Shown: in pieces, positions 1-35,958 of the stretch
How the letters are laid out: every line of letters starts with the position of its first letter
How positions within the stretch are numbered: position 1 is the first letter of the stretch
Virus record (IMG/VR): IMGVR_UViG_3300032083_002617
Span: 1-35,958 of that record
DNA from: a virus
DNA: 35,958 nucleotides
Strand: one strand, 5' to 3'
Position numbers and translations under genes: made by a program
The notes under the pieces: model-generated
The model's database searches: none
Seen by the model: the letters and a program-made list of their open reading frames with translations, nothing else
Told to the model about the DNA's origin: nothing

Positions 1-161
1 GCCCGGACCGGACATCTCCGGCCACACACGCGCCAGCCCACTATCTAATGCAATGGAATATTGTTGATATGGCGTGATATTCAGCCGCTTCGCATGGAGC
101 GGCCGATGCCATGAGAATACGCCGGGTATGGCATCTTCCGCAACCCTCCGGGAGAGGATTT
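1..161. other. Probable host flank beyond the prophage att site, no gene seen
   Basis: No convincing reading frame is present. The stretch contains an 8-bp inverted repeat (105-112 with 128-135, 15-base loop) and a 5-bp one (85-89 with 98-102). Neither has a T-run on either strand, so I do not call a terminator. It lies 3' of the tRNA remnant and would be chromosomal DNA if that remnant is an att core (inference). Confidence 0.4.
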
Positions 162-204
162 TGGTGACCCCTACGGGAATCGAACCCGTGTTTCAGCCGT
201 GGAA
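162..204 (-). other. att core: 3' part of a tRNA gene (tRNA-Glu-like)
   Basis: Read on the minus strand, this stretch gives the 3' half of a tRNA: the end of an anticodon arm (CACGGCTG), a variable loop, a T-stem ACGGG/CCCGT closing a TTCGATT loop, the acceptor strand AGGGGTC, a discriminator A and an encoded CCA. The matching 5' acceptor strand (GACCCCT or similar) does not occur within about 100 bases upstream, and no D-arm is visible, so the gene is incomplete. The CACGGCTG arm and acceptor fit alphaproteobacterial tRNA-Glu(TTC) from memory, but identity is inferred because the anticodon loop does not match fully. Tyrosine integrases commonly use the 3' end of tRNA genes, so this is most likely the prophage boundary, with the intact tRNA expected at the other end. 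Confidence 0.7.
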
Positions 205-383
205 GCATTTTCCTGTTTGTTTTCAATGCCGCCTCCCCCAAGTTCACGTCACATTGCGCCACGAGGTTTCGCGGGTTTCAGAGGCCTGGGGGAACTAAAT
301 TGGCCACAAGATCGCATGTTTGAGGGGATTGCGCCAACCGGCATGGAGGAGCAACTTCTGATCCTGACCCGAGAGGAAAATCG
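205..383. other. Prophage left-end non-coding region
   Basis: No gene is supported here. A 9-bp direct repeat ATTGCGCCA occurs at 253-261 and 328-336, 75 bp apart. A CCCCCA/TGGGGG inverted repeat spans 235-240 and 288-293. Such repeats next to an att core could be integrase or excisionase arm sites, but that is speculation from position only. Confidence 0.35.
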
Positions 384-563
384 ATGCTTGTCCAAATTGA
401 TATACTACCCACTGGCGGCGCTTACGTGGACACTGACGCAGTGGTGGCAATCGTTCCCAGGCATGACGAAACCGGCTGCACCATTTTTCTCGACGGCGGC
501 CATAAAGTCATTTTTCCTGGCGACATCCATCAGGCCTATAGCCAACTCTTCCATCGCGAATAG
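384..563 (+). CDS. Small unknown protein, 59 aa
   Basis: ATG at 384 follows a good Shine-Dalgarno (AGAGGA, about 7 bases upstream) and the frame ends at TAG 561-563. The product is balanced and plausible: it begins MLVQIDILPTGG and has a strand-rich middle (AVVAIVPRHDETGCTIFLDG) ending in a short helix (IHQAYSQLFHRE). The run of alternating hydrophobic residues with a G-x-K turn suggests a small beta-sheet protein. I do not recognise the family. It faces opposite to the late operon, sits just inside the att site and has lower GC than the phage core. These are features of a gene carried for the lysogen (a moron), which is inference. Confidence 0.6.
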   Translation: MLVQIDILPTGGAYVDTDAVVAIVPRHDETGCTIFLDGGHKVIFPGDIHQAYSQLFHRE

Positions 564-592
564 GACGACGCTTGCGAGGCTTAGTTAGGCGA

Positions 593-748
593 TCACACTA
601 GCCTTCCAAGCTCTGCATAACCCAGCATTTCCGCCACATTTGCTGTAAACCGCTCAGAATTTGCGTCGAGCAATTCCAGTAGCTTGGGCTGTCCGCGTAA
701 ACCATAATGCCTTGACCGACTCGCGAACATTAAGCGAACATTGGCCAT
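593..748 (-). CDS. Small unknown protein, 51 aa
   Basis: The minus-strand frame starts at ATG 748-746 and ends at TGA 595-593. The product starts MANVRLMFASRSRHYGL and ends in a leucine- and glutamate-rich amphipathic segment (QPKLLELLDANSERF, then VAEMLGYAELGRLV). The amino-acid mix looks coded rather than random. A GGGGAG lies upstream but only about one base from the ATG, closer than a normal Shine-Dalgarno. The start shares two bases with the plus-strand start at 747, so the two genes diverge without room for separate leaders. GC is lower than in the phage core. No function can be assigned, and it may be spurious. Confidence 0.42.
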   Translation of the reverse strand: MANVRLMFASRSRHYGLRGQPKLLELLDANSERFTANVAEMLGYAELGRLV

Positions 749-920
749 GCTCCCCGATCACCATGACCTTACCAGGCAGTATAACGCCATCATGAAGCAA
801 ATCGCCGCCGGGGTGCCTATGCATCCCATGGAGATATGGGATCTGGTTCAGGCCCTACAGGAAGAGGGTGAGCATGGCTGGGCCAACAGCCTGGCGGATC
901 ATCTGCCGGACCAACGATGA
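747..920 (+). CDS. Small unknown helical protein, 57 aa
   Basis: The frame runs from ATG 747 to TGA 918-920. The product is largely helical and acidic toward its end (MEIWDLVQALQEEGEHGW at about residues 28-45). No Shine-Dalgarno is obvious at ATG 747; in-frame ATGs at 792 and 822 are alternatives. Its stop overlaps the ATG of the next plus-strand gene as ATGA, which favours both being real and translationally coupled. Two copies of GCGAACATT (723-731 and 734-742, an 11-bp step) lie directly upstream and could be an operator. I do not recognise the family. Confidence 0.5.
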   Translation: MLPDHHDLTRQYNAIMKQIAAGVPMHPMEIWDLVQALQEEGEHGWANSLADHLPDQR

Positions 921-1030
921 AACGCGCCCTGGCCCTGATCGAGGCCACCCTGATCGGTGGCGCCATGATCGCCGGTATCGGCCTGGGCTGCTACAATGCT
1001 GGGCGCGCGATCTGGGCGTGGCTGGGCTAG
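917..1030 (+). CDS. Tiny single-pass membrane protein, 37 aa
   Basis: ATG 917 overlaps the previous stop (ATGA) and TAG is at 1028-1030. After MKR, a glycine- and alanine-rich hydrophobic stretch (ALIEATLIGGAMIAGIGLG, roughly residues 4-24) can span a membrane once, followed by a short basic and aromatic tail (GRAIWAWLG). Such small hydrophobic proteins can be holin-like, regulatory or toxic; nothing here decides. Its stop codon interlocks with the stop of the convergent lipoprotein gene: CTAG at 1027-1030 provides TAG on both strands. Confidence 0.5.
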   Translation: MKRALALIEATLIGGAMIAGIGLGCYNAGRAIWAWLG

Positions 1031-1197
1031 GGCGCGATCGGGCAGACCCTGTCCGCAAGCCGCTGGGCCAGCCTGACGGCGGCCTGCGCATTGTCGCATG
1101 AGGCATAGTCCTTCACGGTCGCGCAGCCGGTCAGGAAAAAGATCGCCACAATGGGAAGGATGCGCGGCATCCGCGTCGAATGATTTTCGTCGCTCAT
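1027..1197 (-). CDS. Small prophage lipoprotein in the lysis cassette, 56 aa
   Basis: The product has a short polar N-terminus, a hydrophobic segment (ILPIVAIFFL) and a lipobox LTGC, so it should be lipidated at that cysteine and anchored in a membrane. The mature part is about 30 residues with a later cysteine near the C-terminus. I chose ATG 1197 because it overlaps the TGA of the upstream holin-like gene (TGATG), which indicates coupling; the internal Met at 1170 is an alternative that gives a cleaner signal peptide. As last gene after endolysin and holin, it could be an outer-membrane spanin of Rz1 type, but the proline-rich character of Rz1 is missing and no inner spanin is seen. Confidence 0.75.
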   Translation of the reverse strand: MSDENHSTRMPRILPIVAIFFLTGCATVKDYASCDNAQAAVRLAQRLADRVCPIAP

Positions 1198-1382
1198 CAC
1201 TTTTTCGCCAGCGTGCGGGTCTTCATCTGCCCCCACACGAACGGAACCAGGATCACGGCGATCGTCGTGATGGCGGTCGCCGTATCATTGTCGAGCCAGC
1301 CCTTGCCGACCGCGAAGCCGCCGGCGACCAGCGCGATCTGCCGCACCGCGGCGACCAGTTGGGTTTGCGTGACGTCGTTCAT
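1197..1382 (-). CDS. Putative holin, two transmembrane segments, 61 aa
   Basis: This small protein has two hydrophobic helices (about residues 10-29, with LVAGGFAVGKGWL, and 37-54, with ITTIAVILVPFVWG), a short polar turn (DNDTAT) and a basic tail. The layout is that of small phage holins of the Pam3-gp28 type (family recalled from memory, not searched). It lies directly after the endolysin gene, whose stop overlaps its ATG as ATGA, and before the lipoprotein (TGATG). Holins form lesions in the inner membrane that release the endolysin. A pinholin or antiholin role is equally possible because a second holin-like gene lies at 2140-2568. Confidence 0.7.
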   Translation of the reverse strand: MNDVTQTQLVAAVRQIALVAGGFAVGKGWLDNDTATAITTIAVILVPFVWGQMKTRTLAKK

Positions 1383-2062
1383 TTCGCCCTCCGCGCATAG
1401 GCCGACGCCAGTTTCGTATCGTAGGAATTTTCTTTGAAAGCGGTTCCATTAAATCCTTTCGCGAAGGCGGCCCAGTCGCCCCGGCGCAACGGAGCGGCCA
1501 GGCCATTGCCCTCCACGAAGCGCACGAACGCCTCCAGCTGGTCGCCCTCGGTCTGCGCCTGCCGCCAGGCGAAGGACCATGGGTCGGGCGCGCCGCATAT
1601 GGCAAAATTTTCGCCCAGCACCTGGAACGCGCCATAGCTGGCCGACATGAAGCCCGCGTCGACATCCAGCGCCACCGCCGCCAGCAACTGCTCCCACCGG
1701 CCACCCTGGCCGCGCGGATAAAGCGCGCGGTTCCAGACGCGCGAAGACAGCTTGGGGTGGCTCTGGTCATAGCGATGCCCCGTCGATCGGCTGAACCGGT
1801 GCGGTTCGAACAGAATCGTCGGACGACCGTCGATAAAGGCGTCGCCGGTCGCCTCCACATCATAGACCGCCCAGATCTTCGCCGCCTCGACGCGCAGCAT
1901 CTCCGCCGCCTGCGCGATGTCCATCGCCGTGATAGGATAGTCCGGCCCGGCCGTCATGCAGGCGAGCAGCGCCGCCTTGCTCGCACCGCCGAACAGCCCG
2001 TCGAGCGGCCCGCGATAAAAGCCGAGCGCTGCCAGCCGCTTTTGCAAGTCAAGTTGGTTCAT
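1379..2062 (-). CDS. Endolysin: peptidoglycan-binding domain plus N-acetylmuramidase
   Basis: A 227-residue protein. Residues 1-50 match a PG_binding_1 repeat (LQKRLAALGFYRGPLDGLFG). The rest fits the N-acetylmuramidase family (DUF3380): VYDVEATGDAF carries the likely catalytic glutamate, followed by the conserved ILFEPHRFSR and a later ASYGAFQVLG motif. It should cleave the glycan backbone of murein at the end of the lytic cycle. No signal peptide is visible, so export would need the holin. ATG 2062 has a GGGGAG Shine-Dalgarno eight bases upstream. An intrinsic terminator (2093-2116) lies just upstream, between this gene and the preceding holin. Confidence 0.9.
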   Translation of the reverse strand: MNQLDLQKRLAALGFYRGPLDGLFGGASKAALLACMTAGPDYPITAMDIAQAAEMLRVEAAKIWAVYDVEATGDAFIDGRPTILFEPHRFSRSTGHRYDQSHPKLSSRVWNRALYPRGQGGRWEQLLAAVALDVDAGFMSASYGAFQVLGENFAICGAPDPWSFAWRQAQTEGDQLEAFVRFVEGNGLAAPLRRGDWAAFAKGFNGTAFKENSYDTKLASAYARRAK

Positions 2063-2092
2063 CGATATGTCTCCCCGGCCTTTGCGGCCATG

Positions 2093-2116
2093 AAAAAGGG
2101 CGCCCGAAGGCGCCCC
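2093..2116 (-). terminator. Intrinsic terminator with UUCG loop between holin and endolysin
   Basis: On the minus strand a 7-bp GC stem (GGGCGCC pairing with GGCGCCC) closes a TTCG tetraloop and is followed by TTTTT. This is a textbook rho-independent terminator. It follows the holin at 2140 and precedes the endolysin start at 2062 by about 30 bases, leaving no room for an ordinary promoter between them. Endolysin expression would therefore need readthrough or antitermination. Confidence 0.85.
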
Positions 2117-2139
2117 GATGCGTCAGCCCTGTGCCGACC

Positions 2140-2568
2140 CTATTCTTCCTGACCCGCCAGCCGCTTGGCGCTGAGCTCGGTCTGGACCGCGTTGCGCAGT
2201 TCGCCCCTGCTCTCCATCACGTCGCGTGACACGTCGCGCAGGGTGATGGCCTCCACCTGACGCATGAAGCGATCGGTGTAGAGCTTGACGACGCGATCGG
2301 CGCCGACGGTCGCCGCCGCCGTCACCAGCGCCGCCGCTTCGCCGCTCATCCCGAACTGGCCGACCAGCCAGTAGGCGATCAGCGCGACCATCGGCAGCAG
2401 CAGGATATCCGCCAGCAGCAGATACCCCCTGATCTTCACACCCTTCTTGATCAACAGCGCATATTTCGCCGCCAGGCCGAAAGTCAGGCCAATCCATATC
2501 CAGGCATATTTGGCGACGGCCGCCTCAACCCATGGCGACATCGCCGATGCTCCCTGTTGTGTGGTCAT
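2140..2568 (-). CDS. Holin-like membrane protein, 142 aa
   Basis: There are two strongly hydrophobic segments, at about residues 22-41 (YAWIWIGLTFGLAAKYALL) and 48-72 (YLLLADILLLPMVALIAYW), then a helical region with GADRVVKLYTDRFMR and a charged C-terminal tail. The size and layout resemble the LydA/holin superfamily III type, with moderate certainty. ATG 2568 lies only a few bases after the stop of the LamG-like gene. It is the last gene before the terminator at 2093-2116. With the 61-residue holin-like protein at 1197-1382, the lysis region carries two candidate holins, one of which may be an antiholin. Confidence 0.65.
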   Translation of the reverse strand: MTTQQGASAMSPWVEAAVAKYAWIWIGLTFGLAAKYALLIKKGVKIRGYLLLADILLLPMVALIAYWLVGQFGMSGEAAALVTAAATVGADRVVKLYTDRFMRQVEAITLRDVSRDVMESRGELRNAVQTELSAKRLAGQEE

Positions 2569-2573
2569 GACGA

Positions 2574-3404
2574 TCAGGCCAGCGTGAAGTCGGCGCCATA
2601 ATCGCTGGCGATGTCGGCGAGCAGATCGGCGCGCAGAATGTCCTTGTCGGCCGTCACCATCTGCTCATCGCAGATGAATATTTCAGCCATGTCGCCCAGG
2701 AACATCTGCGTGCCGGCAACGCCCGCCACGTTGAACTTGCCGCCGATCGCGACCTGTCGCCCCGGCCCCGCAGGCTCCAGCACGTTCGCCGTCGTCCAGC
2801 TGCGTGGCAGCACGCTATTCATACCGACCATCGGCGTCTTGGTCGCCGGGTCGTAGCTCGCCCACACAAGATAGCAGCCGCTCGCCGCGAACCCGACGCT
2901 GGCCGTCTGCTGGGCTGCCACATTGCCGTGCGTGAGGCAGAGCGCGTTGTTGAGCATGTAGAACTGGACGTCGATATCACTGGTGTCCACGCCTGCGGCG
3001 AAGAAAGTGTAGGGCGTGCCGGTCAGCGCCACCCCCGCACCCCATTTAATGACGGCGGCGAAGAAATAGCCCTTGGTTGGGTCCAGCACGAAGCCCTGGA
3101 CATGCAATGGCAGTTCCGGCGCGGTTGTCGTGCCGCCGGGGAATTTGATGACCGGCTTGGCATCGCCCGTCATGCCGTTGCCGACGATGATCGCGTCATC
3201 GCTGGCGAAGCCCATATAGCCCTTGCGGCCCGCGACGCGCAGCGCCTTGCCGGATCGGCGGACATTGCCGTCCGCCGGCTTTAGCCAGACCTTGAGCGCA
3301 TCATAGGACAGCAGGCGACGGTCGCGATCCGTCATGCTGTAGGTCGGCCGCGCCGGCATGTTCGGCATGGCAAAGGGAACGCGAGTGATGGCGGAAACGG
3401 CCAT
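2574..3404 (-). CDS. LamG/concanavalin-like tail protein, 276 aa
   Basis: The length, a beta-rich sequence and the pattern near the C-terminus (FLGDMAEIFICDE) resemble phage proteins with a LamG-like jelly roll, where G-x-(IL)-AE-(IVL) is typical. It lies directly downstream of the tailspike gene, so it may be a carbohydrate-binding partner or cap of the receptor-binding apparatus (inference from position). Its ribosome site is the strongest in the window: GAGGAGGT six bases before ATG 3404, inside the end of the tailspike gene, which predicts high translation as for a virion protein. Identity as LamG is from fold-like pattern only. Confidence 0.6.
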   Translation of the reverse strand: MAVSAITRVPFAMPNMPARPTYSMTDRDRRLLSYDALKVWLKPADGNVRRSGKALRVAGRKGYMGFASDDAIIVGNGMTGDAKPVIKFPGGTTTAPELPLHVQGFVLDPTKGYFFAAVIKWGAGVALTGTPYTFFAAGVDTSDIDVQFYMLNNALCLTHGNVAAQQTASVGFAASGCYLVWASYDPATKTPMVGMNSVLPRSWTTANVLEPAGPGRQVAIGGKFNVAGVAGTQMFLGDMAEIFICDEQMVTADKDILRADLLADIASDYGADFTLA

Positions 3405-3406
3405 GA

Positions 3407-6400
3407 TTAAACCTCCTCAGTGGCGGCAAGTGTCTGGATGGTGGCGAAGATGTCGAGCGGGCGTCCGTCGATCATGCTGTAACGGCGCCAGTCTGCGCGT
3501 TTGAACACGGTGCGCTGGCCGCCGTTGAAGCCTTGGGATGGCGGGTTGGCGGTCGCCTGATTGCCATAGGCCATGCGGGCGGTCTCGACCGCACCGGCGG
3601 GGATCGCGGCCGACATGGTGGCGACGATCTTGTTGGGGTTGGTCTGGTCGATCAAGGCGGCGGAAATCGTGACGGTGGTTCCGGCGCCGTTGCTGTGCGA
3701 CAGGCCGCCATTGCCGCTGGTGAGGCTGATCGTCTCCGCGTCGCGGGTGACCGGATGGTTCATCGTGACGGTCATCTTCGTGCCGGCCCATGTGGCCGAC
3801 TGCATCATCAGCGCGGCGGTTTCGCCGCGGATCAGCCAGTCGGCCATCGCTTCGCCCGACAGAGCGCCGCGCCAGGTCTCTTCGGGCGCCTTGTAATGGA
3901 TGGTGTCGGTGTCGAAGTCGGTGAAATAATGCGGCGGCAGGATATGGATGTCCGCATTGTTGCGCGCCAGTTCGACCTGGGCGAGGCCGGAATAGGCCGG
4001 CTCCTGAAAGTTGCCGCGCGCCTGGATGGTCTGGTGATAGAAAAGCTGCGGGGCGGCGGCCTGGGCCGTGCGCGACGTGATGTCGCCTTTCATGATCGCC
4101 CATGCCGCCTCGACCTGGCTGCGGTAGCTGGCATTGCTCCAGTCGGCCTCGCCCTGGTCGATCAGCACATGCACCTCCAGCGTCAGCGACTTGGCGGTGG
4201 CGATCGCCTTGGCGTTGTCGATGGACGCGAGCGCATTGAGCCAGGGCTGCATCCGGTTCGTTCCGTCGTGGATCAGCTGCGCGAAACTCCGCGAGCCGAA
4301 ACCGAAACTGGCGCTCGCCACATAGACCGATCCGTCATAGCCATTCGGACCGTTGAGATGGGTCGCCAGCGCGGTGACGAAGCTTTCTCGCGTCGCGCCC
4401 CCCTCGGCATGGGCACCAGCGCCCAACCCTTCTGCCATCGGAACGAATGAAGTGATGCGTCCAGCATCGATCGGTATCGTGCTGGACTCGACCCCGCCCA
4501 CCAGGGCGTCACCATCAAGATTGCCTTGATAGGGGATGGTGCCGCCATTCCAGGTGAGCAACCGCGATGTGAAAGCCGCGCTGCGGATCGGCATCGCGGT
4601 GCGGATGGTCTGCGGACCCTTTACCCCGGTCGGGTTCGGCCCGTAATTGCCCGCGCCAACGCTGTTCGATTGGCCGATCACGACGACATAGACGATCTTG
4701 GTGGGCGCGGCGGTCGCCGGTTCGCCCACATGCCACTGCGCGTGCCGCACCTTGTGCCGGTCGCGGATCGGATCCCCGTCGTTGCTGCCGATGCGGATCA
4801 GGCCCGGCGTCGTGCCATCGGGGCGCTGGATGACCTGATAGCCCGTCACGCCATGCTGACTGTAGGTAATCTGCCGCTTCATGCGGGTCGGGCCGTTCGG
4901 GCTGTCCACCACCGCCCACAGCTGCGGCACCTTGTTGGCGTCCCCCTGGATGGTGAGGCCGTCCAGCACGCGGGGATGCAGGCGGACGCGCTGCCCCGGC
5001 TCATATCCGGCCAGCGGCTGCCCGGCTTCATCCCATTCCGTGACGCGCAGAAAATCGAAATCCACACTGCCGGGGCGGCCCAGCACCTCGCCATATTCGG
5101 CGATCACGCGCCGGTCGAACAGGTCAAATGACATCAGTGGCTGACCGGCGATGGCGCGGACCAGGGGAATGCTGCCGTTGGCAATCAACCCTTCGCCGCC
5201 GTCCAGCACCAGATTGTGAAGGCTGACCTTGCCGGTGACAGGGTCCGCATAAAAGAAGGCGCCGTTGGCGTCTTCGGCCAGCACCATCATGCCGCCGCTC
5301 ATGTGCGCCGGCATGACGCGGGGCGTTGCATATCCGGCGGTATCGGACTGCGTGCGCGCCAGTGCTTCGCCCTCCACCGCCTTTTGCGCTACCGCCTGAT
5401 CCGTCTCGACAGCAACCGTCCACAACCCCGCACCAAGCGACCCGCGCACCACGCGCAGGATGCCGCTGCTCTTGCCGGACAGGACATAGCCCGGCTTTGC
5501 GGGATCGATCGCGAAATAGCTGTCCAGCGCCGGGCTTCCGCCGTCGCTGCGCAACAGATCCGTGGTCGGCAACCAACCCCCGCTCTTGACCCGACCATGC
5601 GCGCCGGGGCGGATGTCTTGCCATGCGACACCGGCAAAACTGCTGACCGGATCGGCCGACGTCATGGGCCGAACCGTGCGCGCGCCGTTCGCGTCCACCG
5701 CAAGCGCCATGCCCATGAGGATCATGGTGCCGCTGGTGTTCTGGAGGTTTCTTTCTTCGTCGACGATCGCGGGGCGATAACGTTCCCCGATGGCATATTC
5801 CGACACTTCCGCAATGCCCGCCAGCGGCGCACTGAGGACGGCCCGGATCTGCGCATTGGTCATCGCGGAATAGTCCGCGTTCAGGGTGATGTTTACTGGC
5901 GGCAGGGCATCGACTTCCACCGTCATGGCCAGCGGGTCGGACGTGCGATTGCCGATGCGGGCCTTCAAGGAAGTGATGAACATGTCCGAAGCGGGACCGA
6001 CGCCGACCGTCTCCTGAATATCGACCAAGCCATGCGCGCTGCCGGCCAGGCCGACATCGCCATCGACATAAGTGACGCCATCTGTTCCCGTCTTGCCAAA
6101 CAGGACAGGGACCAGGCTGCCGCTGACGCGAATGCGCGACCCCGTGCCGGTCGTTAGCGATTTGATCCGCAGCGCACGGCCGAAATCCTGAATGCGAAAC
6201 GCCGCCGGGCTGTTGTTTCGGCCCGTCAGTTCCCAACAGCGATGATCCGCCGGCTGTTGATCCAGCGCCGTGGGCATCCATGGCTGCACCGCCATGCTTA
6301 TTTCGCCGCCCAGCGGCGCGTCGGCCAGCAGAGCGCGGTTCATGACCATCGATCCGATGCTTTCCAGGCGGTAGCTCCAGCCGGCGGCGTCTACCGCCGT

Positions 6401-8290
6401 CAGCGGGCCGCCGACCCATTCCACTATCGCGGGATCATCGAAGCCCTTGCCTGCAATTGTATCATATTGGTCATGCGCGGAAAAAGCAGCACGACGCCCC
6501 TTGCCGCGACAGTCATAGAAGCCGAAATAGCTCCCCGACGTGACGCCCAGCGCATAAGCGTGCTGTGACGGCCAGACCGACTGGCCCCAATAGGCGTCCG
6601 CCTCATCATTGCCCAGATGCTCAAGCTCGACCTGGCGCCAGAGCAGATGGATATTATTTTTGTACCGAACACTGTCGAAGTGGCCGGGATAGCGCATGTT
6701 CTTGGCGCGAGCGGTCAGATTTTCGAGATACTGGCTGCCGTTGAAATCAAGGGTGCTTGTGGCCTGGATGATAGCCATGTCCGTGTTCGCGGGCAGCGAT
6801 CCGTCAATGATCGTGCACCCCATGCCCTTGCCGCGCAGGATGATATTCGCACCATCCTGGCCGGGCAGGACGCCGTCCGCGCCGGTCGTGATCTTGCCCA
6901 GGTTGCGCTCATAATAGGTCCGCGCCTCCAGATCGACCACGGCCATCGCGCCGGGGCTCGCCTTCGCCGACGCCGATACCAGCGCCTCGGCAATGCTGCC
7001 GAAATCCGAAGCCCGCAGCATTGCGCCGACCCGCTGCCCCGTCCCGGCAATGGTCGCCACCGCCTGATCGACCGCCGCTGCGCGCGCGACCTCATCGCCC
7101 AGCGTCGATGTGCTGGACACCGGCGGTCGCGCATCGCCGGCAGTGCGGTATATGTCCAGATGATAGCCGGTCAGCGCGATGCTTTCGGCCACGCTCGCCG
7201 GGGTCGTGTCGGTCAGCCGGATATAGGCGCGCAGATCGTCATAGTCCGACAGGTCGGCGGGCAGGGCGAAGGTAAAGGCCATCACCCGCCGCGTCGGCTG
7301 TCCGGTCGTGCGATCGATCGTCTGATAATTATCGACATTCGCCGTCGTGATGTCGTTGTCCAGGCTCAGGTTCGTCTTGCGCGCCAGCATGTTCAGGGTG
7401 TGCGCCCGGTCCCAACCGGCATGGGTCACAAACTCCAGCGTCAACCGAGGCTGCGATCGGGCCAGCGCCGCGCGCAGCGCGCCCGTCAGTTTCAGCGTCC
7501 ATTGCAGGATGCTGTCCTCGCCCGTTTGCCCGATCGCCAGCGACAGGCCCATTTCGCGACCATCTTCGGCGATGATGACCTGCGCGCCGCCCGCCATGGA
7601 CAGATTGGGCGCAACCGCGCGGAAAATATCGACGTTCGGCTCCAGTTCGCCCAGCCGGTTGTCCAGCACCGCGTCCGCGCCCGTCGCCGCCGTGCCATCT
7701 GGCGTGGCGATCACCTCATAGACGCCGCTTTCGACGCGAAACGACCGCACGGCGTCGGTCGGGCTGTTCGGCGCGATCTGGAGCGTGCCGCCCACCCAGG
7801 CCTCTTCGCCCGTCATGACATAGATATAGTCGCGGGTCAGCCGGGTGCCGGTCTGCTGCGCGGGCATCGCGACGCCCAGATTGCCGTCGAACGTGCCGTC
7901 CTGCCAATCGACCCGCACTGCATTGCCGCCAAATGGCGTCGTGGCCAGAAAGCCCTCCGTCGCCCACATCACATAGGGGATGCGGATGGTGCAGCCCTTC
8001 AGCCGCTGCGCCTGCGCGCGGGAAAAGGGAATGCGCGGCAGCGTGTAGGCGGCCGCGCCGCTCTGGCCGATCGGGATGCTATAGCCAACGACCCGGCCGC
8101 CCACGATAATCGGGACGGCGCCCCCATCGGTCCCATTGAGCGCGGAGGTGAGTGGCAGTTTTTCGCCCGAAGTGGTGGTGATGTTGGGGACAGCCTCGCC
8201 GACGGCGATGGCCTGATCGACCAGCGCCTGCTGCTCGGCGGTCAGCCCCGGCCCCGGAGGGCCAGCAAAATTGATGGGCATGGTGTTCAT
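3407..8290 (-). CDS. Tailspike with beta-helix-like region and C-terminal SGNH esterase domain
   Basis: A 1627-residue receptor-binding protein. The N-terminus has a collagen-like GPPGPG and likely attaches to the tail tip. Around residues 450-650 there is a pectate-lyase-like segment (GMGCTIIDG, repeated strand and Asn/Gly pattern), as in phage depolymerases. At about residue 1200 begins an SGNH/GDSL hydrolase domain related to sialate O-acetylesterases: block I GQSNS (nucleophile Ser about 1208), QGEAD at about 1378, and DTDTIHY with the catalytic Asp/His pair near 1463-1465. It may remove acetyl groups from a host surface polysaccharide during adsorption (inference). ATG 8290 overlaps the previous gene (ATGA) and has GAGGGG nine bases upstream. 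Confidence 0.85.
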   Translation of the reverse strand: MNTMPINFAGPPGPGLTAEQQALVDQAIAVGEAVPNITTTSGEKLPLTSALNGTDGGAVPIIVGGRVVGYSIPIGQSGAAAYTLPRIPFSRAQAQRLKGCTIRIPYVMWATEGFLATTPFGGNAVRVDWQDGTFDGNLGVAMPAQQTGTRLTRDYIYVMTGEEAWVGGTLQIAPNSPTDAVRSFRVESGVYEVIATPDGTAATGADAVLDNRLGELEPNVDIFRAVAPNLSMAGGAQVIIAEDGREMGLSLAIGQTGEDSILQWTLKLTGALRAALARSQPRLTLEFVTHAGWDRAHTLNMLARKTNLSLDNDITTANVDNYQTIDRTTGQPTRRVMAFTFALPADLSDYDDLRAYIRLTDTTPASVAESIALTGYHLDIYRTAGDARPPVSSTSTLGDEVARAAAVDQAVATIAGTGQRVGAMLRASDFGSIAEALVSASAKASPGAMAVVDLEARTYYERNLGKITTGADGVLPGQDGANIILRGKGMGCTIIDGSLPANTDMAIIQATSTLDFNGSQYLENLTARAKNMRYPGHFDSVRYKNNIHLLWRQVELEHLGNDEADAYWGQSVWPSQHAYALGVTSGSYFGFYDCRGKGRRAAFSAHDQYDTIAGKGFDDPAIVEWVGGPLTAVDAAGWSYRLESIGSMVMNRALLADAPLGGEISMAVQPWMPTALDQQPADHRCWELTGRNNSPAAFRIQDFGRALRIKSLTTGTGSRIRVSGSLVPVLFGKTGTDGVTYVDGDVGLAGSAHGLVDIQETVGVGPASDMFITSLKARIGNRTSDPLAMTVEVDALPPVNITLNADYSAMTNAQIRAVLSAPLAGIAEVSEYAIGERYRPAIVDEERNLQNTSGTMILMGMALAVDANGARTVRPMTSADPVSSFAGVAWQDIRPGAHGRVKSGGWLPTTDLLRSDGGSPALDSYFAIDPAKPGYVLSGKSSGILRVVRGSLGAGLWTVAVETDQAVAQKAVEGEALARTQSDTAGYATPRVMPAHMSGGMMVLAEDANGAFFYADPVTGKVSLHNLVLDGGEGLIANGSIPLVRAIAGQPLMSFDLFDRRVIAEYGEVLGRPGSVDFDFLRVTEWDEAGQPLAGYEPGQRVRLHPRVLDGLTIQGDANKVPQLWAVVDSPNGPTRMKRQITYSQHGVTGYQVIQRPDGTTPGLIRIGSNDGDPIRDRHKVRHAQWHVGEPATAAPTKIVYVVVIGQSNSVGAGNYGPNPTGVKGPQTIRTAMPIRSAAFTSRLLTWNGGTIPYQGNLDGDALVGGVESSTIPIDAGRITSFVPMAEGLGAGAHAEGGATRESFVTALATHLNGPNGYDGSVYVASASFGFGSRSFAQLIHDGTNRMQPWLNALASIDNAKAIATAKSLTLEVHVLIDQGEADWSNASYRSQVEAAWAIMKGDITSRTAQAAAPQLFYHQTIQARGNFQEPAYSGLAQVELARNNADIHILPPHYFTDFDTDTIHYKAPEETWRGALSGEAMADWLIRGETAALMMQSATWAGTKMTVTMNHPVTRDAETISLTSGNGGLSHSNGAGTTVTISAALIDQTNPNKIVATMSAAIPAGAVETARMAYGNQATANPPSQGFNGGQRTVFKRADWRRYSMIDGRPLDIFATIQTLAATEEV

Positions 8291-8649
8291 GCAGTTGGAC
8301 CCCTCAGGATGGTGAATTCCAGGTCGGCGACGAAGAAGCGGTCGGCGCCGGGCGGCGTGGCGAGCAGGTCGCCGACCAGCGTCAGGTCGCCGGTAGTGTC
8401 GGGCAGCGCGGCCAGGGTGGAGGCGAGGATGCGGCAGGTGATCTGGCGCGCCGGACCGCTAAAGATGCGAAAGCCCTGGTCGGCAGGCGCCGCCGCCATA
8501 TCGAGCGTGAAGGCCTCCGGGTCGGCGGCGTAGCGTTCGAACGTGGCCTTGAAGACCCATCCCGACAGGTCGACGGATGAATTGGCGTCACCCAGCGTCC
8601 ATGTGGCGTAATATCCGGTGCTTTCCTTGGCGGCGAAACGGGATGGCAT
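8287..8649 (-). CDS. Unknown tail-associated protein, 120 aa
   Basis: The product is beta-rich and starts MPSRFAAKESTGYYATWTLG, with a DLSGWVFKATFER strand pair and an LPDTTGDLTLVGDLLATPP middle. Small proteins of this sort often sit between the J-like protein and the fibre as baseplate or fibre-attachment parts. I do not recognise the family with certainty. ATG 8649 follows a good GGAAGG Shine-Dalgarno and the stop overlaps the tailspike start, so the two are translationally coupled. About 60 bases with no gene separate it from the J-like gene. Confidence 0.75.
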   Translation of the reverse strand: MPSRFAAKESTGYYATWTLGDANSSVDLSGWVFKATFERYAADPEAFTLDMAAAPADQGFRIFSGPARQITCRILASTLAALPDTTGDLTLVGDLLATPPGADRFFVADLEFTILRGPTA

Positions 8650-8711
8650 ACATCATCCTTCCTCACGCACTGCGGGGCAGGCGCGGATGTCTGTGGTCAT
8701 GTCGGTGGCGG

Positions 8712-10682
8712 TCAGGGGATGCCGGCGGAGTCCAGCCGGGCGATGATCGTCGTAATGTCGCCGGCGCCATAGGCGCCGCCCAATTGCGTTGCGTTGCCGG
8801 CCTCACCGGCCGTCACCGTGCCGGTGGTGACTGGACCCAGCACCAGCCGGTCGGAACGTTCGGCGTCGATCTGATAGGATACCGCGCCCCAATAGTCGGC
8901 ATTGGGATCAACCCCGGCAACGACATAGTCTGTCGCGCTGCCGCTGGTCGAACCCGCCGCGATCCATGCGCCGTCATCCTCCGCATCGGGCGCGGTCGAT
9001 GCCGCCGCATAATCGAAATAGATCCGCGTCACCGCGTCGATCCCGGCCGCGCCGGTAAAGCGCAACGTCGGCGCCCCGTCCGCCCCGCCAACCGACAGTG
9101 ACCAGTCCGCGCCGTCGGGCGCGTCGCTGAAATCCGGTTCCGGATTGGCGATCGCCACCGACCCGTCGTCCAGCTCGTCGGTCGCGGCGGTCCAGTCGAA
9201 CACCTCGACCGCCACTTCGCGCAGGCTGATCTGGTTTTGCCAGCTGACATCCTGGCCATCCGTCTCGATCCGGTAGAGCAGCGCCACCGGCTCACCCGTC
9301 GCGGGCTTCACCCCGAACCGCCTTGATGTCCAGCGCAGCCAGTCGCCATGCTCCGCGCCGACCAGCCGCGGCGGCAGCGTCAGGCTGCGCGTGCGCCACA
9401 GTCGGCCCATTCGCCGCTTCTGTTCGGCAACCCGCTGGGCCTGCGTTCCGGACGTGCAGAGCGTCAGCGCCGGCTGACCCACCTTCGGCTCGCCATCGGC
9501 CAATATGTCGGCGGTGTCGCGGCGAATAGGCGCGCTATGATCCTTCCAGGCCTGGGTCGGCTCGATATATTTGGCCGCGACGGTGTTGACCCATTCTTCA
9601 TCGGTCATGCTGCGAAAATCGCTTGTGCTGACGGTCGATCCTTCGACCAGGTCGTCATCGGTGATGTCCCACAGCACCGGCTGCGCCGTGCCGGGAACGA
9701 CCTCGATCGAACCTTCCCGCTCGACCACCCAGCCGCCGCAGGCCGATGCGATATCATCCTCGGTATCGATATACCGGTCATCCCCGCCAAAGACGCCGCC
9801 GATGCGATAGCGCGGCTCCGTCCCGCCGGCCTTCAGCGCCACCGGCTCGTCGCAGACATTGGCCGGGGCGAAGACATTGGCCGGCGGCGCCTCCACATCG
9901 GTCAAACCGCGCCCCAGCAACAGCATCGCCGGGTCATCGACACGGTCCCCGGCATAGATGCCGCGCACCCAGGTGTGGCGGAAATCGATCGGATTGGCCG
10001 ACCATTCGCGGGTCGTCGGGTCATCCCACCGATGCGGACCGGAACCGCCGACCGTGTCGTCAAGCCGCGCCGAATAGCAGAGCAGGCCCTTCATCAGCCA
10101 GCGGAACGACGCCTGCGGCGACCCGCTGGTCCAGACCGGCTTCTTCGCGTCGCTCTTGTCCGCCTTCCACGCGACATAGACCTTGCACACACCCCTGCCG
10201 CGATCATTCGCGGTCCACGTCGGCGCGCCATCGACTACGGGGCAGTTTGCCAGCACCCAGTCCGGCACTTCATCGTCCCAAGCGCCGGGGCACCAATGGA
10301 CGCGCAGCTGATCCTTGTATCCGGCAACAAAGCCGTTGCCGGTGAAGGGCACATATTTTTCGAACACGAAAAAGCCGGTCAGGCTGTCGCATTTATGGTC
10401 GGCCAACGCATAGATGCCGACCGTCCATTCCGTCCCGTATTTTCCGCCATAGTTGAACAGATCGACCAGGCTGCCGGCGGTCACGCCTTCGCCGGCCACA
10501 CCTTCGCGCGCGACCTCGCCGATCTGCATCGTATTCTTGTTGGCGGTGCGCGCCTTCATGCTGGGCACCAGCAGCACCGCGCCGATCGTCATCACACCCT
10601 GCGCGATCAGGGCGAGATTGCCGGTGGCGATACCCACGCCAATCATCACCGCGCCGGTGATCACGGTTACGACCTTGGCCAT
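8712..10682 (-). CDS. Tail tip attachment protein J-like (host specificity), 656 aa
   Basis: The N-terminus carries hydrophobic alanine/glycine-rich helices (residues 3-41), as is common in J-like proteins of alphaproteobacterial siphophages. A central region (IGEVAREGVAGEGVTAGSLVDLF, GTEWTVGIYALADHKCDSL, then GLTDVEAPPANVF and a DDRYIDTEDDIASACGGW stretch) fits the Phage-tail_3 hub domain. The C-terminal third contains a fibronectin-like beta domain. It should form the tip of the tail and carry the tailspike. The position after the DUF6950-like gene and before the fibre genes matches the order of lambda and gene-transfer-agent tails. Confidence 0.85.
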   Translation of the reverse strand: MAKVVTVITGAVMIGVGIATGNLALIAQGVMTIGAVLLVPSMKARTANKNTMQIGEVAREGVAGEGVTAGSLVDLFNYGGKYGTEWTVGIYALADHKCDSLTGFFVFEKYVPFTGNGFVAGYKDQLRVHWCPGAWDDEVPDWVLANCPVVDGAPTWTANDRGRGVCKVYVAWKADKSDAKKPVWTSGSPQASFRWLMKGLLCYSARLDDTVGGSGPHRWDDPTTREWSANPIDFRHTWVRGIYAGDRVDDPAMLLLGRGLTDVEAPPANVFAPANVCDEPVALKAGGTEPRYRIGGVFGGDDRYIDTEDDIASACGGWVVEREGSIEVVPGTAQPVLWDITDDDLVEGSTVSTSDFRSMTDEEWVNTVAAKYIEPTQAWKDHSAPIRRDTADILADGEPKVGQPALTLCTSGTQAQRVAEQKRRMGRLWRTRSLTLPPRLVGAEHGDWLRWTSRRFGVKPATGEPVALLYRIETDGQDVSWQNQISLREVAVEVFDWTAATDELDDGSVAIANPEPDFSDAPDGADWSLSVGGADGAPTLRFTGAAGIDAVTRIYFDYAAASTAPDAEDDGAWIAAGSTSGSATDYVVAGVDPNADYWGAVSYQIDAERSDRLVLGPVTTGTVTAGEAGNATQLGGAYGAGDITTIIARLDSAGIP

Positions 10683-10691
10683 ATCCCGCGC

Positions 10692-11087
10692 TCAGCCCGT
10701 GAAGGTCCATGCGGCGATCATGGCCGCGCGCGGACGTCGCAGGATGCCGTGCGTCCCCGGCCCGACCAGCGTGTCACCCTCGACCAGCATCAGCATCATC
10801 CCATGGCCTGGGCAGGCGACGCCCGCCGCATCCCCGCGCCGCGCGAGCGCCGGCGCGACCCGTGGCATATGTGCGTCGATCGCGGCCTCGAAGCCGCCCA
10901 GCCGGGCAATGACCCGCGCCGCGCCGCGCGCGGTCGTCCAGCTGCGCGCGCCGATCAGGTCCACCTGCGCCATCGCCCGCACCGCGCCGACATAGAAGCT
11001 CACACAGTCATTGGCGGCCGATCCCCAGGCAAAGGGCATGGTCCGCCGAGCATCCAGATAGCGCGCCAGGGCAGCGAAATCGCGCAT
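10692..11087 (-). CDS. DUF6950 / NlpC-P60-like tail protein, 131 aa
   Basis: Start is ATG 11087, which overlaps the TGA of the upstream gene (TGATG); the longer in-frame extension would read through that gene. The sequence PFAWGSAANDCVSFYVGAV has the tryptophan and N-D-C pattern of the cysteine nucleophile region of NlpC/P60-like proteins, and ARRGDAA follows further on, as in the DUF6950 family. In the equivalent slot other phages have the lambda K-like peptidase that opens murein as the tail enters. The reduced size leaves enzyme activity uncertain. Confidence 0.75.
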   Translation of the reverse strand: MRDFAALARYLDARRTMPFAWGSAANDCVSFYVGAVRAMAQVDLIGARSWTTARGAARVIARLGGFEAAIDAHMPRVAPALARRGDAAGVACPGHGMMLMLVEGDTLVGPGTHGILRRPRAAMIAAWTFTG

Positions 11088-11662
11088 CAGGCGCTCGCCG
11101 AACTGGGCTTGCCGCCCAGATAGACGATCTTCGTGCCCGCATAGCTGACATGCTTGAAAAAGCCGTCTGCGGGATCGACCGTGCGCTGGTCGGCATCGCT
11201 GCGCATTCGCCTTCCCCTGCGCCCCAGGCCACGCGCCGCCGTCTCTATCGACAGGCTGATGGTCGATGTGCCGCCGACGACATCGTCCGTCGTCGCCGCG
11301 TCGATCCGGCCGCGCTTGAACACACGGCAATCCAGCCGCACCTTGCCGCTGCCGTCATAGATCATGCGATAAAGCTTGGCGGGCGCGCCCTTCACCTCAT
11401 CGGCGTCGAACAGGATCGCGACCTCCGGGGCGACGCCCGACAGCGTCAGCGTCACCGCCTGCTCGCTGGCGCCGATGGAGCCGCCCGTCTTCACGCCGAT
11501 GCTCGAATCGTCCAGGCCCAGATAGACGTCGCCATCAATATCGGTCGGGCCGATCCCGCCCCAGACGAACACGGGCGGGTCGCAATAGATGGCGAGCGCG
11601 CCGGTGACGATCGCTTCGCCGCGTGCGAGCGCCGCCAGCGCCTCGGGGCCGTAATCCTTCAT
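11087..11662 (-). CDS. Tail hub-type protein (DUF2163-like position), 191 aa
   Basis: The start is ATG 11662, with GAGGGG seven bases upstream; an extension to 11737 is open but has no such signal. The product has a beta-rich core (FVWGGIGPTDIDGDVYLGL, SGVAPEVAILFDADEVKG) and the sequence RRMRSDADQRTVDPADGFF, typical of proteins in the gene 13 slot of gene-transfer-agent-like tails. It lies between the distal tail protein and the DUF6950-like gene. Exact family membership is from memory. The role as a tail hub part is inferred from gene order. Confidence 0.75.
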   Translation of the reverse strand: MKDYGPEALAALARGEAIVTGALAIYCDPPVFVWGGIGPTDIDGDVYLGLDDSSIGVKTGGSIGASEQAVTLTLSGVAPEVAILFDADEVKGAPAKLYRMIYDGSGKVRLDCRVFKRGRIDAATTDDVVGGTSTISLSIETAARGLGRRGRRMRSDADQRTVDPADGFFKHVSYAGTKIVYLGGKPSSASA

Positions 11663-11687
11663 GGCTGCCCCCTCATGGTCCGCTGCA

Positions 11688-12377
11688 TCATGGTAACGTG
11701 ACCTGCACGGCGCTGATGATGCCGCCGGACTCGACATGCGATATGATCCGGCGCCCCATGCGCGTGTCGTCCATCAACTTCATCAGGCACATCGCGCTGT
11801 CGAGATGGGCGATGGCATCGACAGGCACGACGTCATGCACCGACGGTTCGACCGATATGGTGATGCTGCCCGCGGCATCTGCCTGGCCACCCGCGACAAC
11901 CGACACCAGAAAGCGCCGGTCATGGTCGCCCGCGTCCGCATCGGCACTGTCCCATTTGAAACCGACATAGTCGCCATAGACCAGCCGCAGGCCCGACGGC
12001 ACATCCTCCAGCGTCAGCAGGGCATTGCCTTCATCATCGATCGACTGCGACCAGCTGCCCGCCGACCCGAAAAAAGGCTGCCCGCCCACGGTCAGCATAT
12101 TGCCGAAGCCGCCGCCATGCGCCGCCGGGAAGGGGCGGGACAGGTCATAGCCCAGAAACATGCGCATCGCGCCGCGCCGGCTGCGATAGAAGGCGTTCCA
12201 CCGATCTGCGGCCTCGAACGTCAGATTGGTGAGGTTCATCGTCAACCGCCAGCGCGGCCAACCCGCCTGCACCCCGCCGATCGCACCGCTCGTCTCGGGT
12301 GCGGTATAGTCCACGCGCTGGGGCTGGAACGTCAGTCCCTCCGCGCCGATGTCCGGCATTTCCGCTATCTTCACCAT
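11688..12377 (-). CDS. Distal tail-like protein, 229 aa
   Basis: This is the first gene after the tape measure, where lambda M or gene-transfer-agent gene 12 (DUF2460 slot) distal tail proteins lie. The sequence is beta-rich, with GGVQAGWPRWRLTMNL early on and WNAFYRSRRGAMRMFLGYDL, the kind of Arg/Phe-rich strand seen in tail tip ring proteins. Its start codon overlaps the end of the tape measure gene. I infer the role mainly from order and give it as likely, not certain. Confidence 0.7.
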   Translation of the reverse strand: MVKIAEMPDIGAEGLTFQPQRVDYTAPETSGAIGGVQAGWPRWRLTMNLTNLTFEAADRWNAFYRSRRGAMRMFLGYDLSRPFPAAHGGGFGNMLTVGGQPFFGSAGSWSQSIDDEGNALLTLEDVPSGLRLVYGDYVGFKWDSADADAGDHDRRFLVSVVAGGQADAAGSITISVEPSVHDVVPVDAIAHLDSAMCLMKLMDDTRMGRRIISHVESGGIISAVQVTLP

Positions 12378-15300
12378 CAGCGCTCTGCCTGGAGTGCACG
12401 GCCATAGGTTCGCTTGTTCGTGTCGAAGACCGACGCCGCGCCCTTGGCCGCGCCTTTTTCCTCGGCGTCGTCCGTCATGCTCTGGATTTTCATCCAGAAC
12501 TCTTCATTCGTCATGACGCCCTGCATATAGATATGGGTGTCGCCGCCGCGTGCATCGCCGCCATTGTCATTGGCGCGCCGCACATTGACCGTCTCGCCGG
12601 CCGTTCCCCAGAATTGCACCAGATTGGTGTCGATCCCCGGCTTGCCACCCACCTCAAATGCCCCGCCAGTCGAAAATCCCGGCAGGTTGCGCGGGATGGC
12701 GAGCGCAGACGCCATGCTGGCGACATTGGCGTTCGCCGTCGATATCGATCCGGCCAGCGGATTGCCCCCTCCGAAGATGGACCCGATGCCGCTGACGATG
12801 GAGCCCAGAACGCCGCCTCCACCCGTTGAGCCCCCTTGGCCCAGCGCCTGGCGAAACAGGTTGAACAGCATGTCCGACAGGCTGTTCAGCGCCTCTTCCA
12901 TCCCCTTGGCGACATAATCCTTCCACCAATTCTTGACGAAGCCGCCCAGATCCCCGTCCAACGCAGCGCGAAGGCCGCCCCGAAACGTGTCGCGCCATTG
13001 CCCTTGCTGCCGCGCCATTTCTTCTGCATCCAGCTCGCGCGATGCACGATCGCGGGCATCATCTTCGCTTACCTTGCCTTCGCCATCGCGATAATATTGC
13101 TCGGTTCGCCGCGACAGCTCCGCCGCGCGCGATGCCGCGCGTTGCTGCGCATCTGTGTCGCCGCGCAGGCGGGACAGTTCCGCCTCGCGGTCCAGAGCCT
13201 GCGCCCGCGCCATCTTCGCGGCTGCATCTGCGCGGGCGATGTCCACCTGCACCAGGTCTTCAGCCGCCCGCTTCTGCGCCTCTAGCAGAGCCAGGCCCTT
13301 ACCCTGCCAGAACGTCGTCCGCTCCTCCAGATAGGCCTTGTCCGCCGCGATCCGCACCATAGCCTCGTCGCCCCGGATTTCGGCCAGTTGCTGATCCAGA
13401 GCATTCTCGGCTCGCGCGACTTCGCGTGCATCATATTCAGCTTCGGCCGCCTTGACCTCGGCGATATCCTTTTCGGCGGCCAGACGGGCAGCGGATACAG
13501 CCAGCCCGACATCCTCATAATCGCGCTGACGCTGGAACAGGTCCATCTTGTCCTGGATGCGGCGAATTTCATCCTTGTCGTCACGCCCACGCGCGACCGC
13601 CATTTGTTGCTCCAGCCGCATCTGTTCGCGACGGTTGGCCAAGTCCTGCGCCGACAGGCCCGATGTCTTGGTCTTCTTGCCCGCATCCGCATCTTCGAAA
13701 TTCAGATCGGCCGTGCCGAATTCAGGCGTGTTGATGGAGCGGGTATATCCTTCCACCGTCTTTGCGACGGTTTCGAGCGCCTTGGCGCGCGAAAGCAGAT
13801 CCGCCTCCGCCTGGTTGGCCTCTTTGATCGCCGGAGCAACCTTGGGACTGATGACATCGCCACGCGCCGTCATCTTCACTTCTGATTTGGCCTTCGACAA
13901 ATTAGCCTTGGCGCGTTCCAGCGTCGCCCGGGCCGCGATGACTTCGGCCCTCGCCGTCGCCATCGCTTGCAACTCTGCGGCGCGGTCAGCCTTCATCTTG
14001 TCGATGAGCGCATTTCGCGCCGCGCCTGTTGCCGAGACCAGTTGCAATGTCGCAGCTTGCTGCTTTTCATAGGCTGCGGTGGCCCGCTCGGCTGCTTGGC
14101 GGGCAGCCGCATTCGCCTCCACCTTCCGATTGAGCCAAAGCACCAGCAGCGCGATGGCCGTCACTGCCAACCCGATCCATCCGGCCCAAGCCGTCATCGT
14201 CAATCCCACGGCGCGCAGCGCAACGCTGACGCCTGACAGTGCTATGGCGAGCCTGCCGAGCAAGGCGACAAGCGTGCCGATCGGATTGATCAGGCCTGCC
14301 AGAATAGTTCCAAACACGCCGAAGCCACCCCGCAGCAATATGAGCGGCACCACGACCTTGGCTATGCCCATCAAGGCAAGGACCATCGGTCCGGCGGCCG
14401 CCGCCACAGCCCATGTCGCCACCGCGATCTGACGCAACCACAGGGGCATCTCTGCCAGCCCACGCACCACTGACGTCAGCGCATCCTGCACGGCGGTGAA
14501 CGCGGCCAATATCCCAGTTTCGCCCAGCGCGATCTTCAACTGGTCAAATGCGTCGGACAGCCTGCCGGCCGACTCCTCGACCCCCTGAAGCTGGATCGCG
14601 AGCTTTTCACCCGCAACGGTCTCTCCGATCGTCTTTTGCAGATCTTCGAATGCCCGCCCGCCCAGTCGCATCAACCCGATCGCCGTTCGCATGGCGTCCG
14701 CCCCGAATATTTCGGTCAATACCTTGGTGCGCGACCGGTCGGACAGATTGCCCAGCTTTTCGCGAAGCATTTCTGAAATATCGGCCAGATCCTTCATCTT
14801 TCCGGTCGCATCATAAAAGTCGAGCCCCAGCCGCTTCATGATCTCGGCCGCCTCTTTCGACTTGGGCGTCAGGGTCGTGATGAAGGTCTTGAAGCTTGTC
14901 CCGGCATCCGAACCGCTGCCAAACAACGCCGCAGTGCCCGCCAGCGCCGTATTGAAATCCTCGAAACTCACCCCGGCGGCGCCGGCGCCCCCGCCGCCCT
15001 GCGCGATCGCATCCTTGAAATCATTGAAGCCCAGCTTTGACGCGTCGAGCGCGCCGGTAATCTGGTTGACCACAGGTTCTAGGTCGCCCGCCGATTTCCC
15101 GAACTGCGCCATCACATCGGTAACCACTGCGGCGGACTGCCCCAGATCGGCCGCATTGGCGGCGGCAAGACGTAGCGTCTGCGCCAGGCCACCGTCCAAT
15201 ATGTCGCGCGCTGACATTCCCGCCAGCGCCAGCGTTTCGATGCCGTCGGCCGCCTCTTTCGCGCTGCGGCCAACTTGCGGCCCCATTTTTTGCGCCGCCT

Positions 15301-15607
15301 CGCTCAACGCCTCCAGTTGCGCGGGGTCGATCCCGCGCAGTGCCGCATGGACGTTGTTCATCGACTTTTCGAACGCGCCCGCACCGCGCTTGGCGATGAC
15401 CGTCATGCCGGCGAACGGCACGCTGACCGCCGCGCTGAGGCCCAGCGCAACGTTGCGGATAGACCCCTCCAGTTCCTTGAACTGCGACATGACTTCCTTG
15501 GCGAAATCCGCGAGCGCTTCGCGCGCATCCTCGAACCCGTCAAACCAGCCGCGAACGTCGAGGCTTAGTTCACCGTGCATTCCGCCGATGGGAAGATCGT
15601 CGCTCAT
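12377..15607 (-). CDS. Tail tape measure protein, 1076 aa
   Basis: Residues of roughly 60-330 match the TP901-type tape measure core (FEKSMNNVHAAL, IETLALAGMSARDI, VVTDVMAQFGKSAGDL, EIFGADAMRTAIGLM). A cluster of hydrophobic helices follows at about 380-490 (ATWAVAAAAGPMVLAL, LVALLGRLAIAL), then long Ala/Glu/Arg-rich coiled coil to about 870, and a glycine-rich C-terminal region. The protein sets tail length; 1076 residues would suggest a tail near 160 nm if about 0.15 nm per residue applies. ATG 15607 has GAGGT nine bases upstream. Unlike most of the array it is not coupled to the upstream chaperone gene, because an accessory island (15608-16328) lies between. Confidence 0.93.
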   Translation of the reverse strand: MSDDLPIGGMHGELSLDVRGWFDGFEDAREALADFAKEVMSQFKELEGSIRNVALGLSAAVSVPFAGMTVIAKRGAGAFEKSMNNVHAALRGIDPAQLEALSEAAQKMGPQVGRSAKEAADGIETLALAGMSARDILDGGLAQTLRLAAANAADLGQSAAVVTDVMAQFGKSAGDLEPVVNQITGALDASKLGFNDFKDAIAQGGGGAGAAGVSFEDFNTALAGTAALFGSGSDAGTSFKTFITTLTPKSKEAAEIMKRLGLDFYDATGKMKDLADISEMLREKLGNLSDRSRTKVLTEIFGADAMRTAIGLMRLGGRAFEDLQKTIGETVAGEKLAIQLQGVEESAGRLSDAFDQLKIALGETGILAAFTAVQDALTSVVRGLAEMPLWLRQIAVATWAVAAAAGPMVLALMGIAKVVVPLILLRGGFGVFGTILAGLINPIGTLVALLGRLAIALSGVSVALRAVGLTMTAWAGWIGLAVTAIALLVLWLNRKVEANAAARQAAERATAAYEKQQAATLQLVSATGAARNALIDKMKADRAAELQAMATARAEVIAARATLERAKANLSKAKSEVKMTARGDVISPKVAPAIKEANQAEADLLSRAKALETVAKTVEGYTRSINTPEFGTADLNFEDADAGKKTKTSGLSAQDLANRREQMRLEQQMAVARGRDDKDEIRRIQDKMDLFQRQRDYEDVGLAVSAARLAAEKDIAEVKAAEAEYDAREVARAENALDQQLAEIRGDEAMVRIAADKAYLEERTTFWQGKGLALLEAQKRAAEDLVQVDIARADAAAKMARAQALDREAELSRLRGDTDAQQRAASRAAELSRRTEQYYRDGEGKVSEDDARDRASRELDAEEMARQQGQWRDTFRGGLRAALDGDLGGFVKNWWKDYVAKGMEEALNSLSDMLFNLFRQALGQGGSTGGGGVLGSIVSGIGSIFGGGNPLAGSISTANANVASMASALAIPRNLPGFSTGGAFEVGGKPGIDTNLVQFWGTAGETVNVRRANDNGGDARGGDTHIYMQGVMTNEEFWMKIQSMTDDAEEKGAAKGAASVFDTNKRTYGRALQAER

Positions 15608-15675
15608 CTAAGCTGCACCTCAAAAGGGCCGCAGGATCACTCCAGCAGCCTCGCAAACTCGATATACTGATGAAT

Positions 15676-15715
15676 TATCGCGTCAGACCGGCAGCAGCCG
15701 CAGCCCGACGCGATA
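15676..15715. repeat. Perfect 9-bp inverted repeat upstream of the RHH gene
   Basis: TATCGCGTC at 15676-15684 is matched by GACGCGATA at 15707-15715, with 22 bases between. The right arm ends 24 bases before the ATG of the ribbon-helix-helix gene. RHH proteins often bind such repeats and repress themselves, so this is a candidate operator. No T-run follows on either strand, so a terminator is less likely. Confidence 0.6.
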
Positions 15716-15739
15716 GGTCATTTTGGATCGACGGGACGG

Positions 15740-15895
15740 ATGACCCGCCCGCGAACTGGCATCGGTCAAATGATTGGCGTTCGCTTCCAGCCTGAAGACC
15801 TCGCTCAACTCGACAGATGGATTGCGGATCAATCCGACCATCCCTCACGGCCCGAAGCGATCCGGCGGTTAGTCAGGAACAGTATCAAAACTTAA
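15740..15895 (+). CDS. Ribbon-helix-helix domain protein, 51 aa
   Basis: ATG 15740 to TAA 15893-15895, on the plus strand inside the minus-strand late operon. The sequence has the classic RHH layout: a short strand (IGVRFQPE), helix 1 (DLAQLDRWIADQ) and, after SDHPSRP, helix 2 (EAIRRLVRNSI). The SRPEAIRRLV segment is very close to the general CopG/Arc-like pattern. Such proteins dimerise and bind DNA through the strand pair. A perfect inverted repeat lies just upstream. The gene converges on the secreted-protein gene, overlapping its end by 11 bases. No strong Shine-Dalgarno is seen; an in-frame Met at 15770 is an alternative start. Confidence 0.75.
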   Translation: MTRPRTGIGQMIGVRFQPEDLAQLDRWIADQSDHPSRPEAIRRLVRNSIKT

Positions 15896-16283
15896 CCGCT
15901 GGAAATCCTGAAAACGGCTTAAGGCTGCACAGCGCCACAGTCACACTCTTCTTAAATGAAGGCGCTCTCTGATCCACGATATAGCTGTACTCGCCTGTCT
16001 TTCGATTTACTTGCGCATGGAAGCTGATAATCACGCCACGTTCTATGTGGTTGTAAGATCGCAGGATAATCCGGTCTGCAAAAACTTCATCGATTGGCAA
16101 CACTTTGCTACATGGTCGATAGCAATATTGCATCGACTTAAGATCAATCGATAGGTTAACAGCTTCGGCGGTGGGATTGGCGCCCTCCTGCTCCGTCTTC
16201 TGTCCTTCGCAATCCAAATCATATTGCTCAGCTGCTGATACCGGCATCGAAACAGCCGCCAACCCCAATATCAAAATTCGCAT
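15885..16283 (-). CDS. Secreted protein of unknown function (moron), 132 aa
   Basis: A signal peptide is evident (MRILILGLAAVSMPVSAA, cleavage expected after SAA, before EQYDL). The mature part contains four cysteines (25, 54, 58, 119), consistent with two disulfides in the periplasm, and a repeated beta pattern. I have no function for it. A strong GGGAGGA Shine-Dalgarno precedes ATG 16283. Base composition stands out: I count 23 G+C in the 60 bases 16081-16140 (38%), against well over 60% in the tail genes. It interrupts the usual chaperone-to-tape-measure order, as expected for a later insertion. A TATTCT -10-like element in 16284-16328 could give it its own promoter (weak). Confidence 0.85.
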   Translation of the reverse strand: MRILILGLAAVSMPVSAAEQYDLDCEGQKTEQEGANPTAEAVNLSIDLKSMQYCYRPCSKVLPIDEVFADRIILRSYNHIERGVIISFHAQVNRKTGEYSYIVDQRAPSFKKSVTVALCSLKPFSGFPAVKF

Positions 16284-16328
16284 CGAGTCCTCCCTGAAGG
16301 TCGAACCAGAATAACCAACGGTCTCGCC

Positions 16329-16640
16329 TTAAGCCACCTTCCTGATCCTGATCGGCGCGCCCGCCGCCTGCATGTCCTGAAACGCCGCCAGCATCTCGCT
16401 GGTGGATTGCCGGCCATTTGGCTTCGCCGGCTTGGTCAGTTCGTCGAGCGTCGGCAGCAGCTTGTTGCGCGGGTAGCGGTGCAGCACCGCCGTCAGCCGC
16501 GCCTGATGCGTCACCAGGTCCTGATCGAATTTACGGGCAGCGCGATAGCCCGCCAGTGTTGCCGCCAGCATGCGGGGTGTCTGACGCCAGAATGCGTCGG
16601 GGTCACGCCCCGACTGCGCCCACAGCGTCAGCAGCTTCAT
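16329..16640 (-). CDS. Tail assembly chaperone, downstream (T) frame
   Basis: The frame contains DPDAFWRQTPRMLAATLAGY, the hallmark of the alphaproteobacterial tail assembly chaperone family (Phage_TAC/rcc01693-like), followed by a longer tail than usual. ATG 16640 overlaps the TGA of the upstream chaperone (ATGA) but has no good Shine-Dalgarno. The family's usual N-terminal tryptophans (WDW) are encoded just upstream of the ATG in this frame, so the natural product is probably the -1 frameshift fusion described separately, as with lambda gpGT. Independent initiation at 16640 remains possible. Confidence 0.75.
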   Translation of the reverse strand: MKLLTLWAQSGRDPDAFWRQTPRMLAATLAGYRAARKFDQDLVTHQARLTAVLHRYPRNKLLPTLDELTKPAKPNGRQSTSEMLAAFQDMQAAGAPIRIRKVA

Positions 16641-17011
16641 CCAGTCCCAGCTTTTCGCCGCTTCGGCGCCTTTCCCTCCGCACTCTGGCCGTCGTCCGCG
16701 ATTTCCGCCTTGCTCGGCATGGCCGCTTTCAGCGCCCGCGACAGTGCGTCTTTCACGCCGTCCATGCCGGCATCCGACATGATTTCACCCGCTTCCGCTA
16801 GGCTCGTCTTTGGATGATGATTTTGCAATCCGGCGCAGAAGATGGACCGCAACAGCTTCATGCTGGGTTTGTCCTGGATTTGATCGATCAACGCCGGCAG
16901 ATCCAGGCCAGTCTCGTCTTCCAACTCGCAAAAGACGTTGATGTCGAACACCAGCGTGAAGCTGGCGGCGCCGGCCTTGAACGACGCCTCGCCGCGCAAG
17001 GGATTAGGCAC
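16637..17011 (-). CDS. Tail assembly chaperone, upstream (G) frame, 124 aa
   Basis: The sequence PNPLRGEASFKAG then FTLVFDINVFCELEDETGLDL matches the GTA-type tail assembly chaperone family (Phage_TAC_11-like). I place the start at GTG 17011, because GGAGG lies six bases upstream and family members begin just before the PLRGE motif. A farther GTG at 17032 is open but poorer. The gene overlaps the end of the tail tube gene by eight bases. A lambda-type slippery heptamer sits 11 codons before the stop. Confidence 0.85.
   Translation of the reverse strand: MPNPLRGEASFKAGAASFTLVFDINVFCELEDETGLDLPALIDQIQDKPSMKLLRSIFCAGLQNHHPKTSLAEAGEIMSDAGMDGVKDALSRALKAAMPSKAEIADDGQSAEGKAPKRRKAGTG
16670..16676 (-). 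promoter_or_regulatory. Slippery heptamer GGGAAAG for programmed -1 frameshift
   Basis: Read on the minus strand the heptamer is G GGA AAG in the zero frame of the upstream chaperone, the same heptamer and phase used in lambda G/GT. The zero-frame stop comes 11 codons later. A 5-bp stem (CGCCG, AAG loop, CGGCG) begins two bases downstream and might stimulate slippage, although the spacer is short. Confidence 0.75.
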
Positions 17012-17441
17012 CGGCCGCCTCCGTCTCTTCACTGACCCACTTCACGCGCAAAGTGGCCGTGCGACGGTCCAGCATCGGGTTGGAGCGCATATAATTGCGG
17101 ACCAGCACCTCGCCCTCGATTTCCCACGTGCCTTCGCCATTGACCAGCACGATCTTGAAAGCATGTGGGAGGCCGTCATTCTTCGCCTTCCGGCACAGGA
17201 TGTCGGAAGGCGATCCGGGGATATAGTTCATCACCAGATCGGCTTCCTCGCCATCCTTCAGCGGCGCATTGATGAAGCTCTTGTAGCCGATGGTCTTCAT
17301 ATGGCTGGTTTCGACCAGGTCGGCCGTGCCCTCGGGCAGCGGAACCTCGGTCAGTTCGTTCAATTCAACCAAGGCCGGCGTGCCGAGGGTGTAATCCCAC
17401 AGCCAGAATTCGGTCAGATGACCGGTTTCAACGTCACTCAT
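17004..17441 (-). CDS. Major tail tube protein, 145 aa
   Basis: A compact beta-rich protein directly upstream of the chaperones, where the tail tube gene lies in siphophages. Sequence such as LTEVPLPEGTADLVETSHMKT and KDGEEADLVMNYIPGSPSD resembles tail tube proteins of HK97- and GTA-type phages. It should polymerise as rings around the tape measure to build the tube. The ATG at 17441 follows GGAGG. The gene ends at TAA 17004-17006, overlapping the chaperone start. Confidence 0.88.
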   Translation of the reverse strand: MSDVETGHLTEFWLWDYTLGTPALVELNELTEVPLPEGTADLVETSHMKTIGYKSFINAPLKDGEEADLVMNYIPGSPSDILCRKAKNDGLPHAFKIVLVNGEGTWEIEGEVLVRNYMRSNPMLDRRTATLRVKWVSEETEAAGA

Positions 17442-17455
17442 GTCAGGAGCCTCCT

Positions 17456-17872
17456 TCAGGCCGGTGAAAATCGGATCATCAGATCCGTCGAAGTGCGGTA
17501 AATCGGACCGTTCGGCGTGGACTCGCTCAGGTCGCGCGGCCCATAGACCGACGCCGGTCGGAAATAATAGCCATGGTCGCGGTAGCGCGGCCGCAGGCAG
17601 GCAATCGCCGCGTCCCGCAACTGCTGCGCGGCGATGACGGACAACGCATAGGTGTCCACCTGCAACCGCTGGAATTGCAGCGCCTGCAGGCCCTTCATAT
17701 GTTCGGCCAGCTGACTGGGCACCCAGGTCAGGACGATGGCGGGCATCGCCGATCCCTGCGCGCGCAATACCCAGAAAACCGCCTTGCTGGTCTCATAGTC
17801 GGCCAGACGCTCCGATACGGGCTCGGCTTCGATCAGCCGCAGCCGCACCGCATCTTCGATATCCATCGTCAC
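17456..17872 (-). CDS. Tail completion/terminator protein (DUF3168-like), 138 aa
   Basis: Size, position just before the tail tube gene and the pattern MDIEDAVRLRLI, then FQRLQVDTYALS and later DLMIRF, agree with the DUF3168/lambda gpU-like tail terminator group. It would cap the tail tube where it meets the head. The frame begins at GTG 17872, overlapping the previous stop as GTGA with AGGAAGG four bases upstream; ATG 17866 is two codons later and may be the true start. Confidence 0.8.
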   Translation of the reverse strand: MTMDIEDAVRLRLIEAEPVSERLADYETSKAVFWVLRAQGSAMPAIVLTWVPSQLAEHMKGLQALQFQRLQVDTYALSVIAAQQLRDAAIACLRPRYRDHGYYFRPASVYGPRDLSESTPNGPIYRTSTDLMIRFSPA

Positions 17873-18267
17873 GCCGCCTTCCTGATGTCCGCCCAGAGGG
17901 AATGACCCATGGCGCGCCGAACTTCTTCCCGGCTATTGTCCAGCGCTGGCCGCATGAACGGGTGCGCCGCCGAATGCGACGTGCCCAGCTCGACCATATG
18001 GCCGTAGAACCCTTCTCGCTTTGACGGGCCGATATAGACTGTCGAGAAATAGCGGCGCTGCGTCACGCTCGCGAAATTCAGCCCACCGTCGAAACTGATG
18101 ATGATGCTGTCGCGCAGCGTGCCGGTCATCACCGGCACTAGCCTCTTGGCTTCTGCCTGGACGATGACCGCCCCTGCCATCAGGGATCGTTCCCGCGCCG
18201 CCGGCGACACCGCCTCACGAATAGCCACCAGCTTGCGGTCCATCGCGCCAGCGCCGACGAACTTCAC
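17869..18267 (-). CDS. HK97 gp10-like tail completion protein, 132 aa
   Basis: The sequence KRLVPVMTGTLRDSI, then FYGHMVELGTSHSAAHPFMRPAL matches the HK97 gp10 family, in which the G-T-S/P and HPFMRPA motifs are diagnostic. Such proteins act at the head-tail interface. GTG 18267 overlaps the stop of the head closure gene as GTGA. The stop overlaps the next gene in the same way. Confidence 0.88.
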   Translation of the reverse strand: MKFVGAGAMDRKLVAIREAVSPAARERSLMAGAVIVQAEAKRLVPVMTGTLRDSIIISFDGGLNFASVTQRRYFSTVYIGPSKREGFYGHMVELGTSHSAAHPFMRPALDNSREEVRRAMGHSLWADIRKAA

Positions 18268-18635
18268 CGCGCGACCGTTTCCGCCGTGATGCGAAAGCCC
18301 TCATTACTGCCGAGCGGCGCGATGCCCCGAATGTCCCACGCCGGCCATTTCTCCGGATCGGCATCGCGGATCGGATAATAGAGGCGATTGCCGACGCTCA
18401 ACGCCCTGGTGACGCTGTTCGCCAGAACCTCGAATGACGCGCGCTGCACGCCACTGTCCTGCGCGGCCGTGCGCTGTTCCTCGCCCGACCCGAAATAGAC
18501 CGCCGCCCAGGCTCTGCCCAACAACTCCCACGTCTCATCCAGGGTCGAATGACCACGCCCGTCCACACCGGCGCGTTTGGCCTTGAAAGCGATCCGCTTG
18601 TCGCGCCGCCCCGCTTTCAGGCTTTTCGCAGCCAT
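18264..18635 (-). CDS. Phage head closure / head-tail joining protein, 123 aa
   Basis: The sequence RRDKRIAFKAKR near the start, TWELLGRAWAAVYFGSGEEQ in the middle, and LYYPIRDADPEKWPAWDIRGIAPL fit the head-tail adaptor (HK97 gp7 / SPP1 gp16-like) family. The start at ATG 18635 overlaps the TGA of the connector gene (TGATG); an extension to 18665 is open but would overlap much more. It should close the connector after packaging. Confidence 0.85.
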   Translation of the reverse strand: MAAKSLKAGRRDKRIAFKAKRAGVDGRGHSTLDETWELLGRAWAAVYFGSGEEQRTAAQDSGVQRASFEVLANSVTRALSVGNRLYYPIRDADPEKWPAWDIRGIAPLGSNEGFRITAETVAR

Positions 18636-19159
18636 CAGACAGCCCAGTTTCGATAGCTGCGGCACAAATCTTTCGCCGCTTCTTCCGCGTCCCCGGCAAT
18701 GCCACCTGTCTCGCGGTCATGGTAGAAACTGGCCACCAGTTGGCGGATCGCCTGCATGATCGGCGGCGCATAATCGTTGATTGCATCCGCATCTTCGAAG
18801 CCGGCTGTCATCAAGACTTCAATCTTGCTGCCTGCCGCCTGACGCGGCCACCTGTCCGCCAACAGCCGGGCAGGCCGCCCCATCAGATCCGGCACGAAGC
18901 TGCCTACGGATAGAGACTGCGACGCGCGGGCATGATCAAGGAAAGTTACACCATCGACCGAGATGACCGGCCAAGCGCGAAGCCTGTGACCGAACTGCGG
19001 TATGGTCTCGCGCACCTGCCGCCGCGTCAGGATCAACCCGGTATAACGCTCCACCCATCCACGCGCAGCGACGATGGCTGATGCAATCACCTCATTGTCA
19101 TCGTCGCCGTCGACGCGCAGCTGCGCCTTGGCCTGATCCAAGGTGATTGGCTCCGCCAT
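18635..19159 (-). CDS. Head-tail connector protein (HK97 gp6-like), 174 aa
   Basis: The N-terminus LDQAKAQLRVDGDDDNEVI followed by ARGWVERYTG is characteristic of gp6-like connectors, which form a ring under the portal. The rest contains a beta insert and a C-terminal helix (IMQAIRQLVASFYHDRE) with the usual tyrosine/histidine ending. It lies between the small protein at 19173 and the head closure gene. Confidence 0.88.
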   Translation of the reverse strand: MAEPITLDQAKAQLRVDGDDDNEVIASAIVAARGWVERYTGLILTRRQVRETIPQFGHRLRAWPVISVDGVTFLDHARASQSLSVGSFVPDLMGRPARLLADRWPRQAAGSKIEVLMTAGFEDADAINDYAPPIMQAIRQLVASFYHDRETGGIAGDAEEAAKDLCRSYRNWAV

Positions 19160-19172
19160 CGCCAGCGCTTTC

Positions 19173-19418
19173 TTATTCGGCCCGGTCGGCGAGGTTTTTC
19201 TCGACCGCTTCCTGACCGCTCAGCGTGGGATCGTTGAAATCGATCTTATTCTGTTCGCTGGTCGTGCCGGCGCGTGGGTTGTCATCGACTGCGGGATGCG
19301 ACAGATCGACATCCGGGACGATCTGCTGGGGCGCACCGGCGGCGTCGACGGTGGTCGCCGGATCGATCTTGGCGGGAGCATCGGCGGGCTTTTCCGCCTC
19401 GGTCTTCTTGACGGTCAT
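19173..19418 (-). CDS. Small disordered protein of the head module, 81 aa
   Basis: This is an 81-residue protein rich in Ala, Pro, Asp and Lys without hydrophobic core (for example VKKTEAEKPADAPAKIDPA, then HPAVDDNPRAG), so it is probably disordered apart from a short C-terminal helix (GQEAVEKNLADRAE). AGGAG precedes ATG 19418 by eight bases. It lies between the capsid and connector genes. It could be a head decoration or assembly factor, but no family is recognised. Confidence 0.75.
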   Translation of the reverse strand: MTVKKTEAEKPADAPAKIDPATTVDAAGAPQQIVPDVDLSHPAVDDNPRAGTTSEQNKIDFNDPTLSGQEAVEKNLADRAE

Positions 19419-19470
19419 GATAATTCTCCTGAAGTTGACCGAAACGGCGCCGCAGCGTCGCTTCGATCAA

Positions 19471-19495
19471 CCGGGCCGACATGCCGCCGGCCCGG
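19471..19495 (-). other. GC-rich hairpin downstream of the capsid gene
   Basis: CCGGGCC at 19471-19477 pairs with GGCCCGG at 19489-19495 around an 11-base loop. It lies 10 bases beyond the capsid stop. There is no T-run on the minus strand, so it may stabilise the capsid message or attenuate transcription rather than terminate. Confidence 0.45.
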
Positions 19496-19505
19496 AGATG
19501 GAAGG

Positions 19506-20879
19506 TCAGGCGGCGATCTTGATCGCCTTCATCGAATCGGGGTTCTGGACGCCGCCACCGGTCCGCTTGGTGACGTAGAAGCAGACATAGGGCTTGTTGG
19601 TGTAAGGGTCGCGCAGGATGCGCACGCCGATCCGATCGATCACCAGATAGGTCTCCCGCATATCGCCAAACAAAGCCGCGACGGCGTCGGCGGCGACATT
19701 GGGCATATCGGGCACATCCACCACAGGGCGGCCCAGCAGGGTGGAAGGCTGGCCCGCCACATAGGTCGGCTGCCAGATATAGTTGCCTTGGCCATCCTTC
19801 AGCTTGCGGATCGCGCCCAGCGACGACCGGTTGAGGAAGAACTTGGCGTTCGGCTCATACATCGCAGGCAATGCATAAACCGCCGACACCAGTCCATCGG
19901 TCGTGAACAGCGTCGCATTGCCACTGTTCATGACCTTGATGTCGCCCCACGGGTGGCGAGCAGCATTCGCCCCGCCTGTGACATAGGTCAGGATACCGAA
20001 CGGCTTGTTGGAGCCATCGCCCGAAAGATGGGCAATCCCCTCCTGACGGGCGAACTCGGTTTCGATTTCACCCGTCAGCCATGCTTCGATGTCAATCTCG
20101 CTGTCGTCGAGCAGCTGCTGCGACGCGGCGGCATTGGCATAGATCTCGCCCAGGCCGAACGCGAGGGAAGTAAACTGCGGCGTACTGGTGGCCGGTCGCG
20201 ATGCCGTTTCACCAACCCATCCGCTCCCGACCGCCCGATCGGTGAACAGCTTGGTGAAGCCTGCGGTGCTGATCGACTGCACGGTGGCTTCCTGGCGGAT
20301 CGGCGATATCAGCTTCAACCGTCCGGTGATGGTACGATCCCACTCGATCGGCGTCGTGTAACCGCCGTCGGTGTTGCTGCCCTCGCTCATCGCGGCGCGC
20401 GGCGTGCCGGGACGATGCGCCGCCTTCAGCTTTTCTTCCTCTTCCCGCCCGCCTTCGCGCACATAGGAGGCGAAGAGGCCCGAATATTCGGGATCGGCCA
20501 ATGCCGGCTGACTGGTGCCGCCCAGGTTGGCAGCTGCCAGCTTGGCCGCATGATCATTGAGAGAGGTTTCGAGCGAATTCAGGGTTTCGTTGATCTTGCC
20601 GAGCTTGTCGTTGACTACCGTGTCGTCTGCCTTCGCCCCGAGATTTGCCTCGATCGTCGCCTTGAACTCGTTGTGCGCCGTCTGCAGCGCAGCGATCATC
20701 GCCTTGGGATCGCCGGTTGCCTCCGCGCGCACGGTCGTGCCGATCAGCGCGCGCGGCACTACAGGCAGCGTCGGGGGCGTCAGGTCCAATGTCGGTTCAG
20801 CAGCGGCGGTGAGCGCGCGGAACGGGTGGGCAAGTAGGGTCGCCATCGCCATAAGGGCGATCTTGGGGTGGTACTTCAT
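19506..20879 (-). CDS. HK97-type major capsid protein, 457 aa
   Basis: The region from about residue 160 carries the HK97 capsid signature: GSNTDGGYTTPIEWDRTI, ISPIRQEATVQSIS, WVGETASRPAT, LLDDSEIDIEAWLTGEI and the terminal KPYVCFYVTKRTGGGV. About residues 60-135 are helical and coiled (HNEFKATIEANLGAKADDTV, NETLNSLETSLNDHAAKLA), as in the scaffolding delta domain that the protease removes. The ATG at 20879 has AGGAG six bases upstream. Oddly, residues 1-47 look like a signal peptide (IALMAMATLLAHPF, TAAAE). Confidence 0.95.
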   Translation of the reverse strand: MKYHPKIALMAMATLLAHPFRALTAAAEPTLDLTPPTLPVVPRALIGTTVRAEATGDPKAMIAALQTAHNEFKATIEANLGAKADDTVVNDKLGKINETLNSLETSLNDHAAKLAAANLGGTSQPALADPEYSGLFASYVREGGREEEEKLKAAHRPGTPRAAMSEGSNTDGGYTTPIEWDRTITGRLKLISPIRQEATVQSISTAGFTKLFTDRAVGSGWVGETASRPATSTPQFTSLAFGLGEIYANAAASQQLLDDSEIDIEAWLTGEIETEFARQEGIAHLSGDGSNKPFGILTYVTGGANAARHPWGDIKVMNSGNATLFTTDGLVSAVYALPAMYEPNAKFFLNRSSLGAIRKLKDGQGNYIWQPTYVAGQPSTLLGRPVVDVPDMPNVAADAVAALFGDMRETYLVIDRIGVRILRDPYTNKPYVCFYVTKRTGGGVQNPDSMKAIKIAA

Positions 20880-20893
20880 AGGAACTCCTGGTT

Positions 20894-21895
20894 TTAGGTG
20901 CGAAGATCGTTGAGCAGGGACTGCGCCGCAGCCATCCACTCGTCGTCGTTGCCGCCAGCGCCAGGCGTGTCGGCGGGGTCTTGGGCAGCGCCGGACGTGC
21001 CCTTGATATTCTTGATGCGGGCGCGCGCCTGCGTTCGCGTCAGGCCGCTGGAAATCAGCGCCATTTCCGTGGCGCGCACATCGTTACCGTCACGGTCCGA
21101 TGCCTTGGCTTTCTCATCGACCTTCGTCTGATCCGCCGGCAGCAGCGCGTCGGCAAATCCCCGATCGATGGCCACCGAACCGGACATATAGGTTTCGGCA
21201 TCCATCCATTTGACGCAATCAGCGACTTTCTGACCGCTACGCTGTGCATAAACATCGGCCATGGCCTGGTCGAAGGGGGCGAGATATTCGGCCACTTCCA
21301 GCATGTCGTTCCGATTGCCAGCAGCATAGACCCAGCAGTTATGGATCATCAGGAACGATGCGGCGCCTATTTGCACTGTGTCGCCCGCCATGGCGATGAT
21401 TGACGCGGCAGAAGCGGCCATGCCCATCACCTTTACGGTAACGTCCTGCGGATGCTCGCGCAGAACATTGTAGATGGCCAGCCCCTCGAACATGTCGCCG
21501 CCAGGGCTGTTGATCTGCACCTCGACAGGCCGATCGCCAATGGCACGCAGCTGGGCCGCAACCTTCTTTGCTGTTACCCCGCCCCCGGTCCACCAATCCT
21601 CGCCGATGATGTCGAACATGGTGATGACATTGTCACCAAGCTCCAGTGCCACTGGCCGGATGCCTGCAGCGTCTGCGTTCCAGCGGTCCAATACCGAGGC
21701 GGGTGCGAATGCACTGACATCGCGGCTTGCCGGTATGGGAAGGGCGCCGGGCCGCGCGCGCGACTGAATCCCGCCAATCACAGCGGCGGGCTTGCCGGGG
21801 GCAGGTTGCGTAGGCTTCGCCCCCGGTGCAGGGCGCGTGCCGATGGTCTTGACGGCTTCGGGCTTCGCCGGTGCCGGCGCAGGATCAGTCATCAT
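20894..21895 (-). CDS. Head maturation protease, ClpP-like, 333 aa
   Basis: The ClpP fold is clear: VEVQINSPGGDMFEGLAIYNVL, then VMGMAASAASIIAMAGD with the nucleophile serine and FLMIHNCW with the active histidine. It should cut the capsid delta domain during head maturation. Residues 1-70 are a proline/alanine-rich linker. I start at ATG 21895 (second ATG at 21892), because AAGGA lies five bases upstream; a longer frame to 22009 runs through the end of the portal gene. The gene overlaps the portal stop by 11 bases. Confidence 0.92.
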   Translation of the reverse strand: MMTDPAPAPAKPEAVKTIGTRPAPGAKPTQPAPGKPAAVIGGIQSRARPGALPIPASRDVSAFAPASVLDRWNADAAGIRPVALELGDNVITMFDIIGEDWWTGGGVTAKKVAAQLRAIGDRPVEVQINSPGGDMFEGLAIYNVLREHPQDVTVKVMGMAASAASIIAMAGDTVQIGAASFLMIHNCWVYAAGNRNDMLEVAEYLAPFDQAMADVYAQRSGQKVADCVKWMDAETYMSGSVAIDRGFADALLPADQTKVDEKAKASDRDGNDVRATEMALISSGLTRTQARARIKNIKGTSGAAQDPADTPGAGGNDDEWMAAAQSLLNDLRT

Positions 21896-23180
21896 CGCTT
21901 TCCTTCGGTTGCGTTGCCGGCTTGGCGCTTTGCTTCGGTAGGTCGTTGCCATCCGACCGCGGATTAAGGTCAAATGCGCCGCGAACTTCATTTGGCGTGC
22001 GGTAGGCATTGCCCTGACCCAGTGCCTTGGCGAAAAATTCCGCCTGATCTTTCAGCGATCCCCGCAGCAGTGCGCCCTCGTTGAACTTGACGTAAAGTTC
22101 ATCGGCATCCTGCTCGGTTGGCGTCAGACAGGAACGCTCGATCGCCTGTTCCCATGCGACGAACCACGGCATCAGGCAGTAGGTAACGAAGAATAGCCCC
22201 AACTGCTCGATACCGCTGCCCCAGCTTGTCTCATCGAACATGAGTAGTGGACGGGGAACGCCGGTTACGCGCGAAACCTCTTCTGCCTGACGCTTGCGCA
22301 GTTCGTCATATTGCGCGTCTTTCGCCGATGTGACGAACGGCTTGGCCCTTAGCCCTTCCTCCAACACCATCCATTCGCCGGCATTTTCGGCACCAGAATG
22401 ATCTTCGCGCAGGCTTTCCTGCAGCCGCGCCACCGCTTCATCGCCAAGAGTCTTGTCGGTTTCCAGCGCGCCGCCAGCCATCACGCCGCTACCCAGCAGC
22501 TTTCCAGCGGCTTTCTCGGCTTGGCTCGCAATACCGATGGCGTTGCAGGCGACATCGATCAAATCCATGCCGATCAGCCCGTCACGGCTGATGGGATGGC
22601 GGAAATGGAACACGTCAGCACTGCTTAAGATCGCGGTGCCACCGGTTGGGCGGCGATATTCGAATGTTAGCCGCCAGTCGTCGGAAAGCTTCGGCGTAAC
22701 CGTTCTGCGCTTCAGGGGCACCAGCTGTACAACCTTGCCGCCAAGGCCCCGGATGATCAGGGCATAGGCATTACCGTCAAGCAGGGCGAGCGACTGCATG
22801 TAGCTTTTGAACTCGAAGGCCGTCTGATATTGGTTCGGCCGCTTGTGCAGCACGCGGTAAAGCGGGTGGTCCTTCGCCTTCTCAATTCTCTCTTCGCCAT
22901 TCACAGTCTGCCGACGCATCAGATGCGTCGGCAACATGCCGATGGATCCGGCGATGACGTTCAGCGCGCGGAAAAAGGTGCTGTTGCGCAGCGCCATTTT
23001 CTCCGAAACAGATACACCCGATGCGCTCACGCGACCGTCGCGCAGAAACTCGCGCAGCACCGGACTATCAAAATCCATGGCAGTCAGTGCGTGGACATGC
23101 GGCCGAATGACCTGCGGGGCACCTTTTTGCGCACTGGAACGGCGAAAGCCGGACGCGGCGCGATAGTCGTCGGGCGACAT
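21885..23180 (-). CDS. Portal protein, HK97 family, 431 aa
   Basis: Motifs of HK97-type portals are present: ALRNSTFFRALNVIAGSIGMLP, DHPLYRVLHKRPNQYQTAFEF, LLDGNAYALIIR, VFHFRHPISRDGLIGMDLI, EVSRVTGVPRPLL. The protein forms the dodecameric ring through which DNA enters and leaves the head. The start lies five bases after the large terminase stop. It ends in a short acidic tail (KESDDD). Confidence 0.95.
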   Translation of the reverse strand: MSPDDYRAASGFRRSSAQKGAPQVIRPHVHALTAMDFDSPVLREFLRDGRVSASGVSVSEKMALRNSTFFRALNVIAGSIGMLPTHLMRRQTVNGEERIEKAKDHPLYRVLHKRPNQYQTAFEFKSYMQSLALLDGNAYALIIRGLGGKVVQLVPLKRRTVTPKLSDDWRLTFEYRRPTGGTAILSSADVFHFRHPISRDGLIGMDLIDVACNAIGIASQAEKAAGKLLGSGVMAGGALETDKTLGDEAVARLQESLREDHSGAENAGEWMVLEEGLRAKPFVTSAKDAQYDELRKRQAEEVSRVTGVPRPLLMFDETSWGSGIEQLGLFFVTYCLMPWFVAWEQAIERSCLTPTEQDADELYVKFNEGALLRGSLKDQAEFFAKALGQGNAYRTPNEVRGAFDLNPRSDGNDLPKQSAKPATQPKESDDD

Positions 23181-23185
23181 GCGGG

Positions 23186-24967
23186 TTAACGGGCCATGCC
23201 GACGCGAAGCACGCCGCGCCGCTGGTAGACCGATGGCGGCTTAGCCTCCGGGTTTGCCTCCAGCAGCTTGGTAGCGTTCAGACCGGCCATGAACGGGTCG
23301 ATCTTCGCCTTGCCGGCGGCCTGCTTCGTGATGATCACAGCATTGCCTCTCTGTTCGGCCTTGGCGTTTCCGACGCACCAGTTAATGAGCGGCGCGCCCG
23401 AATGGGCGGCCATGCGATGTTTCAGTTTCCGCTCCAGCGACCACACAGCCGACGCAAGCCGGTATCCCTGTGTCACGCCGACAACCTGGGGATGCACCAG
23501 TCCGATCTCGGCCAGCGCATCGACCAATGCCCCAACGCCTTCCGGGTCGAGCCCGATCGCGCCTTTGTCGGGCAAAAGGCCGCGATCCTTTACGCGGCCG
23601 ATGATGTCGACGATCTCCCGCACGTCCTGCTCATCGCCCAGAAGCTCTGTGGGCGGCGCCTCCGCGTCGTCATCATCGTCCAGCGGCGGACCGCCATTGT
23701 GGCCGATGATGACAAGATCCTGGTCGCGTTCGAAATCCAGAAGGCGCGGCGCGATTTCATGGCGCAGATCGAGCACCTCGCGATAGACCCAACCCCGGAA
23801 CCAGTAGAGCCACCGCTTGGTCCCTTTCTCGCGGCCAGCGACACATAGCCCATAAAGATCGTCCAGCCCGCCGCCGTCGACACCGACCACGGCGACCTCG
23901 CACTGGTCGAGCAGATAATCGAGATCGCGCAGCCTCGGGTCGGCCGCCTCCTCCCAATAATCCGCGCCCCGCCAGCGATCCGTATGGAGCGCCAGCCCGA
24001 TCTGGATGTTGAGATGCTGGGACGCCCAGCGCCTCTCTTCTTCTGGCCCCTTGTCGACAGCAGCTTGATATTCTTCGATCAGCCGCGCGACTGTGATGGA
24101 CCGGCCCAGGTTCGGCAGCACCATGTACCAATGACGCGGATCCTGCCACGGCTTCGCCGGGTCGGTCTGCATCGCCTCCGGAAACTCATAGAGCAGCGGA
24201 AGCATCCGGGCATTGGCTATGCGCCCGTCCCGCACGCCTCTTGCGTAGTCCAGCTCCGTCTTGAATACGCCGGCTGGAGCTTCATCGCTCTGCGTCGTGA
24301 TGATGACCAGGAACGCCTCGGGATTCGCGATCATCCCGCCGCGCAGCTGTCCGATCACGCGAGCAGCGTAGCTGATGGAGCCCATCAGGTGCAGCTCGTC
24401 GATCAGCACCATCACGGGCTTCGACCCGGTCGCAACCTTCATGTCGAAGGTCTTGATCTTGAGCGTCGCCTTCAGAACCCGGTCGTAAATCGCCTTGCGA
24501 TGATCCGCGACGTGGAAGCGCTGTTTAAGATACGGGTCGGCATCGATCATGCCCGACGCTTGCTGAAACGCAGTGTCGGCAATCTCTTGCGTTGGCCCGA
24601 CCAGCACAAATTCGGCGCGCGGCCGTTCGTTCATCAGCAGCGCCGTCACGCCGATCGCCGCGCCGTTTGTCGTCTTCGCGTTCTTTTTCGGAACCAAGGC
24701 CATGACCTCGCGCACCTGGCGCTCGCCATCGACCATGGAACCGAAGATCGCCCGCACGATGTCGCGGCCCCATTCCCCGGCCGCGTCCTCCATCAGCGGC
24801 TGTCCAGGCACGTCCGGCAACCGCAGGTTGTTGAAGATCGCAACGGCGCGATCGGCCTCATTGTCGTTGAGTGGCAGGGGCGGCAGCAGCGATCGTCCCG
24901 CCTTCAATCGCTCTGCCCAATCTGGGCAGGCGAAATTCCATGTCAGTGCCGCAGCAGGTTGCCCCAT
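23186..24967 (-). CDS. Terminase large subunit, 593 aa
   Basis: A Terminase_1 (HK97-type) packaging motor. The ATPase has a Walker A-like VPKKNAKTT at residues 92-100, Walker B VMVLIDELHLM with D190 and E191, and a coupling motif VIITTQSDEAP. The nuclease domain shows VVGVDGGGLDDLYG as its first acidic cluster (near residue 360), plus a DLVIIGHNGGPPLDDDDDAE stretch that is unusually acid-rich and may be a loop insertion. It pumps DNA into the prohead and cuts the concatemer. Its start overlaps the small subunit gene by 25 bases. Confidence 0.95.
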   Translation of the reverse strand: MGQPAAALTWNFACPDWAERLKAGRSLLPPLPLNDNEADRAVAIFNNLRLPDVPGQPLMEDAAGEWGRDIVRAIFGSMVDGERQVREVMALVPKKNAKTTNGAAIGVTALLMNERPRAEFVLVGPTQEIADTAFQQASGMIDADPYLKQRFHVADHRKAIYDRVLKATLKIKTFDMKVATGSKPVMVLIDELHLMGSISYAARVIGQLRGGMIANPEAFLVIITTQSDEAPAGVFKTELDYARGVRDGRIANARMLPLLYEFPEAMQTDPAKPWQDPRHWYMVLPNLGRSITVARLIEEYQAAVDKGPEEERRWASQHLNIQIGLALHTDRWRGADYWEEAADPRLRDLDYLLDQCEVAVVGVDGGGLDDLYGLCVAGREKGTKRWLYWFRGWVYREVLDLRHEIAPRLLDFERDQDLVIIGHNGGPPLDDDDDAEAPPTELLGDEQDVREIVDIIGRVKDRGLLPDKGAIGLDPEGVGALVDALAEIGLVHPQVVGVTQGYRLASAVWSLERKLKHRMAAHSGAPLINWCVGNAKAEQRGNAVIITKQAAGKAKIDPFMAGLNATKLLEANPEAKPPSVYQRRGVLRVGMAR

Positions 24968-25398
24968 GGGCTGCCCTCATGAGCCGTGTGCGCCGCCTCG
25001 ACGGCTGCTTCCTTTTTCCCCTTCTTGGGCGGCTTTGCCTGGCGCGTTGGCTGCGATGTGGCGCCGGTCGCAAGGTCATGACGGTCGAGCCGTTTGAACA
25101 GCTTGTCCATCGCCGACACGTTGCCGGCATTCACCTCCTTGGCCAGCGCGGCCAGCAGCTTGCCCTCCAGCCGGTGGCGCGCTTCGAGCCGCGCGCGCAG
25201 CTCCCGAAAATAATGTTTCCGTAAAGTCGGCGGTGTGATCGACAGGGCAGCCGCAATCTGCTCTTCGTTCTTGTCGAACGCCGCTAACAGCATGACTTTA
25301 CGTCTATTTTCATCCGTTGGCATGTGTGGCGGCCGCCCACGTCGCCCATGCCCCTCCGGGATTGGGTCTCCCAACAGGTCAAAATCCCAATCCGACAT
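24943..25398 (-). CDS. Probable terminase small subunit, 151 aa
   Basis: It lies upstream of and overlaps the large subunit gene. Residues 18-25 (GRRGRPPH) resemble an AT-hook, followed by a helix-turn-helix at about 40-65 (NEEQIAAALSITPPTLRKHY) and a helical stretch, then a basic C-terminus (KPPKKGKKEA). DNA-binding HTH plus position is what small terminases show: recognition of the packaging site and recruitment of the large subunit. The family is not certain. ATG 25398 has AGGG upstream. Confidence 0.75.
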   Translation of the reverse strand: MSDWDFDLLGDPIPEGHGRRGRPPHMPTDENRRKVMLLAAFDKNEEQIAAALSITPPTLRKHYFRELRARLEARHRLEGKLLAALAKEVNAGNVSAMDKLFKRLDRHDLATGATSQPTRQAKPPKKGKKEAAVEAAHTAHEGSPWGNLLRH

Positions 25399-25446
25399 AA
25401 AAAATCCCTACGTGGGAGGACCGGCGGTGCAGGGGCGACCACCGTC
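25399..25446. other. Candidate cos / packaging site region
   Basis: This 48-base gap between HNH and small terminase contains an inverted repeat, CGGTG (25425-25429) with CACCG (25440-25444), flanked by GGAC (25418-25421) and GTCC (25444-25447). In HK97-like phages with an HNH protein beside the terminase, cos lies in this neighbourhood. No cleavage position can be read from sequence alone. Confidence 0.35.
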
Positions 25447-25782
25447 CTAGACTTTTGACCCGCCCCCCCATGTCTCGCCGCGCGCCCGCGCCGCCCGCGC
25501 CTTCGCGGTCTTCACCTGGTGCTCGCTGAAGGTGAGCCATTCGGTGTTGGCGGGATCAAGGTCCGCGCCGCCATCCTTGCGCTCGACCTTGTGATCGAGG
25601 ATCATTCGCTCACCCGGCTTGGCCCGCTGCCGCGCCAGCGCATAGTCAGCATCCCGCTTGCGGTCCCGCACCAGGTCGCGCCACGCGGCCGAAGAGTAGA
25701 ACCGCTCGACACCCTTGGGCGCAGCCTTCACCTTCGACGGCATCGACCCGATGCGCGAGCCGATCGCCTTGAGCCTGCCCAT
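25447..25782 (-). CDS. HNH endonuclease-like protein of the packaging module, 111 aa
   Basis: The HNH motif is present as ILDHKVERKDGG (H64), DPANTEW (N79) and SEHQVKTAKA (H88). The two CxxC pairs that normally bind structural zinc in phage HNH proteins are absent. In HK97-like cos phages the HNH protein (gp74 in HK97) helps terminase cut DNA. I take ATG 25782 as start, because AGGA lies seven bases upstream; ATG 25788 and a TTG at 25818 are alternatives. Confidence 0.85.
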   Translation of the reverse strand: MGRLKAIGSRIGSMPSKVKAAPKGVERFYSSAAWRDLVRDRKRDADYALARQRAKPGERMILDHKVERKDGGADLDPANTEWLTFSEHQVKTAKARAARARGETWGGGSKV

Positions 25783-25971
25783 GCGCATGTCCTGAAACGG
25801 CAACGCCCCGCCGGGCAAAGGACCAGGCGGGGCGCTGCAAGGTTAGGAGAGGTCGTCACGCCAGCCCCGAACATAAGCCCGCCACCAGCGTATCTCCGAA
25901 CTAGCCGATTTAGCCGAAAAGGTGGACAAACATTATTTGCATCGCGCAACATTCTACCCCTTGCGCCGTGT
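25783..25971. other. Intergenic region between HNH and DUF6362-like genes
   Basis: No convincing gene. It holds a short tandem TAGCCGA-containing repeat (about 25903-25920), and an AT-richer stretch near 25925-25950. A minus-strand promoter for the packaging genes could be here, but I find no good -35/-10 pair. Confidence 0.3.
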
Positions 25972-26415
25972 CTATGCGCGCAATTCTGCGCCGTTCAGCG
26001 CCTCGCAAATGCAGGTTACAGCGCGGGCATACCGCTTGCGCAGACCATGCGCGCCCAGTTTCAGCCCCATGGGCTTGAGCAAGGCCCGCCACGGCACCGA
26101 CTTGCGCCCCGCCGCCAGCGCCGTGATCGCCAGCACCACCAGCTTGCGGTCCCGCTCCGGTGCATGGCCGAGCCAGGCCGACGCCTCTTCCATCCGCGCC
26201 ATCTGTTCGCGCGACAGCGGTATCCTGGGCACCGGCCTGTCCTCATGCGCTGCCCAGTCCCACCAGTCGCGCACGATCAGGTGCCATGGACCGTCACTGG
26301 CAAACGCCCATGCACCCCGCTCTGTCCGCCACTGGAACTGCATCGCCTCGACCAGACGCGCTTCCACGTCCGCAAATGACCAAAATATCGATCCTTCCGC
26401 CGCCGGAACCGTCAT
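25972..26415 (-). CDS. DUF6362-like protein, 147 aa
   Basis: The N-terminal FADVEARLVEAM and the later SREQMARMEEASAWLG (where the family has RMDEVLRWL), followed by a C-terminal helix-turn-helix-like region ending CICEALN, fit the DUF6362 family as I recall it. Members sit between replication and packaging genes of alphaproteobacterial phages, and may bind DNA; a role in late gene control is a guess. ATG 26415 has GGAAGG about seven bases upstream and is preferred to the ATG at 26442. Confidence 0.75.
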   Translation of the reverse strand: MTVPAAEGSIFWSFADVEARLVEAMQFQWRTERGAWAFASDGPWHLIVRDWWDWAAHEDRPVPRIPLSREQMARMEEASAWLGHAPERDRKLVVLAITALAAGRKSVPWRALLKPMGLKLGAHGLRKRYARAVTCICEALNGAELRA

Positions 26416-26429
26416 TGCCAACCCTTCCA

Positions 26430-26645
26430 CATTATAAATCACTGAAAACGCTTATCTAATTCTTTCTTTTGGAAGCTTTGGAAGGATTGGAAGGATATCT
26501 GTATATTTTCATCATGCATGCGCACGCGCCCGCGCCTGTGCGTGATTAAAACATGCCGCCAACCTTTCCGACCCTTCCAATGGCGCAGAGTTCCGCGCTT
26601 TCTTCCTTCCAATGAAGCTTCCGCCACCCTTCCGACCCGGAAGCA
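26430..26645. repeat. Iteron-like repeats in an AT-richer gap: candidate replication origin
   Basis: Three exact-period 9-mers stand in tandem on the plus strand: TTGGAAGCT (26470-26478), TTGGAAGGA (26479-26487), TTGGAAGGA (26488-26496). Two copies of the same core lie inverted (CCTTCCAA at 26573-26580 and 26605-26612). A longer repeat ACC(T/C)TTCCGACCC occurs at 26562-26574 and 26626-26638. AT-rich sequence lies beside the first block (26430-26470 and 26496-26518). The region follows the primase-helicase gene. In phage P4 the comparable alpha protein binds iterons at its origin, so an origin is a reasonable inference. Confidence 0.5.
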
Positions 26646-26672
26646 TCCGATCCTGCCGCGCACCGCCGCGCG

Positions 26673-29600
26673 TCAGAAGTCGGGCACGTAATCGTCCTCG
26701 ATCGGCGGCGGATGGCGTTCATCGACCACGGCCGCGCCGTCGTCGGGCAGCATCGGGATCACCGCCCGCACCTTCCCATGTTCGTCGATGAAGTCGCCGA
26801 CCTCGCGGACCAGGCGCATGCCCAGCCATTGCATCCCGTCGCTGGCCTTCTTCTGATAGCCCTTGTCGAGCATCGCCTTGCTGAAGCCCTTCTGGCTCCA
26901 TTCCCGCTCGCCGGCGGCCTTGCACCAGGCGACGAACACCTCATACAGGCGTGACGACTGGATACGCCCTTGCGGGTCGATCTCGGTGCACAGCTTCAGG
27001 AATCGCGCCAGCGGGTCGCTATCCTCGCGATATTGCGCCGTCGCTTCCCGCACCGCGTCCGGCTCGATCAACCCATGGTCCAGCCAGTCGATCAGGCCGC
27101 GCACGATATGATTGAGCACGCCGGCGGCCTCTTCGCGCAACTTGGCGGGCAGCAGCTCGTCGCGATCGCCGTCAGCGACATGCGCGTTCCACGGGACCAG
27201 CTTCATGCGCCGCCATATGCCTTCGTCGGTCCCCGGAATGTCGGGCTTGTAATTGCCCCCGATCGTCAGCTTGAACAAAGGCATCAGGTCGAAGAAACCG
27301 CGATGCAGCGCGCGCACCGCCATGGGCTCGCCACCGGTCGCCGCCTTGATCAGCGCTTCGTTGAGTTTCGCGCCGCGCTCCGGCTCCGACGCGCGCAGCA
27401 TGCGCACCCCGCCCAGCCGCGCCAGATCCGGCGACGCCTGTTCCCCGCGCTTCTTGATGCCCTGGTCCAGGAACGTCTCGATGCCGATCGTCCCGCTATA
27501 ATCGCCCAGGACATAGGCCCACAGGTCGATCGTCGTCGATTTGCCGTTCGCGCCCAGCCCGTACCAGAAATGCAGCTTCTGTTCGGATATGTCGCCGCTA
27601 GCGCTATATCCGGCCCATTGGTGCAGATATCTCCGCATGCCGGCATCGGGCTGCGCCCACTCGAAAAACCCGTCATAGACAGGCGACACCGCCTCCGGAT
27701 CATAAGTGACCGGCGCCAGCTTCGTGTTCAGATCCTCGCGCCGGTGCGGCTCCAGCGTCACGGACGCGCCGCCCGCCTTGTCCCGGCGAAAGCGCAGCGT
27801 GCCGTTCAGCACATTGATGGCCAGTGGGTCGCGGTCGAAATCCTCGATCGGCGCCGTCACCCACCGCTTGGCCAGGCCCGCTATGCATCCCAGCCGCCCC
27901 GATCCTTCCGACGCGCGCCCCCACTTGGCGATCTGTTCGGACAGCAGCACCGGCCCGCTCTTCAGATCGACGATGCGGTCCATCGCCGACGCGCGCTCCC
28001 CGCTTTCGCGCCAGGCCCGCCATTGCAGCACCAGCAGCAGCGGCGGCTTGCCATCTTCGGGCAAAGCCTCTTCCGGTTCCACGAACCCGGTCGCCGCCAC
28101 GAAATCGGCTTCGCGCTGGATCGATCGCACCGTGTCGAACACTGCTGCCTGCACTTCCGCCGGCACCGTGTCCTTGTCCTGGTCCAGCACCTTCCAGCGC
28201 TTGCCGTCCCAGCCCAGCCAGCCCTTGGCCGTGGTGAAGCGGAAACTATGGCCATATCGCGTCTCGAACCGCTCGGCATTGCCCAGGTCCGTGCGCTGGA
28301 ACCCGGCGCACCGCATGTCCAGTAACATCGGCCCCACGTCGAATCCGCGCGCCATGCCGGCGGCGAAACTCTTGTCGATATCCTCTTGCCCGACGTCGAC
28401 GCCGTCGCGCACTGCGTCGATCGCGTCGGTCGCCATGTCCTGGTCGATCAGGCCCGCGGCCACGCGCCGCCCCATGCCCCATGCGAACAGCGTGACGCCG
28501 TCCTTCGTCGCCTCCGCCGCGGCGATCATGCCAGTCAGCCTTCGCGCCGCCACCGCGCGCAGCCGTTCCTGTACCCCCGGCGTCTGGTCGCAAAAGGCCG
28601 CTTCCATGGTTCCAACCGGAAGCTTTTTCTCTTCCGCCACCCAGCGGGGGGCCGGGGGGAACTGGTCGTCATACAGGCGGCGCCAATAGGCCAGATATTG
28701 CGCGCGCGTTTCGTCATGGCCGATCGTTCCGGCCAGATCGCTCAGCTGCTGCCAGATCGCCGCCCGCCCCTCGGGACTCCCCCCGTCCCCGGCGGCCAGC
28801 ACCGCCGACCAGAGATGGCTGGACAGGCTCAGCGCCGCCTCGACCACATCGTCGATCGCCACCCGCCCGCATTCGCGCACCAGACTGTCGGGATCGTAAC
28901 CGTCCGGAAGGGTCGCGACCTTCAGCTGCCGGTGCGGCCCCACCAGGGGAAGCGCGCGCACGCATGCCCGCGTTGCCGCCTTGCGCCCCGCCGCGTCGCC
29001 ATCCATCAACAGCACCGGGCAATGCTCGACGCGCCATGCGCGCTCCAGCTGCTCGGCCGTGATCGCCGTGCCCATCGGCGCCACCGCTTCGCCGATCCCG
29101 GCCTGGTCCAGCGCGATGACGTCGAAATAGCCTTCGACCAGCAGCAACCGGCGCGCCGCCCGCGCCGCCGGCGCCGCGCGGTGCAGGTTGAACAGCACCC
29201 GCCCCTTGTCGAAATGCTCGGCCTGGTCGCTGTTCAGATATTTGGGCTGCGCCTCGCCGAACGCGCGACCGCCAAAACCGATCACCCGCCCGCGCGCATC
29301 GTGAATCGGCACCATCAACCGATATCGGAACTTGTCGCGCCGGCGGCCGTCATCGTCGCTGATCAGCCCCGCCGCGATCAGCTGGTCGGCCGCGATGCCG
29401 ATCGCCGCCACCCCGCCGCGCATCGGCGCGAAACCGATCTGGAACCGCGCGATCGCAGCGGCATCGATGCCGCGCGCGGCCAGCGCCTCCATCGCCATGC
29501 CCGCAGGCTCCAGCTGCTGCGCATACCATGCCGCCGCCTCGCCCAGCACCTGCCCCACATGCTCGACCCGCCGCGCTCGCGCCGCTTCCTCGGCCGACCG

Positions 29601-29891
29601 CGCGGGCATCTCCATCCCCGCGGCCGCCGCCAGCTGCTTCACCGCATCGATGAAGTCCAGCCCCTCATGATCGGTCAGCCACCGTATAGCGTCGCCATGC
29701 GCGCCGCACCCGAAGCAATGATAGAATTCCTTGTCGTCATTGACGGTGAAGCTGGGCGTATTTTCGGCATGGAACGGGCAGCAGCCCTTATGCTCCTTGC
29801 CCTTTTTCTCCAGTTTCACCCGCTGCCCGATCAGGGCGGACAGCGACGTGCGGGCACGGATTTCGTCCAGAAATGCAGGCGATAGAGACAC
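26673..29891 (-). CDS. Primase-helicase fusion (DnaG-type primase plus SF3 helicase), 1072 aa
   Basis: Residues 1-100 form a CHC2 zinc domain with C38, H41, C59 and C62 (CPFH, YHCFGCG). A DnaG-type catalytic core follows, with Toprim near 250-330 (LLLVEGYFDVIAL, then LLMDGDAAGRKA). The C-terminal half carries a D5_N-like region and an SF3/P4-type helicase with Walker A GLGANGKSTT (about residue 780) and LFKLTIGGNYKPDI. One protein can thus prime and unwind, as P4 alpha does, though with a DnaG-type primase. Start is GTG 29891 with GGGGTGGG upstream. Candidate iterons lie just beyond its 3' end. Confidence 0.92.
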   Translation of the reverse strand: MSLSPAFLDEIRARTSLSALIGQRVKLEKKGKEHKGCCPFHAENTPSFTVNDDKEFYHCFGCGAHGDAIRWLTDHEGLDFIDAVKQLAAAAGMEMPARSAEEAARARRVEHVGQVLGEAAAWYAQQLEPAGMAMEALAARGIDAAAIARFQIGFAPMRGGVAAIGIAADQLIAAGLISDDDGRRRDKFRYRLMVPIHDARGRVIGFGGRAFGEAQPKYLNSDQAEHFDKGRVLFNLHRAAPAARAARRLLLVEGYFDVIALDQAGIGEAVAPMGTAITAEQLERAWRVEHCPVLLMDGDAAGRKAATRACVRALPLVGPHRQLKVATLPDGYDPDSLVRECGRVAIDDVVEAALSLSSHLWSAVLAAGDGGSPEGRAAIWQQLSDLAGTIGHDETRAQYLAYWRRLYDDQFPPAPRWVAEEKKLPVGTMEAAFCDQTPGVQERLRAVAARRLTGMIAAAEATKDGVTLFAWGMGRRVAAGLIDQDMATDAIDAVRDGVDVGQEDIDKSFAAGMARGFDVGPMLLDMRCAGFQRTDLGNAERFETRYGHSFRFTTAKGWLGWDGKRWKVLDQDKDTVPAEVQAAVFDTVRSIQREADFVAATGFVEPEEALPEDGKPPLLLVLQWRAWRESGERASAMDRIVDLKSGPVLLSEQIAKWGRASEGSGRLGCIAGLAKRWVTAPIEDFDRDPLAINVLNGTLRFRRDKAGGASVTLEPHRREDLNTKLAPVTYDPEAVSPVYDGFFEWAQPDAGMRRYLHQWAGYSASGDISEQKLHFWYGLGANGKSTTIDLWAYVLGDYSGTIGIETFLDQGIKKRGEQASPDLARLGGVRMLRASEPERGAKLNEALIKAATGGEPMAVRALHRGFFDLMPLFKLTIGGNYKPDIPGTDEGIWRRMKLVPWNAHVADGDRDELLPAKLREEAAGVLNHIVRGLIDWLDHGLIEPDAVREATAQYREDSDPLARFLKLCTEIDPQGRIQSSRLYEVFVAWCKAAGEREWSQKGFSKAMLDKGYQKKASDGMQWLGMRLVREVGDFIDEHGKVRAVIPMLPDDGAAVVDERHPPPIEDDYVPDF

Positions 29892-29967
29892 GAAAACCCA
29901 CCCCGAAAATCAGGCAAAAAAACAACAGCGATGTCACGAAGGTCGGCGTCGTCAGCCTCCCGGCACG

Positions 29968-30441
29968 CTATTCGCCTTCATGCTCGATGACGAGCGACGC
30001 CGGATCGGATCGATCGCCGCGCAGATAGAGATAATAATGCTTGTCGGCCGCCTCGACGATCGCCGCTGGCGCCAGATGAAAGACCAGCGCCGCCTCACCG
30101 ACCGTGACGTCGCGGCAATCGGCATATTGCAGCCCTGCCCACACCTGCACCGCCGCCGCAAGGCTGCCGAACGCCGGGTGCAGAAGGACGCCCATCGCAT
30201 CCTGCGCCAGGGCCGGCGGCAGATTGAATAAGTCGGCCACGATCTCGACCGTTGGCTGCGCCGGTTGCGTCAGCGCCCACCGGGCCACCGCCTGCCCCAC
30301 CAGCCACCGCCCCGGGAACCCGGACCCGTCGCTTAGGCCGCCTTCTTCATCCTCTTCCGGGCTTTCCTCATTTTCCTCGATGACGTTCCAGCTGTCGCTT
30401 TCCCGGCCCCAGCGCGTCACCCACGGCGTCGTGTCGCCCAT
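29968..30441 (-). CDS. Unknown protein with acidic N-terminus, 157 aa
   Basis: Start is ATG 30441, overlapping the methyltransferase TGA (TGATG); an open extension upstream is only the shadow of that gene. The first 40 residues are very acidic (VIEENEESPEEDEEGG); the rest is alanine-rich and helical (WLVGQAVARWALTQP, FNLPPALAQDAMGVLL) with aromatic residues, and ends in YYLYLRGDRSDPASLVIEHE. The middle resembles a winged-helix or HTH-like stretch (VEIVADLFNLPPALAQDAM), but I cannot name a family. It lies between methyltransferase and primase. Confidence 0.75.
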   Translation of the reverse strand: MGDTTPWVTRWGRESDSWNVIEENEESPEEDEEGGLSDGSGFPGRWLVGQAVARWALTQPAQPTVEIVADLFNLPPALAQDAMGVLLHPAFGSLAAAVQVWAGLQYADCRDVTVGEAALVFHLAPAAIVEAADKHYYLYLRGDRSDPASLVIEHEGE

Positions 30442-31103
30442 CACCCCTCTCCCAACAGGTCCGGCGTCGCGAACGGCGTCAGCACGTCGAACCGGCATGG
30501 CCCGTCCTTCGTCGCGTCCCACACGCACCAGATGAATTCCATCGTCGGATTGCCCAGCCCCAGGCAGTCGAGCCGCCAGTTCAGCGCATAGATCCGCGCG
30601 GGCGGCCGCCACCGCCACAGCCCCGTGCGCTTTTCCGCGTGCCAATAGGTCGACTTGAGCAGCAACGCGACATAACCACACGCCAGATCGCCCAGCAGGT
30701 GCCGGATCATCTCGGCCGCCAGTGCAAAGGGCGGATTGGTCACCACCACCGGCGACAGCGCGCGCTGGCACGTCAGCAGATTCTGTTCCGTGACGCGGTG
30801 CGCCGGGTCCGCGACCAGGTCCGTCGCGATCGTCAGGAATCCCGCCGCCTCCAGCTCGGCCGCGATCGCCCCGCCCCGCCCGCACGGTTCCCATATCGGA
30901 TGGTCGGCCCCGCTCGCCGGCGCGTCGACCGCGTCCAGCAGCCATGCCCGCTCCGCCGCCAGGAAGGCGCGCGTCGCACTGGGCGGCGTCGGATAATAAT
31001 CATTGCCGCGCCGCTCGACCTTCGCGCCGCCACCCGCCATGGCGCGGCCCAGCCCCCTGGGCGCAGGTCCGGCGATCGGCGGCTCGGGGAAGAGGCCGGT
31101 CAT
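30441..31103 (-). CDS. Phage DNA adenine methyltransferase-like protein, 220 aa
   Basis: The start region NDYYPTPPSATRAFL is typical of phage adenine methyltransferases. WEPCGRGGAIAAELEAAGF (residues 71-89) is the SAM-binding motif, and VVVTNPPFALAAE contains the catalytic NPPF (123-126). It would methylate N6 of adenine or a related base; target unknown. No restriction partner is nearby, so it is probably an orphan enzyme protecting phage DNA or modifying replication timing. The ATG overlaps the previous gene (ATGA). Confidence 0.88.
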   Translation of the reverse strand: MTGLFPEPPIAGPAPRGLGRAMAGGGAKVERRGNDYYPTPPSATRAFLAAERAWLLDAVDAPASGADHPIWEPCGRGGAIAAELEAAGFLTIATDLVADPAHRVTEQNLLTCQRALSPVVVTNPPFALAAEMIRHLLGDLACGYVALLLKSTYWHAEKRTGLWRWRPPARIYALNWRLDCLGLGNPTMEFIWCVWDATKDGPCRFDVLTPFATPDLLGEG

Positions 31104-31384
31104 AGCAACGGCCTCACCACCGCTGCCGGATCTATCGGCTGATCAGCCTCATTTTCTGCCGTGAATTCCAGGCAGGATGGCGTGCCATCATCGTCCTGCA
31201 CCCATGCTTCGGGATAGGAGGGATGATCTATGTCGAACGCCATCGTCATCGTGATGATGTCGCAGCCTTCGAAGGGGTCGCCTTCCCGCCGGGCACGATC
31301 GCGCACGCACTTCGCGCACCAAGCGGACATGAATATCTCGCCTTCGGTGCCGTTTGACGGACGATAGGGTGACAAGTCAGACAT
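31100..31384 (-). CDS. Small cysteine-containing unknown protein, 94 aa
   Basis: Starts at ATG 31384; the longer open frame to 31693 is the shadow of the upstream gene. MSDLSPYRPSNGTEGEIFM followed by WCAKCVRDR and GCDIITMTM is a pattern I associate with a small protein that recurs in alphaproteobacterial phages; the two cysteines of CAKC plus a third downstream could bind zinc. It ends with a stop overlapping the methyltransferase start (ATGA). No function known. Confidence 0.8.
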   Translation of the reverse strand: MSDLSPYRPSNGTEGEIFMSAWCAKCVRDRARREGDPFEGCDIITMTMAFDIDHPSYPEAWVQDDDGTPSCLEFTAENEADQPIDPAAVVRPLL

Positions 31385-31703
31385 GACCCACCTCCAAAAA
31401 CAGCGCCGCCTCACGCGCCTTCGCCTCGGCAAGGCTGATCCGCCCGAGCGGCAGGAAACGCTGCACCGGGTCCATGATCGGCCCATCGGCCATGGCTTGC
31501 AGATCGGGCGCGCGCTCCAGCATTTCGACGGTGAAGCCACACCGGGGCGGGATGATGCCGTCTTCACCCAGCCAGCGCGGCCGATCGACCGCGCGCGCGT
31601 TGGCCAGCTCCTTGGACGCCAACGTCGCCCGCAGCCCACGCACGAACACCTCCGCGCCATAAGGGATAGGCTCGTCAGCCGACACGATGACACGCGACCC
31701 CAT
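31377..31703 (-). CDS. Unknown protein, 108 aa
   Basis: ATG 31703 lies just after the end of the sliding clamp gene (stop at 31706-31708), and the frame overlaps the next start by eight bases. The product begins MGSRVIVSADEPIPYGAEVFV and has IIPPRCGFTVEMLERAPDL and ISLAEAKAREAALFLEVG. It is a mixed alpha/beta protein with no recognised motif. It is part of the replication module by position. Confidence 0.7.
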   Translation of the reverse strand: MGSRVIVSADEPIPYGAEVFVRGLRATLASKELANARAVDRPRWLGEDGIIPPRCGFTVEMLERAPDLQAMADGPIMDPVQRFLPLGRISLAEAKAREAALFLEVGHV

Positions 31704-31705
31704 CG

Positions 31706-32830
31706 TCAAACCCTCAACGGCATGAGGACATAGAGCGCGCGCGCCTCGTCGCTCTGCTGCCAAAGCGCTGGCGCTTTCTCGTCGCCCAGCAACACCCGCG
31801 CCCGTGCGCCCTCCCCGCCCTTCAGCCGCGCCAGCACGTCCAGCAGATAGCGGCCGTTGAAGCCGATCGTGATGTCCGCGCCCGTCAGCTCGATCGGGAC
31901 TTCCTCGCTCGCCATGCCCCTTTCCGGACACGTCACGCGCAGCGTCACCTTGTCGCGCGTGAAATCCATCGCGATGACGCGCGTCTTGTCCGCCTGGATC
32001 ACCAGCACCCGGTCCACCGCCTCGGCCAGTTCGGCGGGGTCGAACCACGCGTCGATCTGGTTCGCCGCCGGGATCACGCGCGTATAATCAGGGAAAGTGC
32101 CGTCCACCGTCTTGGCCGTCAGCACCGTGCTGCCCAGGTCGAACCTGCACCGCGACGCGGCCACCGCGACGTCGACCGTCCCGCTTTCCTCTTCCAGCAG
32201 GTCTGCCAGCACCTTGACCGTCTTGCGGCTGACGATGATGCCCGGCATGCCTTCCGCGCCATCGGGCACGTCATGATGGAACCGCGCCAGCTGATGCCCG
32301 TTGGTCGCGGCGGCGAACTGACAGGCGGATTCGCCGGGCACATGCCAGTAAATGCCGTTCAGAAAATAACGAACCTCTTCGGTCGATATCGCAAAGCGCA
32401 CCGCCTCGATCATCGCCACCAGCGACGCGCCATCCTGTTCCCACTGCGCGTCCCAATCGGCGCGGACCAGCATCGGGAAATCGTCGGTCGGCAATGTCGG
32501 CAGCTTGAACCGCGCGCGGCCGCACTTGATGGCGATGCCGCTATTGCCGTCCGCCTCGATCGTCGCCACGCCCTCGCTCGGCAGCTTCGCCGCGATCGAC
32601 TGCAATGTCGCCGCCTGGACGCTGAAGTCCATCGCCCTGTTGCTGCCCGGCTCTTCCAGATCGATCGTCTTTTCGACCATGACGTCCAAGTCCGTGGCGA
32701 TCAGCACCGCCTGCCCCGGCGTCGACCGGATGACGATATTGGCCAGGATCGGTATGGTGCTGCGCGCTTCGACCACCGACTTCACGGCCTTCAGCCCCTC
32801 GCGCAGCGTCTTGACGCCGACCTTCATCAT
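31706..32830 (-). CDS. dnaN: DNA polymerase III beta subunit (sliding clamp), phage-borne
   Basis: At 374 residues it has the normal length of a bacterial beta clamp. Three clamp repeats are visible: the first with GLKAVKSVVEARSTIPILANIVIR, the middle with VSRKTVKVLADLLEEESGTVDV, the last with DKVTLRVTCPERGMASEEVPIE and FNGRYLLDVL. The C-terminus YVLMPLRV mirrors the YVVMPMRL end of E. coli beta, near its protein-binding cleft. The clamp could load the host polymerase III on phage templates. The start ATGATG at 32830/32827 overlaps the previous stop. Confidence 0.93.
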   Translation of the reverse strand: MMKVGVKTLREGLKAVKSVVEARSTIPILANIVIRSTPGQAVLIATDLDVMVEKTIDLEEPGSNRAMDFSVQAATLQSIAAKLPSEGVATIEADGNSGIAIKCGRARFKLPTLPTDDFPMLVRADWDAQWEQDGASLVAMIEAVRFAISTEEVRYFLNGIYWHVPGESACQFAAATNGHQLARFHHDVPDGAEGMPGIIVSRKTVKVLADLLEEESGTVDVAVAASRCRFDLGSTVLTAKTVDGTFPDYTRVIPAANQIDAWFDPAELAEAVDRVLVIQADKTRVIAMDFTRDKVTLRVTCPERGMASEEVPIELTGADITIGFNGRYLLDVLARLKGGEGARARVLLGDEKAPALWQQSDEARALYVLMPLRV

Positions 32831-33324
32831 GCGTGCGACTCCCGCTGCAATCCGCTGTCCAGCAGGCTGATCATCGCCGCGATCGGCCGCTGGTTGGTGG
32901 CGCGCGCATGACTGCACACCCGCTCCCATACCGGCCCCCACCGATCCTTCATGATGCTGGCCGCCAGCGCCGGCGCATCGTTGAGGGCCTTTTCCTGCAA
33001 CAGCGCGCCGGGCGTCGGCGCCAGATACTGGCCCTGCCCGCATGTCCGCGCCACGGTCCGCCGCGCGACCAATGCCTTTGCTTCCTCCGCCACTTCGGCG
33101 GCCACGCTCGCCACCGGCTCCGGATCGGCCGCAACCACATTCGTCTCCACCAGTTCCAGCGCAAACGCATGCATCCGCCCGCGCGCGCGCAGATCGGCGA
33201 CCCCGGCCGCGAACGCCCCGACCGTCAGGCCGGTCATCCGGCGCAGCCCCGGCATGTCCCACCCGCTCGCCGGGGCCTGGCTGTCCTGCATCGCCGCCTC
33301 GATCCTGTCCGCTGCCTCGCTCAT
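32827..33324 (-). CDS. Unknown alanine-rich helical protein, 165 aa
   Basis: It lies between the ParB-fold protein and the sliding clamp, overlapping both by ATGA. The product has LRRMTGLTVGAFAAGVADL near the start, a long Ala/Glu/Val helix (VASVAAEVAEEAKALVARR) and WGPVWERVCSHAR later. I find no catalytic motif. Context suggests a replication or partition accessory role (inference). Confidence 0.75.
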   Translation of the reverse strand: MSEAADRIEAAMQDSQAPASGWDMPGLRRMTGLTVGAFAAGVADLRARGRMHAFALELVETNVVAADPEPVASVAAEVAEEAKALVARRTVARTCGQGQYLAPTPGALLQEKALNDAPALAASIMKDRWGPVWERVCSHARATNQRPIAAMISLLDSGLQRESHA

Positions 33325-34130
33325 GACTGCGCCTCCCGCGCTTCGTCGACCGCGCGGACGATCGCCATCTCGGCCGCCGCGTGCATGTTGATGTTGGGAT
33401 TGTCCGCCTTGACGCGGTTGATGTCGTCACGCCATTCGGCCTGGTCGCATCCGCCCAGCACCAGCGTGATCAGATCGGGCGCATCCACGCCATGCTTGAC
33501 CACCGCCGCGACGATGCCGGGGAAGATCGTGCCGAAATAGCGCAGCACCTGCCCGTGAAACGCCACCGCGCCGGCCAGGCACGCCATGCGCAGCGCCTTG
33601 ATGCCATGGGTGCGCACGCATTTTTCCAGGCCGGCGATGTTGACCACCTGCATCGGCTTCCAGCTGTCGACATTGGTCGTTGCCGCCACCGACAGGCCCG
33701 CCGCCTCCAGCGCGGCGTTGATGTCATGCGCCTCGACATTGCCGGCGGCCAGCGCCGCCTTGAATATCTCGATCCGGCTCAGCTTCAGCCGTTGCTGGTT
33801 GAGCGCCACGAACGCCGCCGCTTCGTCGCGCTGGTCGCCCACCGACAGGATGACGCACGGCAGGTCATAGATATCGCCGCGCAGCACCGCCGCCGACAAT
33901 CGATGCTGCCCGTCGATGACGAACAAACTGCCGTCGGTCCGCCGCGCGACATTCAGGGGCTGGCACAGCCCCCAGTCCCAATCCCGCGCGATCCGCTTGA
34001 TCAGCGCCTGGCTTGGCCCGGTGTCGATCGACCGCTGATAGGCCGGATCGACCATCAGGTCGGCGACCGGGCGAAACTCCAGGCTCGGCCGCTGCCCGCG
34101 CTGCGGCCGCTGCTTCCCCGCGCCGCTCAT
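33321..34130 (-). CDS. ParB/Srx-fold nuclease-like protein, 269 aa
   Basis: A ParB-like N-terminal domain: AYQRSIDTGPSQALIKRIA, then PLNVARRTDGSLFVIDGQH with RLSAA, and FVALNQQRLKLSRIEIF. The DGQHR core (about residue 75) is typical of ParB-like and DndB-like domains that bind or cleave DNA. The C-terminal half is helical, with no recognised partition HTH. It overlaps the larger ParB-like gene upstream, so two proteins of this fold are made in tandem. Confidence 0.82.
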   Translation of the reverse strand: MSGAGKQRPQRGQRPSLEFRPVADLMVDPAYQRSIDTGPSQALIKRIARDWDWGLCQPLNVARRTDGSLFVIDGQHRLSAAVLRGDIYDLPCVILSVGDQRDEAAAFVALNQQRLKLSRIEIFKAALAAGNVEAHDINAALEAAGLSVAATTNVDSWKPMQVVNIAGLEKCVRTHGIKALRMACLAGAVAFHGQVLRYFGTIFPGIVAAVVKHGVDAPDLITLVLGGCDQAEWRDDINRVKADNPNINMHAAAEMAIVRAVDEAREAQS

Positions 34131-35941
34131 GCCGCCTGCTCCACTTGATCTTCGGCGTTCACCTCGGGCGCATGCGCCGCCTCATAGGCCTCCAGCGACA
34201 CCCAGGCCCCGCGCACCGCAGCGCCTTCCGCCTCGGCCCATTCCAGCACTTCGGCCAAATCATCGAACTGATAGACGGGATCGGCGCCTTCGGCCTCGCG
34301 CTCATCATACCAGCAGCCATCGGCCCAACGGAACAGCAGCAGGTCGCCCATCCGCAGGACGGCGGGTGCGGGATCCATCGTTGCCAGCTCCGCGCGCTTG
34401 CTTGCCTCGGCCGCCGCCGCCTCTTCCTCCGCTCGCTGCTGTGCCTCGCGTTTGGCCTGAAGCTCCGCCTCATGCCGGTCCAGCTCGCCCTCTGCGACCT
34501 CCATCATCGCCTCGATCTCAGCCTCGGTTACCGCGACATGCTGCTTGAGCATGACGACCTCGCCCAGATCGGGAAGGACCCGACTACCTTCCCAGATGTA
34601 ACTCGGCCAGAAGCGCCGCCCCTGCAATCGGGCCTTTGCATTTTCATCGGCCGCGAGCATCGCCGCAAACGCCCGCACCTTGCGCGCACGCTCGGCCGCT
34701 GCTTGCTCTTCAGCAGTAGGCATGGTGTGCCCGGACGATTGAACGGGAGGATCGACTGCACGGGCCTGATCCTTCGGAACGAAAAAGCCCTTGGGAATGC
34801 GGATCAATGCGCCCGTTTCGTCGACGCCGACCGGCAGTTGGCACAGGATGCGATTGTTGCGGATCGTCTTGAGCATGCGCTCGACGCGATCGGCGTTGAA
34901 GTCGTTGCCGACCCAAGCATAGCCATCCGGTGCCTGCTTATCGAGGCCGTGATAGGCATAGGAGTGAGGACCCCAATGCAGGTCCTTGACCTTGACGAAG
35001 CCCGTGACGGCATCAGGATCAAGGTCCAGCTCTTCCGCCATCTGGCGCAGGCGCATGATCATCTGGAAGTCGATATGCTGGTGCGCCTGGTGGATAACGG
35101 TGAACGCGCTAGTCAGCTTCCGCGCAGCTCCACTATCATCATCGAACAGGCCGCCGTCTTCGTATCCGCCGCCTTCCCGTTCATAAGCTTTCGCGCCGAC
35201 ATAGCGATAGAGCGGCCAGTCTGTCGTCTTGCTCTGGTTCGCGATGTCATACTTGATCCGCTCGGGCGAATGACGGTCATAGCCGCGCTTCGCTTGCGCT
35301 TTGAACACCGCACGCTGCACGTCCTGGTCCGCCGCCCGACCATAGGCCATGGCCGCAGCCATAGTCATTTCCGATGCGCGTAGGGCGTCCAGTATCTCCG
35401 GCGCCAGGGCGGCGAGCTTCAGCCGCTGTTTCACATAGCGCTCGGAAAAGCCGAACTGCTTGGCCAGATCGCCGGCGGATGCCGTGCCGCGCTTCATCAG
35501 CGCCTCGAACGCCAGAAATTCGTCCGCCGGGTTCATGTCGCGCTTGGCCAGATTTTCCGAAAGCGACAGGTCGATCGCCTCGGCCGGGCTGCGCAACAGC
35601 ACCGGCACGGGGAAATCCTCCGCCAATGCGCCCAGGTCCAGCAGCCGCTGCAACGCCTGCAACCGCCGCCCGCCGCCGACGATGTAGACGACGGCCTTGG
35701 CGATCGACGTGTCGCCGGCATAGCCGATCAGATTTTGCAGCAGGCCGTGCGCCGCGATGTCGTCGGCCAGCGACTCGATATCAACCGCCTGGTTCGTGTG
35801 CCGCACATTTTCCGGCGCGCGCCGCAACCGCGCCAGCGGCACCAGATCGAACGCGCTGGCGGCCAGCGCCGGCGCTTGGCTGTCACTTTCCGGCGCAACC
35901 GGCGCCGCCTTCTTGGCACCTTTCCGGGTGGCATTGGGCAT
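34127..35941 (-). CDS. ParB/RepB-like protein with long C-terminal extension, 604 aa
   Basis: The N-terminal domain fits ParB: LVPLARLRRAPENVR, ESLADDIAAHGLLQNLIGY, GGGRRLQALQRLL (89-101; classic ParB has GERR here, so the first residues differ), and LSENLAKRDMNPADEFLAF. A helix-turn-helix lies at 155-178 (AGDLAKQFGFSERYVKQRL). The C-terminus is long, with an Ala/Glu coiled coil near 455-540. Plasmid and phage ParB-like proteins of this sort segregate DNA or regulate replication; no ParA is seen in the window. ATG 35941 has AAGGA upstream. Confidence 0.88.
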   Translation of the reverse strand: MPNATRKGAKKAAPVAPESDSQAPALAASAFDLVPLARLRRAPENVRHTNQAVDIESLADDIAAHGLLQNLIGYAGDTSIAKAVVYIVGGGRRLQALQRLLDLGALAEDFPVPVLLRSPAEAIDLSLSENLAKRDMNPADEFLAFEALMKRGTASAGDLAKQFGFSERYVKQRLKLAALAPEILDALRASEMTMAAAMAYGRAADQDVQRAVFKAQAKRGYDRHSPERIKYDIANQSKTTDWPLYRYVGAKAYEREGGGYEDGGLFDDDSGAARKLTSAFTVIHQAHQHIDFQMIMRLRQMAEELDLDPDAVTGFVKVKDLHWGPHSYAYHGLDKQAPDGYAWVGNDFNADRVERMLKTIRNNRILCQLPVGVDETGALIRIPKGFFVPKDQARAVDPPVQSSGHTMPTAEEQAAAERARKVRAFAAMLAADENAKARLQGRRFWPSYIWEGSRVLPDLGEVVMLKQHVAVTEAEIEAMMEVAEGELDRHEAELQAKREAQQRAEEEAAAAEASKRAELATMDPAPAVLRMGDLLLFRWADGCWYDEREAEGADPVYQFDDLAEVLEWAEAEGAAVRGAWVSLEAYEAAHAPEVNAEDQVEQAA

Positions 35942-35958
35942 GGGACGTCCTTCTCTCT

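Follow-up and report, generated by a model that had tools for sequence, protein, structure and literature searches.

A candidate moron encoding a predicted exported four-cysteine protein lies between the tail chaperone and tape measure genes of a sphingomonad siphophage

In the 35,958-bp IMG/VR record analyzed here (the window), whose late genes all lie on the minus strand, we found that the 721 bp separating tail assembly chaperone 2 from the tape measure protein (TMP) gene are filled by two open reading frames (Table 1). One encodes a predicted exported protein with four cysteines, referred to here as Sec4C, and the other encodes a ribbon-helix-helix (RHH) protein. Our sequence comparisons indicate that Sec4C is an undescribed protein family and that the same family recurs at the same junction across phages with unrelated TMPs. 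The best overall explanation, to which we assign a probability of about 0.5, is that Sec4C is a moron in the chaperone/TMP slot of a Sphingobium siphophage, that its product is exported, alters the envelope and blocks DNA injection, and that the RHH gene comes from a second cassette. Within this explanation, the accessory moron architecture is very likely, envelope conversion in carrier cells is somewhat favored, and exclusion at DNA injection, argued by analogy, is a tentative assignment whose odds fall a little short of even. A moron in the chaperone/TMP slot is known from HK97, while the Sec4C family is new.

Table 1. Features at the chaperone/TMP junction of the window and their supporting evidence
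Feature	Position	Strand	Basis
Tail assembly chaperone 1, GTA-gp10 / Phage_TAC_11-like	16637..17032	-	PF11836 21.8 bits (below cut-off); phrog_2115 tail protein E 1.7e-25
Tail assembly chaperone 2, Phage_TAC_6-like, phrog_19318; left edge of cargo slot	16329..16640	-	PF09550 18.7 bits (below cut-off); phrog_19318 E 4.6e-39; homologues in relatives
Shine-Dalgarno-like AGGGAGGA ahead of Sec4C start	16288..16295	-	Sequence
Sec4C, 132 aa, predicted exported, four conserved Cys, predicted small beta-barrel; cargo	15885..16283	-	Sequence, homologues, model
RHH (CopG/phrog_4738-like), 51 aa, DNA-binding by family; convergent with Sec4C	15740..15895	+	PHROGs, relatives
9-bp perfect inverted repeat, arms 15676-15684 / 15707-15715	15676..15715		15-nt arms 87% complementary
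Intrinsic-terminator-like hairpin; right edge of cargo slot	15622..15650	-	GGCTGC-T-GGA-GTGA-TCC-T-GCGGCC-CTTTT, -14.5 kcal/mol
Tape measure protein (TMP), PhageMin_Tail	12377..15607	-	PF10145 E 1.3e-43

The N-terminus of Sec4C, MRILILGLAAVSMPVSAAEQ, resembles a signal peptide and is the sole membrane-segment candidate in the protein; here and below, calls of signal peptides and membrane segments come from the sequence itself and a simple hydropathy rule rather than from a trained predictor. Sec4C of the window contains exactly four cysteines, the first of which, at position 25 (in ..EQYDLDC), comes after an A-X-A-type site, and it has no lipobox cysteine. The first-pass annotation had described a signal-peptide protein with four cysteines, a stretch of 38% GC, a convergent RHH gene with an 11-bp overlap and a perfect 9-bp inverted repeat before the RHH gene, and all of these were recovered in our analysis. 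We found no family for Sec4C in Pfam, PHROGs or NCBIfam, no PDB sequence match and no match in a phage collection searched by tblastn, and a search of plasmids returned a single match, on a Sphingopyxis plasmid, at 31%. The structure model of Sec4C is of high confidence (pLDDT 89, pTM 0.76) and all-beta, and the protein is predicted to be a small exported beta-barrel. A Foldseek search of the PDB with this model gave nothing at E <= 0.001, VIA-align gave middling matches (Z up to 8.3) to generic small ligand-binding or lipoprotein barrels, and the Foldseek viral library gave p58 of Myxococcus phage Mx8 (E 5e-4, TM ~0.4), which is encoded outside the tail region. Since the nearest structures are generic barrels with middling scores, the fold gives no function for Sec4C.

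Profile-guided searches identified Sec4C in 21 IMG/VR contigs beyond the window's own record, 16 of which were found by the sequence of Sec4C itself. Among these 16, Sec4C lies directly after a tail chaperone in 15 contigs, and TMP is the next long late gene in 13; the exceptions are a contig whose TMP gene lies 5 kb further on (L137), a contig that ends just past Sec4C (L136) and a copy located elsewhere (L119). In L137, a 449-aa transposase-like ORF at 8192-9541 (-) separates the Sec4C-RHH pair from the distant TMP gene. The copies of Sec4C are divergent, with around 30% identity, and all 21 sequences retain the four cysteines and a G-[FL]-P..[KR]F-like tail. The GC content of Sec4C is below that of its locus in each of the 20 copies measured. 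TMPs beside Sec4C comprise four groups with no detectable N-terminal similarity (E 1e-5, single linkage), and the nearest relative of the window's Sec4C (L127; 42% identity, support 0.98) is accompanied by a TMP of another group. A few homologues were found outside phage tail regions, in sphingomonad genomes (L109 and L111). At L111 5747-6325, a nuclease-like gene, identified by eye, adjoins the Sec4C homologue, outside a tail region.

We found that the chaperone/TMP junction is a recurrent cargo slot that is either empty or filled with unrelated genes. Junction relatives were IMG/VR and GTDB contigs fetched via chaperone and TMP similarity; the survey lists were built from pattern-seeded searches and are hence an uneven sample, and because 397 sphingomonad-family genomes gave only 2 with the same TMP family, the survey rests on IMG/VR contigs. 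Empty junctions in related phages span ~7-110 bp, and 16 were called empty in the survey. In a second TMP family, the chaperone and TMP genes are separated by a gap of <=66 bp or overlap in L147, L155, L156, L159, L162, L163, L169, L173, L174, L176 and L178, while the filled junctions of this family hold Sec4C, lipoproteins, antisense membrane proteins, a secreted nuclease-like protein and toxin-antitoxin (TA)-like pairs. Lipoprotein cargo was found at the junctions of L004, L005, L030, L035, L142, L146, L151, L152 and L157, and membrane-protein cargo at those of L003, L025, L029, L031, L034, L144, L145 and L150. The cargo of L003, L031 and L034 consists of membrane or zinc-ribbon/TM proteins, that of L025 of a TM protein together with an RHH and a Bro-N gene, and that of L026 of a DUF2846 protein (Pfam). 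By eye, we also identified HigBA-like (L172) and RelBE-like (L175) antisense pairs in the slot, and a secreted thermonuclease-like protein as the cargo of L158, where it is encoded by an antisense ORF within 4539-5001. The premise of the first-pass annotation that this interval normally has no cargo therefore fails, since the junction is filled in many relatives and in HK97.

A moron, in the sense of Juhala and Hendrix, is an insert that separates two genes which are neighbors in a relative; it has deviant base composition, its own promoter and a factor-independent terminator, and it is expressed from the prophage. The Sec4C insert shows three of these properties, namely insertion, deviant base composition and a terminator. 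In the closest relatives of the window, L024 and L027, the junction contains no cargo, and 12 bp separate the chaperone stop from the TMP ATG, compared to 721 bp in the window. The GC content of Sec4C is 48% versus 63% in its surroundings, and 23/60 positions (38%) are G or C at 16081-16140. The claim of the first-pass annotation that this is an inserted accessory module is supported by the short gap in L024 and L027, by the atypical GC and by the moron architecture with its terminator. The situation that the annotation had named as refuting, with both genes shared by every related phage at equal GC, was not observed. The sequence-level support for a Sec4C moron consists of the insert, its edges, its low GC, the terminator and the recurrence at the same junction with unrelated TMPs.

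We hypothesize that the slot between chaperone 2 and TMP has been taken up by a small foreign transcription unit. Sec4C would be made while the phage is carried, with the terminator keeping the Sec4C transcript out of the TMP gene. The protein would then be exported, its four cysteines would form disulfides, and the resulting small periplasmic beta-barrel may alter the envelope. The leading specific role, suggested by the position and architecture of Sec4C and by the precedents of gp15, Ltp, SNIPE and Tab, is that Sec4C would block TMP-dependent DNA injection by other siphophages, as gp15 and Ltp do. Alternatively, Sec4C may be an envelope-conversion moron that serves general host fitness through ligand binding, surface shielding or resistance to periplasmic attack rather than phage exclusion. 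The generic barrels found as its best structural neighbors (Z up to 8.3) would suit such a protein, as would the homologues of L109 and L111 outside tail regions and the mixture of envelope proteins and TA pairs that makes up the other slot cargo. We regard a general fitness role as unlikely, as it leaves the recurrence of Sec4C beside TMP across TMP groups unexplained, although a permissive insertion slot alone could explain this recurrence.

The late strand of the window carries a hairpin with a CTTTT tail 14 bp ahead of the TMP start codon; neither this terminator nor the co-directionality of Sec4C with the late genes was recorded in the first-pass annotation. Using one fixed rule to search within 75 nt upstream of TMP, we found a terminator at 18/18 junctions whose cargo is one co-directional gene, compared to 3/13 junctions with antisense cargo, 3/16 empty junctions and 16/376 random windows of the same loci. 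The difference between junctions with co-directional cargo and the rest gives a Fisher P of 4e-8, with classes assigned by the analyst after an earlier look at terminators. The test omitted the multi-gene junctions L025, L127, L128, L132, L134, L137, L165 and L175 as well as some filled junctions in which no cargo ORF stood out clearly, and the window was represented in it by its near-identical C100 copy (L007), RHH included. A terminator after Sec4C is what an independently transcribed moron would need.

It could also be proposed that Sec4C is a late lytic periplasmic protein, acting for example in a late block of re-adsorption or superinfection or in lysis tuning, and that the terminator merely tunes TMP output. 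Indeed, Sec4C is co-directional with the late operon and starts 45 bp past the chaperone 2 stop with a strong Shine-Dalgarno, and we found no separate promoter for it: there is no sigma-70 consensus at 15450-16500 of the window (sphingomonad promoters may differ), and no promoter signal is enriched upstream of Sec4C across 20 relatives. The absence of an integrase match from the window record points the same way. However, terminators track co-directional cargo rather than TMP, as they are mostly absent at empty and antisense junctions, and similar envelope cargo is often antisense and thus beyond late-operon expression. A late lytic role therefore appears rather improbable to us.

Expression of the Sec4C module in the lysogen is plausible from the sequence records. 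An integrase scores over the Pfam cut-off in 8/11 Sec4C-bearing records tested. The window record, which is classed as linear, has no Phage_integrase and no HTH_3 match, and it encodes two ParB-like proteins at 33321-35941 (-); possibly the phage is maintained as a plasmid, or else part of the record is missing. A 35-kb contig of Sphingobium sp. C100 shares approximately 17 kb of the late half (window ~8485-25468) at an identity of 99% or more, and elsewhere on that contig one 700-bp stretch (83%) is the only other nucleotide match to the window. This marks a mosaic junction near window 25468, and outside the shared part the C100 contig encodes a phage-repressor-like protein (identified by eye).

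The RHH ORF lies on the strand opposite to Sec4C, and the 3' ends of the two genes overlap by 11 bp. RHH scores 17.4 bits against Pfam PF01402, under the 20.5 cut-off, and matches phrog_4738 'transcriptional repressor' in PHROGs at E 1.4e-5. Relatives with the same PSRPEAIRRL core occur in 51 viral loci, including copies that are 60-64% identical, and through these relatives the family assignment of RHH, made from sequence, is firm. In the usual cassette of the relatives, RHH forms the leftward half and is divergent from a small ORF, which is followed by a Rha/BRO-N antirepressor or HNH-type gene and then TMP, and the 76-114 bp between RHH and the small ORF are regulatory DNA with repeated palindromes (by eye). 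In the window, 132 bp lead from RHH to the TMP start, and the divergent cassette genes are missing. As part of this cassette, antirepressor-type genes were observed in the late region just ahead of TMP in L025 (5114-5923, BRO-N, E 8e-23) and L127 (6939-7670 (+), Phage_pRha, E 9e-24). The facing RHH gene probably encodes a CopG-type repressor that derives from this second cassette, whether still functional or a relic; it would be either a remnant or a part of the RHH/small ORF/Rha-BRO or HNH cassette often found in the slot.

RHH is the sole gene left in the window from a second cassette, and a role as a regulator devoted to Sec4C is therefore improbable. The first-pass annotation had taken RHH for the module's own regulator, a reading that makes the pair one dedicated unit, with Sec4C repressed or timed by RHH either directly or via convergent transcription. 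The two genes do face each other in seven contigs (L007, L127, L128, L132, L134, L137 and L216), with an overlap of up to 37 bp or a gap within 8 bp. We nevertheless consider a dedicated unit very unlikely, as a facing RHH is found in 7/21 Sec4C contigs and most Sec4C genes lack one, RHH also lies beside other cargo (e.g., the TM protein in L025), and the palindromes flanking RHH in relatives adjoin the divergent small ORF rather than Sec4C. A toxin-antitoxin reading of the pair was likewise rejected: such a pair would place RHH in a co-directional operon with a cytosolic toxin, whereas here the genes converge and the N-terminus of the partner resembles a signal peptide.

The inverted repeat at 15676-15715 is a possible RHH operator. 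Among Markov sequences of 133 bp, the length of the stretch that holds it, ~1% contain a perfect 9-bp inverted repeat; with 15 repeats of this kind in the 36-kb window, however, it is unusual only on a local scale. It also differs from the palindromes that relatives have close to their RHH starts. Having no T-run, it was rejected as a terminator. At L127 6592-6637 (+), L137 6506-6551 (+), L025 4461-4506 (+), L128 4859-4904 (+) and ~30 RHH loci, the gene that diverges from RHH has in its leader a covarying hairpin, which is followed by an invariant CTAA (nearly always CTAACC). In this hairpin 85% of cells are paired, and 12/13 pairs show double changes (0/500 shuffles). The hairpin has no Rfam match at the gathering threshold; its model detects additional RHH loci with E <= 1e-4 and finds nothing better than E ~0.7 in the window and in cassette-free loci. 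Since it contains very few G-U pairs, the hairpin may act as DNA rather than RNA.

That Sec4C is a neutral hitchhiker, inserted recently and without selected function, would fit its low GC and its variable presence among near relatives but is hardly credible given that the four cysteines and a GFP..KF tail are kept in ~20 copies at around 30% identity. Our preferred reading remains a moron whose product would be exported and act on the envelope. Sec4C stands as an undescribed and widely shared family with a fixed genomic address beside a DNA-entry gene, an address that also has an alternative cargo set. A broader proposal, which we hold as doubtful, is that the chaperone/TMP junction is a general siphophage slot for interchangeable exclusion genes aimed at TMP-guided DNA entry and physically linked to the phage's own TMP gene, that Sec4C would represent a novel type of injection blocker, soluble, periplasmic and disulfide-bonded, and that the RHH/antirepressor cassette uses the same slot. 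If true, such a slot would provide many candidates for how carried phages exclude competitors in alphaproteobacteria, and why exclusion genes adjoin tape measure genes would become directly testable.

Several known systems resemble parts of this locus. The RHH of the window has the PSRPEAIRRL core and is similar to the CopG/RHH_1 repressors (PF01402, phrog_4738), but it scores under the Pfam cut-off, and its cassette partners are missing. In HK97 (L101, NC_002167), the convergent and overlapping genes for Gp22, 'moron product', and Gp23, 'reverse moron product', at 6476-6976 between tail genes I and J have the geometry of Sec4C and RHH at another site. HK97 gp15 is annotated as a 'moron product' in the same chaperone/TMP slot, next to a frameshifted tail chaperone, and is followed by a putative terminator, as is Sec4C. 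Prior work describes gp15 as a predicted envelope (inner-membrane) superinfection exclusion protein, and both gp15 and Ltp of Streptococcus phage TP-J34 act at DNA injection, with TMP changes overcoming both (PMC10883804). In contrast to gp15, Sec4C has no transmembrane segment, contains four cysteines and is a predicted beta-barrel, and the two are likened by position and architecture rather than by sequence. Ltp is an exported phage protein, as Sec4C is by prediction; Ltp is lipid-anchored and functions in a Gram-positive host, whereas Sec4C of the window has no lipobox, a feature that several other slot cargo proteins contain. SNIPE associates with TMPs during injection and acts through them (PMC13190303). 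Tab of JBD26 is a moron that a prophage carries in its late region; it targets the TMP of competitors and blocks tail assembly (PMC10884400); Tab is encoded between terminase genes and acts on assembly, whereas Sec4C, predicted to be exported, is encoded beside TMP. Because Sec4C has neither the membrane segment of gp15 nor the lipobox of Ltp, it belongs to neither type, and at most it can be said, by analogy, that Sec4C may work like gp15 and Ltp.
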